A stretch of DNA of 53,515 bases. Origin: Prevotella sp. Its GTDB lineage: Bacteria; Bacteroidota; Bacteroidia; Bacteroidales; Bacteroidaceae. Both the position numbers and the translations under genes were made by a program. The stretch's first letter is position 1. Each line of letters begins with the position of its first letter. The notes beneath the pieces are model-generated. The model saw only the letters and a list, made by a program, of their open reading frames with translations. It did not search any database and was not told where the DNA came from. Positions 1-53,515 of this stretch are shown here, piece by piece. The stretch is taken from NCBI GenBank assembly GCA_017412705.1, contig JAFPWS010000076.1:1-53515 (forward strand). Reading direction: 5' to 3'.

Positions 1-191
1 AATACAACGGCCAGCCTATGAGCATTGGCTTCAAGGGGTCTTCGTTCATCGAGATACTGAGTAACTTCGATTGTCAGGAAGTCATCATCCAGTTGGCCGA
101 CCCCAGCCGTGCAGGACTTGTGCTGCCTTCAGAACAGCCTGAGAATCAGGATGTGCTGATGCTGATGATGCCCATGCTGCTCAACGACTAA
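1..191 (+). CDS. dnaN: DNA polymerase III beta subunit (sliding clamp), C-terminal part
   Basis: The window opens inside this gene; the reading frame runs from base 3 to the TAA at 189-191, giving about 62 residues. The tail has the clamp's third-domain signature: an IGFKGSSFIEIL strand, then IQLADPSRAGLVLP, and the terminal MPMLLND, which matches the clamp C-terminus (MPMRL/MPMLL) that carries the partner-binding groove. Known role: the ring-shaped processivity factor that holds polymerase III on DNA. It lies 30 bases upstream of a proofreading-type exonuclease, a common Bacteroidetes neighbour. Only the 5' truncation by the window edge limits the call. Confidence 0.93.
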   Translation, partial: YNGQPMSIGFKGSSFIEILSNFDCQEVIIQLADPSRAGLVLPSEQPENQDVLMLMMPMLLND

Positions 192-221
192 CAGAACATT
201 AAGGCTGAACATTGATTGTTT

Positions 222-1034
222 ATGAAACTGAATCTTCAGAAACCACTTGTGATTTTTGACTTGGAGACGACGGGCCTTGACTTGGTGAAGGACCGCGTCA
301 TCCAGTTGTCATATATTAAGGTTTATCCTGACGGACATGAGATTCGCGGCAACGAGCTCGTCAACCCCGAGGTGAACATCCCTGAGATGATTACTCAGCT
401 GACTGGCATCTCCAACGACGACGTCAAGGGCAAGCCAACCTTCAAACAGCTGGCCTCCAAGCTGAACGAGGTCTTCACGGGGGCTGACATCGCCGGCTTC
501 AACAGCAACCACTTCGATGTGCCCCTACTGGCTGAGGAGTTCCTGCGTGCCGGCATCGACTTCGACTTCTCCAAGTGCCGGCTCATCGACGTCCAGACCA
601 TTTTCCACAAGATGGAGCGTCGCAACCTGGCCGCCGCCTATAAGTTCTATTGCGGGCGCAAGATGGAGGAAGACTTCGAGGCTCACCGTGCCGACCAGGA
701 CACCGAGGCCACCTATCGGGTACTGATGGGAGAGCTGGACAAGTACGCCCCAGGTGCCAACGAAGACCCCGAAAAGGTGCTGGAGAACGACATGCAGGCA
801 TTGGCAGACTTCTCGAAGCAGAACGACAATGTAGACTTTGCAGGCCGCATCGTGTGGGCTGAGGTGAAAGGACAGCGCACCGAGGTGTTCAACTTCGGCA
901 AGCACAAAGGCATGCCCGTGGCCGACGTGCTGCGCTTCGACCCAGGCTACTACAGCTGGATATTGGGAGGCGACTTCACTTACAACACCAAGCAGGTGCT
1001 GACCCGCATCCGTCTAAGAGAAGCTAATAAATAA
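222..1034 (+). CDS. DEDDh 3'-5' exonuclease, DNA polymerase III epsilon-like
   Basis: Predicted 270-residue exonuclease of the DnaQ fold. ExoI is FDLETTG near residue 14, ExoII is the NSNHFDVPLL stretch near residue 95, and ExoIII is HRADQDTEAT near residue 155; the His makes it the DEDDh class. The C-terminal part (FNFGKHKGMPVADVL) looks like the small domain found after epsilon-like exonucleases in Bacteroidetes. I chose ATG 222 (MKLNLQ) over the TTG two codons upstream. It follows dnaN directly and precedes coaBC by 2 bases, so the three are probably co-transcribed. Whether it is the replicative proofreading subunit or a repair exonuclease cannot be settled from sequence. Confidence 0.88.
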   Translation: MKLNLQKPLVIFDLETTGLDLVKDRVIQLSYIKVYPDGHEIRGNELVNPEVNIPEMITQLTGISNDDVKGKPTFKQLASKLNEVFTGADIAGFNSNHFDVPLLAEEFLRAGIDFDFSKCRLIDVQTIFHKMERRNLAAAYKFYCGRKMEEDFEAHRADQDTEATYRVLMGELDKYAPGANEDPEKVLENDMQALADFSKQNDNVDFAGRIVWAEVKGQRTEVFNFGKHKGMPVADVLRFDPGYYSWILGGDFTYNTKQVLTRIRLREANK

Positions 1035-1036
1035 AG

Positions 1037-2236
1037 ATGTTAAAGGGAAAGAAAATCGTACTGGGCATTACGGGTAGCATTGCCGCCTACAAGGCCTGTC
1101 TCGTCATCCGTGGACTCATCAAGGCTGGCGCAGAGGTTCAGGTGGTCATCACTCCTGCCGGCAAGGAGTTCATCACGCCTATCACACTCTCTGCCCTGAC
1201 GCAGAAACCCGTCATTAGCGAGTTCTTCTCGCAGCGCGACGGCACTTGGCACTCACACGTCAAGCTGGGCCTGTGGGCTGATGCCATGCTGATAGCTCCC
1301 TGTACGGCCTCTACCTTAGGCAAGATGGCCAATGGAGTGGCAGACAACATGCTCATCACCACCTACCTTTCCATGAAGGCTCCCGTATTTATTGCCCCAG
1401 CAATGGACCTGGACATGTACCAACACCCTACTACGCAGCAGAACATGGAGCGCCTTAAGGGTTTCGGCAACCACATCATCGAGCCTCAGAGCGGCTTCCT
1501 GGCATCAGGTCTGGAGGGCAAGGGCCGTATGGAAGAGCCGGAGAACATCGTGGCCTGTCTGGACGACTACTTCGAGCAGAAAGACCTGGAGGGCAGGAAA
1601 ATCATGATTACCGCAGGGCCTACCTACGAGAAGATTGACCCTGTGCGCTTCATAGGCAACTACTCGAGTGGAAAGATGGGCTTTGCCCTGGCTGAGGAAT
1701 GTGCGCGCCGTGGGGCTGAGGTGACTCTTATTGCAGGGCCTGTCAACTGTCAACTGTCATCGGTCATCGGTCAACGCATTCACCGCATCAACGTAGAGAG
1801 CTGCGAGCAGATGTACCAAGCTGCCACAGAGGCCTTCCCCAAGCAGGATGCCGCCATCCTCTGCGCTGCTGTTGCCGACTACCGGCCTGAGCACATTGCC
1901 GACCAGAAGATAAAACGTGAAGGCGACGACCTCGTTATACGGCTGAAGCCAACACACGACATAGCGGCAGCCTTGGGCCAGATGAAGCAGCAGCAGGTAC
2001 TGGTGGGCTTTGCCCTTGAAACCAACGACGAGCAGTCCAACGCCCAAAAGAAGCTGGAGAAGAAGAATCTGGACTTCATCGTTCTCAACTCCCTCCGCAA
2101 CGAAGGCACCTGCTTTCAGGCTGACGAAAACCAGATTAGCATCATCGCCCGCAACGGTCAGAAAGACTACGAAAGGAAGCCCAAAAAGGACGTTGCGCAC
2201 GATATTGTTAACGCACTGAAAGACAGGCTATTATAG
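1037..2236 (+). CDS. coaBC: Bifunctional phosphopantothenoylcysteine decarboxylase / phosphopantothenate-cysteine ligase
   Basis: Coenzyme A synthesis: CoaB ligates cysteine to 4'-phosphopantothenate using CTP and CoaC decarboxylates the product. The 399 residues show the flavoprotein half first (GITGSIAAYK at the N-terminus, the APAMDLDMYQHP segment with the Asn/Met region, then GSGFLASGLEGKGRM-type substrate clamp), followed by the ligase half beginning near residue 190 (ITAGPTYEKIDPVRFIGNYSSGKMG) and containing AAVADYRP and KIKR. Usual length for the fusion. Odd: residues about 235-247 are encoded by a short repetitive DNA word (1741-1776), described separately. It ends at a convergent intergenic region with a 22-bp repeat array. 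Confidence 0.95.
   Translation: MLKGKKIVLGITGSIAAYKACLVIRGLIKAGAEVQVVITPAGKEFITPITLSALTQKPVISEFFSQRDGTWHSHVKLGLWADAMLIAPCTASTLGKMANGVADNMLITTYLSMKAPVFIAPAMDLDMYQHPTTQQNMERLKGFGNHIIEPQSGFLASGLEGKGRMEEPENIVACLDDYFEQKDLEGRKIMITAGPTYEKIDPVRFIGNYSSGKMGFALAEECARRGAEVTLIAGPVNCQLSSVIGQRIHRINVESCEQMYQAATEAFPKQDAAILCAAVADYRPEHIADQKIKREGDDLVIRLKPTHDIAAALGQMKQQQVLVGFALETNDEQSNAQKKLEKKNLDFIVLNSLRNEGTCFQADENQISIIARNGQKDYERKPKKDVAHDIVNALKDRLL
1741..1776 (+). repeat. Dispersed short-word repeat lying in frame in coaBC
   Basis: The word GTCAACT occurs twice (7-base spacing) followed by GTCATCG twice and a partial fifth unit, all with 7-base periodicity. It encodes VNCQLSSVIGQ where other CoaBC proteins have a short proline-rich linker between strand and helix in the ligase domain. 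The same kind of word repeat is typical of intergenic DNA in this group (inference from general knowledge); here the frame stays open. Confidence 0.7.
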
Positions 2237-2262
2237 AAGAAGCAAACAAACGGGCAGTTTCT

Positions 2263-2365
2263 CGGTAGGAAACTATCCGTTTGTCGGTAGGAAACTGGTG
2301 GTTTCTCGGTAGGAAACTACCAGTTTGTCGTAAGGTAACCCCTCGTTTGTCGTAATACGATTTCC
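2263..2365. repeat. 22-bp tandem repeat array A between convergent genes
   Basis: Four full 22-base units start at 2263, 2285, 2307 and 2329, each beginning CGGTAGGAAAC or a close variant, with a fifth partial unit at 2351-2365. Adjacent units pair: 2295-2305 (CTGGTGGTTTC) pairs with 2313-2323 (GAAACTACCAG) over 11 bases with one G-U, loop 2306-2312. Because the arms are repeated, several alternative hairpins exist. The array lies between the ends of coaBC and the DUF4293 gene, where a bidirectional transcription stop is plausible. The last unit holds TCGTAATACGA, the reverse complement of the core of array B at 12089. Confidence 0.85.
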
Positions 2366-2368
2366 CGT

Positions 2369-2719
2369 CTACCTGATTCTGTCTGCTGCTCGAACCAGTT
2401 TTTCGTCAGCAATGATGGCCTTACGAGCCATGAAACAGAGTATGGCGGCAATGATGGGCAGGCATGCTGTCCAGGGAATGTTCTCCGAGAGTTGGCCTTG
2501 CTGTATCAATACTGCCAGCACGATGTACCATGCCAAGTTGGCAAAGATGCTGACCAGACAGAAGGCTGCCTGACGCGGACGATGCTTATATAGGAATATG
2601 GTATACAAGCTGACTGCCGAGGCAAACATCTGAATGACGAACAGGGCCCAGGCCATGAAGAACACCATGCCCAGGATGACTGCCACGAGCAGGAAGATGC
2701 TTTGCTTGCGTTGTATCAT
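2369..2719 (-). CDS. DUF4293 family small integral membrane protein
   Basis: A 116-residue protein with four hydrophobic segments (about residues 8-28, 33-45, 52-73, 84-98) separated by short basic loops and a charged tail. The N-terminus MIQRKQSIFLLVAVIL matches the Bacteroidetes-only DUF4293 family, whose function is unknown. It lies 6 bases downstream of rpoZ and is read in the same direction, so it is probably the last gene of the bamD-rpoZ-DUF4293 transcript. No catalytic motif is visible. Confidence 0.82.
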   Translation of the reverse strand: MIQRKQSIFLLVAVILGMVFFMAWALFVIQMFASAVSLYTIFLYKHRPRQAAFCLVSIFANLAWYIVLAVLIQQGQLSENIPWTACLPIIAAILCFMARKAIIADEKLVRAADRIR

Positions 2720-2725
2720 AACCGT

Positions 2726-3079
2726 TTACGAAACGTGCTCGTCGTCCATGTTCTGCTGTGCGTCACGGGCAGGATCGCGCCAGTAGACCTTATCTTCCAC
2801 GAACTCCTGAGTTGCCAGCAACGAGGGCTTTGGCAGCTTCTCGTAGTAACGTGAGATTTCTATCTGCTCGCGATTCTCGAAGACTTCCTCCAGCGAATCG
2901 TTATAGGAAGCGAACTCGGCCAGCTTCTTCTGCAAGTCATCCTTAATCTGCAGGCTGATCTGGTTGGCGCGCTTGGAGATGATTGCTACACTCTCATAGA
3001 TGTTGCCCGTATCCTGGCAGAGGTCCATAATGTTACGGGTTACGGTGTTAACCGGTGCTTTTGATTTCTTGTAATCCAT
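2726..3079 (-). CDS. rpoZ: RNA polymerase omega subunit, Bacteroidetes type
   Basis: The 117-residue protein begins MDYKKSKAPVNTVTRNI and contains TGNIYESVAIISKRANQI, the omega-family helix region with the conserved R-A-N-Q motif. Known role: helps fold and retain the beta' subunit in RNA polymerase. It is longer at the C-terminus than the proteobacterial form, as is usual in Bacteroidetes (acidic tail ending DDEHVS). It lies between bamD (40 bases upstream) and the DUF4293 gene, an arrangement conserved in this phylum. Confidence 0.88.
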   Translation of the reverse strand: MDYKKSKAPVNTVTRNIMDLCQDTGNIYESVAIISKRANQISLQIKDDLQKKLAEFASYNDSLEEVFENREQIEISRYYEKLPKPSLLATQEFVEDKVYWRDPARDAQQNMDDEHVS

Positions 3080-3119
3080 GTTTGATATTTGATTTTACTT
3101 TTCTGTCTCTCTATTGTTC

Positions 3120-3947
3120 TTAGTCGCCTGTCACTCGTTTGCACCTGGCGATGTACTTCTCAGCCGTCTTGCACTCCTCCGACTCAGGGAACTCGTTGAG
3201 GAATCCATAGCATTCATCCTCGGCGTCGCGATAGCGGTCAATGCGCTTCTCCTCGCTGGAGTTTTGAGCCAGCTCATACTTCGACTTCATGATAAGTATC
3301 GAGAACTTCTCGCGCAGCTTGGTGAAGGGGTATGTCTTCAGCGCATTCTCTGCCGTAATGATGCACGACTCGTAGTTCGACTCGGTATTGGAGTTGATAT
3401 TGCCGAAGTAGCCTCCCAGGTTGTAATAGAGCTCGGCGGACAGGTATTCCTTCATCACCAGATTGTCCTGCAGAATGAAGAGACGCTCCTGGGCTGTCTC
3501 ACGCAGAGGTGAGTCGGGATAGTAGTCAATGAAGTTCTGATAGGCATTGATTGCCCCGATGGTTGACGACTGATCCAGACGCGGGTCAGGCATGCTCTGG
3601 AACAGCGACTGGCCGGTATAGAACGAAGCCTGTTCGGCAAAATCGCCCTTGGGATAGCTTTGGAAATATTTCTTGAAGGTAGCGCTGGCCGTCTCGAAGT
3701 CCTTGTTGCAATACTGGGCCATACCCAGCATGTAGAGGCTCTCCTGAGCATTGGTCTTTCCTTTCTGCATCGTCACAAGCTCCTGCAGCAACGTGGTTGC
3801 CTGCGAGAACTTGCCCATAGCAAAGCATTGCTTGGCATACTCGTACTTATAAGTATTGTCTGCAGACTTATAAACCTTGTTGAACTCATGAGCACAGCCC
3901 GACAAAAGAGCAGCCATACAGAGGGTTATGATGATGTTTCTGTTCAT
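3120..3947 (-). CDS. bamD: Outer membrane assembly lipoprotein BamD
   Basis: Lipoprotein of the outer membrane beta-barrel assembly (Bam) complex. ATG 3947 (MNRNIIITL) gives a clean lipoprotein signal with lipobox LSGC, Cys about residue 18; the longer reading from 3980 would put the promoter inside the gene. The mature part is a run of TPR-like helices (FAMGKFSQATTLLQELV, YCNKDFETASATFKKYFQSYP, DSPLRETAQERLFILQDNL) typical of YfiO/BamD. A promoter with -33 TTTG and -7 TACTTTTG lies just upstream (3967-3998), divergent from uvrB. First gene of a transcript continuing into rpoZ and the DUF4293 gene. Confidence 0.9.
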   Translation of the reverse strand: MNRNIIITLCMAALLSGCAHEFNKVYKSADNTYKYEYAKQCFAMGKFSQATTLLQELVTMQKGKTNAQESLYMLGMAQYCNKDFETASATFKKYFQSYPKGDFAEQASFYTGQSLFQSMPDPRLDQSSTIGAINAYQNFIDYYPDSPLRETAQERLFILQDNLVMKEYLSAELYYNLGGYFGNINSNTESNYESCIITAENALKTYPFTKLREKFSILIMKSKYELAQNSSEEKRIDRYRDAEDECYGFLNEFPESEECKTAEKYIARCKRVTGD

Positions 3948-3966
3948 CGCATTACATTTTTGACGT

Positions 3967-3998
3967 GCAAAAGTACGCATTTTCCTTAGAAAACCAAA
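3967..3998 (-). promoter_or_regulatory. Promoter of bamD
   Basis: On the minus strand, TTTG at 3998-3995, a 19-base spacer, then TACTTTTG ending at 3968. This fits the Bacteroides housekeeping promoter (TTTG - 19 to 21 - TAnnTTTG). Predicted start of transcription is only a few bases upstream of the chosen ATG at 3947. Confidence 0.75.
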
Positions 3999-4049
3999 GG
4001 TTTTTTGATAAAATTTAGGGAATCGGGGCTTAAATTATGATTTATTTCG

Positions 4050-4057
4050 TACCTTTG
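4050..4057 (+). promoter_or_regulatory. Promoter -7 element of uvrB
   Basis: TACCTTTG, preceded by TTATTTCG, ends 6 bases before the uvrB ATG at 4064. Transcription would begin at or next to the start codon, so the mRNA is likely leaderless or nearly so. I see no good TTTG at the -33 position. This placement argues against the ATG at 4037. Confidence 0.65.
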
Positions 4058-4063
4058 CGCTCT

Positions 4064-6094
4064 ATGAACTTCCATTTAACATCCAAATACAAGCCGACAG
4101 GCGACCAACCCGAGGCCATCCGTGAGCTGACCGACGGTCTGAATCGTGGTGACCATGCCCAGGTGCTGTTGGGCGTGACGGGCTCCGGTAAAACCTTCAC
4201 CGTTGCCAACGTCATTGCCAACGTCAACCGCCCCACCCTCATCCTGTCACACAACAAGACTTTGGCAGCACAATTATATGAGGAGATGCGAGGTTTCTTC
4301 CCCGAGAATGCCGTTGAGTATTATGTCAGCTATTATGACTACTACCAGCCGGAAGCCTATCTGCCTACGTCAGATACCTATATTGAGAAAGATTTGGCTA
4401 TCAATGAGGAAATTGACCGCTTAAGGCTCAGAGCCGTAAGCAGTTTGATGTCAGGACGAAAAGACGTCATCGTTGTATCTTCTATTTCATGCATTTACGG
4501 TATGGGAAGCCCCGTAGCGCTGAACGAGAACATCATTGAGATTCATCGAGGCCAGATTATCGACCGCAACGCATTGTTAAGAAAACTGGTCAACGCATTA
4601 TACGTCCGTAACGACATTGAACTGAAACGTGGCAACTTCCGCGTCAAAGGCGACACGATAGACATTGCGATGGCCTACTCGGAGGTCGTGTTGCGCATCA
4701 CCTTCTGGGATGACGAGATTGACGCCTTAGAGGAATTGGATGCTGTCACCATGCAGCGAATGGCAACCTTCGAGGAGTACAAGCTCTACCCTGCCAACCT
4801 TTTCATGACAACACAAGAGCAGACCAACATCGCCATCCGTAACATTCAGGACGATCTGGTCAAGCAGGTGGCTTTCTTTGAGGAGCAGGACGACGCCATC
4901 AAGGCTCAGCGCATCAAGGAACGTGTGGAGTATGACATGGAGATGATTAAGGAGCTGGGGCACTGTTCAGGCATCGAGAACTACTCTCGCTACTTTGACG
5001 GTCGCCAGGCTGGCGAGCGTCCCTATTGCCTGCTCGACTTCTTCCCCGACGACTATCTGGTGGTTATCGACGAAAGCCACGTCAGTGTGCCCCAAATTGG
5101 AGCCATGTATGGTGGCGACAGAGCCCGTAAGACCAACTTGGTGGAATATGGCTTCCGCCTGCCTGCAGCCTTCGACAACCGTCCGCTGACCTTCGAGGAG
5201 TTCAAGCAGATGACGCATCAGATTATCTACGTCTCTGCCACCCCTGCCGACTACGAGCTCAACGAGGCAGAAGGTGTGGTGGTTGAACAGGTGATTCGTC
5301 CCACCGGACTGCTCGACCCCGAGATAGAAGTGCGCCCGACAGAGAATCAGGTTGACGACCTGATGGAGGAGATACAGCAGCGCATAACCCGCAAGGAACG
5401 TGTGCTGGTCACGACGCTGACCAAGCGAATGGCAGAAGAATTGTCAGAGTTCCTGCTGAATCACGACATCCAGACAGCATATATCCACAGCGAGGTAACC
5501 ACCCTTGAGCGAGTGAAAATACTGGAGAACCTGCGCAACGGCACCTTCGACGTCTTGGTAGGCGTCAACCTGCTCAGAGAGGGCCTTGACCTGCCTGAGG
5601 TCTCACTTGTGGCCATCCTCGATGCCGACAAGGAGGGATTCCTTCGTTCACACCGTAGCCTGACTCAGACAGCAGGCCGTGCAGCCCGAAACGTGAACGG
5701 CAAGGTTATCATGTATGCCGACACCATTACTGCCTCCATGCAGCTCACCATTGACGAAACATTGCGCCGTCGCACCAAGCAGTTGCGCTATAACGAAGAG
5801 CACGGCATCACCCCCACGCAAATCCAGAAAGCACTGAAGCAGAGTGATTTGCGACAGGAGGCGGACGAAACCACCAACGACATGCCCCATGCCCAATCAG
5901 CATACGTCGGCCCATCAGAAGCAGCCTTTGCCGCCGACCCGATTATTGAGCGCATGACACGTCCTCAGTTGGAAAAGAGCATTCGGGAGACGACGCGCCT
6001 GATGAAGGATGCCGCCAAAAAGCTCGACTTCCTGCAAGCAGCACAGTATCGTGATGAAATCGTGAGATTGCAGAAGGAGCTGGAACTTAAATAA
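4064..6094 (+). CDS. uvrB: Excinuclease ABC subunit B
   Basis: Nucleotide excision repair helicase that receives DNA from UvrA, verifies damage and recruits UvrC. Start ATG 4064 (MNFHLTSKYKPTGDQP) gives 676 residues, the usual size. Visible: Walker A GVTGSGKT near residue 37, the beta-hairpin YYDYYQPEAYLP near 90, DESH in motif II near 335, the YVSATP motif III, motif VI region TQTAGRAARN near 540, and the C-terminal UVR motif (LEKSIRETTRLMKDAAKKLDFLQAAQYRDEI) that binds UvrC. Divergent from bamD. No sign of damage. Confidence 0.97.
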   Translation: MNFHLTSKYKPTGDQPEAIRELTDGLNRGDHAQVLLGVTGSGKTFTVANVIANVNRPTLILSHNKTLAAQLYEEMRGFFPENAVEYYVSYYDYYQPEAYLPTSDTYIEKDLAINEEIDRLRLRAVSSLMSGRKDVIVVSSISCIYGMGSPVALNENIIEIHRGQIIDRNALLRKLVNALYVRNDIELKRGNFRVKGDTIDIAMAYSEVVLRITFWDDEIDALEELDAVTMQRMATFEEYKLYPANLFMTTQEQTNIAIRNIQDDLVKQVAFFEEQDDAIKAQRIKERVEYDMEMIKELGHCSGIENYSRYFDGRQAGERPYCLLDFFPDDYLVVIDESHVSVPQIGAMYGGDRARKTNLVEYGFRLPAAFDNRPLTFEEFKQMTHQIIYVSATPADYELNEAEGVVVEQVIRPTGLLDPEIEVRPTENQVDDLMEEIQQRITRKERVLVTTLTKRMAEELSEFLLNHDIQTAYIHSEVTTLERVKILENLRNGTFDVLVGVNLLREGLDLPEVSLVAILDADKEGFLRSHRSLTQTAGRAARNVNGKVIMYADTITASMQLTIDETLRRRTKQLRYNEEHGITPTQIQKALKQSDLRQEADETTNDMPHAQSAYVGPSEAAFAADPIIERMTRPQLEKSIRETTRLMKDAAKKLDFLQAAQYRDEIVRLQKELELK

Positions 6095-6160
6095 ATTTAA
6101 AATTTAAAGGTTTTAGATTAAAAATGCAGGCATCATGCCTACGTTGACGAATATTATTCG

Positions 6161-6168
6161 TACTTTTG
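6161..6168 (+). promoter_or_regulatory. Promoter -7 element upstream of the DUF4468 gene
   Basis: TACTTTTG preceded by TTATTCG, 29 bases before the chosen ATG at 6198. It matches the TAnnTTTG element and the extended form seen before pheS, pheT and uvrB. No clear TTTG at -33. It supports the internal ATG rather than the one at 6135. Confidence 0.6.
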
Positions 6169-6197
6169 CACGAAAAATAAACAAACAGACAGCTGAT

Positions 6198-6821
6198 ATG
6201 AAAAAGATTTTAATCATGGTACTGGGTCTGCTCCCCCTATCAATGTGGGCTCAGGACAATAGTTGGGAGCGTCCCGAAGAAGAACAGGAACAGGAAGAAG
6301 TCAAGAAGGCAAAGGTCAATCCTGATGCCAAATACCTGCGTGGCGCTGTGCCCGAGGTTGACGGCAAGGTTGTTTTCAGTAAGACCATCGAGGCTCCCGG
6401 CAAGAGTGCAGACCAGATTTTCAGCATCATTAAAGGCTATATGAACAAGATGCTGCGCGAGAAGAACCAGCTGAACAGTGTCATGCTGGTTGACGACAGC
6501 ACAGCTCACCATGTGGGAGGTCGCTACGAGGAATGGCTTATCTTCAAAAAAACTGCCATCATGCTCGACCAGACACGCTTTATGTACGTGCTGGACGCCC
6601 AATGCCAAGACGGAAAGGCTGAGGTGACGCTGAGTCATATCCGTTACCTCTATGAGGAGCAGCGTGACCCTCAGCGCCTGAGAGCCGAAGATTGGATTAC
6701 CGACGCTGAGGCCGTCAACAAAAAGAACACCAAGCTCTATCCCATTACAGGCAAGTTCCGCCGCAAGACCATTGACCGTAAGGACTTCTTGTTCAACAAA
6801 CTAGAGTCGCTTCTGAAATGA
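6198..6821 (+). CDS. DUF4468 domain secreted protein
   Basis: Start ATG 6198 (MKKILIMVLGLLPLSMWAQ) gives a standard signal peptide cleaved after the Ala-Gln junction and about 207 residues in all. After an acidic linker rich in Glu and Lys (residues 25-40) comes a DUF4468-type fold (GAVPEVDGKVVFSKTIEAPGKSADQIFSIIKGYM through DQTRFMYVLDAQCQDGKAEVTLSHIRYLY). Function unknown; the family is found in Bacteroidetes envelopes. Its TGA overlaps the ATG of the next small gene (ATGA), indicating coupling with the membrane peptide and the porin that follow. Confidence 0.75.
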   Translation: MKKILIMVLGLLPLSMWAQDNSWERPEEEQEQEEVKKAKVNPDAKYLRGAVPEVDGKVVFSKTIEAPGKSADQIFSIIKGYMNKMLREKNQLNSVMLVDDSTAHHVGGRYEEWLIFKKTAIMLDQTRFMYVLDAQCQDGKAEVTLSHIRYLYEEQRDPQRLRAEDWITDAEAVNKKNTKLYPITGKFRRKTIDRKDFLFNKLESLLK

Positions 6822-6985
6822 ATACAAACGTCATTCGCAACTGGTTGAACATCATCTTCATGCTGGGAGCCATAGTAGGCCTCGTCTTCTACTTCAACCA
6901 TCAGAAGGAGACGGGCATCTATATTATCCTGGTATCGATGGTTATCAAGTTCGCAGAAGCTGCGCTGCGCATGTTTAAAGTATGA
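6818..6985 (+). CDS. 55-residue single or double membrane-span protein
   Basis: ATG 6818 overlaps the stop of the DUF4468 gene (ATGA) and its own TGA at 6983-6985 overlaps the start of the porin gene (ATGATG at 6982). The 55 residues begin MNTNVIRNWLNIIFMLGAIV, have a hydrophobic segment at about 10-26 and a second at 34-45, split by a short polar loop (NHQKETG), and end RMFKV. The double overlap and even spacing show a genuine translated gene. Function not recognised; small bitopic proteins of this kind are common and usually missed by annotation. Confidence 0.75.
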   Translation: MNTNVIRNWLNIIFMLGAIVGLVFYFNHQKETGIYIILVSMVIKFAEAALRMFKV

Positions 6986-9348
6986 TGAAAAGAACACTCA
7001 CTCTGCTCTCACTACTGGTCTGCACGGTTTTTGTCATGCAGGCTCAGACCTATAATGAGATGACCCCTGACGGCAACATCAGCCAACGCAACGAATACGG
7101 TACCAACAGCAACTTCAATCCCAACAAGCGCGACTCCGTGAAGGGCAATGTCGAGATTCCCATCGGAGTGCGAGTATGGAAGATAGACCGTCGCTTTGGT
7201 GACGTGATTCCTGCCGAGCCGGACACTATGCCCCACCTGTACCAGAACAGCATATACGCCACAGGTCGTTATGGTGAGTTCAATACGCTGGGCAACAACT
7301 TCACAGCCCGTCAGAACCGTATCTTCATTGACAGACCCGAGACCAGCGAGTTCTTCTTTACCCAACCCTACAGCTTCACCACAAAGGAACCCGACGAGTT
7401 TCTCTTCGTCAATACCCTCTCGCCCTATGCTCACGTCAGTTACGAAAGTTGTGGCGACAAGCAGAACGGTGAAGACCATATCGACGCCAAGTTCGCCACC
7501 AACGTCAACAAGAAGTTTGGCTTTGGTTTCGACCTTGACTACCACTATGCTACCGGTTATTTCGAGGGTCTGAACAACTCACACTTCCGTGCGGCACTGT
7601 TCGGCTCGTATATCGGAGACCAGTATCAGGCCCACATGATTACCTCGTTCTATCATCGCAAGGCATCAGAGAACGGAGGTATTATAAACGACGAGTACAT
7701 CACCCACCCAGAGGCTCAGGAGTCTACGTTCACCGAACAGGAGATACCTACCGTGCTATCATCCAACTGGAACCGCAACAACTCGCAACAGATATTCTTT
7801 TCTCACCGATACAATCTCGGTTTCTACAGGAAGGTAAAGATGACCGACGAGGAAATCAAAGCACGTCAGTTCGCGCAGAAATCGGCCAGGGAGAAAGAAG
7901 AGCGCGAGGGCAAGAAGGACAGGAACGCGTCAAAGACAGCCGGTCGTGGCGCCAACGAGAAGATAGCCGGCGACCAGCCTTCAGGACGTCCTGCCAATGC
8001 ACAGATCATGGGCGACGAACCTGTCCAGGGCAAGCCCCAGTTAAGCGACAGCACACGCATCAAGGTTGAGTCGCAGGCAGAACTTGACAGCCTGAAGCGC
8101 GCCAAGGAGATAGAGGACTCCATTGAATCCACCATGAAGCGCGAGTTCGTACCCGTCACCAGCTTCATCCATACGGTGGAGGTGAACAACCACGACCGTA
8201 TTTATCAAGCTTACGATAGTCCTACCGGCTATTATGAGGACATCTACTATCAGCTGAACGACGAAGGAACCTATGGTTCCGACTCCATCTACGACAAGAA
8301 CAAATACCTCTCCGTCAAGAACACCTTTGCCGTAGCCCTGCTGGAAGGCTTCAACAAGTACATGAAGGCAGGCTTGAAGGGGTTCATCAGCTACGAGACG
8401 CGCAAGTACCAGATGCCCGAGTACAATGCCGACTCGACAGGCTATGTGCTTGGCAAGCGTACAGGGCACTGTCTGAATGTAGGCGGTCAGCTGTCCCGCA
8501 CACAAGGCGACGTCTTCCATTTCAACCTCGCTGCCGAGCTGGGCGTAACGGGAATGAACTCTGGTGGTATCAAGCTCGACTTCAATACCGACCTCAACTT
8601 CAGGCTCTTTGGCGACACGCTGACGCTGGCTGCGAAGGCTTACTTCCACAGGCTGGTGCCCAGCGCCTTCATGACCAACTACCACTCGAAGCACCTTTGG
8701 TGGGACGAGTCACTGGATAAGGAGACACGAACCCACGTGGAAGGCATCTTCAGGTACCGCAAGACGGACACGCAGCTCCGCCTGGCCATCACTGAGATAC
8801 AGAACTACACCTTCTTCGGAATGGCATATACAGTTGATTCGGATTACAACCGTGAGGGGCTGACAGCCGGTGTCTATCAAGAGGATGGCAACATCCACCT
8901 CATGACTGCCCAGCTGATGCAGAACCTGCGCTTGGGCATTCTCCATTGGGACAACGTGGTGACATACCAGAGCAGCAGCAACCAGGAAGTGCTGCCTCTG
9001 CCCAAGCTGAACCTCTTCTCGAACCTCTACCTGAAGTTCAAGATAGCCCGCGTGCTGGATACCGAGCTCGGTGCCTCCCTCACCTATTTCACCAAGTACA
9101 CCGCTCCTGACTATCTGCCACAGCTGAACCAGTTTGCCATTCAGATTAAAGAGGAGAGCCGTGTGGAGCTGGGAGGCTATCCCTGGGTCGATGTCTATGC
9201 CAACTTCCATCTGAAGCGTGCCCGATTCTTTGTGGCTATGACGCACGTCAATGCAGGCTCGGGCACGAAGATGCAGTTCCTGACTCCTCACTACCCCACC
9301 AACAACCGTACCTTGCACCTCGGCGTATCGTGGAACTTCTTCAATTAG
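6982..9348 (+). CDS. Putative outer membrane porin (porin_10 type)
   Basis: A 788-residue predicted beta-barrel. Signal peptide MMKRTLTLLSLLVCTVFVMQAQ (either of two ATGs, 6982 or 6985). The N-terminal third (RRFGDVIPAEPDTMPHLYQN, NNFTARQNRIFIDRPE) and the C-terminal alternating strands ending in an aromatic residue (LGVSWNFFN) fit the Bacteroidetes putative porin family PF14121. Residues about 290-395 form a low-complexity, highly charged insert (Lys/Glu/Arg/Asp rich) between barrel strands, likely a periplasmic or surface loop. Coupled by overlap to the 55-residue gene upstream; 3 bases from the HD hydrolase downstream. Confidence 0.8.
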   Translation: MMKRTLTLLSLLVCTVFVMQAQTYNEMTPDGNISQRNEYGTNSNFNPNKRDSVKGNVEIPIGVRVWKIDRRFGDVIPAEPDTMPHLYQNSIYATGRYGEFNTLGNNFTARQNRIFIDRPETSEFFFTQPYSFTTKEPDEFLFVNTLSPYAHVSYESCGDKQNGEDHIDAKFATNVNKKFGFGFDLDYHYATGYFEGLNNSHFRAALFGSYIGDQYQAHMITSFYHRKASENGGIINDEYITHPEAQESTFTEQEIPTVLSSNWNRNNSQQIFFSHRYNLGFYRKVKMTDEEIKARQFAQKSAREKEEREGKKDRNASKTAGRGANEKIAGDQPSGRPANAQIMGDEPVQGKPQLSDSTRIKVESQAELDSLKRAKEIEDSIESTMKREFVPVTSFIHTVEVNNHDRIYQAYDSPTGYYEDIYYQLNDEGTYGSDSIYDKNKYLSVKNTFAVALLEGFNKYMKAGLKGFISYETRKYQMPEYNADSTGYVLGKRTGHCLNVGGQLSRTQGDVFHFNLAAELGVTGMNSGGIKLDFNTDLNFRLFGDTLTLAAKAYFHRLVPSAFMTNYHSKHLWWDESLDKETRTHVEGIFRYRKTDTQLRLAITEIQNYTFFGMAYTVDSDYNREGLTAGVYQEDGNIHLMTAQLMQNLRLGILHWDNVVTYQSSSNQEVLPLPKLNLFSNLYLKFKIARVLDTELGASLTYFTKYTAPDYLPQLNQFAIQIKEESRVELGGYPWVDVYANFHLKRARFFVAMTHVNAGSGTKMQFLTPHYPTNNRTLHLGVSWNFFN

Positions 9349-9351
9349 GCC

Positions 9352-9984
9352 ATGCAACAGAATCCCTCGTTAGACCTCGTAGAGTTCGTTGAGACTCAGA
9401 TTCTGCCCCAATATGCGCAATTCGACAAGGCGCACAACATGGAGCACGTCATCCGTGTCATCCGTCGTTCGCTGGACTTGGCCCGCAAGATTGGAGCCGA
9501 CCTGGATATGGCATACACCATTGCCGCCTATCACGACTTAGGACTCACGGGGCCACGAGCCATTCACCATATCACCAGTGGGAAGATGCTCATGCAGGAT
9601 GCCCGTCTGAAGCACTGGTTCTCGCCTGAGCAGCTGCGCATGATGAAAGAGGCTGTCGAGGACCATCGTGCCTCGGCGTCAAGGGCGCCACGCAGCATCT
9701 ACGGCAAGATTGTAGCTGAGGCCGACCGCGACATAGACCCAGAAACCGTCATCCGTCGCACCATCCAGTTCGGGCTTTCCAACTATCCTGAGATGGATAC
9801 CGAGGGCCACTGGAAGCGGTTCATGCAGCACATGGACGAGAAATACTCCGTCAACGGCTACATCCGCCTGTGGATACAGGGGTCTGAGAACGAGCACAAG
9901 CTGAACGAGTTGCGTAGGCTGATTACCAATTCTGGCGAGATGCGCACCGTGTTTGACCGCATCTTCAAGGAAGAGAATAAGTAA
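9352..9984 (+). CDS. HD-domain hydrolase
   Basis: A 210-residue HD-superfamily protein. Candidate metal ligands are the His of AHNMEHV (near residue 25-29), the HD pair in AAYHDLGL (near residue 62), and Asp in EADRDID (near residue 123). The family removes phosphate from nucleotides or similar molecules; the substrate cannot be inferred. Starts 3 bases after the porin and ends 8 bases before menA, so it is part of the same transcript. Confidence 0.82.
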   Translation: MQQNPSLDLVEFVETQILPQYAQFDKAHNMEHVIRVIRRSLDLARKIGADLDMAYTIAAYHDLGLTGPRAIHHITSGKMLMQDARLKHWFSPEQLRMMKEAVEDHRASASRAPRSIYGKIVAEADRDIDPETVIRRTIQFGLSNYPEMDTEGHWKRFMQHMDEKYSVNGYIRLWIQGSENEHKLNELRRLITNSGEMRTVFDRIFKEENK

Positions 9985-9992
9985 CGTTATAA

Positions 9993-10925
9993 ATGGTAAT
10001 GAGAGTGAGCATGTTAAACGAAGACCATGTAAAGCAAGACTCGCTGAAGGCTTGGCTGTTGGCAGCGCGCCCTAAGACGCTCAGCGGTGCTGCCGTGCCT
10101 GTCATGATAGGCTTGGCGCTGGCTTTCTGCGATACCCGTGCGTATGGCGACGATGTTTTCAGCTGGCTGGCTGCGGTGCTGTGCCTGCTGTTTGCTTTCA
10201 TCATGCAGATAGACGCCAACTTCGTGAACGACTTCTTTGACTACACCCGCGGCAACGACGACACAGCGTCACGCCTGGGGCCTCTGCGAGCCTGCACGCA
10301 AGGCTGGGTCAGCATTGACGCCATGAAACGTGCCATAGCCTCCACCACTGTCGCAGCATGTCTGGTAGGACTGCCTTTGGTGTATTACGGAGGGCTGGAG
10401 ATGGTGCTTGTGGGACTGCTCTGCGTGGTGTTCTGCTTTCTCTATACCACCCATCTGTCGTACCTCGGCTTGGGCGACGTGCTGGTATTGGTGTTCTTCG
10501 GCATCGTGCCCGTCTGTTGCACCTACTATGTCCAGCTGCATACGGTGACGTGGCAGGTGTTTGTAGCCTCGCTGGCTTGCGGGCTGGTGATTGACGGGCT
10601 GCTGATAGTGAACAACTACCGCGACCGCTACAACGACCAGCGCGACGGCAAGAAAACGCTGGTGGTGCGAATAGGCAGCGACCTGACGGAATGGCTCTAT
10701 CTGGCGCTGGGCGTAGTGGCTTGCCTGATGGGGTTGGTGTTCTGGATGAATGGTCACGTCTTGGCCTTCGTGCTGCCCTTTGTCTACCTGCTGCTGCACT
10801 TCTTCACATGGCTCAAGATGCGCCGCATGAACTTCGGGCGCCAGCTGAACGAGTGTCTGGGCGAGACGGCTCGCAACATGTTCGTCTACGGTTTGACGGT
10901 AGCCTTGGGGCTGCTGCTCATCTGA
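9993..10925 (+). CDS. menA: 1,4-dihydroxy-2-naphthoate polyprenyltransferase
   Basis: Membrane enzyme attaching the isoprenoid tail in menaquinone synthesis. UbiA family: first Asp-rich motif NDFFDYTRGND near residue 78 and second NNYRDRYNDQRDGKKT near residue 208, in a protein of about eight hydrophobic segments. ATG 9993 is used here; ATGs at 9999 and 10011 are also possible and no ribosome site decides. Its partner ubiE/menG lies 3.3 kb downstream, so both late menaquinone steps are in the window. The stop overlaps by 8 bases the stop of a small convergent gene. Confidence 0.9.
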   Translation: MVMRVSMLNEDHVKQDSLKAWLLAARPKTLSGAAVPVMIGLALAFCDTRAYGDDVFSWLAAVLCLLFAFIMQIDANFVNDFFDYTRGNDDTASRLGPLRACTQGWVSIDAMKRAIASTTVAACLVGLPLVYYGGLEMVLVGLLCVVFCFLYTTHLSYLGLGDVLVLVFFGIVPVCCTYYVQLHTVTWQVFVASLACGLVIDGLLIVNNYRDRYNDQRDGKKTLVVRIGSDLTEWLYLALGVVACLMGLVFWMNGHVLAFVLPFVYLLLHFFTWLKMRRMNFGRQLNECLGETARNMFVYGLTVALGLLLI

Positions 10926-11070
10926 GGTAGAGCCAGTAGATGGCTGCGGCGGCGACAATGAGCACGATGGTGACTACGCTCTTTATCATACACGAGGCCA
11001 CCTTCTTCACAACGATGAAGCCGATGATGATGAGGGCCAGCAGCGCCAGATAGTAGGTCAAGTTCTCCAT
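10918..11070 (-). CDS. 50-residue membrane protein
   Basis: ATG at 11070 and TGA at 10918-10920 give 50 residues: MENLTYYLALLALIIIGFIVV, a basic and polar break (KKVASCMIKS), then a second hydrophobic helix VVTIVLIVAAAAIYWLYLR. Two predicted membrane helices. It overlaps the end of menA by 8 bases on the opposite strand and lies 25 bases downstream of the pseudouridine synthase stop, in the same direction. Function unknown. Confidence 0.6.
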   Translation of the reverse strand: MENLTYYLALLALIIIGFIVVKKVASCMIKSVVTIVLIVAAAAIYWLYLR

Positions 11071-11095
11071 ATTTCTCTATTCTTCAGTTTTCGTT

Positions 11096-11986
11096 CTACT
11101 TAAACAGGTGTCTGAATGTCGCCGGCAGAGGCATCTCAAACTCCATGGGTTGCTGCGTCACGGGATGATAGAAGCACAGCAGCCAGGCATGCAGGCAGAG
11201 GCGGTGCAGCGGGTCGTCGCCATTGCCGTACTTAGGGTCGCCGCAGACGGGATGTCCCATGTCGGCCGCATGCACGCGAATCTGGTTCTTGCGACCCGTC
11301 TCCAGCTTAAACTCCACCAGCGAGTGCTCCGTCGTACGCGCCATAACGTGGAAGTGCGTGATGGCCAGCTTACCGCCATTGTCGACGGGCGACGAATAGG
11401 TGACGTAGGCCTTGTTGTCCTTGAGCCAGTTCTCGATGGTGCCCTCGTCCTGCTCCATCTCTCCGCTGAGCACGGCCACATAACGGCGGTCGTAGACTAT
11501 CTGGTGCCAGTTGTGCTCCAGCGTCTGCTCCACGTCCATATCCTTCGCATAGACCATCAGCCCCGACGTGTCGCGATCCAAGCGGTGCACCACATGTGCC
11601 GTGCAGTTCTGGCGTGACTTCTTGAAGTAGTCGTCAAGCACCGACTTGACATTCAGCGACGAGTGTCCGGCAGCCATCGACAGGATGCCCACCTGCTTCT
11701 CCACCACAATGAGCCAGCGGTCCTCGTAAACAATCTTCACATATCGGCTGCGGAAAGGCTGTTGGTTGCGCTTGGTTTTGCTTACCGCCACCTTCATGCC
11801 AGGCTTCAGCGGGTAGTCAAACTGCGTCACCGTCTTGCCGTTCACACGGATACCCTGCCCCTGCAAGGTCTGCTTTATCTTGGTGCGCGTCTGATGGACG
11901 TTCTCCAACAGGAATTCGAGAAGCGGCTGTTCCCGCCTCACCTCCAGGTGTTCGTATTCGCCCTGTGCGTTCGTATTATACCTCAT
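11096..11986 (-). CDS. RluA/RluD-family RNA pseudouridine synthase
   Basis: Converts uridines in ribosomal RNA (or tRNA) to pseudouridine. ATG 11986 (MRYNTNAQGEYEHLEV) is chosen because a promoter with its -7 element at 11995-12002 lies immediately upstream, inside the longer reading. The N-terminus is an S4-type RNA-binding domain (LLEFLLENVHQTRTKIKQTL, GIRVNGK); the catalytic motif HRLDRDTSG carries the Asp near residue 134; the C-terminus has GRKNQIRVHAADMGHPVCGDPKYG. Exact target site cannot be told from sequence. Confidence 0.9.
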   Translation of the reverse strand: MRYNTNAQGEYEHLEVRREQPLLEFLLENVHQTRTKIKQTLQGQGIRVNGKTVTQFDYPLKPGMKVAVSKTKRNQQPFRSRYVKIVYEDRWLIVVEKQVGILSMAAGHSSLNVKSVLDDYFKKSRQNCTAHVVHRLDRDTSGLMVYAKDMDVEQTLEHNWHQIVYDRRYVAVLSGEMEQDEGTIENWLKDNKAYVTYSSPVDNGGKLAITHFHVMARTTEHSLVEFKLETGRKNQIRVHAADMGHPVCGDPKYGNGDDPLHRLCLHAWLLCFYHPVTQQPMEFEMPLPATFRHLFK

Positions 11987-11994
11987 AACATGTG

Positions 11995-12026
11995 CAAAGA
12001 TACGATGAAAATTTGAGACCTGCAAA
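11995..12026 (-). promoter_or_regulatory. Promoter of the pseudouridine synthase gene
   Basis: Minus strand: TTTG at 12026-12023, a 20-base spacer, TATCTTTG at 12002-11995. The -7 element is only 8 bases from the ATG at 11986, so the transcript is nearly leaderless. Confidence 0.75.
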
Positions 12027-12088
12027 TTTTACGGTAAATATTTGTCTTCAGCATAGGATTGTGCATGACGGATGACAGATGACGGGAA

Positions 12089-12171
12089 TCGTATTACGAC
12101 TGAAGGGTCTTCGTATTACGATTGAAGGGCCTTCGTATTACGACTGAAGGGGCTTCGTATAGCGAGTGAGC
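12089..12171. repeat. 22-bp tandem repeat array B in a divergent intergenic region
   Basis: Three 22-base units start at 12089, 12111 and 12133; each opens with TCGTATTACGA, followed by a T/CTGAAGGG-type segment. A degenerate fourth begins at 12155 (TCGTATAGCGA). The 11-base core is an almost perfect palindrome (TCGTA-T-TACGA). The array lies between the divergently read pseudouridine synthase and PhoH genes, upstream of both promoters' far sides. Unlike a CRISPR there are no unique spacers. Confidence 0.85.
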
Positions 12172-12199
12172 AAAAAGTGACGAAAAACAAGCCCTCAGA

Positions 12200-12231
12200 T
12201 TTGGCGTTCTCAGTTTTATTTTGTACCTTTG
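12200..12231 (+). promoter_or_regulatory. Promoter of the phoH-like gene
   Basis: TTTG at 12200-12203, a 20-base spacer and TACCTTTG at 12224-12231: a full match to the Bacteroides consensus. The predicted transcript has about 50 untranslated bases before the GTG at 12288. Confidence 0.8.
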
Positions 12232-12287
12232 CACCATATTAATTAAAAGAAAACGTTCGTATTCAAGAAAAGAGAGAAGCTATACAG

Positions 12288-13256
12288 GTGATAGAGAAGC
12301 ATATCGTACTAGAGGACATCGACCCTGTGGTGTTCTACGGAATAGGAAACCAGCACCTCCAGATGCTGCGGGCTTTGTACCCGAAACTGCGCATAGTGGC
12401 GCGCGACAACGTGATACGCATCCTCGGCGACGAGGAACAGATGGCTGCCTTCGAGGAGGCGGCAGAGAAGATGCGCCAGCACGTGCTCCGGTTCAACTCG
12501 TTGAAAGAGGAGGACATCCTGGACATCGTCAAAGGGCACCGTACCAAGGACGAGGTACCTGAGGGCGTAGTGTGCTACTCCATGTCGGGACGCGCCATCA
12601 AGGCCCGCTCGGAAAACCAGCAACGGCTCATCGACGCCTACGAAGAGAACGACATGGTGTTCGCCGTAGGTCCAGCCGGAACGGGTAAGACCTACCTCTC
12701 CATAGCCCTGGCCGTACGCGCCCTGAAGGACAAGACGGCCAAGAAAATCATCCTTTCGCGTCCGGCCGTCGAGGCTGGCGAGAAGCTCGGATTCCTGCCA
12801 GGCGACATGAAGGACAAGATAGACCCCTACCTCCAACCGCTGTACGACGCCCTGGAGGACATGCTGCCACAGGTGAAGCTGCAAGAGATGATGGAGCGCC
12901 ACACGATACAGATAGCCCCGCTGGCTTTTATGCGCGGGCGCACGCTGAGCGATGCTGTGGTCATCCTGGACGAGGCGCAGAATACCACGCCTCAGCAGAT
13001 ACGCATGTTTCTGACCCGCATGGGATGGAACACGAAGATGATCATTACGGGCGACATGACCCAGATTGACCTGCCCCGCTCACAGAAGTCCGGACTTGTA
13101 GAGGCTCTTGAGATACTGGGCGACGTGGAAGGCATCGGCATTGTGGAGCTGAACCGCAAGGACATTGTCCGCCATAAACTGGTGACCCGCATTGTCAACG
13201 CATACGAGAAATTCGACAAAAACAATAACAGTAATGAAAGCATTAACAAGAACTGA
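12288..13256 (+). CDS. PhoH-family ATPase
   Basis: A 322-residue P-loop ATPase with a GTG start (then [17 protein letters not shown], the conserved beginning of the Bacteroidetes PhoH-like proteins). Walker [12 protein letters not shown] near residue 127, Walker [13 protein letters not shown] near residue 225, sensor region [18 protein letters not shown] near 255. The N-terminal about 100 residues resemble a KH-like nucleic-acid-binding domain. Family members are linked to RNA metabolism; exact function is unsettled. The last 23 bases overlap purC. Confidence 0.88.
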
Positions 13257-14184
13257 CTTCAACTTTGAAGGACAAAAGAGTGTGTACCACGGAAAGGTAC
13301 GCGACGTGTATAACATCAACGACGACCTGATGGTGATGGTGGCCACCGACCGCATATCAGCCTTCGACGTCATCCTACCCAAGGGCATCCCCTACAAAGG
13401 TCAGGTGCTGAACCAGATTGCCGCCAAGTTCCTAGACGCCACCAGCGACATCTGCCCCAACTGGAAGCTGGCAACTCCCGACCCCATGGTGACCGTAGGC
13501 CTGAAGTGCGAGGGGTTCCGCGTGGAGATGATCATCCGCTCCATACTAACAGGCTCTGCCTGGCGCGAGTACAAGAACGGCTGTCGCGAGCTTTGTGGCG
13601 TGAAGTTGCCCGACGGTATGAAGGAGAACGAGCGCTTCCCCGAGCCCATCATCACTCCTACCACCAAGGCCGACGAAGGTCACGACATGAATATCTCCAA
13701 GGAAGAGATTATCGCCCAGGGCATCGTCTCAGAGGAAGACTACGCCGTGATGGAAGACTACACCCGCAAGCTCTTTGCACGCGGACAGATGATAGCCGAG
13801 AAGCAGGGCCTCATACTGGTCGACACCAAGTACGAGTTTGGCAAGCGCGACGGCAAGGTGTACCTCATTGATGAGATTCACACCCCCGACTCCTCACGCT
13901 ACTTCTACGCCGAGGGCTACGAGCGCAACCTCCAGGAAGGCAAGCCCCAGCGCCAGCTCTCGAAGGAGTTCGTACGCCAGTGGCTCATCGAGCACAACTT
14001 CATGAACGAGCCAGGACAGGTGATGCCAGAGATTACAGACGCCTATGCTGAGAGCGTCTCGGAGCGCTACATCGAGCTCTTCGAGCACATCACAGGCGAG
14101 AAGTTCGAAAAGGCCGGCGACAGCGACGACATTGCCCGGCGCATAGAGCAGAACGTCAGCAACTATCTTAAAACCAGAAAATAA
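13234..14184 (+). CDS. purC: Phosphoribosylaminoimidazole-succinocarboxamide synthase
   Basis: Purine synthesis: joins aspartate to CAIR with ATP. ATG 13234 ([26 protein letters not shown]) gives 316 residues and overlaps the end of phoH by 23 bases in another frame. SAICAR synthetase signatures: GKVRDVY at the N-terminus, [10 protein letters not shown] near residue 38, [11 protein letters not shown] and [11 protein letters not shown] in the second half. Full length and intact. Four bases before ubiE/menG. Confidence 0.95.
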
Positions 14185-14187
14185 GTC

Positions 14188-14919
14188 ATGTACCGGCAAG
14201 AGACGATAAAGCCCTATCATGAGGGCGGCAAGGCACAGCAGGTGGAGCAGATGTTCGACAACATCGCTCCCACCTATGACACCCTGAACCATCGTCTCTC
14301 ATGGGACATAGACCGCTACTGGCGACGCAAGGCCATCAAGCAGTTGCAGCCCTACAAGCCACAGACACTGCTCGACGTGGCTACAGGCACCGGCGACTTT
14401 GCCATCCAGGCCTGCCAGACGCTCAAAGATGTCAGCATTACAGGCATCGACATCAGCCAGGGCATGATGGACGTAGGACGCAAGAAAGTGCAGCAGCTGG
14501 GAATGGCCGACCGCATCAGCTTCCAGCGCGAGGACTGCACCAGCCTCTCCTACCCTGCCGACACATTCGATGCCGTCACGGCAGCCTTCGGCATCCGCAA
14601 CTTCGCCGATCTCGACAAAGGACTCTCCGAGATGTGCCGCGTGCTGAAAAAGAACGGCCACCTGTGCATCATCGAGCTGACCACACCCGTGGCGTTCCCT
14701 ATGAAGCAACTGTTCCGCATCTATAGCCACAGCGTTCTGCCCGTCTTCGGACGGCTCATATCAAAAGATACCTCTGCCTACTCCTACCTCACCAAGACCA
14801 TCGAGGCTTTCCCACAAGGCGAGCGCATGAAAGAAATCCTACACAAGGCAGGCTTCACAGAGTCATCCTTCCAACGACTCACATTTGGCATTTGCACCAT
14901 GTATTTTGCAACTAAATAG
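14188..14919 (+). CDS. ubiE: Demethylmenaquinone methyltransferase
   Basis: SAM-dependent C-methyltransferase acting last in menaquinone synthesis (also called menG). 243 residues: the [29 protein letters not shown] start and the motif I loop [12 protein letters not shown] near residue 65 are typical, as is the [22 protein letters not shown] segment near 135. An organism with MenA and no visible ubiquinone genes would use it for menaquinone. Thirteen bases before aroE. Confidence 0.94.
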
Positions 14920-14932
14920 AAAGTATTGATTT

Positions 14933-15679
14933 ATGGAAAAGTACGGACTTATCGGATTCCCACTAGGACACTCGTTCTCCATCAGCTACTTCAACCAGAA
15001 GTTCAAGGACGAGGACATTGACGCCGTCTACGAGAACTACGAGATTCCCACCATCGACGCACTATCCGAGGTGCTCGACATGAATCCCGAGCTCTGCGGC
15101 CTGAACGTGACTATCCCCTACAAGGAGAAGGTACTGCACTTTCTTGACAGCATCTCGCCTGAAGCCCGCGCCATCGGAGCCGTCAACGTCATCAGAGTAA
15201 CCCACCAGGGCAAGAAAATCAAACTCAAGGGCTACAATTCTGACGTCATTGGATTCACCAAGAGCATAGAGCCGATGCTCGACAAGAAATGGCACAAGAA
15301 AGCACTCATCCTGGGCACAGGCGGAGCCTCGAAAGCCATTGACTACGGGTTGCGCAACCTGGGATTGGAGACCGTCTTTGTCAGCCGCTATGAGAAGGAG
15401 GGCACCATCCAGTACCAGAACATCACCCCTGAGATTATCAAGGAGTACAACGTCATCGTCAACTGTACCCCCCTGGGCATGTATCCAAAAACGGAAGAAT
15501 GTCCGCAACTGCCCTACGAGGCTATGGATGCTCACACCATCCTCTACGACCTCATCTACAACCCTGACGAGACGCTTTTCATGAAGCGAGGCGCACAATA
15601 CGGTGCACAGACAAAGAACGGACTTGAAATGCTGCTCCTGCAAGCCTTTGCCTCGTGGGAGTTCTGGCACGAAAAATAA
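14933..15679 (+). CDS. aroE: Shikimate dehydrogenase
   Basis: NADPH-dependent reduction of 3-dehydroshikimate in the aromatic amino acid pathway. 248 residues with GFPLGHSFS at the start (shikimate-binding serines), NVTIPYKE with the catalytic Lys near residue 65, the NAVNVI segment, the nucleotide-binding loop GTGGASKAI near 122, and the closing GLEMLLLQA motif. Compact form, as usual in Bacteroidetes. Its stop is 2 bases before the ATG of the TPM gene. Confidence 0.94.
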   Translation: MEKYGLIGFPLGHSFSISYFNQKFKDEDIDAVYENYEIPTIDALSEVLDMNPELCGLNVTIPYKEKVLHFLDSISPEARAIGAVNVIRVTHQGKKIKLKGYNSDVIGFTKSIEPMLDKKWHKKALILGTGGASKAIDYGLRNLGLETVFVSRYEKEGTIQYQNITPEIIKEYNVIVNCTPLGMYPKTEECPQLPYEAMDAHTILYDLIYNPDETLFMKRGAQYGAQTKNGLEMLLLQAFASWEFWHEK

Positions 15680-15681
15680 CA

Positions 15682-16815
15682 ATGAACTATACAGACAACA
15701 TCAATCAGCTGACGCGCCAGTATAACGATGTTATCCGGGCGATGGAAAACTCCTACAAGATGGAGAACAATTCGCGTGTATTCCTATCGTCAACAAAGCT
15801 GAAACGCGAATACTCAAAGCGCTACGAGGCGCTGGTAAGCGAGTATCGCAGCAGTTGCCGCCAGGTGCTCGACGACTGTAAGCGTGCCAACCCCGAGTGG
15901 GGAAAATGGCGCGACCGCTGGCCCGTCATCTTCGTTGTCTGCCTCCTCTTCACCTTCGTCGGCTGTACGGCCCTCGTAGCCATGACCGACGAGTCGACAC
16001 CCTCCACGCTGACCAGCCTTGACAGCAGCGAGACAATGGCCAGCGAGGGTAGCACCACCTATTGGAATGCCGACAACATTCCCATCCCCTACCTGCAAGA
16101 CTCCACCCAATACGTCTCCAACCCCGACAATGTGCTGTCACAAGATGCCGTCAACCGCATGAATGTGACGCTACAACGCCTGAGGATTGAGCTGGGTGTG
16201 CAATCGGTAGTCATCGCCGTCAACCATATTGAGAACGACGATCCCTTCCGGATGGCGCAAGACGTGGGAAACAAATATGGCGTAGGCTATCACGACAGAG
16301 GACTGGTTGTGGTATTGGGCTATCTTGACCACAGCATCAACATGTCGCCAGGCAGATCTCTTGAGGCTGATCTGACGGATGCTGAGTGTCACCGACTGGA
16401 ACAGCAATACGTCGTGCCTGCCATGAAGGCCGAGATGCCCGACAGCGGAATGATATACCTGGCGGAGGCCGTCTATGCCACCCTGCAAAAGAAAGAACTG
16501 CCGCAGATGTCAACGCTAAGTAGCCAGTCGGGTGACGATGATCTTGACGACGGGCTGCTTGCCATCTTTGGCATTATGTTTTTGGTAGGCATCGGTGGAA
16601 CAGCATTTTTCCTCCATCTGAACGGCAAATATCAATGGCTTCGAGTCGTCGGAGCCGTAGCCCTGTTGCCGAATCCTTTCTATGAGGAGATTGTCCACAT
16701 CAGCAGTGGAGGCGGCTTCGGAGGCTTCAGCGGTGGCGGAGGAGGCGGAGGCTTCGGAGGAGGCTCTTTTGGCGGAGGCTCGTTCGGTGGTGGTGGCGCC
16801 ACCTCAAGATGGTAA
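15682..16815 (+). CDS. TPM-domain membrane protein
   Basis: ATG 15682 (MNYTDNINQLTRQYNDVIRAM) gives 377 residues. A soluble helical N-terminus (1-80) leads to one membrane helix (WPVIFVVCLLFTFVGCTALV, about 88-107), then a TPM domain (PF04536; NVLSQDAVNRMNVTLQRLRI, DRGLVVVLGYLDHSINMSPG), a second membrane helix (about 288-307), and a Gly/Phe/Ser-rich tail ending ATSRW. This tail and the neighbouring LemA gene define the TPM-LemA pair seen in many bacteria, a membrane module of uncertain role. The 3' end overlaps nothing: LemA starts at 16848. Confidence 0.87.
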   Translation: MNYTDNINQLTRQYNDVIRAMENSYKMENNSRVFLSSTKLKREYSKRYEALVSEYRSSCRQVLDDCKRANPEWGKWRDRWPVIFVVCLLFTFVGCTALVAMTDESTPSTLTSLDSSETMASEGSTTYWNADNIPIPYLQDSTQYVSNPDNVLSQDAVNRMNVTLQRLRIELGVQSVVIAVNHIENDDPFRMAQDVGNKYGVGYHDRGLVVVLGYLDHSINMSPGRSLEADLTDAECHRLEQQYVVPAMKAEMPDSGMIYLAEAVYATLQKKELPQMSTLSSQSGDDDLDDGLLAIFGIMFLVGIGGTAFFLHLNGKYQWLRVVGAVALLPNPFYEEIVHISSGGGFGGFSGGGGGGGFGGGSFGGGSFGGGGATSRW

Positions 16816-16847
16816 GAAAACGTAATTCACAAAAAATAATAGCTATT

Positions 16848-17435
16848 ATGAAACTCAGTAAAGGACTTATCGGAATTATCGCAGCTGTCGTCATCATCGG
16901 CGCATGGGCTGCAAGTGCTTACAACGGAATGGTAAAGGAACAGGAGAAGGCCACTACGGCTTTGGCTAACGTACAGTCGACCTATCAGCGTCGTGCCGAC
17001 CTCATTCCAAACCTCGTAGAAACAGTCAAGGGCTATGCCGCTCATGAGAAAGAGACACTCGAAGGCGTAGTGGCAGCTCGTTCGAAGGCTACCAGCATCA
17101 CCCTCGACCCAGAGAACATGACGCCTGAGAAGCTGAAGGAATTCCAGCAGGCCCAGGGCGAGCTCGGCTCAGCACTCGGAAGACTCATCGCTATCCAGGA
17201 GAACTATCCCGACCTGAAGGCTAATGAGAACTTCCGCGACCTGCAGGTGCAGTTGGAAGGTACCGAAAACCGCATCAACGAGGCCCGCAACAGCTACAAT
17301 GCCGCTGTTCAGCAGTATAACGTCGTCATCCGCTCGTTCCCCAAGAACCTGCTTGCCGGCATGTTTGGATTCGACAAGATGACTAAGTTTGAGGCCGAGG
17401 CTGGTGCCGAGAAAGCTCCACAGGTAAAATTCTAA
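16848..17435 (+). CDS. lemA: LemA family protein
   Basis: 195 residues from ATG 16848 (MKLSKGLIGIIAAVVIIGAW). One N-terminal membrane helix, then a long helical domain with the family signature QRRADLIPNLVETVKGYAAHEKETLEGV and the C-terminal FPKNLLAGMFGFDK segment. The earlier reading from 16809 would add 13 residues ahead of the membrane anchor and is disfavoured. Paired with the TPM protein just upstream. Function in bacteria not settled. Confidence 0.92.
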   Translation: MKLSKGLIGIIAAVVIIGAWAASAYNGMVKEQEKATTALANVQSTYQRRADLIPNLVETVKGYAAHEKETLEGVVAARSKATSITLDPENMTPEKLKEFQQAQGELGSALGRLIAIQENYPDLKANENFRDLQVQLEGTENRINEARNSYNAAVQQYNVVIRSFPKNLLAGMFGFDKMTKFEAEAGAEKAPQVKF

Positions 17436-17443
17436 ATAGATAT

Positions 17444-18607
17444 ATGGATAACAGATATATGATGCGGGGCGTCTCAGCCGCTAAGGAAGACGTGCACAAC
17501 GCCATCAAGAACATCGACAAGGGCATCTATCCACAGGCTTTCTGCAAGATAATCCCTGACATCCTTGGGGGCGACCCTGACTATTGCAACATCATGCACG
17601 CCGATGGTGCCGGCACGAAGTCGGCGCTCGCCTATATGTACTGGAAAGAGACAGGCGACCTCTCCGTATGGAAGGGTATCGCGCAGGATGCCATCGTGAT
17701 GAACACCGACGATCTGCTGTGTGTGGGTGCCGTCGATAACATCCTCGTTTCATCGACTATCGGGCGCAACAAGATGCTGATTCCCGGTGAGGTGATCTCA
17801 GCCATCATCAATGGTACCGACGAACTGCTGGCAGAGTTGCGAGAGATGGGTATCGGCATCTGGCCCACGGGTGGTGAGACGGCTGATGTGGGCGATCTGG
17901 TTCGCACGATTATCGTCGACTCAACGGTTACCTGCCGTATGAAGCGTAGCGACGTCATTGATAATGCCAACATCCGTCCGGGCGATGTGATTGTGGGATT
18001 GTCGTCTACAGGTCAGGCTACTTACGAGAAGCGCTATAACGGCGGTATGGGTTCTAATGGCCTCACCTCAGCCCGTCATGATGTCTTCGCCAAATATCTG
18101 GCAGAGAACTATCCTGAGAGCTACGACCACGCTGTGCCCGATGAACTGGTGTATAGCGGCAAGTACAAGTTGACTGACGCGGTGGAGGGTTCTCCCGTAG
18201 ATGCCGGACAGCTGGTACTCTCGCCTACCCGCACCTATGCACCTGTAATCAAGAAGCTGCTCGACGAACTGCGCACAGAGATTCACGGTATGGTGCATTG
18301 TACAGGTGGTGCCCAGACGAAGGTGCTGCATTTCGTGAACGACAACTGCAAGGTTGTTAAAGACAACATGTTCCCCGTTCCACCACTCTTCCGAGCTATC
18401 CACAAGTGCTCTGGCACCGACTGGAAGGAGATGTACCAGGTGTTCAACATGGGGCACAGGATGGAAATCTACGTAAGTCCTGAAGTGGCCGAGAAGGTTA
18501 TCAGCATCTCAAAGTCGTTCAACATCGATGCCCAGATTGTTGGTCATATCGAGGAAGGCAAGAAGAGTCTGACGATTAAATCAGAGTTCGGAACCTTTGA
18601 ATATTAA
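17444..18607 (+). CDS. purM: Phosphoribosylformylglycinamidine cyclo-ligase (AIR synthase), Bacteroidetes type
   Basis: Purine synthesis: ATP-dependent ring closure of FGAM to AIR. 387 residues, longer than the proteobacterial enzyme, as in the Bacteroidetes branch. Visible: DGAGTKSALAY near residue 49, MNTDDLLCVGA near 88, GGETADVGDLV near 144 and the nucleotide-binding region of the second domain (GMVHCTGGAQTKVLHF). Follows lemA by 8 bases; prfA is 28 bases downstream after a short AT-rich word repeat. Confidence 0.9.
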   Translation: MDNRYMMRGVSAAKEDVHNAIKNIDKGIYPQAFCKIIPDILGGDPDYCNIMHADGAGTKSALAYMYWKETGDLSVWKGIAQDAIVMNTDDLLCVGAVDNILVSSTIGRNKMLIPGEVISAIINGTDELLAELREMGIGIWPTGGETADVGDLVRTIIVDSTVTCRMKRSDVIDNANIRPGDVIVGLSSTGQATYEKRYNGGMGSNGLTSARHDVFAKYLAENYPESYDHAVPDELVYSGKYKLTDAVEGSPVDAGQLVLSPTRTYAPVIKKLLDELRTEIHGMVHCTGGAQTKVLHFVNDNCKVVKDNMFPVPPLFRAIHKCSGTDWKEMYQVFNMGHRMEIYVSPEVAEKVISISKSFNIDAQIVGHIEEGKKSLTIKSEFGTFEY

Positions 18608-18635
18608 TGTCAATTATCAATTCTAAATTTAATAA

Positions 18636-19745
18636 GTGGAGAATAACAGCATATTACAAAAGCTTGACGGCTTGGAAGCCCGCTTCGAGGAGGTATCGAC
18701 GCTGATTACTGACCCCGACGTGATAGCCGACCAGAACCGTTTTGTAAAATTGACCAAGGAATACAAGGATCTGGGCGACATCATGGATGCCCGCAAGCGT
18801 TATGTGGCCTGCCTGAATGCCATCAAGGAGGCCAAGGACATTCTGGCTAACGAGGACGACGCGGAGATGAAGGAGATGGCTCGTGAAGAGCTGGCAGAGA
18901 ACGAAGCCCTGCAACCCAAGCTGGAGGAGGAAATCAAGATTGCCCTCATTCCCAAGGACCCTGAGGACGCAAAGAACGTACAGATGGAAATCCGTGCAGG
19001 AACGGGTGGCGACGAGGCATGTCTCTTTGCCGGCGACCTGTTTAAGATGTACAAGAGCTACTGCGACTCGAAGGGTTGGCAGCTCTCGATTACGAGCGTA
19101 TCTGAGGGTGCTGTGGGTGGCTATAAGGAGATTGACTTTGCCGTCTCGGGTGCCGATGTATATGGTACGCTGAAATATGAAAGTGGCGTACATCGTGTGC
19201 AGCGCGTGCCTGCCACTGAGACGCAGGGACGTATGCATACCTCTGCCGCTACCGTTGCCGTACTGCCTGAGGCTGATAAGTTTGAGGTGCACGTGAACGA
19301 AGGTGAAATCAAATGGGACACCTTCCGCTCCAGTGGTGCCGGTGGTCAGAACGTGAACAAGGTGGAATCGGGTGTACGTCTTCGCTATATGTGGAAGAAC
19401 CCCAATACGGGCGAGACGGAGGAGATACTCATTGAGTGTACCGAAACCCGCGACCAGCCGAAGAACAAGGAACGTGCACTCTCGCGCCTCTACACCTTTA
19501 TCTACGACAAGGAGCACCAGAAGTATATGGATGACATCGCCTCGCGCCGTAAGAGCTTGGTATCAACAGGCGACCGTTCGGCGAAGATCCGCACCTACAA
19601 TTTCCCCCAGGGCCGCGTGACGGATCACCGCATCGGCTATACCACTCATGATCTGCAAGGCTTCCTCGGAGGCGACATTCAGGCGATGATCGATGCCCTG
19701 ACGGTAGCCGAGAATGCAGAACGCATGAAAGAAACGGAACTGTAA
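18636..19745 (+). CDS. prfA: Peptide chain release factor 1
   Basis: Terminates translation at UAA/UAG. Reading begins at GTG 18636 (ENNSILQKLDGLEARFEEV). 369 residues: the helical N-domain, then VQRVPATETQGRMHTS containing the PxT anticodon-like tripeptide (PAT), which marks RF1 rather than RF2, and the catalytic GGQ in SSGAGGQNVNK near residue 237. The C-terminus ends normally. Only 3 bases separate it from the next small gene. Confidence 0.95.
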   Translation: MENNSILQKLDGLEARFEEVSTLITDPDVIADQNRFVKLTKEYKDLGDIMDARKRYVACLNAIKEAKDILANEDDAEMKEMAREELAENEALQPKLEEEIKIALIPKDPEDAKNVQMEIRAGTGGDEACLFAGDLFKMYKSYCDSKGWQLSITSVSEGAVGGYKEIDFAVSGADVYGTLKYESGVHRVQRVPATETQGRMHTSAATVAVLPEADKFEVHVNEGEIKWDTFRSSGAGGQNVNKVESGVRLRYMWKNPNTGETEEILIECTETRDQPKNKERALSRLYTFIYDKEHQKYMDDIASRRKSLVSTGDRSAKIRTYNFPQGRVTDHRIGYTTHDLQGFLGGDIQAMIDALTVAENAERMKETEL

Positions 19746-19748
19746 ACT

Positions 19749-19964
19749 ATGGGAATGCTGAACGACATTAAAAAAGAATGGACATGGGCCGGCACCATTA
19801 AAATGTGGCCTGACTTTTTAGCCATACTACCCGCTGTGTATTTTGCTGAACGTTATGGTAAACATAACTTTTGGGGCTGGATGCTCATTTGGATCCTCGT
19901 GTTCATTACTGCAAAATACTGTATTCGTTTAATTGTTAAAATAAACAAGATATTCAAATCATGA
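19749..19964 (+). CDS. 71-residue membrane protein
   Basis: Begins [20 protein letters not shown] and has two hydrophobic stretches (about 22-32 and 43-62), the second very aromatic ([17 protein letters not shown]), ending in a basic tail. Its stop TGA overlaps the ATG of pyrF (ATGA) and its start follows prfA by 3 bases, so it is embedded in a coupled operon and is real. No family recognised. Confidence 0.72.
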
Positions 19965-20785
19965 CAAGACAACAACTCATACAGCAGATTAAGGAGAAAC
20001 TATCGTTTCTCTGCGTCGGCCTCGACACCGACTTAAAAAAAGTACCCCAACACCTACTGAAAGAGGATGACCCCATCTTCACTTTCAACAAGACCATCAT
20101 CGACGCCACAGCACCTTATTGCGTGTCGTACAAGCCTAACCTGGCTTTCTACGAGGCCTTTGGTGTGAAGGGACTCATCTCGTTCGAGAAAACCATCAAG
20201 TACCTTAAGGAGAACTACCCCACTCATTTCATCATCGCTGATGCCAAGCGTGGTGATATCGGTAATACATCAGCTATGTACGCGCGTACCTTTTTTGAAG
20301 AATATGACGTCGATTCGCTGACCGTAGCTCCCTATATGGGTGAAGACTCTGTAACACCCTTCCTCGGCTATAAGGGTAAATGGGTGATTCTGCTGGCGCT
20401 GACCTCCAACAAAGGCTCACACGACTTCCAGCTGATGGAAGACAAAGAGGGTGAGCGTCTGTTTGAGAAGGTGCTGAAGACCTCACAGCAATGGGGCACC
20501 GACGAGAACATGATGTACGTGGTCGGTGCCACCCAAGGCCGTATGTTTGAGGATATCCGTAAGATAGCCCCCAGCCACTTCCTGCTGGTTCCTGGCGTTG
20601 GCGCTCAGGGCGGTTCGTTAGAAGAGGTATGCAAGTACGGCATGATTCCTGGCGATGTTGGCCTGTTGGTAAATTCCTCACGTGGCATCATCTACGCCTC
20701 TCAGGGAGCGGATTTTGCTGAGGTCGCTGGTCAGAAAGCTCAGGAGCTGCAACAGCAGATGGCGAAATTAATTGTTAATTGTTAA
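19961..20785 (+). CDS. pyrF: Orotidine 5'-phosphate decarboxylase (PyrF type 2)
   Basis: Final step of UMP synthesis. 274 residues: [12 protein letters not shown] at the start, the catalytic [15 protein letters not shown] near residue 83, [11 protein letters not shown] and [15 protein letters not shown]. The larger size fits the type 2 subfamily seen in Bacteroidetes and actinobacteria. The last codons (KLIVNC) are encoded by an ATTAATTGTTAATTG word repeat that runs into the intergenic region, so the C-terminus has probably been reshaped by repeat DNA. Confidence 0.93.
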
Positions 20786-20808
20786 CCGTTTATTAATAAT
20801 TATTTCGT

Positions 20809-20816
20809 ACCTTTGC
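20809..20816 (+). promoter_or_regulatory. Promoter -7 element of pheS
   Basis: TACCTTTG preceded by TTATTTCG and followed by CAC, 31 bases before the pheS ATG. The extended motif is the same as before uvrB and pheT. A TTTA at 20789-20792 is too close (16 bases) to be a good -33. Confidence 0.65.
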
Positions 20817-20847
20817 ACTCAAATATTGAATTCTATAGAAAGAGAAT

Positions 20848-21906
20848 ATGATACTTGACAAAATTGACGAACTTCTGAAAGAAGTACAGACACTAAGTGC
20901 GCAGAATGCTGAGGAAGTAGAGCAGCTGCGCTTGAAATACCTGAGCAAGAAGGGCGAGATTACAGCCCTGATGAACGACTTCCGTACAGTTGCTGCCGAC
21001 CAGAAGAAAACAGTAGGCATGAAGATTAACGAGCTGAAGCAACTGGCTACAGAGCGCATCAACCAGCTACGCGAGAATTGTGCCACACAGGAGTCGGGCG
21101 ACGATGCCATCGACCTGACGCGTACTCCCTATCCTATTCAGCTGGGTACACGTCATCCTTTGACCATCGTTACCAATGAGATTATTGATATTTTCTCACG
21201 CATGGGTTTTGTGCTGGCTGATGGTCCTGAGGTAGAGGACGACTTGCATGTGTTTACCAAGATGAACTTTGCCGCCGACCATCCCGCTCGCGATATGCAA
21301 GATACCTTCTTCGTATCGCAACACCCCAACGATGTCACCAAGAACATCCTGCTCCGTTCGCATACTTCAAGTGTACAGGCTCGTGTAATGGAACAGATGC
21401 ACACCGAAGATGGCAAGCTGACAGCACCCATCCGCGTCATCTGTCCAGGACGTGTTTACCGCAATGAGGCCATTACCGCCCGTGCGCACTGCTTCTTCCA
21501 TCAAGTTGAGGGATTGTATATCGACAAGAACGTCAGCTTCACCGACCTCAAGCAGGTGCTACTCAGCTTTGCCCGCGAGATGTTTGGTGCTGACACGCAG
21601 ATACGTTTGCGTCCTTCCTACTTCCCCTTCACCGAGCCCAGTGCCGAGATGGACATCTCGTGTTTCATTTGTGGCGGCGAGGGTTGTGGCTTCTGCAAAC
21701 ATACCGGCTGGGTAGAGATTCTTGGATGTGGCATGGTAGACCCCAACGTACTGGAACAGTGCGGTATCGACTCCAAGATATACAGCGGTTATGCCTTTGG
21801 TATGGGCGTTGAGCGTATTACTAATCTAAAGTACCGCGTTTCTGATCTCCGCATGTTCTCAGAGAACGACGTACGCTTCCTAAAAGAGTTCGAATCAGCA
21901 AACTAA
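20848..21906 (+). CDS. pheS: Phenylalanine-tRNA ligase alpha subunit
   Basis: Charges tRNA-Phe together with PheT. 352 residues: N-terminal coiled coil (1-85), then the class II core with motif 2 (VYRNEAITARAHCFFHQVEGLYI) near residue 205, FTEPSAEMDISCF near 265, and motif 3 GYAFGMGVERITNLKY near 315. The partner pheT lies 9 kb away on the other strand (33543-31045), so the two subunits are not in one operon here. Confidence 0.96.
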   Translation: MILDKIDELLKEVQTLSAQNAEEVEQLRLKYLSKKGEITALMNDFRTVAADQKKTVGMKINELKQLATERINQLRENCATQESGDDAIDLTRTPYPIQLGTRHPLTIVTNEIIDIFSRMGFVLADGPEVEDDLHVFTKMNFAADHPARDMQDTFFVSQHPNDVTKNILLRSHTSSVQARVMEQMHTEDGKLTAPIRVICPGRVYRNEAITARAHCFFHQVEGLYIDKNVSFTDLKQVLLSFAREMFGADTQIRLRPSYFPFTEPSAEMDISCFICGGEGCGFCKHTGWVEILGCGMVDPNVLEQCGIDSKIYSGYAFGMGVERITNLKYRVSDLRMFSENDVRFLKEFESAN

Positions 21907-21911
21907 GAGGC

Positions 21912-22520
21912 ATGAAACTCGCAGTGATGACCCAACCCACGTTCTTCGTTGAAGAGGACAAGATACTCACGTCACTCTTCGACGAAGGGCTGGATAACCT
22001 GCATCTCTACAAGCCTGACTCTTCGCCCATGTATTCTGAGCGACTGCTGACGTTGCTCTCCGACGATTACTACGGTAAGATTACCGTTCACGATAATTTC
22101 TACCTAAAAGAAGAGTACAAACTGCACGGCATTCATATCGATGGTGCCTCCACACCTATCCCCAGTGGCTATCGAGGACACGTCAGCCGTACCTGCACGC
22201 GTCTGGAAGAGTTGAAGGAGGCTAAGAAGAATGCAGACTACGTTTTTCTGAAGTATATCTTCGACAGCCAGACAGAGCCAGGCCAAAAAGCCACATTCAC
22301 TGAAACACAGTTGAAGGAGGCTGCCAATCGCGGACTCATAGACCGTCATGTTTATGCCCTTGGGGGCATGAACCTCGACAACATTCGCATAGCTAAGGAT
22401 TTGGGCTTTGGTGGGGTTGTTATCAGCGGCGACCTATGGAAGCGTTTCAACATCCATCAGGAACTCGACTATCAGGAACTGATAGACCATTTCACGAAAC
22501 TTCGTAAAGCAATAGGATAA
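21912..22520 (+). CDS. ThiE/TenI-like thiamine phosphate synthase family protein
   Basis: 202 residues with a short TIM-barrel pattern: KLAVMTQPTFFVEED, LDNLHLYKPDSS, HGIHIDGASTP, DYVFLKYIFDS (phosphate side), HVYALGGMNLDNIRIAKDLGFGGVVISG (the GG-x-N phosphate-binding loop). Bacteroidetes genomes often carry such a ThiE/TenI-type protein alone next to prs or pheS. It lacks the full thiamine gene context, so it may not be the biosynthetic ThiE. Five bases after pheS and 3 before prs. Confidence 0.75.
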   Translation: MKLAVMTQPTFFVEEDKILTSLFDEGLDNLHLYKPDSSPMYSERLLTLLSDDYYGKITVHDNFYLKEEYKLHGIHIDGASTPIPSGYRGHVSRTCTRLEELKEAKKNADYVFLKYIFDSQTEPGQKATFTETQLKEAANRGLIDRHVYALGGMNLDNIRIAKDLGFGGVVISGDLWKRFNIHQELDYQELIDHFTKLRKAIG

Positions 22521-22523
22521 ATT

Positions 22524-23459
22524 ATGTCTAACAAAAACTACATGGTATTTTCAGGTACTGCCACGAAATACCTCGCAGAGAAAATCTGCCAAAGCTTAGG
22601 ATGTCCGCTCGGTGAACTGGTTATCACCAAGTTCTCCGACGGTGAGTTTGCTGTATCGTATGAAGAAAGCATTCGCGGACGCGATATCTTCCTCGTACAG
22701 AGCACCTTCCCCAACAGCGACAATCTGATGGAGTTGCTTCTGATGATAGATGCTGCCAAGCGCGCCTCTGCTAAAACAATCAATGCGGTTATCCCCTACT
22801 TTGGATGGGCCCGTCAGGATCGTAAGGACAAGCCTCGCGTCTCAATAGGTGCTAAGTTGGTGGCCGACCTACTCTCTGCCGCTGGTGTTAATCGTGTCAT
22901 CACCATGGACCTGCATGCCGACCAGATTCAGGGATTCTTCGATGTCCCCGTCGACCATCTCTATGCCTCAAACGTCATCCTGCCCTATCTGCAGAGCTTG
23001 AAGCTCGACAATCTGGTGATTGCCTCACCCGATGTTGGTGGCTCTAAGCGTGCCAACACCTACGCTAAGTTCCTGGAATGTCCCCTCGTGCTCTGCAACA
23101 AGACACGTGCCCGCGCCAATGTCGTTTCTTCTATGCAGATTATTGGCGATGTGGAAGGCAAGAATGTAGTTATCATTGACGATATGGTTGATACTGCAGG
23201 CACTATCACCAAGGCTGCAGATATCATGAAGGCAGCCGGTGCCAAGACGGTTCGCGCCTGTGCCAGCCACTGTGTGATGAGTGGTCCTGCCAGCGACCGC
23301 GTACAGGAGTCTGCCCTCGAGGAGATTGTCTTCACCGACTCCATCCCTTATACCCAGCGCTGTGCAAAGGTTAAGCAGCTCAGCGTTGCCGACTTATTTG
23401 CAGAAACCATCCGTAGAGTCATCAACAATGAAAGTATTTCGAGCCAGTATATTATATAA
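22524..23459 (+). CDS. prs: Ribose-phosphate pyrophosphokinase
   Basis: Makes PRPP for purine, pyrimidine, His and Trp synthesis. 311 residues with FSGTATKYLAEKI at the start, YFGWARQDRKDKPRVSIGAKLVADLL (ATP loop and flexible loop), ITMDLHADQIQGFFDVPVDHL, and the PRPP-binding loop VVIIDDMVDTAGTI near residue 217. The 3' end overlaps the downstream thioredoxin lipoprotein gene by 32 bases in another frame. Confidence 0.96.
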   Translation: MSNKNYMVFSGTATKYLAEKICQSLGCPLGELVITKFSDGEFAVSYEESIRGRDIFLVQSTFPNSDNLMELLLMIDAAKRASAKTINAVIPYFGWARQDRKDKPRVSIGAKLVADLLSAAGVNRVITMDLHADQIQGFFDVPVDHLYASNVILPYLQSLKLDNLVIASPDVGGSKRANTYAKFLECPLVLCNKTRARANVVSSMQIIGDVEGKNVVIIDDMVDTAGTITKAADIMKAAGAKTVRACASHCVMSGPASDRVQESALEEIVFTDSIPYTQRCAKVKQLSVADLFAETIRRVINNESISSQYII

Positions 23460-24540
23460 GGTATTAGGACTTTGCAGCCTGCTCCTTCTGACAGCATGCC
23501 AGTCTAATGGCTATAAAGTCAGCGGCGACGTGGCTGGATTGTCTGACGGTGACACCTTGTACCTGACGCGTGACCTGGAGACAGGCATCCCTGCTGACAC
23601 CATCATCATCAAAGATGGTAAATTCTCATTCAGCGGCGAGACAGGCTCAACATCCCTGTGTATGTTGTATAGTGCCAGCCGCAATGAGATTAACGCTCCC
23701 TTCTTCCTGGAGGCTGGCAACATCACCATCCACCTGACAGAACAGCCTGGCGGTTCTCGCGTCAGCGGTACAGTATGCAATGACCAATGGCAGGAACTCA
23801 ATGACTCTGTGATGATTATTGGCAAGGAGATTAACCGCATTGCAGAGCATATCTATGGCAACAATGTTCCTGAAGAAGAGCAGCAGAAGGGCATGGAGCA
23901 GATAGACCGCCTGAACCAGCGCTTCTCTGCCTGTGTCATCAAGAAGGCCGAGAAGAATATCGATAATGAGTTTGGCTATTTCCTCCTCACCTACTATCCT
24001 GAGGAACTCATCAATAACGAGACGCGTACCCGCCTTATCAAGCAGCTGCCGGCAGAAATGCAGAAGCGTCCTGCCATCCAGCAGATGGAACAGCAGATTG
24101 CACGTGCTGCCCAGACAGCAGAAGGCAGTACCATCAGCGACTTCACGCAGAAGGCACTTGATGGTACGGATGTCAGCCTCATGGAGGAAGTCAAGAAGAA
24201 CAAGGTGACAGTCATTGATTTCTGGGCTTCATGGTGCGGTCCCTGCCGTCAGGAAATGCCCTTCATGATTCAGCTCTATGACAAGTATAAGCCCAAGGGA
24301 TTCGGCATCATTGGCATCTCTCTCGACAATGAGCAGGATGCATGGCAGAAGGCAACAGACGCCATGGGTGTCAAATGGCCTCAGATGAGTGACCTCAAAG
24401 GCTGGGAGAACGAGATTGCCCAGCACTTCAACGTCACCAGCATCCCTCATACTATCGTTGTTGACCAACAGGGAAAGATTCTCCGCCGTGGTCTTCGCGG
24501 TGAACCGCTGGAGCAGTTCATTGCCGAGCAAATTAAATGA
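23428..24540 (+). CDS. Thioredoxin-like lipoprotein (DUF4369 + AhpC/TSA)
   Basis: ATG 23428 (MKVFRASILYKVLGLCSLLLLTAC) overlaps the end of prs and gives a lipoprotein signal with lipobox LTAC, Cys near residue 24; 370 residues. Residues 28-130 form a beta-rich DUF4369-like domain (SGDVAGLSDGDTLYLTRDL), residues 130-225 are helical, and 225-370 is a TlpA/ResA-type thioredoxin fold with WCGPC in FWASWCGPCRQEMPF. It should reduce or exchange disulfides on the periplasmic side of the envelope. Lies 25 bases before two sensor kinases. Confidence 0.88.
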   Translation: MKVFRASILYKVLGLCSLLLLTACQSNGYKVSGDVAGLSDGDTLYLTRDLETGIPADTIIIKDGKFSFSGETGSTSLCMLYSASRNEINAPFFLEAGNITIHLTEQPGGSRVSGTVCNDQWQELNDSVMIIGKEINRIAEHIYGNNVPEEEQQKGMEQIDRLNQRFSACVIKKAEKNIDNEFGYFLLTYYPEELINNETRTRLIKQLPAEMQKRPAIQQMEQQIARAAQTAEGSTISDFTQKALDGTDVSLMEEVKKNKVTVIDFWASWCGPCRQEMPFMIQLYDKYKPKGFGIIGISLDNEQDAWQKATDAMGVKWPQMSDLKGWENEIAQHFNVTSIPHTIVVDQQGKILRRGLRGEPLEQFIAEQIK

Positions 24541-24565
24541 CATACTGGCACCTGACAGTTTCTGA

Positions 24566-27316
24566 ATGAGAAAAAAAGCCATATTGATCCTTTCACTTTG
24601 GTGCACATGCCTCATAACATGGGCTCAGCCTACTGACAACATTAGGACTTACACGCAGGAAAAGCCATTGATATATGAGGATGTATGGGACCTGTGGCCC
24701 TACTCCTACCTCAACGAGCATGGTGAGCCGGAAGGATTCAATATTGACTTGATACGTTTGCTGATGAAGGAGTTGAACATTCCTTATGTCATCAAGCTAA
24801 AACCATCAGCAGAAGCATTCCGCGATTTGAAAGACGGCAAGTCTGACTTGATGTTAGGCCTTGCCGTAGGCTTCCACGATGAGTTCGGCCACTATTCCAA
24901 GAATGCTGTCACGCTGTTCACACAGAGCTTGGTACGCCCCAAGAGCAAGCCACAGACCATTAAGCGTTTCCACGACCTAAGTAACCATCAGGTCATAGTC
25001 AACGACAGTTCCCTGGCTCACCACCTGATGATAGAGTACGGATGGGGAGAGAAAGCCAAGCCAGTAGAAGACATGCGTGAGGCCATCCAGACTGTAAGTG
25101 CTAAAGAAGATGGACAAATTCTGTGGAACACACTCTCGCTGAAATGGCTCATGCGCAGATACCATACCGATAATCTTGAGCTGACACCTGTCAATATGCA
25201 GCACGGACAATATAAGTTCATGTCTAACGACACCCACCTGCTGGACCTGTTAGACAACACGTATACCCGTCTGTATTCGGAAGACATGATTATCCCCCTG
25301 CAAGACAAGTGGTTCTATCCTGAACGTGAGGAGGAAGTGGTGGAGCCTTGGATGTGGTACACCATAGGAGGCAGCATCCTGCTATTGCTATTCATGAGCA
25401 TCTATGGCATCACCTATCGCATTCAGGCCCGCAAGCTGACTGAACTCAACCTAAAGCGCAACAAGCGACTGGCTCTGATTCTGGAGACCAGCCATGTCCA
25501 CATGTGGACCTACGACATCAAGAAGGAACAGTTTGCCTGGCGCAACGACAATGGCCTTGTGGCTTATGAATACACCATGGACGAGTTTGCACAACGCTAT
25601 AGTCCTGAGGACTTCCAGCGACTGCATAATGCCTTGAAGGATATAGCCCAACAGCCTAAAGAACAAGAGAAAGACATTACACTGGAGCTGAATGCCAAGG
25701 ACGTAGAGGATGGTGATACAGAAAAGTGTGACTACTATGTAGTGCTGTCGGTGCTCGATCGTGACAAGGAAGGAAAGCCCACAGTCATTTTGGGCACCAA
25801 GAAAGATGTGACCGAGGAACGTAGGCAACAACGCCTGTCCGACGAACGTACCCTTCGCTATTGGTCTATCTTCTATCTGCCCATGATAGGCATCATGCTG
25901 TTTGACCGTAACGGCATCCTCATCAACATTAACCCCAAAGGCTGTGAGCTGCTGGATTGTGACGCAGAGTCCATCATCAACAAAAAAACGACCATGAACG
26001 ACATCCTGCATACCGGCGACCTGAAGCCTGAGGATGCCGACGGCTACCATGCCACGCTGGATAAGGACATCAGCATGGAATACCAGCTGATGACGGTCTA
26101 TGACGACTCCCATGAGCTCTTAGGCATCTTTGCCATCTGCCGAGACCGCTCCAACTACCTGAGGATTAGTAGACAGCATGACGAGGAAGAGAAAGAACTG
26201 ACCGCAGTCAAGAAAGTGCTCAGTGGCTATAACCAAGACATCGATTTGGTTTTACGTGGCAACGACATCCGCATGGTGTCCTACTCGCCCAAAGAGCACC
26301 TGCTCACCATCCACCGCAGCGTGAACGAGATACAACATGCACTGACACAGACACGATGCATGACACTGGTAGACGATCGTTCCAAGAAAGTAGCCATGCG
26401 TATGCTCAACGACATGGACAGCCGTGAAAACAAAGACATCCATGCCCATATCCACTCCACCCTGCGAACCAAAGGGAACAGGAAGCTATGCATGGATTTC
26501 AGCCTCATGCCCTTACACGACAAGGGAGATGACGTCATCCTGTATCTAGGCCTCTGCCGAGATACTAGCGAACAATGTGCAATGACTATGGAGATGGAAC
26601 GCCAGACTGCCAAGGTACAGGAGGTGGAACATACCAAGAACAGTTTCGTGAAGAACATGGTACAGGAAATCACCAAGCCCATGAGCACCGTCACAACCTA
26701 CGTAGGACAGCTGGGCGACAAGAAGCCTGCCGACAATGAGGACGAGCTGCGCAAGGGCATCCTTGAAAACGCTGACTACCTGCTGCACCTGATAGATAAC
26801 ATCCTATATCTGTCCCGTCTGGAGGCCCACATGGTGGAGATTCAAAAGAAGCCCTGCAACATTGCCGAAGTCTTTGAGTCGCTCTGCGCCAAAGGCTGGT
26901 ATAAGTACCAGAATGAGAACACCCGATACGTTGTGGAAAGTCCCTATACGGAGCTGACGGTAAACATCGACCCCGACAATCTGGGACATGCCATTGAGCA
27001 GCTGACAGCCAATGCAGCCCAGCATACCAGCAGTGGTGTTGTCAAAGCCCGCTATGAGTACATCGGACGCCGACTTATCATCTCTATTGACGATACTGGT
27101 GAGGGCATTCCCAAAGACATCATGGCTCGCATTCAGACCAACGAGGAGCAGATTTCCCACAACACGTCTGGCTTGGGACTATCCATCTGCAAGGAGCTCG
27201 TACGACAGATGGGAGGCACCATCGACATCGTCTCTGAGGTGGGTGAAGGAACAACGGCATACATAACGATTCCGTGTCAGGCTACAGTCATGAAGCGTAA
27301 AAGAATGGAGAATTAG
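24566..27316 (+). CDS. Membrane sensor kinase with periplasmic solute-binding domain, phosphoacceptor His replaced by Gln
   Basis: 916 residues. Signal peptide (1-20), an SBP_bac_3-like periplasmic domain (about 35-255; PYSYLNEHGEPEGFNIDLIRLL), one membrane helix (about 270-293), two or three PAS-like domains (300-430, 450-560, possibly 570-680), a dimerisation region (690-760) and an ATPase domain (800-908). The ATPase motifs are intact: N box EQLTANAAQH, G1 DDTGEGIP, G2 SGLGLSICKEL. In the H box, however, the position of the phosphoacceptor is Gln700 (codon CAG at 26663-26665) in FVKNMVQEITKPMS, where kinases have MSHEIRTPL. It may phosphorylate or regulate a partner but cannot autophosphorylate in the usual way. 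Two bases before the second kinase. Confidence 0.85.
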   Translation: MRKKAILILSLWCTCLITWAQPTDNIRTYTQEKPLIYEDVWDLWPYSYLNEHGEPEGFNIDLIRLLMKELNIPYVIKLKPSAEAFRDLKDGKSDLMLGLAVGFHDEFGHYSKNAVTLFTQSLVRPKSKPQTIKRFHDLSNHQVIVNDSSLAHHLMIEYGWGEKAKPVEDMREAIQTVSAKEDGQILWNTLSLKWLMRRYHTDNLELTPVNMQHGQYKFMSNDTHLLDLLDNTYTRLYSEDMIIPLQDKWFYPEREEEVVEPWMWYTIGGSILLLLFMSIYGITYRIQARKLTELNLKRNKRLALILETSHVHMWTYDIKKEQFAWRNDNGLVAYEYTMDEFAQRYSPEDFQRLHNALKDIAQQPKEQEKDITLELNAKDVEDGDTEKCDYYVVLSVLDRDKEGKPTVILGTKKDVTEERRQQRLSDERTLRYWSIFYLPMIGIMLFDRNGILININPKGCELLDCDAESIINKKTTMNDILHTGDLKPEDADGYHATLDKDISMEYQLMTVYDDSHELLGIFAICRDRSNYLRISRQHDEEEKELTAVKKVLSGYNQDIDLVLRGNDIRMVSYSPKEHLLTIHRSVNEIQHALTQTRCMTLVDDRSKKVAMRMLNDMDSRENKDIHAHIHSTLRTKGNRKLCMDFSLMPLHDKGDDVILYLGLCRDTSEQCAMTMEMERQTAKVQEVEHTKNSFVKNMVQEITKPMSTVTTYVGQLGDKKPADNEDELRKGILENADYLLHLIDNILYLSRLEAHMVEIQKKPCNIAEVFESLCAKGWYKYQNENTRYVVESPYTELTVNIDPDNLGHAIEQLTANAAQHTSSGVVKARYEYIGRRLIISIDDTGEGIPKDIMARIQTNEEQISHNTSGLGLSICKELVRQMGGTIDIVSEVGEGTTAYITIPCQATVMKRKRMEN

Positions 27317-27318
27317 AC

Positions 27319-29844
27319 ATGAAGATGAGGTATATATGGTTTATGATAGTGCTTTTGCTGCTACCCCTTTCCGCTAAGGGGCAGCTTAGCAGCAAGTACA
27401 ACCAGCAAAGGCCCATCACCATTGTCTGCGATTGGGACAAGCCGCCCTACGAGTTCCTGGATGATGAAGGTCGGCCTGCAGGCTCCAACATCGATGTACT
27501 GACACGTATTCTGAACGATATGGGCTGTTCGTTCGAGTTCGTCATGAAAGAATGGAGCCATGCAACCAAGACGTTCGAACGTGGTGACGCTGACCTCATT
27601 CTTGCCAATGTCAACCGCTTCAAGGGTAAGCAGTTCTTTGCCACCCAGATTATCAACTACAACCGCATCCGCGTTGCCATGACTAAAGACACTGCCGACA
27701 TTATTTCCATCAATACGCTGACCAATGAGGGAGTTGTTCTTAAGGCTGGCGACTATACAGGCATGTATTTCAAGGATGCTGACTCAGCCATGCAGAGCCG
27801 TATAGAATATCAGTCACCCAAGGTGGCCTTGACTGGTCTGCTGGCAGGCGATAATAAATACTTCGTCTGGGGAGAGGAACCCCTGAAATGGAAAATCAAA
27901 AAGTTGAACCTGGAAGGTGTCTATCTCAACGGTGTCAGCATCCCTGTCAGTGAAGTACATATCATAGGTCGCGACAAAGAGCTGATAGACCAGATTGACG
28001 ACCACTACTCGCGTCTCAAGCAGAGCGGCGAACTGGAGGAGATGCTCAACAAATGGTTCCATCCAGAGAAGGTGCACGACACCACCCCACCCTATATTAT
28101 CTACACCATTCTGGCCTTGGTGGTACTGGCAGCACTCCTGTTGCTGTTCAGCCGACTGGCCAGGGCACATGTCAAGCGTGCCACCCGTAGCTCTACACAG
28201 CTCAATGAGATGATGGACAAGGCACTCCACATGGGTAACTTCCAGGTGATGGAGTATGATATTGCCCATGACCGTTTCACCAACAGCATGGGAGGAAGCA
28301 TCCTGCCTGACAAGGGGCTGACGCTGGAGGAGTTCACCCAACGTATCCACCCCGACCAACGCGAGGAGTTCGAGCAGAAGATGCAACAGCTGCTTTCAGG
28401 CCGTGAACGCCATTTCGAACTGAACAAACGTTGGAATGCAGGAACCGACGAGGAGCCCCAATGGCTTATCTTCAACGGACATGCCATCTCAGAGCTGGGA
28501 CATGACGGTCATCCAGCCTATGTCGTCAATGCCATCCACGACGTGACCCATGAGGTGGAGGAAGACACTGCTGCCCGCCTGCTTGTCCATAAGTACGACC
28601 AGCTGGCCAATATGCCGTTTGTTGGCATCTCGTTCTACGACAAAGACGGCTGGCTCATCAACCTGAACGACTCTATGAAGGAGCTCTGTCGCATTGTCGA
28701 TGGCAACCCTGAGACCAGACGCTTCTGGGAGAAAGCCTGCATGTTCGACGTCCCCCTGTTCAGGGAACTGCTGACACCAGAGACCACCGACGATGTGCTG
28801 GCCTGCCAACATATGTACTACCCCAACCTAGGCATCGACAAGTTCATCGAGCTGCAAATCCTGCCCCTCTTCAATGCCGAAGGACAGATTGCCAACTACT
28901 TGGTAGCCTCCATCGACCACACCGAGGAGCGCACCAACGACCACGAGATGCACAACCAGCGGAAAGAGATTGTCAGGACCAACCAACAGATTAACACGCA
29001 GAAAGAGCGCCTGGAGTATCTGCTGAAGAACAGCACCCGCCACCTAGAATGTGACGCTAACGGCACCCACCGTGTGGTAGTAGACAACAGCGCTCTGGAG
29101 CGTGCCCGAAAGCTGTTGCAGGAGGAGACAAAGCGGGCAGAACAGAGCGTGCAGCTCAAGAGTGGTTTCATGGCCTCCATGACTCACGAACTCCGCACCC
29201 CTCTGAATGCAATTGTAGGCTTCACAGGCATTCTGGAACATTTAGGCGAAAGCGAGGAGCGTGCAGAGTATGTCCGCATCATCCGCAACAGCAGCGACAT
29301 GCTGCAGCGCCTCATCAACGACATCATTGAAGCCTCGTCGATGACTGACGGCCCGACAAGTATCAAGATGGAGGAAGTCGATTTCGTATCTGCCTTCGAC
29401 GACATCTGCATGACGCTGAAGCAGCGTGTCCAGACACCTGCCGTCACCTTCATCAAGGAGAATCCCTACGAGACATTCTATACCACACTCGATATAGAGC
29501 GCATCCAGCAGATATTGACCAATTTCGTCACCAATGCCGTGAAGTTCACTACTGAGGGCCACATTCGTGTGGGCTACCGCTATGAGAACCACGGTCTGCA
29601 CCTCTACTGCCAAGACACGGGTATCGGTATTCCCAAGAACAAGCAAGAGCAGATTTTTGAGCGCTTCGTCAAGTTGGACGAATTTGTGCAAGGCACCGGC
29701 ATGGGCCTGGCTATCTGCAAGTCCCTGGCAGAACGCTTCCATGGCGATATTGGTGTCATCAGCGAGGGTGAAGGCAAGGGAAGCACTTTTTGGATATGGA
29801 TTCCCTGCGAACGTAAATTAAAGATGGAGAATCAAGCATCATGA
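27319..29844 (+). CDS. Membrane sensor histidine kinase with periplasmic solute-binding domain
   Basis: 841 residues with the same layout as the gene upstream: signal peptide (1-22), SBP_bac_3-like domain (about 30-255; DKPPYEFLDDEGRPAGSNIDVLTRIL), membrane helix (about 258-280), PAS-like domains (300-410 and 425-535), a coiled coil (540-610), HisKA with H623 in MTHELRTPLNAI, and an ATPase domain (N box NFVTNAVKF, G1 DTGIGIP, G2 GTGMGLAICKSL). Unlike its neighbour it has the acceptor His. No receiver domain is attached and no response regulator is nearby. It overlaps the next lipoprotein gene by 4 bases (ATGA). Confidence 0.9.
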   Translation: MKMRYIWFMIVLLLLPLSAKGQLSSKYNQQRPITIVCDWDKPPYEFLDDEGRPAGSNIDVLTRILNDMGCSFEFVMKEWSHATKTFERGDADLILANVNRFKGKQFFATQIINYNRIRVAMTKDTADIISINTLTNEGVVLKAGDYTGMYFKDADSAMQSRIEYQSPKVALTGLLAGDNKYFVWGEEPLKWKIKKLNLEGVYLNGVSIPVSEVHIIGRDKELIDQIDDHYSRLKQSGELEEMLNKWFHPEKVHDTTPPYIIYTILALVVLAALLLLFSRLARAHVKRATRSSTQLNEMMDKALHMGNFQVMEYDIAHDRFTNSMGGSILPDKGLTLEEFTQRIHPDQREEFEQKMQQLLSGRERHFELNKRWNAGTDEEPQWLIFNGHAISELGHDGHPAYVVNAIHDVTHEVEEDTAARLLVHKYDQLANMPFVGISFYDKDGWLINLNDSMKELCRIVDGNPETRRFWEKACMFDVPLFRELLTPETTDDVLACQHMYYPNLGIDKFIELQILPLFNAEGQIANYLVASIDHTEERTNDHEMHNQRKEIVRTNQQINTQKERLEYLLKNSTRHLECDANGTHRVVVDNSALERARKLLQEETKRAEQSVQLKSGFMASMTHELRTPLNAIVGFTGILEHLGESEERAEYVRIIRNSSDMLQRLINDIIEASSMTDGPTSIKMEEVDFVSAFDDICMTLKQRVQTPAVTFIKENPYETFYTTLDIERIQQILTNFVTNAVKFTTEGHIRVGYRYENHGLHLYCQDTGIGIPKNKQEQIFERFVKLDEFVQGTGMGLAICKSLAERFHGDIGVISEGEGKGSTFWIWIPCERKLKMENQAS

Positions 29845-30230
29845 AGAAGATCGTATTCGGTATGATGGCAGCCTTGGCGTTGATGGGTTGCCAGGAGACA
29901 ATGGATGAGCGTTGTGCCCGTGAGGCCCGCGAGTATACGGAAAAGAAATGCCCTGCACAGATTATTCAGGGAGTGACCATCGACAGTCTGGTGTTCTATC
30001 CTGACACCAGAACGCTGTCCTACTACTTCACGGCAGAAGGCGTCATCGACGATGCCGAAGCACTGAAGGGACACGACCTCAGGGGTATGATGCTCAAGGA
30101 GCTGCGCAACTCTACAGCTATGAAGGACTACAAGGATGCCGGCTATAACTTCGGCTACGTGTACTACTCCACCAAAAACAAAGGAACGCGGCTCTTTGAA
30201 ACCACGTTCCGTAAAAAGGATTATCAATAA
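29841..30230 (+). CDS. Small lipoprotein coupled to the sensor kinases
   Basis: 129 residues with a lipoprotein signal MKKIVFGMMAALALMGC (Cys17). The mature part is charged and polar with two further Cys residues early (ERCAREAREYTEKKC), then a beta-rich stretch (DTRTLSYYFTAEG) and ends KKDYQ. Its ATG overlaps the TGA of the kinase gene. No family recognised. Sharing a transcript with two sensors that have periplasmic domains suggests an accessory or reporter role at the envelope, but that is inference. Confidence 0.7.
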   Translation: MKKIVFGMMAALALMGCQETMDERCAREAREYTEKKCPAQIIQGVTIDSLVFYPDTRTLSYYFTAEGVIDDAEALKGHDLRGMMLKELRNSTAMKDYKDAGYNFGYVYYSTKNKGTRLFETTFRKKDYQ

Positions 30231-30253
30231 GCTAATAGCTAACTGCTAATAGC
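30231..30253. repeat. Short word repeat between convergent genes
   Basis: GCTAATAGC occurs at 30231-30239 and 30245-30253 (14-base spacing), filling most of the 34-base gap between the lipoprotein stop and the YebC stop. One of several word-repeat families in this window. Confidence 0.55.
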
Positions 30254-30264
30254 CTACATCTACT

Positions 30265-31002
30265 CTACTCGTCTATCTCCTCGGGCTTCATGTTGGTGTA
30301 CACCGTCTGTACATCGTCGAAGTCCTCCAGTTTCTCTACCATCTTGTCTATGGTCTCACGCTCCTCGGCAGTCACGTCCTTCAGGTCGTTGGGGATGCGG
30401 GTAAACTCAGCACCCGTCACCTCGAAGCCGTTCTCCTCCAGATGCTTCTGAATGGCAGCAAACGATGAGGGGTCGCCATAGATGGTAATGCTGTTCTCCT
30501 CCTCGTCCTCGTCGTACTCATCCTCCACACCAAAGTCTATCAGGTCCAGAATCATCTCGTCCATATCCAGACCGTCCGTTTTCTTAAAAGTAAACACAGC
30601 CTTGTGGTCGAACAGGAACGACAGCGAGCCCTGCGTACCCAGGTTGCCGTTGAACTTGTTGAATACTGAACGCACGTCACCTACGGTACGTGTGGTGTTG
30701 TCTGTCAGCGTCTCAACGAAGATGGCTATTCCGTGAGGACCATATCCTTCATAAGTCACCTCCTTATAGTCCGCATGGTCCTTGCCCATGGCGTTCTTGA
30801 TGGCACGCTCAATGTTGTCCTTCGGCATATTCTCACGCTTGGCGTTGGCGATACATGCACGCAGCGCAGGATTCATGTCAGGATCAGGACCGCCAGCCTT
30901 CACGGCAATGGCAATCTGCTTGCCAATCTTGGTAAATGTCTTGGCCATGTGGCCCCATCTCTTCAGCTTTGTAGCTTTACGATATTCAAATGCTCTTCCC
31001 AT
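30265..31002 (-). CDS. YebC/PmpR-family transcriptional or translational regulator
   Basis: 245 residues with the family start MGRAFEYRKATKLKRWGHMAKTF, followed by GKQIAIAVKAGGPDPDMNPALR and KRENMPKDNIERAIKNA, and the YEGYGPHGIAIFVETLTDNT segment. Known of the family: DNA-binding regulators, and in some members ribosome-associated relief of polyproline stalling. It follows pheT on the same strand by 42 bases and may be co-transcribed. Confidence 0.93.
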   Translation of the reverse strand: MGRAFEYRKATKLKRWGHMAKTFTKIGKQIAIAVKAGGPDPDMNPALRACIANAKRENMPKDNIERAIKNAMGKDHADYKEVTYEGYGPHGIAIFVETLTDNTTRTVGDVRSVFNKFNGNLGTQGSLSFLFDHKAVFTFKKTDGLDMDEMILDLIDFGVEDEYDEDEEENSITIYGDPSSFAAIQKHLEENGFEVTGAEFTRIPNDLKDVTAEERETIDKMVEKLEDFDDVQTVYTNMKPEEIDE

Positions 31003-31044
31003 AAATTAATTATACCTATTTTATTATTTTTACTCTTTTACCTT

Positions 31045-33543
31045 TTATCTCAGCTCAGCGCCCAGCTTCTGCTTCAGGTTGGCGATGAGCTTCTGCATGA
31101 TGGCGTCAATCTGCTTGTCGCCCATGGTCTTCTCTGCATCCTGCAGAATGAAGTTCACGGCATAGCTCTTCTTGCCGGCAGGCAGCTTGTCGCCCTCATA
31201 GACGTCAAACAGCTCTACCTTCTTCAGCAGCTTCTTCTCCGTCTGGCGGGCTATCTCCTCTATCTGTGCAAACTCCACCTGCTGGTCTATCAGCAACGCC
31301 AGGTCGCGGCTCACGGCAGGATACTTGGGAATCTCCGTAAACTCTACCTTCTGCTTGCGAATCACCTTCATCAGGGCCGTCCAGTTCAACTCGGCATAGT
31401 AGACCGTCGTATCAATGCCAGCCTGCTTCTGCACCTTTTTACTGATGATGCCCAGCTCTATGAGTTTCTTGCCACCACGGTTCTCGATGGTCAGTCCTGC
31501 TGCGAAGACGGGGTTGTCGCAATGACCGGTGCTCACCGTCATTTTCTTGCGCACCAACATACCCTGCTGCACACCGATACGTGCCAGAATGTTGTCCACG
31601 TAGGCATCCAACTCGGCAAATGAGGTCTGCTCGTCGGCATGTGCCCATGAGCCTTCCACGCGCTTACCCGTCAACCACAGTCCCATGTGGTACTGCTCCT
31701 TATAGGCCTGCATGGGGTCGTCGGCATTCTCCCTCTCGGGCGAGAAATGATAGACATTGCCAAACTCGAAGAAGCGGCAGTTGCCATTCTTGCGGTTAGC
31801 GTTGTGGGCAATGCTCTCCAGACCGCCATAGAGCAGCGTGGCACGCATCACGTTCAGGTCGCTCGACAGAGGGTTCATAATCTTCACTACCTGAGGATTG
31901 AGGACTGTGGTCTGTGTCTCCTCGTCCTTCACCTCATAGTAGGCACCCTTCGTCAGCGAGTTGTTCAGTATCTCGTTGAAGCCGGCACCTACCAGCTGCT
32001 CGCTCACCAGATTGGCCAGCTTGTGCTTCTGGTCTTCCTCGCCCTTGATGACGAGGCTCGACTTCAGCTGTGTGGGAATCTCCACATTATTATATCCATA
32101 GATGCGCAGGATATCCTCTACTACATCGCAGGGACGCGTCACGTCCACACGATAGGCGGGAACCTCTATCTCTATGGCCTCTGCCGTCTCGCTCAGAATC
32201 TTCATCTCCAGCGAAACCAGAATGCTCTTGATAGTATCCTGTGGTATCTCCTTACCTATCAGCTGGTTGACATAGCTGTATGCCACCGTCACCTTCGGAT
32301 TCTCCATCTTCGTAGGATACACATCCTTGATGTCCATCGACACCTTACCGCCAGCCAGCTGCTTGCAGAGCAAGGCGGCATACTTCAGGGCGTCAATGGT
32401 GCCGTTGGGGTCTACGCCACGCTCAAAGCGGAACGAGGCATCCGTTGACAGGCCGTGACGACGGGCCGACTTGCGAATCCAGGTAGGATGAAAGTAGGCA
32501 GACTCCAGCACCACGTTACGAGTAGTCTCATACGTACCACTACCCTTACCGCCAAAGACGCCTGCAATACACATGGGCTCCTCGACATTACAGATAGCCA
32601 GGTCGCGGTCGCTCAGCTTGTGTTCCACACCGTCCAGCGTCTGGAAGGGAGTACCGTCGGGCATCGTCTTCACCACAATCTTATGACCACTCACCATGTC
32701 AGCGTCAAACGTATGCAACGGCTGACCCAGGGCCATCATCACATAGTTGGTGATATCCACGATATTGTTGATAGGACGCAGGCCGATGACATTCAGCTTC
32801 TCCTTGAGCCACTCCGGCGACTCCTTCACCTTACAATCGGTGATGCTCACACAAGCATAGCGGCGACAAGCCTCCGCATTCTCTATCTCCACCTCTATGG
32901 GCAGGTCGTGGTTGTCAACAGCAAAGTCAGCCGTCGAGGGACGGTGCAGCGCTGTCTGATAGCCGTTCTGCTTCAGCCAGGCATACAGGTCGCGGGCCAC
33001 ACCCCAGTGCGACAGGGCGTCGGCACGGTTGGCCGTGATGTCCACCTCGATAAGCCAGTCGCTCTCCAGATGGTAATACTCCGCTGCCGGCATACCCACC
33101 TTGGCATCCTCCGGCAGTACGATGATGCCGTCGTGACTGGTACCCACTCCTATCTCATCCTCTGCACAAATCATACCCAGCGACTCCACGCCGCGCAGCT
33201 TCGACTTCTTGATGACAAACTCCTTGTCACCGTCGTAGAGCACGCAACCCAGGTCGGCCACAATCACCTTCTGACCTGCTGCCACGTTGGGAGCACCGCA
33301 CACAATCTGCTGTGGCTCACCCTTGCCCAGGTCTACTGTCGTTACATGCAGGTGATCTGAGTCAGGGTGCATCTCACACGTCAGCACCTTGCCCACATAT
33401 AGTCCCTTCAGACCACCCTTGATACTTTGTACTTCTTCCAGCGCGTCAACCTCCAGACCTGTCGACGTCAGCGCGTCGCACACCTGCTGCGGTGTCAAGT
33501 CGAAATCCACGTACTCCTTAAGCCATTTATACGATATATTCAT
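31045..33543 (-). CDS. pheT: Phenylalanine-tRNA ligase beta subunit
   Basis: ATG 33543 (MNISYKWLKEYVDFDL) is chosen because the promoter lies inside the longer reading; 832 residues. Domains in order: tRNA-binding OB fold (about 40-150), B3/B4 editing module (210-390; FRFERGVDPNGT), B5 (about 395-470), catalytic-like core (480-680), and the C-terminal FDX-ACB anticodon-binding domain (about 735-832; YPAVSRDLALLID). Full length. A Bacteroides-type promoter is immediately upstream. Confidence 0.95.
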   Translation of the reverse strand: MNISYKWLKEYVDFDLTPQQVCDALTSTGLEVDALEEVQSIKGGLKGLYVGKVLTCEMHPDSDHLHVTTVDLGKGEPQQIVCGAPNVAAGQKVIVADLGCVLYDGDKEFVIKKSKLRGVESLGMICAEDEIGVGTSHDGIIVLPEDAKVGMPAAEYYHLESDWLIEVDITANRADALSHWGVARDLYAWLKQNGYQTALHRPSTADFAVDNHDLPIEVEIENAEACRRYACVSITDCKVKESPEWLKEKLNVIGLRPINNIVDITNYVMMALGQPLHTFDADMVSGHKIVVKTMPDGTPFQTLDGVEHKLSDRDLAICNVEEPMCIAGVFGGKGSGTYETTRNVVLESAYFHPTWIRKSARRHGLSTDASFRFERGVDPNGTIDALKYAALLCKQLAGGKVSMDIKDVYPTKMENPKVTVAYSYVNQLIGKEIPQDTIKSILVSLEMKILSETAEAIEIEVPAYRVDVTRPCDVVEDILRIYGYNNVEIPTQLKSSLVIKGEEDQKHKLANLVSEQLVGAGFNEILNNSLTKGAYYEVKDEETQTTVLNPQVVKIMNPLSSDLNVMRATLLYGGLESIAHNANRKNGNCRFFEFGNVYHFSPERENADDPMQAYKEQYHMGLWLTGKRVEGSWAHADEQTSFAELDAYVDNILARIGVQQGMLVRKKMTVSTGHCDNPVFAAGLTIENRGGKKLIELGIISKKVQKQAGIDTTVYYAELNWTALMKVIRKQKVEFTEIPKYPAVSRDLALLIDQQVEFAQIEEIARQTEKKLLKKVELFDVYEGDKLPAGKKSYAVNFILQDAEKTMGDKQIDAIMQKLIANLKQKLGAELR

Positions 33544-33576
33544 TGCAATGATTTTATTAATTTCCGAAAATCTGTG

Positions 33577-33608
33577 CAAAGGTACGAATAAGCGAGCGAA
33601 AAACCAAA
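33577..33608 (-). promoter_or_regulatory. Promoter of pheT
   Basis: Minus strand: TTTG at 33608-33605, 20-base spacer, TACCTTTG at 33584-33577, with TTATTCG-like bases just before the -7. Transcription should start about 25 bases before the ATG at 33543. Confidence 0.78.
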
Positions 33609-33698
33609 TTTATTTGGGTTTTTCCGAGCGAAAGTATGCCTGATACGAATAAATGTTATAAAAAGGTGGGGCTTGAAGCAATTTCGCCAAATTATTCG

Positions 33699-33706
33699 TA
33701 TCTTTG
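33699..33706 (+). promoter_or_regulatory. Orphan promoter -7 element
   Basis: TATCTTTG preceded by TTATTCG, with a TTGA at 33673-33676 (22-base spacer) as a weak -33. It points rightwards into the 3' end of a gene read the other way, and no plus-strand gene follows. It may have served a gene lost when the helicase region arrived, or it may make an antisense transcript. Confidence 0.5.
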
Positions 33707-33736
33707 TCCCATACATCGGCAATCTTCCATCCAGAT

Positions 33737-35911
33737 TCATCCCCCTTCAGGAAAGCCCTCCTTTCCGGTATAGGCGTTCGTCAGAGGTGTTCGCCTCCAA
33801 AGAGGTGACTTATGCGCATCTTCATTGGGCACTGTCCAGCGACGCTTGACAAAGTTACCGTAAGTGTCGATGATGGTCACACTGGGCAGATCCCTCGACT
33901 CCGTCCGCACGTAAAATGAGTTGTACCCATACGACAATATCCGGTGGGGGCTGTAGTCCGTATCAGGTGAGGTCCCGCTCTTGGATATCAGCCAGTCGTT
34001 CATCCAGACGATTTTCTCGTTGTAGTAAATGTCACGTTTCCTTGTCGGCCTGACCAGTTCCGGATACTTACGCAACACGTAGCCGGCCTTCAGACTGGTC
34101 ATCTCAACACCGCCAAGACTTACGAACTCAGGCTTCTCATGGTAGTAGGTGCCGTATTTCCTGTCCCAGTAGAGCGGATTGCCGTTGATGTCAGCCCCTT
34201 TCAGTATGGCTTCGCCCTCCCATTCCAGGTTCCCGTACATCGACAGCCGCAGGTCACGGCCGTCATTGTCGATGATGGTCACACGGCTCTTGTACACCAC
34301 ATAAGGATAGGTGCAGTAGGCGAAATAGCCGTCGTCGGCCCTCTTGACCTGTTGGAACAGGGGCTGGTGGATGATTCTCCCGTCCTGTGCAATGCCGTAA
34401 AGCCCGTTCTGCATGAAGATCTCAAGTCCCCGATGCTCTTCGTCAGCACGCTTGATATGCACCATGTGGGTGTTTACAAGCTCCTTCCCATTGCCGTCGC
34501 CTCTCACGTACAGCAGGCTCTGACGGCCCATGCCGGCCCTGCCAGCCAGCTGACCGGTGAACATCTGCTGCCAGTTCCAGTCCTCCGTAGGCAGGCCGAA
34601 GGCTTGGTACATCCCAACATGGTCGAGGATGACCACCTTGTCCTTGCCCTCGGCTATGCGCATGCCTCGCCCCACCTGCTGCAGGTACTTGCTCAGCGAC
34701 AGTGTGGGGCGCGCCAGCTGTATGAACTCCACCTCGGGGAAGTCCGCCCCCTCGCTGAGGATGTCCACGTTGACGACCACGTCTATCAAGCCGTCACGGT
34801 AGTCCTGCACCAGACGGTCACGCTCTGCCGTGGGGGTCCTGGCCTCTATCCAGCGGCAGTTCACCTTCTGCATCTGATAATATTCCGTGATGTGCCTGGC
34901 ATGGGCACGGTCAATGGCATACACGATGCCCTTCTTCCCGTTCACGAACTTCCGGTACGCCTGGTACAGGTTCTCTACCGACTCCTCGCAGTCCATCACC
35001 AGGGCCATCTCCTTCGTCTGGTAGTCACCGTCCGTCCCGCGTTTCTTCAGGCCCGCCACCTGCTTCAGGATGGGGTTGTCAGGCTCTGCCGTCACATAGT
35101 CGAAGTCAGAGAGCCACCCCATCCTGATAAACTCCTGTATGGTGTGCGACTGTACCAGCGTCTGGAACAGGTCCTGGAACCCGTCGTTGTTCAGTCTGCA
35201 CGGGGTCGCCGTCAGTCCAAGGAACTTCGCCTGCGGCCACCTCTCCCACAGCATCCTGTATGTCCTCGCCAGTGCATGATGCGCCTCGTCGATAATGATC
35301 AGGGAGGGGTTCCAGTTCCCTTCCCACTTGGGAGGGGTCAGGGGCAGGCTTTCCCGCGAAAGCTTCTGTATGCTTTCCACAACGATGTGGCTCTTCCCCA
35401 TGTCAATCCCGAAGTACCTCACCGTCCCGCGTATCTGCTCCAGCAGCTCCCGCCGGTGGGCCACTATCAGCACACCACCCTGGCAATCGCTCCCCTCGCC
35501 ATTTGGAGAGGGGGTCGGGGTGAGGCTTCTTATCACCTCCGCCATCAGCACCGTCTTTCCCGTACCCGTCGGCATCTGCACCATCACACTCCTGTACCTC
35601 GTCCAAGCCTCCTGTAGTTTGTCAATCATCTCCTGTTGGTAGTTTCTCAGGACATCACTCTTCATGATTTCCTCTACCACGCTCTCCCACTGATTCACAC
35701 GTTTCAGCTTGTCGCCTTTCGCCATCAATCGCTTGAACTTCGCCACCCTGTCAGGCTTCAGTTCACCCTTGTTCATCAGTTTCCGCTGATGTTTCATCCA
35801 GTTCAGCATCAGATGGTCCTCAACCCGGTGCTTCGACGGATTCCGGTGGTAGGTGTCCATATACTGCACAACCTCCCGATAATTCTTCAACCACTTCTCG
35901 TCCTGTGTCAT
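33737..35911 (-). CDS. DEAD/DEAH-box superfamily II helicase
   Basis: 724 residues. Start ATG 35911 overlaps the TGA of an upstream ORF (ATGA). A helical N-terminus (1-90) precedes the helicase core: Q/Walker A region MPTGTGKTVLM near residue 117, IVAHRRELLEQI near 150, DEAHH in SLIIIDEAHHAL near 206, LGLTATPCRL, and motif VI QVGRGMRI near 450. Residues 490-724 are an unassigned C-terminal region. Odd: three stretches are encoded by GC-rich palindromic repeat DNA in frame (about residues 129-142, 188-200 and the tail 706-724). Such helicases occur in restriction or defence settings and as stand-alone genes; no nuclease domain is visible here. Confidence 0.82.
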   Translation of the reverse strand: MTQDEKWLKNYREVVQYMDTYHRNPSKHRVEDHLMLNWMKHQRKLMNKGELKPDRVAKFKRLMAKGDKLKRVNQWESVVEEIMKSDVLRNYQQEMIDKLQEAWTRYRSVMVQMPTGTGKTVLMAEVIRSLTPTPSPNGEGSDCQGGVLIVAHRRELLEQIRGTVRYFGIDMGKSHIVVESIQKLSRESLPLTPPKWEGNWNPSLIIIDEAHHALARTYRMLWERWPQAKFLGLTATPCRLNNDGFQDLFQTLVQSHTIQEFIRMGWLSDFDYVTAEPDNPILKQVAGLKKRGTDGDYQTKEMALVMDCEESVENLYQAYRKFVNGKKGIVYAIDRAHARHITEYYQMQKVNCRWIEARTPTAERDRLVQDYRDGLIDVVVNVDILSEGADFPEVEFIQLARPTLSLSKYLQQVGRGMRIAEGKDKVVILDHVGMYQAFGLPTEDWNWQQMFTGQLAGRAGMGRQSLLYVRGDGNGKELVNTHMVHIKRADEEHRGLEIFMQNGLYGIAQDGRIIHQPLFQQVKRADDGYFAYCTYPYVVYKSRVTIIDNDGRDLRLSMYGNLEWEGEAILKGADINGNPLYWDRKYGTYYHEKPEFVSLGGVEMTSLKAGYVLRKYPELVRPTRKRDIYYNEKIVWMNDWLISKSGTSPDTDYSPHRILSYGYNSFYVRTESRDLPSVTIIDTYGNFVKRRWTVPNEDAHKSPLWRRTPLTNAYTGKEGFPEGG
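35312..35345. repeat. GC-rich palindromic element inside the helicase gene (1)
   Basis: Inverted repeat CCCTTCCCA (35318-35326), 2-base loop, TGGGAGGGG (35329-35337), one mismatch. On the coding strand it reads LPLTPPKWEG in frame, just before the DEAH motif, where related helicases have a short loop. Confidence 0.7.
35487..35525. repeat. GC-rich palindromic element inside the helicase gene (2)
   Basis: Inverted repeat CCCCTCGCCA (35492-35501), 2-base loop, TGGAGAGGGG (35504-35513), one mismatch, flanked by a GGTCGGGGTGAGG tail. Translates to LTPTPSPNGEG in frame between the Walker A helix and the next strand. Confidence 0.72.
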
Positions 35912-36279
35912 CTTGTAATGCTTGTTTCATTTTGTTGTAGCGAAAAGGCAGGCCATGTGTCTTCCAAATCATAATCACGCGACTGTTGGCCGGCTCCGGA
36001 CACCATGTCCTTGAACTCTGCACTGTCCCAAGCCCCGAGGAAATTATTGTAGCGGGCATTCCTCACGACCGCTATACAGTCCATCTCTTCTGCAATGTCG
36101 GCAGGAAGTCCGTCCATACCCCTTATCGTGCAAAAGAGTCCCCTCGTCATTTCCAATATCAGTTCCAGACTGTAACCGACATCTTGCCTGGTCTCTGCGA
36201 ACATTTCAGGATGCCACACGAACAGCTTGTGCAACACCCTGAACAAAACGGTGAGGTTCCCGACGGCCAGATAGGTCAA
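35908..36279 (-). CDS. Unrecognised ORF coupled to the helicase
   Basis: The open frame ends at TGA 35908-35910, which overlaps the helicase ATG. The 5' end is uncertain: the frame has a TTG at 36279, an ATG at about 36216 (MFAETRQDVG) and stays open beyond 36320. The product (HPEMFAETRQDVGYSLELILEM, then AVVRNARYNNFLGAWDSAEF) is mostly helical and charged; I recognise no family. Upstream, the DNA at 36322-36287 reads as the first codons of an aminotransferase in another frame, so this ORF may be a true short gene that lost its start or a decaying fragment. Confidence 0.45.
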   Translation of the reverse strand: MTYLAVGNLTVLFRVLHKLFVWHPEMFAETRQDVGYSLELILEMTRGLFCTIRGMDGLPADIAEEMDCIAVVRNARYNNFLGAWDSAEFKDMVSGAGQQSRDYDLEDTWPAFSLQQNETSITR

Positions 36280-36286
36280 CCTGCTT

Positions 36287-36322
36287 GTGCGCCAGACAGA
36301 GGTAGATTCTCTTATTTGCCAT
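36287..36322 (-). pseudogene. 5' fragment of a DegT/DnrJ/EryC1 aminotransferase gene
   Basis: Starting at ATG 36322 the minus strand reads MANKRIYLCLAH, matching the start of the intact aminotransferase at 39397 (MERKRIYLCLAH) at 10 of 12 residues and similarly at the DNA level. Similarity stops there; the frame continues for 26 unrelated residues to a TGA. This is a truncated gene head, the only trace of a second aminotransferase copy. Confidence 0.65.
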
Positions 36323-36391
36323 GATATCTTATTTATTGTTAATTATTTGCCAATAGTCAAACCATTATTCTTTCAACTTGAAAATTTTATG

Positions 36392-36399
36392 TAATTTTG
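36392..36399 (+). promoter_or_regulatory. Possible promoter -7 element of the AAA ATPase gene
   Basis: TAATTTTG, 29 bases before ATG 36429. Fits TAnnTTTG. No convincing TTTG at -33, so moderate confidence. It favours the start at 36429 over the in-frame ATG at 36378. Confidence 0.5.
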
Positions 36400-36428
36400 G
36401 AGCACAATTCCGAAATTGCATAATCTTT

Positions 36429-37592
36429 ATGGATAAAAACTTATATCTTACCCGTTCTATCGAGGATGTCATTACTGAGGCTTCCCTGTATTTCTCTGTC
36501 ATTTCTGTTACTGGTCCTCGTCAGTCCGGAAAGAGTACACTCCTGAAACATCTTTTCCCCGATATACCCAAATACAGTCTGAAAGATGTCAATATCCGCG
36601 AATTTGCAGAACACGATCCCATTGCTTTCCTCCGCCAGCATCCCAAAGGTATGTTTATCGATGAGGTACAGAAGGTTCCCCTACTGTTGGAGTACATTCA
36701 AGGCATTGTAGACGATGCCCCTGACACTCAATTTTTGCTCACCGGCAGTTCCAATTTCGAATTACTCAGCCATCTCAGCGAGTCGCTTCCTGGTCGAGCG
36801 GGAGTATACGAGCTATTACCCATGACCTATAGCGAGACTGCGCCGACCATGAGCGATGCATCGCTCGACGAGTTTCTCTTCAGCGGACTCTATCCGGCCG
36901 TCTGTGCCAAGAAGAACAAGCCCCGCTTGTTTTACCCCTCATACGTCAAGACCTATCTGGAACGTGATGTGCGCAACCTTCTTAAAATCAAAGATCAGAT
37001 GCAGTTCATGCGTTTCATGAAACTTTGTGCAGCACGAGTTGGCTCCATTTTCAATGCCTCTGAACTGTCAGCCCAGCTTGGCGTAGATAGCAAGACCGTC
37101 ACACACTGGCTTTCCGTGCTCCAGGCATCCTATCTCGTCACGCTCCTGCCACCTTATTATGAGAACATCTCCAAGCGACTTGTCAAGAGTCCCAAACTAT
37201 ACTTCTGCGACCCAGGCCTTGCCTGCTTCCTGCTCGACATTGAAAGCCCCCGGCAGTTGGAACGCGACAAGATGCGTGGTGCCATTTTCGAAAACTATGT
37301 GGTCATGGAGGTCATCAAGCACCGCTATAACCGTGGCCTCCTTGATGGTGTATTCTTCTATCGCGACTCCAACCAGAATGAAGTAGATATTCTTTTAAAG
37401 GAAGAGGGAGAGATAACGGCCATTGAGGTCAAGTCATCCATGACCTACCATTCCTCATTTGCCGACAGCCTCAACAAGCTTTCCGATTGGATTAAGACTC
37501 CTGTAGTCAGAAAGATAATTGTCTATACAGGAAACTTCGAAAATACCGCCAGTGACATCAAACTCATCAATTACAAGAATCTTCTTCTGTGA
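36429..37592 (+). CDS. AAA_14 / DUF4143 ATPase
   Basis: 387 residues from ATG 36429 (MDKNLYLTRSIEDVITEAS). N-terminal AAA_14 domain with Walker A GPRQSGKST near residue 31 and Walker B MFIDEVQKV near 76, sensor LLTGSSNFELL near 110; a winged-helix-like middle (SELSAQLGVDSKTVTHWLSVLQ) and the DUF4143 domain with a nuclease-like core (FYRDSNQNEVDILLKEEGEITAIEVKSS: D and E-x-K spacing of PD-(D/E)XK enzymes). Family is widespread, often as an isolated mobile gene; its role is unclear. It lies between two remnants of polysaccharide genes, on the opposite strand to everything around it. Confidence 0.9.
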   Translation: MDKNLYLTRSIEDVITEASLYFSVISVTGPRQSGKSTLLKHLFPDIPKYSLKDVNIREFAEHDPIAFLRQHPKGMFIDEVQKVPLLLEYIQGIVDDAPDTQFLLTGSSNFELLSHLSESLPGRAGVYELLPMTYSETAPTMSDASLDEFLFSGLYPAVCAKKNKPRLFYPSYVKTYLERDVRNLLKIKDQMQFMRFMKLCAARVGSIFNASELSAQLGVDSKTVTHWLSVLQASYLVTLLPPYYENISKRLVKSPKLYFCDPGLACFLLDIESPRQLERDKMRGAIFENYVVMEVIKHRYNRGLLDGVFFYRDSNQNEVDILLKEEGEITAIEVKSSMTYHSSFADSLNKLSDWIKTPVVRKIIVYTGNFENTASDIKLINYKNLLL

Positions 37593-37595
37593 GCA

Positions 37596-37956
37596 CTAAA
37601 TCACCTCCCCCGCATACTCCATTTTCTTACCAAGTACAGTACATAATATCATTTGTATATCCTTTACAAATGAATAATGCCTATAATAATAGCAGTTAAG
37701 CCTTACCTTATCAGGATAGATGACATTGTCATTATACCACACCGCCACCTCCTGATCCGACATTTTGTCAATCTGCTCCTGCGGAAGACGTCTGCCCTCA
37801 GACATCAGCCTTCTGACATCTGCCAGCATCTCATCCTCCAAACGATACTTCAAAGTTGCCGGTCCAGTGATGCCGGGGCGCAACTTCAGCACATCCCAAA
37901 GTCCTGACAGCTCATCCAGCTTCCAGTGCCGCAATTTCGCACCAATGGGCAGACCC
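37596..37956 (-). pseudogene. Truncated second copy of the initiating sugar-phosphate transferase
   Basis: Reads IGAKLRHWKLDEL through KMEYAGEVI, closely matching the C-terminal half of the intact gene at 39437-40111. It lacks the membrane-anchored N-terminus and has lost 84 bases (28 codons) including the conserved catalytic-site loop. In the intact copy these bases lie between two 11-base direct repeats, CAGCACATCCC at 39728 and 39812; the pseudogene keeps one (37887-37897). Two blocks are identical to the intact gene (37684-37745 = 39525-39586, 62 bases; 37750-37829 = 39591-39670, 80 bases), while the flanks differ, which suggests gene conversion. Not expected to be functional. Confidence 0.88.
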
Positions 37957-37993
37957 TATATGGGCTGAATATATGATATTGATACTTATCCAT
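37943..37993 (-). pseudogene. Possible 5' fragment of a galactokinase-like gene
   Basis: From ATG 37993 the minus strand reads MDKYQYHIFSPYRVCPL. SPYRVCP followed by a Gly-Ala pair is what I expect near the start of some galactokinase-family (GHMP) proteins, but here the frame runs straight into the sugar-transferase remnant. The match is short and from memory, so this is a weak call. Confidence 0.3.
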
Positions 37994-38071
37994 TGTATTA
38001 TTCCTTATTTTTACCCCATTGAGGTACAAACAAGTAACTACAGAATTGCCAGATGGCTATCAAAAGGCTCT

Positions 38072-39397
38072 TCATCCGATGATGTTTTCCTTGATGGTGT
38101 CAACGATGTATTTTACATCCTCGTCGCTCACGTATGGGCCGGCAGGCAAGCACATACCCACCTTGAAAATAGCCTCTGATACACCATTGACGTATGCTGG
38201 AGCATCCTGATAAACCGGCTGCTTGTGCATGGGTTTCCAGACAGGACGAGCCTCAATGCCAGCGGCATCCAATGCTACACGCAACGCCTCTACATTATCA
38301 TTCGGCTGACAGTCAGTAACTGCCGTTGATGCCGCATGGATAACACCCGCAGCCCCGCCAACTGCACCCTGCACAATCGTCTTATAGGCATTCTCCTGAC
38401 CTTTCACCTTCACGTTCTCGTCAATCGTGACGGTGCAAAGCCAATAGTTAGAGTCGTAGACGGAAGCCCCCTCTAAATCTCCCCCCTTAGGGGAGACTTT
38501 GGGCTGCGAGTGTACAGTTATACCTGGAACATCAGCCAAAAGCTCTTCGTACATCTTTTGCACATGCTTGTGATGCGCAATATGGTCATCAACAATGGTC
38601 ATCTGACCACGACCGATACCTGCACAGATGTTACTCATGCGGTAGTTATACCCTATCTTCTCATGCTGATAGTAAGGATAGCTTTCACGATACTGCGTGG
38701 CATACATCATAATCTCGCGCCAAGACTCTTCATCAGGAGTAATCAATGCACCTCCTCCAGAAGTGGTTATCATCTTATTGCCATTGAAGCTCAACACACC
38801 ATACTTACCGAACGTACCCAACATCTGTCCGTTATACTTCGAGCCAAAGCCCTCAGCCGCATCCTCAATCACGGGAATCTCATACTTGTTGGCTATCTCC
38901 ATAATGCGGTCAATCCTATACGGCATACCGTAGAGGGCTACAGGTATGATAGCCGCAGGCTTCCTGCCCGTCTTGGCAATTCTATCCTTGATGGCTTCTT
39001 CCAGCAGTTCCGGGTCCATGTTCCACGTATCCTTCTCTGAGTCAACGAACACTGGTGCAGCCCCAAGATACGTGATAGGATGGCTCGACGCACAGAACGT
39101 AAAGCTCTGAACCAGCACCTCATCCCCAGGGCCAACGCCACAAGCTATCAGTGCCAGATGCACCGCCGCCGTACCACTCGACAACGCTACGACTCTCTTA
39201 TTTAGGGACTCACATCTTACATCATCCTTCAGCCCTCTTACATCCGAAACGAACGTTTCGAGATCCTTCTCAAACCCATTCACATTCGGGCCCAACGGCA
39301 CCACCCAGTTTGTATCAAACGCCTCTTTGATGTACTTCTGTTCCAGTCCGGCCTCGCTCATATGAGCCAGACACAGGTAAATTCTCTTTCTTTCCAT
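38072..39397 (-). CDS. DegT/DnrJ/EryC1/StrS-family aminotransferase
   Basis: 441 residues, PLP-dependent aminotransferase of nucleotide-sugar synthesis, usually acting on a keto-sugar to give an amino sugar. ALSSGTAAVHLALIA near residue 72 binds the cofactor phosphate, VIEDAAEGFGSKYNG near 176 contains the Asp, and SFNGNKMITTSGGG near 204 the Schiff-base Lys. Start ATG 39397 (MERKRIYLCLAHMSEAGLEQ). It follows the sugar-phosphate transferase by 39 bases. Odd: residues about 298-311 (KVSPKGGDLEG) are encoded by a palindromic GC-rich repeat. Confidence 0.9.
   Translation of the reverse strand: MERKRIYLCLAHMSEAGLEQKYIKEAFDTNWVVPLGPNVNGFEKDLETFVSDVRGLKDDVRCESLNKRVVALSSGTAAVHLALIACGVGPGDEVLVQSFTFCASSHPITYLGAAPVFVDSEKDTWNMDPELLEEAIKDRIAKTGRKPAAIIPVALYGMPYRIDRIMEIANKYEIPVIEDAAEGFGSKYNGQMLGTFGKYGVLSFNGNKMITTSGGGALITPDEESWREIMMYATQYRESYPYYQHEKIGYNYRMSNICAGIGRGQMTIVDDHIAHHKHVQKMYEELLADVPGITVHSQPKVSPKGGDLEGASVYDSNYWLCTVTIDENVKVKGQENAYKTIVQGAVGGAAGVIHAASTAVTDCQPNDNVEALRVALDAAGIEARPVWKPMHKQPVYQDAPAYVNGVSEAIFKVGMCLPAGPYVSDEDVKYIVDTIKENIIG
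38467..38505. repeat. GC-rich palindromic element inside the aminotransferase gene
   Basis: Inverted repeat TCTCCCC (38478-38484), 5-base loop, GGGGAGA (38490-38496), flanked by further C- and G-rich bases. On the coding strand it reads KVSPKGGDLEG in frame within a surface region between VPGITVHSQ and YDSNYWLCTV. Confidence 0.7.
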
Positions 39398-39436
39398 AAT
39401 ATATTGCTTTCTGTTTCTTCAGTGACTTCTGTGTGA

Positions 39437-40111
39437 CTATATCACCTCCCCCGCATACTCCATCTTCTTACCAAGCACAGTACAGAATATCATCTGAATG
39501 TCCTTAATGAAGGAATAATGCTTGTAATAATAGCAGTTAAGCCTTACCTTATCAGGATAGATGACATTGTCATTATACCACACCGCTAGTTCCTGATCCG
39601 ACATTTTGTCAATCTGCTCCTGCGGAAGACGTCTGCCCTCAGACATCAGCCTTCTGACATCTGCCAGCATTTCGTCCTCAAGACGATATTTGAGAGTGGC
39701 AGGTCCAGTAATCCCCGGCCTCAACTTCAGCACATCCCTGTCCTCACCGACAAGTTTATCCGCATATCCAGGTACGTCAGGCCTTGGCCCCACAAAACTC
39801 ATATTGCCTATCAGCACATCCCACAGCCCGGGCAGTTCATCCAACTTCCAATGCCTCAGCGTAGCCCCAAACGGAGTAATCCTACTATCCCCTGCCACAC
39901 TGACCGTCGAGCCATTATGCTTCACTGTCATTGTCCGGAACTTATGGCAGTCAAACAACCGTCCATCTTTCCCTACCCTCTTCTGCACAAAGAAGGCAGG
40001 CCCTCCCGGCATCTTAATCTTAACAAGGATGGCCACAATCATCAGTACAGGCCATAAGAACAAAAGCCCAATTAGTGATACTAACCGGTCAAATATCCAT
40101 TTTAGTAACAT
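39437..40111 (-). CDS. Undecaprenyl-phosphate sugar-phosphate transferase (initiating)
   Basis: 224 residues of the bacterial sugar transferase family PF02397. It starts polysaccharide assembly by moving a sugar-1-phosphate from a nucleotide sugar to undecaprenyl phosphate. One N-terminal membrane helix (KWIFDRLVSLIGLLFLWPVL), then FVQKRVGKDGRLFDCHKFRTM, LRHWKLDELPGLWDVL and SFVGPRPDVPGY. As often in Bacteroides polysaccharide loci it is near the distal end of the operon. A broken copy lies 1.5 kb downstream. It follows the NTP_transf_5 gene by 13 bases. Confidence 0.93.
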   Translation of the reverse strand: MLLKWIFDRLVSLIGLLFLWPVLMIVAILVKIKMPGGPAFFVQKRVGKDGRLFDCHKFRTMTVKHNGSTVSVAGDSRITPFGATLRHWKLDELPGLWDVLIGNMSFVGPRPDVPGYADKLVGEDRDVLKLRPGITGPATLKYRLEDEMLADVRRLMSEGRRLPQEQIDKMSDQELAVWYNDNVIYPDKVRLNCYYYKHYSFIKDIQMIFCTVLGKKMEYAGEVI

Positions 40112-40124
40112 AGTTATATTATTA

Positions 40125-41258
40125 TCACCCTTCCCCTCTCACTGCACTCCGTATCCCATAGAACATTATCCTTGGGAAGAACCGCAGTGAGTCCATCGGG
40201 AATATCCTTGCATGATTAACCAAGTCGCCTATACGCCTGAACATAGAGAACGCCTTGCGGACAACAAACTGGCGACTTAACCATGAATCATGCTCCATTA
40301 ACCATGAGCCACGGTTGTGGCCCATATTGCCGGACATCATTATAAACTCGATGATACTGTTGGCCTTCTTGTTCCAACGAGGCGACTCATCATACATTGG
40401 CATGGCATCCTTAGGCATTCCCAACCATTCGACAGCCAGGGCAGCAAAAGCCTTCCACTCAGAAACCAAGCCCATCTGCTTGATTCGTGATTCCAAAGCT
40501 TTCTTGTCAAGTTTCTCCCTATACGTCCATAGCAATCTGCACCAATCACATATCTGCCTCAACCCCACACCCTCTATAAAGAAATGTTGTAAGATATGGG
40601 TAAAAACATAAAATGCATCGTTCTCCACGCTAAGCAGAAACACCTGAGTACCATTGTTATTCCAAGACCTCACATTCCCGCCGGCGAAAGTGTCATTTCG
40701 AATATCGTCTAATACGCGGTTTATCCTTTGGGACAGTCCAACACGCAAACTGCCATGAAGTTCAACTACAAAGTCCTCGATGGTCATTCCAAGATGTTTT
40801 TCCTCTACATACTCGTCTTCTACCGACGACGCTAATGGGACTACAACTTCCTTCGCCTTGTTATAGTTATCCTCACTGAGAAACAAGTCAACATCCCCGC
40901 TTGCTCGCCACAATGGCTTTTCATAGCACTGAGCTATACCCTGCCCTTTTACCAATACCGCATGAACATCCTTTTTGCGAAGCTTTTCCAACAGCACAGC
41001 AATGAACCTATTCATAGCCAGATTCTCCTGCTCTATCTGTAATGTGCTCCCGATAAACTGAAGCAATTCATCTTGCGGCACTTTCACATCCACAACATGC
41101 TCCAATCCGGCTGTCACCAGCCCCACTACCGCCTGTTCCTCAGCAAGCCGCATTATCTCCTCGTAATTCACCTTACCACATGGCGAAAGTCGGACTTCTT
41201 TATTCCAAAGCCCGGCTCTCAGCAAAGCAAAGAAAGCACTTGTGTTAATATCTTTCAC
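40125..41258 (-). CDS. Nucleotidyltransferase-fold protein (NTP_transf_5 type)
   Basis: 377 residues. The middle carries a Pol-beta-like nucleotidyltransferase motif (LVKGQGIAQCYEKPLWRASGDVDLFL, GD-x-D near residue 115) in a pattern typical of the PF14907 family found inside polysaccharide loci. Substrate unknown. Odd: residues about 316-328 (GSWLMEHDSWLS) are encoded by a 21-base word repeat with TTAACCATGA twice. It follows a GT2 gene by 3 bases. Confidence 0.78.
   Translation of the reverse strand: MKDINTSAFFALLRAGLWNKEVRLSPCGKVNYEEIMRLAEEQAVVGLVTAGLEHVVDVKVPQDELLQFIGSTLQIEQENLAMNRFIAVLLEKLRKKDVHAVLVKGQGIAQCYEKPLWRASGDVDLFLSEDNYNKAKEVVVPLASSVEDEYVEEKHLGMTIEDFVVELHGSLRVGLSQRINRVLDDIRNDTFAGGNVRSWNNNGTQVFLLSVENDAFYVFTHILQHFFIEGVGLRQICDWCRLLWTYREKLDKKALESRIKQMGLVSEWKAFAALAVEWLGMPKDAMPMYDESPRWNKKANSIIEFIMMSGNMGHNRGSWLMEHDSWLSRQFVVRKAFSMFRRIGDLVNHARIFPMDSLRFFPRIMFYGIRSAVRGEG
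40277..40307. repeat. Word repeat inside the NTP_transf_5 gene
   Basis: TTAACCATGA at 40277-40286 and 40298-40307, spaced by 21 bases, with ATCATG between. In frame it gives SWLMEHDSWL, reminiscent of the junk peptides made by CCATGAACCATGAA-type repeats in this group. Confidence 0.6.
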
Positions 41259-41261
41259 GCT

Positions 41262-42086
41262 TTACTTCCTTGCAAACGTCCTGAATACCCATCCACGAAC
41301 ACTATTAGGTAGCAGCAGCTGAATGATAAAGCGCTCAACGTAGTTGATAATATACTCCTTACGTGTTATCATCCCCTTCTCCAGCATCAGTCTCTTGATG
41401 CCAATCTCACTATTAAAGTATTTTTTGCCTCCACGACGCCCATATTGGTCCAGCCCTGAACGCATATTCACCAGCACATCGGGTAAATTGGCAAACACGC
41501 ATCGCTGTTCCATCATCCTCACCCACATATAGTAGTCCTCATTCCAGAACCAGTCCTGATAGTTACCTGCCTTTAGCACCGATTCCTTTTTGAACATCAC
41601 CGTAGGATGATTCAAAGCGCAGCGGCTCCTCATATACTTATATATTTCTTCGTTTACACAAGGCACTTCACGCTTACCTACAATATTGTTAGGTGAATCA
41701 ATGAACTCCGTTATCTGCCCTCCTACTATGTCGCACTCGGGATGTGCTTCAAGATAAGCCAATTGTTTCTCGAACCTATCAGGCAAACAAATGTCATCGC
41801 TATCCATACGAGCGCAAATGTCGTACTTAGCATTCTCAACATCCAACTTCAATGCATTGCCCAACCCGCCATTCTTTTCAAGGCGAATCACATGTATAAT
41901 ATTTGGGTACTTTCCCTCATATTCACGCAGCAAGTTTGATAATTCTTCTGGTACAGGCCCATCTTGCACCATAATTATCTCCGATGGTTTCACACTCTGA
42001 TGCACCAGCATACTATCAAGCGCGACACTTACATATGAAGGATTGTCGTTCTTATATACTGAAGTACAGACACTAAATTTCTCCAT
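41262..42086 (-). CDS. Family 2 glycosyltransferase
   Basis: 274 residues with the GT2/GT-A fold: SVCTSVYKNDNPSYVSVALDSML near the start, VQDGP, DICARMDSDDICLPDRF (the DxD metal motif near residue 97), VGGQITEF and SRCALNHPTVMFKK. This resembles AmsE-like enzymes of exopolysaccharide loci. Acceptor and sugar unknown. It is the only classical glycosyltransferase in the visible part of the locus. Starts 2 bases after a LicD gene. Confidence 0.9.
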   Translation of the reverse strand: MEKFSVCTSVYKNDNPSYVSVALDSMLVHQSVKPSEIIMVQDGPVPEELSNLLREYEGKYPNIIHVIRLEKNGGLGNALKLDVENAKYDICARMDSDDICLPDRFEKQLAYLEAHPECDIVGGQITEFIDSPNNIVGKREVPCVNEEIYKYMRSRCALNHPTVMFKKESVLKAGNYQDWFWNEDYYMWVRMMEQRCVFANLPDVLVNMRSGLDQYGRRGGKKYFNSEIGIKRLMLEKGMITRKEYIINYVERFIIQLLLPNSVRGWVFRTFARK

Positions 42087-42088
42087 TG

Positions 42089-42970
42089 TTATTCCTTGTT
42101 CTTCAATTTCTGACGCACTTCGTCCAGCGTCATACTATTATCCATATTGAGGTAATAATGATAATGGTGTGAAACCCTCTTCTCGATAGGTGGGTACTTC
42201 ATATAGTCACCATATACATTTGTTAGATATTCATGATACCCTGATGGCACCTTTATGGTGAAATCTGAGAAAGGCATATCTACATAACTCTCAAACCATT
42301 GCTTATCAAAATACTCTCGACCCCAATAATCACCATAATAAGACACTAAATGACACCCTTTCTCTTCTGCAGCCTCATTTTCAAATGTGATGATCTTATC
42401 CCTATAATAACCCGACAAGCAAGCGGGGAAAAATAAAGAAGCAATTTCCTTAATTACCATTTTCTTGTCACCATCCTTTAGGTGTTTTAGGATCTTTTTC
42501 GGGCTAAAACATATTTGGGTTAGCTGATATTTTCTAAAAAGATTACGAAAATAACGATATTTTTTTAAGAATTCCGACTTAGTTATTGATGTCGCATCAA
42601 GAGGGAATACATCAACATATACACCGCATATAAAAGGTATTGATTCAATTTCCCACAAGGTGGTATCTTTACTATAAATTTTAGCAAATGTTGCATATGA
42701 AGAGCTATTCTTTGCCGCTATTAACTTAAATCCTTCATCCTCCATATCTGGTGCAAGACTTATAAGTTTCTCATAATCCTTTCTTGGCATAAACACATCA
42801 ATGTCATCATCCCATGGAATGATATCATGATGTCTCACAGCTCCTAACATTGTACCTGTAGCGCTACAATAAGTTAGATCATTTTCCTCACAAAATGAAA
42901 TAAAATATTTTAAGATACGATAAAGATGAGACTTATACTTTTCCTCATCAACATATTGCTCTTTCATCAT
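42089..42970 (-). CDS. LicD-family phospho-headgroup transferase (1)
   Basis: 293 residues, starting MMKEQYVDEEKYKSHLYRIL. The LicD signature GTMLGAVRHHDIIPWDDDIDVFMPRKDYEKL occupies about residues 38-70; the paired Asp residues (WDDDIDV) bind metal in this nucleotidyltransferase fold. LicD enzymes are known to transfer phosphocholine or similar headgroups from CDP to cell-surface sugars. Here they sit beside phosphonate genes, so the donor is probably a CMP-phosphonate (inference). AT-rich compared with the left half of the window. Confidence 0.88.
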   Translation of the reverse strand: MMKEQYVDEEKYKSHLYRILKYFISFCEENDLTYCSATGTMLGAVRHHDIIPWDDDIDVFMPRKDYEKLISLAPDMEDEGFKLIAAKNSSSYATFAKIYSKDTTLWEIESIPFICGVYVDVFPLDATSITKSEFLKKYRYFRNLFRKYQLTQICFSPKKILKHLKDGDKKMVIKEIASLFFPACLSGYYRDKIITFENEAAEEKGCHLVSYYGDYWGREYFDKQWFESYVDMPFSDFTIKVPSGYHEYLTNVYGDYMKYPPIEKRVSHHYHYYLNMDNSMTLDEVRQKLKNKE

Positions 42971-43015
42971 CTATTTTTCATTAATTGTATACTAATAGCC
43001 CTATAACAAACTGTG

Positions 43016-43831
43016 TCATTTCCAAAAATACTTGTTATCAGAATGCCCTCTCACTTGTTTAGAAAGTGGTGGTAATTGCATATAATCTCCATAAATTGCT
43101 CTTAAATAAACATCATACTCAGCAATAACCATTGTTTCTATGCCGCCAAATTCTACTCTATTATACCGTTCAAAAATATCCTTTCTATGTGTATCTTTTA
43201 TTCCGTAAGGACTTCCGATATTACAAACAGTATCACAGGAACCATATTCAGGTAACTGCATTATCATTGAATTGTATCGCTTTATCTCCATATCGATATT
43301 CTTCCAACCATAAAGACAACGTTTACCAATAATTTTCAAAACCCTTTTAAAATCTAATTCTCTAGAAATAGGTACTCTTGAACCACATATATTATAACAT
43401 ATACTGCTCTGTATCCTTAGTGCCTTTCCACCATCTTCCGGCATGCTATCAATGGGAAATATATCTATCCACAATCCAGTTTCTGCATCTGTCCATTGAT
43501 AATACTTTCTGACTCTAGTTCGTTTCATATCACATATACGAGCTATACTAAAAAAAGAATTACCTAATTCAGGAGCAAAAAATTCCAATTCATTCTCTTG
43601 AGCGATCTGACTATTATTGAACAACTCAACTAGGCGATTATAATTTGGTCGAGTCATTATAATATCTATGTCATCATCCCAAGGGATACAATCTTTATGG
43701 CGGATTGCACCAATTAGAGCTCCATAACCTAAAGAATAAGATATCTTATTCTTAATACAGAAACTATCTATAACCTTTAGTATTCTCTTACTTTCCTCTT
43801 GTATATCTTCAAGTGTAAGTTCCTTAACCAT
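43016..43831 (-). CDS. LicD-family phospho-headgroup transferase (2)
   Basis: 271 residues from ATG 43831 (MVKELTLEDIQEESKRIL), preferred because it aligns with the usual LicD start; a TTG at 43852 would add seven residues. Signature GYGALIGAIRHKDCIPWDDDIDIIMTRPNYNRL about residues 34-66, a DIFPIDSMP motif near 125, and the closing YLRAIYGDYMQLPP that LicD proteins share. It is distinct from the other two LicD copies in sequence. Follows the alcohol dehydrogenase by 10 bases. Confidence 0.87.
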   Translation of the reverse strand: MVKELTLEDIQEESKRILKVIDSFCIKNKISYSLGYGALIGAIRHKDCIPWDDDIDIIMTRPNYNRLVELFNNSQIAQENELEFFAPELGNSFFSIARICDMKRTRVRKYYQWTDAETGLWIDIFPIDSMPEDGGKALRIQSSICYNICGSRVPISRELDFKRVLKIIGKRCLYGWKNIDMEIKRYNSMIMQLPEYGSCDTVCNIGSPYGIKDTHRKDIFERYNRVEFGGIETMVIAEYDVYLRAIYGDYMQLPPLSKQVRGHSDNKYFWK

Positions 43832-43841
43832 TATCGATTTG

Positions 43842-44954
43842 TTATTGGACAATTCTATTATATAAAGCTGAAATAGTAATACAATCTAGTTCGATAGGAT
43901 TATTTTTCATCCTCACAGGATTAACTGATGTTGAAAGCACATCTAGTTCCTCTTCCCTTTTCAACGCAACAGGATTCTTTAACTCCATTTCAAACATCAT
44001 CTGACGGAATTCATAAATGGCTTTAATAGGAGAACCACAACCCATAGCTTTTGCAATCAAATCAAATATTTCAGAAAGATATACTCTTCCTCTTTTATCA
44101 ATGCACTTATCCATATGACCTTCCATATACTCCCATATTTCTGGTAGGCACACAGCTACTGCATGACCATGAGGCAACTTATACAAAGATGTTATCTTAT
44201 AACTAAAAGCGTGAGCGGCTGTTGTCTGTGTAATATTTATTGCTCTTCCACCATAATTGGCACCCAACATAATTTTAGCTGCAGCCTCATCATCATTCTC
44301 GAAGATATACTTTCGCCAATTAGCCATGATTAGCTCAATGGTCTTGCGGCTATACTCGTAGCTCTCTTCAGTAGAGTTGACACTCCACCAAGACTCTATG
44401 CCTTGGCAAAGAGCATCCATCATGGTACACTTCTTCTGATACAATGGGAGTGTCTTTAGAACTGATGGTTCCATAATAGCATAATCAGGCAAAACGCCAT
44501 CATTGGTGACAGTTTGTTTGGCACCCTCATAATACATCACAGCATTATGAGTGGACTCACTTCCTGTACCTGCCGTTGTTGGAATGGCAATGAAGGGTAT
44601 TTTTGAACCATCACACTCCACTCTTGTACTTACCAATGGTGGAATAAGCGAAGCATTGCCTTCTTTTGCCAGAACAGCCAACTTGATACACTTAGCTACA
44701 TCGATGGCACTACCGCCACCGACAGCCAAAATGCTATCACACTTGGTTATCTGGAAAAGGTCAATACCTTTACATACTTGCTCGTATAGAGGGTTAGGAG
44801 TGAAGTCCGAGAAGAGAACATGGGGCTTGCCCATGTTCTCTATGTCAGTCTTAATATTTAGGAAAGGAAATGAAGAGTCGCAAACAACGAATACCTTTGT
44901 TGCGCCTTCTAAAGCCTCACCTAAATGAGAAATACCATTATAAATTACTTGCAT
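43842..44954 (-). CDS. Iron-type alcohol dehydrogenase, likely phosphonoacetaldehyde reductase
   Basis: 370 residues of the Fe-ADH family: GGGSAID near residue 79, PTTAGTGSES near 125, and metal-binding region. In the family two Asp/His pairs hold the metal; here D180 and H248 and H262 are present (14-residue spacing of the last two kept) but the second position is Gln184 in DALCQGIES where FucO has His. Directly after phosphonopyruvate decarboxylase (10-base overlap) and without an AepZ-type aminotransferase, it most probably reduces phosphonoacetaldehyde to 2-hydroxyethylphosphonate, as PhpC does in phosphinothricin synthesis. The Gln could be a subfamily trait. Confidence 0.8.
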   Translation of the reverse strand: MQVIYNGISHLGEALEGATKVFVVCDSSFPFLNIKTDIENMGKPHVLFSDFTPNPLYEQVCKGIDLFQITKCDSILAVGGGSAIDVAKCIKLAVLAKEGNASLIPPLVSTRVECDGSKIPFIAIPTTAGTGSESTHNAVMYYEGAKQTVTNDGVLPDYAIMEPSVLKTLPLYQKKCTMMDALCQGIESWWSVNSTEESYEYSRKTIELIMANWRKYIFENDDEAAAKIMLGANYGGRAINITQTTAAHAFSYKITSLYKLPHGHAVAVCLPEIWEYMEGHMDKCIDKRGRVYLSEIFDLIAKAMGCGSPIKAIYEFRQMMFEMELKNPVALKREEELDVLSTSVNPVRMKNNPIELDCITISALYNRIVQ

Positions 44955-46072
44955 AAGAATTCCATTAAAGCTTCTTTGTTCTGAATTGGAGTGGTAGTAG
45001 GTCTGCCAAGATCCTTGCGATTGCCTTTCTTGACTTTCACCTCTAAGAAGATTGGCCCTTCTTGATTTTTAATCTTATCAAGAAGTTCCTTTAAATATTC
45101 TTTGGTCTCAACACTATAAATAGCCTTATATCCAACAGCCTTTGCTACAGCAGGCAGGTCAATTTTGAGGCCAACAGTTGGCTGACCACCTACTGAATCA
45201 TGGGCACCATTGTTGAAAACCACATGAACATAGTTCTCCGGTTTTTTTTTGGCCACAATTGCCATACTGCCCATGTGCATAATGCTGGCACCATCGCCAT
45301 CAAAGCACCACACCTTTCTATCCTGCTTTGCTAAAGCAATACCAAGGGCAATCTGAGAGGCATGGCCCATAGAACCTACTGTCAGGAAGTCACGCTCATG
45401 GCCTTCGTTCATCGCTGTACGATACTCAAAGAGCTCACGGGAAATCATACCTGTAGTCGATACTATAGCATCTTTTTCGCCAAGGGCTGCAGCAACTGTC
45501 TGGATAGCCTCTTCACGACTCATTGTGAGGTCGTTCTTCTCAACATTCTGGAGCGTATAAGCATCGAAAGTATCCTTCTCAATAATGATTGCATAGCACT
45601 GCTTGGTGGCCTGCATAAAGGCAACAGCCTTCTTAATCTGGGCCTCTGCCTTATCTTCTTCTTTGCTCAGAACTGTATAATCAATGCCCATCACATTGAG
45701 CAAGCCAGTAGTAACCTTACCTTGCTTCACATGCTGTGGTTCATCATGCACTCCAGGTTTTCCTCGCCAGCCAATCACCAACAGAACTGGGATGTTATAT
45801 ACATCGGGATCTGTCAGAGAGGCGAGAGGATTAATGATATTACCCTCACCTGAGTTCTGCATATAGACTACAGGAATCTGGCTGGTTGCCAGATAATGAC
45901 CTGCTGCCAAACCCATTGCACCACCCTCGTTGGCAGCAATGATGTTATGTGCAGCATCAGCTTGATCTGTGATATAGGCACAAAGATTCTTTAGCAAAGA
46001 ATCAGGAACGCCAGCATAGAAATCAATGCCATAGCTGGCTAATGTATCATAGAAAAACTTAGGACTAATCAT
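44945..46072 (-). CDS. aepY: Phosphonopyruvate decarboxylase
   Basis: 375 residues, TPP-dependent. It decarboxylates phosphonopyruvate and so pulls the unfavourable PEP mutase step forward. Visible: YAGVPDSLLKNLCAYI at the N-terminus, ANEGGAMGLAAGHYLATSQIPVVYMQNSGEGN near residue 40 with the TPP-activating Glu, and the C-terminal TPP/Mg motif GDGASIMHMGSMAIV ... NNGAHDSVGG near residue 258. Its ATG shares one base with the stop of the upstream aepX-like gene (TAATG). Confidence 0.93.
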   Translation of the reverse strand: MISPKFFYDTLASYGIDFYAGVPDSLLKNLCAYITDQADAAHNIIAANEGGAMGLAAGHYLATSQIPVVYMQNSGEGNIINPLASLTDPDVYNIPVLLVIGWRGKPGVHDEPQHVKQGKVTTGLLNVMGIDYTVLSKEEDKAEAQIKKAVAFMQATKQCYAIIIEKDTFDAYTLQNVEKNDLTMSREEAIQTVAAALGEKDAIVSTTGMISRELFEYRTAMNEGHERDFLTVGSMGHASQIALGIALAKQDRKVWCFDGDGASIMHMGSMAIVAKKKPENYVHVVFNNGAHDSVGGQPTVGLKIDLPAVAKAVGYKAIYSVETKEYLKELLDKIKNQEGPIFLEVKVKKGNRKDLGRPTTTPIQNKEALMEFLCK

Positions 46073-48081
46073 TACTCTTCGGGAATTAAGGTGATAATTT
46101 CTTTAATTGACATACACTTGTCATCGCACTCCTTGGCACGATGGTTCTCCAAGATTGTACGAGCTGCATCCTGCATTGCAGGGAAGCCTGTACGAGTGAG
46201 CTGGTTGGCATAGATAACCACATTCACGCCACGTTCCTTGAACTCTGCCTCTGTAACAGTATTGAATGAGGTCGGTACTACCACAATAGGAGTTGTGCTA
46301 TTCTTCTCGCGGAACTTGGCCACAAACTCAAAGATTTCAGCAGGATCCTTCTTGCGGCTGTGAATCATAATGGCATCTGCACCAGCCTCACTGAATGCGA
46401 AAGCACGTTCCAATGCGTCTTCCATTCCCTGCTCCAGAATCAATGATTCAATACGGGCACAAATCATAAACTCCTTGGTCTTCTGTGCTTTCTTACCAGC
46501 ACGGATCTTCTCGCAGAAATCAGGAATAGCTGCTTGTGTCTGCTTGACCTCGGTTCCAAACAGGCTGTTCTTCTTCAAGCCAGTCTTGTCCTCAATGATG
46601 ACCATAGAAACGCCCATACGCTCCAGTGAACGGACAGTATAAACAAAGTGTTCAGTCAAACCACCTGTATCACCATCAAAGATAATGGGTTTGGTGGTCA
46701 CCTCCATAATGTCGTCAATGGTGCGGAAGCGGCTGGTCATATCCACCAACTCAATGTCAGGCTTGCCCTTAGCAGTGGAGTCGCAAAGTGAGCTTACCCA
46801 CATGGCATCAAACTGATAGGTCTTGCCATCCTGGAGTACCTTGGTGTTCTCCACAATCAAACCCGTGATACCGCTATGAGCCTCCATAGCCGTTACCAGT
46901 CCCTTCATGTTAATCAGCTTGCGCAAGCGTCCACGGCGGATGTCCGGCATACTGGCCTCGGAACGGTGGTTGGCATCAAGTTCCTTATACATTGGATTGT
47001 TGCTATAGGGATACTCAACCAGCTTGCCGCCATACTCAGCCAGCACTTCACATACCTCTTGGCGAATGGGTTTCTGGAAACCTTCACACCAGTCATTGCC
47101 GTGAACCACAAAGTCAGGACGAAGAGCCTCCAGATTCTCTTTATAAGAGAGCGTCTTTTGTTCAACCACACGCTCAACACCTGCCAGGTTCTCAAACAGG
47201 GCTTTGCGCTCTTCGTATGGAATCAGTGGGAAGCGTTTGAAACTGGAGATGGCCTCATCACTCAGTACGCCAATTATCAGGCGGCCAAGCCTTCTGGCCT
47301 TGTTAATAATGGCCATATGACCGCTGTGGATGTACTCTGTAGAGAAGCACATATATACTGTGCGCTCATTGATTTCTGCCACCTTTTTGCTAACCACTTC
47401 CAGGTCTTCGGGAGTGTCAATCTCTGCGCAGAGCATACTCTTCACATCGCAAGGATAAATCTTACACTGGTCAGAGACCTCGTTAAAGGCATTCTCTGCA
47501 TACACCTTTCTGTTATCGCTTTCGCAGAAATTCTCAATGTTCTGTAGCCATACCAGCCAGTCTTCTTTCTTAATCTTGTAGAGAGGCTGGGCGGTCATAG
47601 CATTGTCAAAGAACTCAATGCCTACCTTCTCAATGCGGCCATCCTTAATGACTGCCTTAAAGTCCTTCTCAGGCAGGGGCAGTGTGCTGCTAACAGCCAT
47701 GCAGCTGTTCTCGCTGTCGATCACAGCCTCCATCACACGGCTCTCAAACACCAAGTCACCATGCATCAAGATGATGTCATCATCCTTCAGTGCGTCTTTG
47801 GCGCAATAGATGCTGTAGATGTAGTTGGTCTTGTCGTAGAGCGGGTTGTTGACAAAGGTATACTTCAAAGGGAGGTGGAGCTTTTCACAATAGTCCACCA
47901 GAACCTTGTCGTAGTAGCCTGTGGTCATAACGACCTCTTCCACTCCGAAGCTCACAAGCTGTCTCAACTGTCGGCTGAGAATTGTGTTTTTGTACGAGAT
48001 CTCCGTCATGCACTTAGGATGTTCACTCGTAATCACACCCATTCTGTGGCCAAGGCCACTGTTAAGAATTAATGCTTTCAT
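46072..48081 (-). CDS. aepX: Nucleotidyltransferase - cytidylyltransferase - PEP mutase fusion
   Basis: 669 residues with three modules. 1-235: NTP-transferase (LNSGLGHRMGVITSEHPKCM, then DDDIILMHGDLVFE), like the enzymes that make CMP-phosphonates or CDP-choline. 236-380: cytidylyltransferase-like fold with H252-S-G-H255 (HxGH). 388-669: PEP phosphomutase with the hallmark EDKx5NS motif at 497-506 (EDKTGLKKNS) and FDGDTGG near 470. PEP mutase makes the C-P bond of phosphonopyruvate from PEP. The fusion suggests that the same protein also activates the finished phosphonate with CTP (inference). Cytidylyltransferase-PEP mutase fusions are known; I do not know how common the three-module form is. 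Confidence 0.9.
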   Translation of the reverse strand: MKALILNSGLGHRMGVITSEHPKCMTEISYKNTILSRQLRQLVSFGVEEVVMTTGYYDKVLVDYCEKLHLPLKYTFVNNPLYDKTNYIYSIYCAKDALKDDDIILMHGDLVFESRVMEAVIDSENSCMAVSSTLPLPEKDFKAVIKDGRIEKVGIEFFDNAMTAQPLYKIKKEDWLVWLQNIENFCESDNRKVYAENAFNEVSDQCKIYPCDVKSMLCAEIDTPEDLEVVSKKVAEINERTVYMCFSTEYIHSGHMAIINKARRLGRLIIGVLSDEAISSFKRFPLIPYEERKALFENLAGVERVVEQKTLSYKENLEALRPDFVVHGNDWCEGFQKPIRQEVCEVLAEYGGKLVEYPYSNNPMYKELDANHRSEASMPDIRRGRLRKLINMKGLVTAMEAHSGITGLIVENTKVLQDGKTYQFDAMWVSSLCDSTAKGKPDIELVDMTSRFRTIDDIMEVTTKPIIFDGDTGGLTEHFVYTVRSLERMGVSMVIIEDKTGLKKNSLFGTEVKQTQAAIPDFCEKIRAGKKAQKTKEFMICARIESLILEQGMEDALERAFAFSEAGADAIMIHSRKKDPAEIFEFVAKFREKNSTTPIVVVPTSFNTVTEAEFKERGVNVVIYANQLTRTGFPAMQDAARTILENHRAKECDDKCMSIKEIITLIPEE

Positions 48082-48112
48082 CTTAATCTTAATTAAATTG
48101 AATATCTATTTA

Positions 48113-49015
48113 TCAATGCACGTAAAAATACCGTTCCCACTTGGAAACAGTTTGTAACCTTTCCCTAATTATATCATCGTATGCACGATTCAAATTTATT
48201 ATTGTTTCACCGTGTAACGACGCGTTTTTTACGGGTGTCATATAGTCACCATATTCCTCAGTTAATAAAGAGTGATAATCTTTGGGGCAGGGCAGCTCTA
48301 TATCGTCAAAGGGTAATAGTACCGTTTCTTTGAACCATTCTTTTCTATATTTTTTTATCTGAGCATACTTTTTATATTTTTCCGTGCGAGCATACAAACA
48401 AACATTTGCAACTATACCACTATTCTCTCTATCAACATCTACCAGTATGTTTCTCACTTTATTACGGATATTATTTTTACATATCGACACATACACATTA
48501 CAGAACAAATGCCAGGCCTTGCCAAAGAACCCTTTTGACGAGGCATAGCTCATCTGATAAGCATTGGCTTCTATTCTTAATAGAGTTCTAAGATACGAAT
48601 ACCTCTTCTCAAATGTCTCTGTTTCTTTTGGCATACCATCTAGACAAAAAATGTCTATCCATACACTTTGGTTAATTTTAGTATCTAACTTGAAATGTGG
48701 CATAATCATACTTGAACCATTATACCGTAACTTTGTTACATCAACACGGTCTATATCGAAGCTTATGTTCGTATCGACTGGCAGAGAAATCATCCTTTTT
48801 GCGATCATCTCTCTCAGCCTGTCAAAGTCTTTGCGCATCATAACAAAATCCATATCATCATCCCATGGGATAAATCCTTTATGGCGTACACAACCGAGCA
48901 AAGTGCCATAACCTGCCCATATGTGAAGTCCATGCTTCCTACATATGTCAAGAAGTACTATTGCCATTTGCTTTTGTAATTCTTGTAATCGCGGGAGGTA
49001 TTTTTCTGTGTTCAT
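48113..49015 (-). CDS. LicD-family phospho-headgroup transferase (3)
   Basis: 300 residues. Signature GYGTLLGCVRHKGFIPWDDDMDFVMMRKDFDRL at about residues 35-68 and a C-terminal LLTEEYGDYMTPV typical of LicD. It lies upstream of the phosphonate genes and downstream of the KAS III gene. The three LicD proteins are only moderately alike, which points to different acceptors or positions rather than recent duplication. Confidence 0.88.
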   Translation of the reverse strand: MNTEKYLPRLQELQKQMAIVLLDICRKHGLHIWAGYGTLLGCVRHKGFIPWDDDMDFVMMRKDFDRLREMIAKRMISLPVDTNISFDIDRVDVTKLRYNGSSMIMPHFKLDTKINQSVWIDIFCLDGMPKETETFEKRYSYLRTLLRIEANAYQMSYASSKGFFGKAWHLFCNVYVSICKNNIRNKVRNILVDVDRENSGIVANVCLYARTEKYKKYAQIKKYRKEWFKETVLLPFDDIELPCPKDYHSLLTEEYGDYMTPVKNASLHGETIINLNRAYDDIIRERLQTVSKWERYFYVH

Positions 49016-49030
49016 ATTTTCATCTATTGA

Positions 49031-50041
49031 TTAGTCTACATCTATTAATTTCAATAAGGTACCGCCAAAAGACAGTCCAACTCCAAAGCCCAAAAGCATA
49101 ACGATATCCCCAGCCTTAATAAAATGATTATCTAAACAATCCTTTAATCCAATAAAAACAGTTGACGAAACAGTATTGCCTGTTTTTTTCAAATTCACAT
49201 AATACTTTTCTTTCGGTATCATACATACTTTCCGGATAGTATTAAGCATAAATTTGTTAGCTTGGTGAAAAATGTAATAGTCTATAGCATCTTTCGCTGT
49301 TCTGTTCTTTTCCAATATATCTCCAATCATCTCAGGTACCACATCTAATGTAAAGTTAAAAATACCTCCACCATTCATATATAGATAGTCATCATACCAA
49401 ATATGGCCTTCATCATCTTCTTCATATTTACCAGTTGCATCTTTCTGTCTGGCGGCTCCTGTCTTTACTATCAGATTATTCGCACCACTACCATCTGTTC
49501 CAAGTGAGAACTCACCTATTTCAGCAAAGCCATCCGTAGAAATCAAGCAAGCTGCAGCTCCATCGCCAAAAATAGAACGATTGCTCTTATCTGAAGGATG
49601 CAGATATTTATTATAGGTTTCTGCTGTCAGTAAGAGTACATTCTTAGCTATACCAGCTGCTATCAAGCCTTTAGCCATAGCCATGCCATATATACAGCCT
49701 GAGCATCCGAGATTATAATCAAATGCTCCGGCTGAAGTTGATATTCCCAACCTATCTTGGAGTAAACAAGCTGTTGAAGGCAAGAAATAGTCAGGACTTT
49801 GGGTGCAAAGCATTAAGAAGTCAATTGTCTTGGGATCAAATTGATACTCCTCAAACAACTTACGTGCAGCTTTCTCTGCCATATCTCCAGCTGTTTCATT
49901 TTCAGCTGCCAAATGGCGAGAATCCACACCGACTTTCTGCGCAACCTTATCGACGCTCCACTCAGGGAACTCTTTAACAAGTTCCTCATTAGTTACTACC
50001 TTTTCAGGAAGATAGTATGATATTGCCTTTATAAATGCCAT
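49031..50041 (-). CDS. 3-oxoacyl-ACP synthase III (FabH-like)
   Basis: 336 residues from ATG 50041 (MAFIKAISYYLPEKVVTN); the TTG at 50047 is less likely. Catalytic triad positions are intact: C113 in NLGCSGCIYG, H259 in FHQANKFML and N289 in GNTVSSTVF. Condenses an acyl-CoA with malonyl-ACP. With the adjacent SDR and ACP it forms a small chain-starting set inside the polysaccharide locus, so it probably makes a short acyl group for transfer to the sugar, not membrane lipid (inference). Confidence 0.88.
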   Translation of the reverse strand: MAFIKAISYYLPEKVVTNEELVKEFPEWSVDKVAQKVGVDSRHLAAENETAGDMAEKAARKLFEEYQFDPKTIDFLMLCTQSPDYFLPSTACLLQDRLGISTSAGAFDYNLGCSGCIYGMAMAKGLIAAGIAKNVLLLTAETYNKYLHPSDKSNRSIFGDGAAACLISTDGFAEIGEFSLGTDGSGANNLIVKTGAARQKDATGKYEEDDEGHIWYDDYLYMNGGGIFNFTLDVVPEMIGDILEKNRTAKDAIDYYIFHQANKFMLNTIRKVCMIPKEKYYVNLKKTGNTVSSTVFIGLKDCLDNHFIKAGDIVMLLGFGVGLSFGGTLLKLIDVD

Positions 50042-50053
50042 ATTCAACTCAAT

Positions 50054-50794
50054 TTACCCCCCCCCAGATATCTTAACGTTGCTACCTGTCATCCAGGTAC
50101 TCGCATCAGATAACATATAGACTGCAAGATTTGCAATATCATCAGGCTGCCCATATCTCTTTAAGGGGTACTTTTGTTCGTCTTCTTTTAACTGTTCTTC
50201 ATCAGTTCCATCTGCCAAAATGAGATCTGTCCACACCATAGCAGGACTGATGCAATTTACTCTTATCTTTCTTGGCGCTAATTCCAAAGCCAAACAATTG
50301 GCGTATGAAATGATAGCGCCTTTTGATGCACTATAAACAGAATTGCCAAAACTTGGAGACCATGAAGCAATTGATGCTACAAATACTATCGAAGCGCCCT
50401 TGTTGATTTTCTTTTGGCGCAACAATTCTGCCTGTAACATCACTGGCGCTTTAAAGTTTACGTCCATCACTTGATTAACATCTTCTAAATGCAAGTCTTT
50501 ACAAGGTTTACGTTGCCCCATGCCTGCACATTGAACAATTCCATCTAATTTAGGAAGATTGCCAACCATTTCAATAAGAGATGTAGACTCTGTCAAATCT
50601 CCAATGGCAACAATATGGCCTTCGCCCTCCATCTGCGAGAGCGTTTCTTGCAGACGTTCCTTATTTCGACCATTGATGATTACAGTTGCTCCCATTTTGG
50701 AACAAGTGACTGCAATGCCTCGTCCTATACCAGACGAAGCACCAGTCACCAAAATTATTTTTCCTTCAAGTGAAAAAGGATTATCTCCAGTCAT
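50054..50794 (-). CDS. SDR-family oxidoreductase (FabG-like)
   Basis: 246 residues. Nucleotide-binding TGASSGIGRGIAV near residue 16, CAGMGQ near 91, catalytic Ser near residue 142 (FVASIASWS) with YSASKGA (Tyr-x-x-x-Lys) near 155. Between ACP (ATG/stop share one base) and KAS III, a 3-oxoacyl-ACP reductase fits best; a role on a keto-sugar is the alternative. Confidence 0.85.
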   Translation of the reverse strand: MTGDNPFSLEGKIILVTGASSGIGRGIAVTCSKMGATVIINGRNKERLQETLSQMEGEGHIVAIGDLTESTSLIEMVGNLPKLDGIVQCAGMGQRKPCKDLHLEDVNQVMDVNFKAPVMLQAELLRQKKINKGASIVFVASIASWSPSFGNSVYSASKGAIISYANCLALELAPRKIRVNCISPAMVWTDLILADGTDEEQLKEDEQKYPLKRYGQPDDIANLAVYMLSDASTWMTGSNVKISGGG

Positions 50795-51030
50795 TACTTA
50801 GAAGCTATGAGGTTAAACAAATCCTCAACAGTATCACATTCTCTTATTTCTTTACCTGTAATGGTCTTACCATATTGCGTTTTAGCCATAGCAATAACGC
50901 TCATTCCTGTTAAAGATGACCACTCATCAAGTTCATGAAATTCAGTTGACGCAGTGATTTCAGATGCATCCGTGTCGTCAAACTGTTCTGCAAAATTTTT
51001 AATAAATTCGTTTAATTCCATAATTTTCAT
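50794..51030 (-). CDS. Acyl carrier protein
   Basis: 78 residues from ATG 51030; ATG 51021 (MELNEFIKNFAEQF) would give 75 and fits related proteins equally well. Four-helix pattern with the phosphopantetheine site near residue 39 in DEWSSLTGMSVIAMA, where most ACPs have DSL; the acidic residue before the Ser is replaced by Ser. One base overlaps the SDR start. A second, locus-specific ACP beside its own KAS and reductase. Confidence 0.85.
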   Translation of the reverse strand: MKIMELNEFIKNFAEQFDDTDASEITASTEFHELDEWSSLTGMSVIAMAKTQYGKTITGKEIRECDTVEDLFNLIASK

Positions 51031-51038
51031 TTTTATTA

Positions 51039-51728
51039 TTAATAATCTAAATCATCAAAAACAGGCTTATACCCTTCATCAATTGTTGTTGCAGGATTAC
51101 CTACAATAATACAATTTGGCGAGGTGAACTTGTTTTTTATTACACTACCAGAACTTACAATTGTATAGCTTGCAAGTTTTACCCCTTTTGACACTATTAC
51201 ATTGTGCCCTATCCAAACATTGTCTCCAATAGTAATTGGAACAGCCGTTTTAAGAGACTTGTTTCTTATTGTATCAACTATAGGATGAAAATCAGTATCA
51301 TAAAATTGACAATCCCAACTTACTCTTGCCTTATAATCAAATATTATACTTTTATCACAAACTATCTTGCATCCACAATTAAAAGCAGTTTGCTCCCCAA
51401 TTTCCAATCGTCCTCCCTTGTTCGTCTGAATTAACATTCCATGTCCCATTCTACAATTACCTTTAAAAATAATTGTGCCCCTATTTCTCCAAATAATTCT
51501 TTCTGGAGGTCTAATAGGTGTTCTCTGCTTTCCAATCCTTATCATACCTTTTCTTATTGGGCCTTCTATCAAAACATCTCCTTCGTTAGATAGAATCATT
51601 GGTTTGGAATAAATATAAAAAGGAAATTTGATTGCCTGTTTAAACGGTAAAACTCTAAAATTGAAAAATATGCTATATAAAATCAACTTTATGTTTTCCA
51701 TCTTTAGATATTTTGTCATTATTTTCAT
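51039..51728 (-). CDS. Hexapeptide-repeat acyltransferase
   Basis: 229 residues. N-terminal about 90 residues of unassigned beta/loop sequence lead to a left-handed beta-helix made of hexapeptide turns (IGDNVWIGHNVIVSKGVKLASYTIVSSGSVI, then PNCIIVGNPA), the WbbJ/WcaF-type acetyltransferase fold; the His in WIGHN is the usual active-site residue. It probably acylates a sugar. Immediately upstream of the ACP, so it may use the acyl-ACP made by the KAS/SDR pair (inference). Confidence 0.85.
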   Translation of the reverse strand: MKIMTKYLKMENIKLILYSIFFNFRVLPFKQAIKFPFYIYSKPMILSNEGDVLIEGPIRKGMIRIGKQRTPIRPPERIIWRNRGTIIFKGNCRMGHGMLIQTNKGGRLEIGEQTAFNCGCKIVCDKSIIFDYKARVSWDCQFYDTDFHPIVDTIRNKSLKTAVPITIGDNVWIGHNVIVSKGVKLASYTIVSSGSVIKNKFTSPNCIIVGNPATTIDEGYKPVFDDLDY

Positions 51729-51774
51729 GTCATTGTTTCTAATGCGTCAAACAAAAATTGCACTCTATATGAAA

Positions 51775-52755
51775 TCAATTGGGCATTTCTTTCCCAAAAC
51801 AAATATCTATAGTTCCATATTTATGCTCATATGTTGAATACGAACGTATTCTATAAGCCTCATCATCGATATCAAGTATTCCAACATATCCTAAGCCACC
51901 ATCAGTATAATGCTGATAGTTCACTTCTATCATGTGCACCTGTTTTCCTTCTACATTATATTCAGAATGTACATTAATGTGGAGTGGCGTCAGGCAATGC
52001 CCACAAACCACCAACTTTACATTTGGATTATGGTAGATAATTTTATCGAAAATTTCCCGACTGTCATTTTTGTAATCCCCTCCCATTTTATACTTTTTGT
52101 GGGAAGAACCCTTATTTACTATTTCAGTATTTGCAGCATCAAACATTTCTCCATTCTGATCCAGAAATACATGCAGTAAAATAATATAAGGAGTTGTGGG
52201 GTCGGATTTGATTATGTCATTAGCCCATTCCAAAGTTTCATTTCTTGTACAAAATTCCAAAACGAGAACCCCGTATTTCCGACCGACTAAGTTAATATAG
52301 CGCACATAGTTTTCCCATTGCGAATCCTCCATTCTCTTATCATAATGTGGCATCAGAATATTTGGGCAATTAGATTGTCTAATATCCGAGGTACCGTTTT
52401 TACCATAGTCATGGTTTCCCAAACAAAACACCATCTGGTCTTCAATGCTAAATTTGCTAAAGAATTGATTATATGCATTCTCGTATTGCCATACCGCATT
52501 ATTGTTTGTCAAATCTCCTACCTGCAGAATTGCATCATATCTATCTCTATTAGCATGATAATAGTCTGCAATCGCATTAAGATATCTGAATCTTTCCTCT
52601 AAATGAGTATAGTTCTGAATATCTGGCACTATCACTATGGATGATTTCGTTGATTCCTCCATTAACAACTTATTATCACCTTCTGAACATGCCCACACCA
52701 CAAATGGGAAAAAGAAAGCGAAAAGAAGAATTAGTTTTCGATAATTATAAATCAT
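51775..52755 (-). CDS. Lipoprotein metallophosphoesterase
   Basis: 326 residues with a lipoprotein signal ending VWAC (Cys about residue 23), then a calcineurin-like phosphoesterase: D-x-Q in VPDIQNY near residue 44, GDLTNNN near 80, GNHDYGK near 112, and VCGHC near 250 as the last metal His. Fold and motif order are those of the family. A surface lipoprotein phosphodiesterase or phosphatase at the head of a phosphonate locus could trim or turn over the headgroup (inference). The IS4 end lies about 15 bases upstream of its ATG. Confidence 0.85.
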   Translation of the reverse strand: MIYNYRKLILLFAFFFPFVVWACSEGDNKLLMEESTKSSIVIVPDIQNYTHLEERFRYLNAIADYYHANRDRYDAILQVGDLTNNNAVWQYENAYNQFFSKFSIEDQMVFCLGNHDYGKNGTSDIRQSNCPNILMPHYDKRMEDSQWENYVRYINLVGRKYGVLVLEFCTRNETLEWANDIIKSDPTTPYIILLHVFLDQNGEMFDAANTEIVNKGSSHKKYKMGGDYKNDSREIFDKIIYHNPNVKLVVCGHCLTPLHINVHSEYNVEGKQVHMIEVNYQHYTDGGLGYVGILDIDDEAYRIRSYSTYEHKYGTIDICFGKEMPN

Positions 52756-52840
52756 ATAATGAAACTAATTCACTAGTGTCCACTAAAAATTAGCGGAGAT
52801 GTTTGTAAGTTATTTAAATATAGAGTTTTAGAACGAAAAA

Positions 52841-52872
52841 TTGACGGTGACGATTTGAATTGACTACCTTTG
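52841..52872 (+). promoter_or_regulatory. Promoter of the IS4-type transposase
   Basis: TTGA at 52841-52844, 20-base spacer, TACCTTTG at 52865-52872, 26 bases before the transposase ATG. Good match to the Bacteroides consensus. Confidence 0.65.
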
Positions 52873-52898
52873 TAATTCAAATGCAAATCAGTCATTCG

Positions 52899-53378
52899 AT
52901 GAACACCGGAAAATATATCTTCGCCCAACTTATAGAGTTCTTGCCTCAGAGAATCTTTGATAGAATTGTAATGAAATACGAAGGGAATAAATACGTGAAG
53001 CATTTCACATGCTGGAACCAGTTGCTCGTCATGATGTTCGGGCAACTGAGCAACCGTGACAGTCTTCGCGATTTGACAAGTATCATTTCTGCACACTCCA
53101 ACAAAGCATATCATCTCGGCTTTGGCAAGAACGTAACGAGAAGCAACCTCGCAAAGGTCAACGAGAGACGAGAGCCTCGTATCTTCGAAGAATTTGCCTA
53201 CCATATGATAGACATTGCGAGACGGAAGAGAATCTACAAAGAGTTTGAGATAGAGGGGAAGGTGTTTGCCTTCGACTCTACTACCATCGACCTTTGTCTG
53301 AGTGTCTTCTGGTGGGCAAAGTTCCGCAGAACCAAAGCTGGCATCAAGATGCATACGCTCTATGAGATTCAAACGTAA
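52899..53378 (+). pseudogene. Truncated IS4-family transposase
   Basis: From ATG 52899 (MNTGKYIFAQLIEFLPQRIFDRIV) it reads about 160 residues: the DUF4372-type N-domain (YEGNKYVKHFTCWNQLLVMMFGQLSNRDSLRDL) and the start of the DDE domain with the first catalytic Asp in FAFDSTTID, then MHTLYE and, after EIQT, a stop. Full-length members have about 400 residues with two further acidic residues, so this copy is inactive. Confidence 0.8.
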
Positions 53379-53515
53379 ACTATCACTTTGACGTAAACTT
53401 GATTGTCAGCAAGTTACGTACAAAACAATTTTAGAAAAAATCACTTGGGTTTTAAAATTGCCCGATTGGCAGAGTCAGGCCGCCTCTTTTTGCCCTTCAC
53501 CATCGTCCTTGGGAA
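53379..53515. other. Unassigned sequence at the right edge
   Basis: After the transposase stop the DNA no longer looks like the IS. An inverted repeat CAATTTTA (53426-53433) / TAAAATTG (53453-53460) is present. At the very end, the minus strand may carry the last 12 codons of a gene (reads PKDDGEGQKEAA, stop at 53475-53477), but that is too short to name. Confidence 0.3.

Follow-up and report, generated by a model that had tools for sequence, protein, structure and literature searches.

Bacteroides fragilis makes the 2-aminoethylphosphonate (AEP) of its capsule through AepX, AepY and AepZ: PEP mutase converts PEP to phosphonopyruvate, phosphonopyruvate decarboxylase (Ppd) converts this to phosphonoacetaldehyde, and an AEP transaminase serves as the third enzyme. 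2-Hydroxyethylphosphonate (HEP) occurs in the glycans of Glycomyces and Stackebrandtia, and in the fosfomycin pathway CMP-HEP is made by Fom1, a cytidylyltransferase fused to PEP mutase. Clusters of pepM, aepY and phpC with cell-surface genes, of HEP type, are already in print (PMC9381506). The account of PntC that names the B. fragilis AEP capsule places Glu104 of Tde-PntC in contact with the AEP amine, and expects PntC-like enzymes to activate a variety of phosphonates (PMC6697681).

Here we describe a Prevotella locus in which PEP mutase and Ppd are joined by an alcohol dehydrogenase (ADH). The window, the whole 53,515-nucleotide stretch that was analysed, holds an operon that on sequence grounds probably makes HEP and attaches it to a surface polysaccharide.

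Organisation of the phosphonate operon

The genes for PEP mutase, Ppd, a metal-dependent ADH and three LicD proteins lie on the minus strand in overlapping frames (Table 1), with overlaps of 1, 10 and 11 bases running from mutase through Ppd and ADH to the second LicD gene. Frame listing and profiles returned the mutase, Ppd and ADH coordinates given in an earlier note on this DNA, and the three LicD genes that it mentions. All three LicD proteins exceed the PF04991 cut-off of 22.6 bits and carry PWDDDxD, which we take to be the LicD motif.

Table 1. Features of the phosphonate operon and adjoining genes (positions in the window)
Feature	Position	Strand	Size or residues	Evidence
DegT sugar aminotransferase, LegC-like	38072..39397	-	441 aa	PF01041 293.8 bits; TIGR04181 317.9 bits, below cut-off 420
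Initiating sugar-phosphate transferase (EPS type)	39437..40111	-	224 aa	TIGR03025 178.6 bits, below cut-off 295.55
NTP_transf_5 family protein	40125..41258	-		PF14907 117.6 bits
Glycosyltransferase, EpsE-like	41262..42086	-		best NCBIfam match EpsE 78.6 bits, below cut-off 450
LicD-family transferase 3	42089..42970	-		PF04991 142.4 bits; PWDDDID
LicD-family transferase 2	43016..43852	-		PF04991 135.7 bits; PWDDDID
Metal-dependent alcohol dehydrogenase, predicted phosphonoacetaldehyde reductase	43842..44954	-	370 aa	PF00465/PF25137
Phosphonopyruvate decarboxylase (Ppd)	44945..46072	-	375 aa	TIGR03297
Triple-fusion PEP mutase (PntC-like nucleotidyltransferase, Fom1-like cytidylyltransferase, PEP mutase)	46072..48081	-	669 aa	PF12804, PF01467, PF13714 over cut-off; TIGR02320
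PEP mutase domain	46075..46926	-	residues 386-669	
Fom1-like cytidylyltransferase domain	46999..47361	-	residues 241-361	intact HSGH at residue 252
Nucleotidyltransferase domain, window type	47377..48081	-	residues 1-235	Arg13, Lys23, His107, Asp109, Asp222
LicD-family transferase 1	48113..49015	-		PF04991 138.7 bits; PWDDDMD
Beta-ketoacyl-ACP synthase III	49031..50047	-		NF006829 (PRK09352) 265.3 bits, cut-off 249
Short-chain dehydrogenase/ketoreductase	50054..50794	-		PF13561 165.4 bits
Small acyl-carrier-like protein	50794..51030	-	78 aa	assigned by reading the sequence alone
Hexapeptide-repeat acyltransferase	51039..51728	-		PF00132

The mutase matches TIGR02320 at 406.9 bits (cut-off 319.55), carries EDKTGLKKNS (the EDKxxxxxNS motif) at residue 497 and is the only PEP mutase found by a genome search of the assembly. 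Its identification stood; two nucleotidyltransferase domains fused in front had been overlooked. Ppd matches TIGR03297 at 517.5 bits (cut-off 312.5). The DegT enzyme, previously read as a sugar aminotransferase, has a LegC-type model as its closest match, although the score lies below that model's cut-off. A decayed sugar transferase copy occurs at 37596-37960, the frame at 52860-53378 is presumably transposase-like, and the contig ends at 53515, just upstream of the operon.

No AEP transaminase was found in the locus or in the source assembly, which is 86% complete and has a contig end a short way upstream of the operon. The TIGR03301 profile gave no match over its cut-off anywhere in the assembly (two weak matches, the best at 41.9 against 360.8 bits), and a same-family transaminase used as protein query likewise found none. 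The proposal that the ADH replaces the aminotransferase as third enzyme is supported, and the search outside the window for an AepZ-type enzyme agrees with it.

The ADH matches PF00465 and PF25137, with metal ligands Asp180, Gln184, His248 and His262; it thus has the metal-dependent ADH fold with metal ligands that would be expected of a phosphonoacetaldehyde reductase of the PhpC/FomC type, and its gene adjoins PEP mutase and Ppd both in the window and in relatives. The term 'iron-type', applied to it previously, is sound as a family name but not as a statement about the metal, since the ligand set includes Gln as in BkTauF. That enzyme, characterised with the same Gln ligand, recovered most activity with zinc (PMC6616044). 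On TIGR03405 (phosphonate Fe-ADH, PsrA) the window ADH scores 135.8 bits, far below the cut-off of 423.7. The predicted structure matches the sulfoacetaldehyde reductase BkTauF (6jko), among others, at rank 2 with a TM of 0.86; the fold search was dropped as a discriminator of substrate because many metal-dependent ADHs score alike.

Nucleotidyltransferase subtypes and third enzymes in relatives

The front domain of the mutase matches LicC (1jyk, E 3.6e-7) and PntC (6pd1, E 1e-5, weak at 28.4 bits), and matches PF12804 at 37.4 bits (cut-off 27). It has the conserved Arg (Arg13) and the PK lysine (Lys23), and His takes the place of T/S in the GXG(T/S)R consensus. At the position of PntC Glu104 stands His107; the residue is His in 34/34 window-type domains and Glu in 42/45 PntC-type domains. 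PntC is linked to a transaminase, whereas none has been assigned to the window type across 33 loci. In three relatives (L057, L168, L169) the window-type domain is fused to the ADH, the mirror image of the PntC-transaminase fusions in L041 and L136.

PEP mutase is encoded by 19 of the 393 genomes surveyed from the same order, and in 16 of these (window included) this ADH adjoins it. The adjacency is therefore not chance, and the idea that the window's arrangement is unique was rejected, the ADH being the third enzyme in the commonest arrangement of this order-level sample. Just 2 of the order's 18 other mutase genomes match TIGR03301 with an E of 1e-40 or lower. Samples keyed on PEP mutase contain 33 loci with a window-type nucleotidyltransferase, the window among them, and 30 of these place it beside an ADH; neither enzyme is visible in the remaining three, two of which are at contig ends. 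A prediction made in advance held in 50 new loci: 13 triple fusions comprised 12 with ADH, none with transaminase and one cut off, and the 28 PntC-type loci of this held-out set comprised 21 with transaminase, none with ADH and seven with neither.

Several individual loci weigh against the HEP reading. No ADH lies within 6 kb of the triple fusion L140 despite a continuing contig, and the ADH of L058 is accompanied by a free nucleotidyltransferase that belongs to neither type and carries Glu. The window-type mutase of L138 has a transaminase 2.7 kb away, beside a second mutase to which we assign that transaminase by gene order. G1461, a triple-fusion genome, encodes a transaminase relative (35% identity) at a distance of 80 kb. 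In a Streptomyces locus that combines PEP mutase, Ppd and ADH (L076), the ADH has 29% identity to its best query. When 80 loci were keyed on the ADH, with all frames counted, 18 contained a PEP mutase. A similar search, keyed on the ADH and run across 395 genomes of the phylum, brought up 4 at E 1e-30, which were kept out of the counts; 15 genomes were left out of sample B, and the L216 match is weak.

In the PEP mutase tree only two independent pairs fall on starred branches, and both agree (sign test p 0.5); the associations between enzyme and subtype are partly inheritance. HEP and AEP genes sort apart in relatives, so that the chemistry should be predictable from sequence, and we infer that nucleotidyltransferase subtype and third enzyme together mark the HEP or AEP head group. 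A viral origin was also considered and rejected: a scan of viral contigs yielded a single pattern match but no relative. In a phage collection, two short records that come from human faecal samples carry related mutases.

The Fom1-like domain matches the Fom1 CyTase (5x3d) at 136 bits (E 1.1e-38) and has HxGH in the form HSGH. Within the window's own family, HxGH is found in the window and 13/13 ADH loci, and HxGL in 21/21 transaminase loci; this split of 13 versus 21 may be one event. HxGH is no general marker, because transaminase loci outside the family mostly retain it (12 of the 13 having this domain, samples A to C). The domain itself was rejected as a general HEP marker, being mutase-fused in HEP-type and most AEP-type loci, as was the Fom1-loop lysine, which tracks ancestry, with 1/3 pairs informative.

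A predicted route to HEP and its alternatives

By family profile, the mutase domain would convert PEP to phosphonopyruvate, and Ppd would decarboxylate this to phosphonoacetaldehyde, which the ADH is predicted to reduce to HEP. One or both of the mutase-fused nucleotidyltransferase domains may then form CMP-HEP; the Fom1-like domain is a candidate because it has biochemical precedent on HEP, and the PntC-like domain because of the genomic and residue evidence. Judged by their family, at least one of the three LicD proteins would finally transfer the HEP-phosphonyl group to a repeat-unit sugar. This route to HEP had been put forward in the earlier note, and the parts that could be checked (lack of a transaminase, a LegC-like DegT enzyme, a subtype that tracks the ADH) agree with it, its end product being the predicted element.

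HEP might be a mere intermediate that is converted, either before it is attached or afterwards, to methylphosphonate, hydroxymethylphosphonate or a derivative bearing methyl or acyl groups. Routes to methylphosphonate and to antibiotics are known to pass through HEP (PMC8931226, PMC9381506, PMC8976061), and a ketosynthase, a ketoreductase, an acyl-carrier-like protein and an acyltransferase share the operon; we consider this unlikely, the profile scan of operon genes having yielded no dioxygenase. MpnS and HepD require oxygen, which also counts against such a fate. It is rather less probable that the end product is AEP, with a transaminase beyond the assembly finishing the route and the ADH serving another role. 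The incompleteness of the assembly and the contig end leave room for such a gene, a HEP-type locus and a transaminase relative coexist in G1461, and both systems are adjacent in L138. However, neither search of the assembly recovered a transaminase, the window nucleotidyltransferase type has none assigned in 33 loci, and the two systems of L138 have separate mutases, third enzymes and nucleotidyltransferases.

That a genuine HEP-type locus is unexpressed or incomplete in the source strain seems very unlikely: the presumed transposase-like frame, the nearby contig end and the decayed transferase copy would fit such a state, but the pathway frames are intact and overlapping. We give least credence to the suggestion that the substrate of the ADH is not phosphonoacetaldehyde but phosphonopyruvate, which would yield phosphonolactate, or some other aldehyde. 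This suggestion draws on ADH loci without Ppd within 6 kb (L153, L156, L164) or in the flanks (L052, L054, L065). Yet L164 is the L052 locus, the L052 and L065 genomes encode Ppd elsewhere, L153 and L054 sit on short contigs (a search of the L054 genome found no Ppd), and Ppd lies within 6 kb in the window and the other surveyed ADH loci.

If HEP is indeed the product, gut anaerobes would decorate their surfaces with it as well as with AEP, and the third enzyme, the nucleotidyltransferase subtype and one residue would tell which head group is present. Surface charge would be affected, HEP forming a negative diester without the positive amine of AEP. It is tempting to speculate, though tentatively, that a HEP-specific system of surface tailoring is common to gut Bacteroidota and Clostridia, with a cytidylyltransferase subfamily of its own that has His for the AEP-contacting Glu and whose members are fused to the mutase, fused to the ADH or free-standing. 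Since HEP retains a free hydroxyl, it might even be an in-chain phosphonate-ester linker to which more sugars are attached, rather than solely a terminal cap. Comparing CMP-HEP with CMP-AEP would directly probe the printed expectation that varied phosphonates are activated (PMC6697681).

Comparison with known systems

Like B. fragilis with its AepXYZ route, the window has PEP mutase and Ppd within a locus of capsule type; it differs in having an ADH, not a transaminase, and an extra nucleotidyltransferase domain with His at the AEP-amine contact. Relatives of the B. fragilis kind, which stand in for the B. fragilis sequence here, carry a cytidylyltransferase domain fused to the mutase, with LicD genes nearby, and the transaminase loci of the window's own family read HxGL in 21/21 cases where the window has HxGH intact. 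As in the PntC proteins described (Tde1415, Ari1348; PMC6697681), the front domain belongs to PF12804, keeps the consensus Arg and Lys, and is fused to or beside the enzyme making the head group. Unlike them, it has His for Glu104 and the mutase or ADH, not a transaminase, as fusion partner.

BkTauF (PMC6616044; 6jko) resembles the window ADH in fold, in the atypical Gln metal ligand and in Thr257 (Thr244 in the window); identity is about 23% and its substrate is a sulfonate aldehyde. Its Phe265 is Tyr252 in the window, as in some BkTauF homologues, and by alignment its active-site Phe252 is Ile239, which counts against the HEP reading.

Fom1 resembles the mutase in its cytidylyltransferase domain, with HxGH and the KR loop both kept in the window, which differs in its extra front domain and in having polysaccharide and LicD genes rather than antibiotic genes around it. 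The printed pepM-aepY-phpC clusters (PMC9381506) have the same three-step set to HEP, with LPS choline phosphotransferase and glycosyltransferase genes nearby. In section 12 of that account, the three-gene taxa include one clostridium (Cellulosilyticum) and name no Bacteroidota, and the clusters are described without nucleotidyltransferase subtypes or triple fusions, both of which the window has.

Gene content of the operon and its fused mutase

The earlier note had described a polysaccharide locus in which PEP mutase, phosphonopyruvate decarboxylase (Ppd) and a metal-dependent alcohol dehydrogenase (ADH) would lead to 2-hydroxyethylphosphonate (HEP), rather than to 2-aminoethylphosphonate (AEP) made by a transaminase. 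The observed gene set was confirmed, and overlapping frames run from the mutase to the second LicD gene. The HEP interpretation is supported at the gene level, from which we infer HEP as the end product.

Genes of the phosphonate polysaccharide locus in the window
Gene	Position	Strand	Remark
Metallophosphoesterase	51775-52755		PF00149; within the span of the earlier note
Hexapeptide acyltransferase	51039-51728	minus	first in reading order
Acyl-carrier-like protein	50794-51030	minus	
Ketoreductase-type SDR	50054-50794	minus	
Ketoacyl-ACP synthase III	49031-50047	minus	
LicD 1	48113-49015	minus	
PEP mutase	46072-48081	minus	over curated cut-off
Ppd	44945-46072	minus	over curated cut-off
ADH	43842-44954	minus	
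LicD 2	43016-43852	minus	
LicD 3	42089-42970	minus	
Glycosyltransferase	41262-42086	minus	
NTP_transf_5 protein	40125-41258	minus	
Initiating sugar-phosphate transferase	39437-40111	minus	
DegT aminotransferase	38072-39397	minus	last in reading order

Overlooked in the earlier note was the make-up of the mutase, in which three domains are fused. The first (residues 1-235) belongs to PF12804 and shows weak similarity to LicC (1jyk) and to the AEP cytidylyltransferase PntC (6pd1); the second (residues 241-361) matches the cytidylyltransferase of the fosfomycin-pathway fusion Fom1 (5x3d, E 1.1e-38), and the remainder is the mutase domain. Such triple fusions have already been counted, as 42 of 1485 PEP mutases (PMC6697681). 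In the accessible portion of that source, the substrates given to PntC enzymes are AEP and phosphocholine, with HEP absent from the set, and CMP-HEP is the product of Fom1. Either or both of the nucleotidyltransferase domains in the window fusion may make CMP-HEP. Titles and abstract openings among the matches listed from the open-licence literature tie no nucleotidyltransferase subtype to HEP and report no glycan of gut Bacteroidota that bears HEP.

Third enzyme and nucleotidyltransferase subtype among relatives

Four samples (A-D) were keyed on PEP mutase and not on ADH. Sample A (393 genomes, same order) contained the mutase in 19, with ADH in 16 (window included), a transaminase in two, one of them on another contig, and one unresolved. 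From sample B (395 genomes, phylum), 24 matched and nine exceeded the cut-off, eight of these being new (ADH in two, transaminase in six); these counts cover the matches above the cut-off, 15 of the 24 lying below it. Sample C (391 genomes from the class that includes G782, a genome with an Oscillospiraceae record) gave 33 mutase places in 32 genomes: ADH at 16, transaminase at eight and neither at nine. We infer the order to be Bacteroidales and the class Clostridia. Sample D (301 genomes, same family) gave 51 places, window included, in 50 genomes; the 50 fetched held ADH in 13 cases, transaminase in 21 and neither in 16. The HEP-type third enzyme is therefore common, and in the family to which the window belongs AEP-type loci outnumber HEP-type ones. 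The contrast drawn in the earlier note with the Bacteroides fragilis route is real, but with ADH this common it is not peculiar to the window locus.

The third enzyme travels with the subtype of nucleotidyltransferase domain, either window-type (NTa) or PntC-like (NTp). Across samples A-C, 18 of the 20 NTa loci carry ADH, the others being L141, truncated by the end of its contig, and L140, with no ADH within 6 kb; no NTp locus there has ADH as third enzyme. At L138 (7562-16669) a HEP-type and an AEP-type cluster adjoin; they share neither mutase nor third enzyme nor subtype, partners being assigned by gene order. By its mutase, L156 belongs to a clade whose loci have a transaminase or an undetermined third enzyme, yet this locus combines ADH with NTa, and L041, an apparent reverse case in the first tree, groups with same-family transaminase loci in the wider one. 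Subtype and third enzyme agree in 34/34 tree rows having both traits called, three of which (window, L041, L042) doubled as queries; independent pairs on starred branches number only two, both agreeing, too few for significance. For sample D, a prediction was written down before loci were fetched. Its 13 triple fusions gave ADH in 12 and transaminase in none, the remaining one (L217) being cut at a contig end, and its 28 NTp loci, including L216 as a weak 65-bit match, gave transaminase in 21, neither in seven and ADH in none.

A residue difference accompanies this division. In the Tde-PntC complex the AEP amine is faced by two glutamates, Glu104 and Glu196 (PMC6697681), and window His107 aligns with Glu104 (phmmer alignment). 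His occupies this place in 21/21 NTa domains (20 loci from samples A and C, plus L057), in 13/13 further ones, and in six aligned triple fusions from the ADH-keyed scan, among which L052 is the L164 locus again. NTp domains have Glu in 15/18 and then 27/27 further cases; the three exceptions (L042, L136, L137) have Tyr or Phe and are located behind the mutase. Both types have a Glu near the Glu196 place, and therefore only one of the two amine contacts differs. A contrary case is L058, which has ADH together with a free nucleotidyltransferase of neither type that carries Glu.

NTa is joined to ADH in L057 (569 aa), L169 (561 aa; by BLAST only) and L168, where one 1197-aa frame (2268-5861) comprises nucleotidyltransferase, ADH and family 2 glycosyltransferase; the counterpart fusion, of NTp with transaminase, occurs in L041 and L136 (the latter by BLAST only). 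Most simply read, each fused nucleotidyltransferase would take as its substrate what its partner makes. The Fom1-like domain, for its part, occurs in ADH and transaminase loci alike. Within sample D, the window and 13/13 ADH loci keep HxGH intact, and 21/21 transaminase loci have HxGL instead, as might be expected if only HEP-producing loci made use of the domain. However, transaminase loci of samples A-C having the domain keep HxGH in 12/13 cases, and the split may thus reflect one event within the window's family.

Origin of the locus and other phosphonate loci

Mutase trees pair the window with L037, from another family; in a wider quick tree L204 also joins it, in a mixed group of triple fusions from the same family and the class of G782. 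Because window and L037 are 97% identical in their mutase domains, against 77% in Ppd and 70% in ADH, sequence comparison suggests exchange between lineages, in either direction.

Several other arrangements were encountered. L198 (6341-9591), L199 and L208 have mutase, Ppd and a PntC-type gene but no transaminase within 6 kb; in L198 and L208 these genes precede one that we take to be polyprenyl-synthase-like. The mutases of L216 (7736-14892) and L215 (by BLAST only) belong to the triple-fusion clade; in L216 there follow a radical SAM-SPASM-cytidylyltransferase fusion, Ppd, DegT, metallo-beta-lactamase fold and ATP-grasp genes, and this gene set is a different phosphonate route. L026 (8923-16736), L027-L031, L033, L036 and L059 combine HEP-type genes, with no extra nucleotidyltransferase, with a CDP-glycerol glycerophosphotransferase-like gene (PF04464 in L026, BLAST relatives elsewhere) and then a gene for a large membrane protein (with 60KD_IMP domain in L026, BLAST relative in L059); HEP could there be polymerised like teichoic acid. 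Two short, unannotated faecal phage-collection records, MT837901.1 and MT836947.1, encode mutases that share 55% and 61% identity with the window protein, and could be bacterial DNA.

The dehydrogenase, the locus ends and known systems

When genome_contigs was scanned with an alignment of 14 ADHs and the best 80 loci were kept, PEP mutase lay in the fetched flanks of 18, 12 of which fall among the 13 loci at E 5e-56 or better. Taxa include Bacteroidales, Lentisphaeria, Lachnospiraceae and Oscillospiraceae, and several titles name ruminant or horse gut.

The contig spans exactly the window (53515 bases) and so ends close upstream of the operon, where the stretch 52860-53515 holds a presumably transposase-like frame; a repeated element may have caused the assembly to break there. 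Beyond the other end, 37596-37960 is a decayed partial copy of the initiating sugar-phosphate transferase, its last part largely near-identical, adjoining a gene (36378-37592) that we take to encode an AAA/DUF4143-like ATPase.

The AlphaFold model of the window ADH (mean pLDDT 90.9) ranks the sulfoacetaldehyde reductase BkTauF (6jko) second, other metal ADHs scoring alike. BkTauF reduces the sulfonate analogue (PMC6616044); its metal ligands D, Q, H and H are matched in the window ADH, and on the substrate side Thr257 is kept, Phe265 is replaced by Tyr and Phe252 by Ile. The last two genes of the locus, for the initiating transferase and DegT, resemble by family and position WcfR and WcfS of B. 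fragilis capsule PSA, which make and transfer an amino sugar (PMC13063421). If this likeness holds, one may speculate that the window polymer could combine the positive charge of an amino sugar with the negative charge of the phosphonate.
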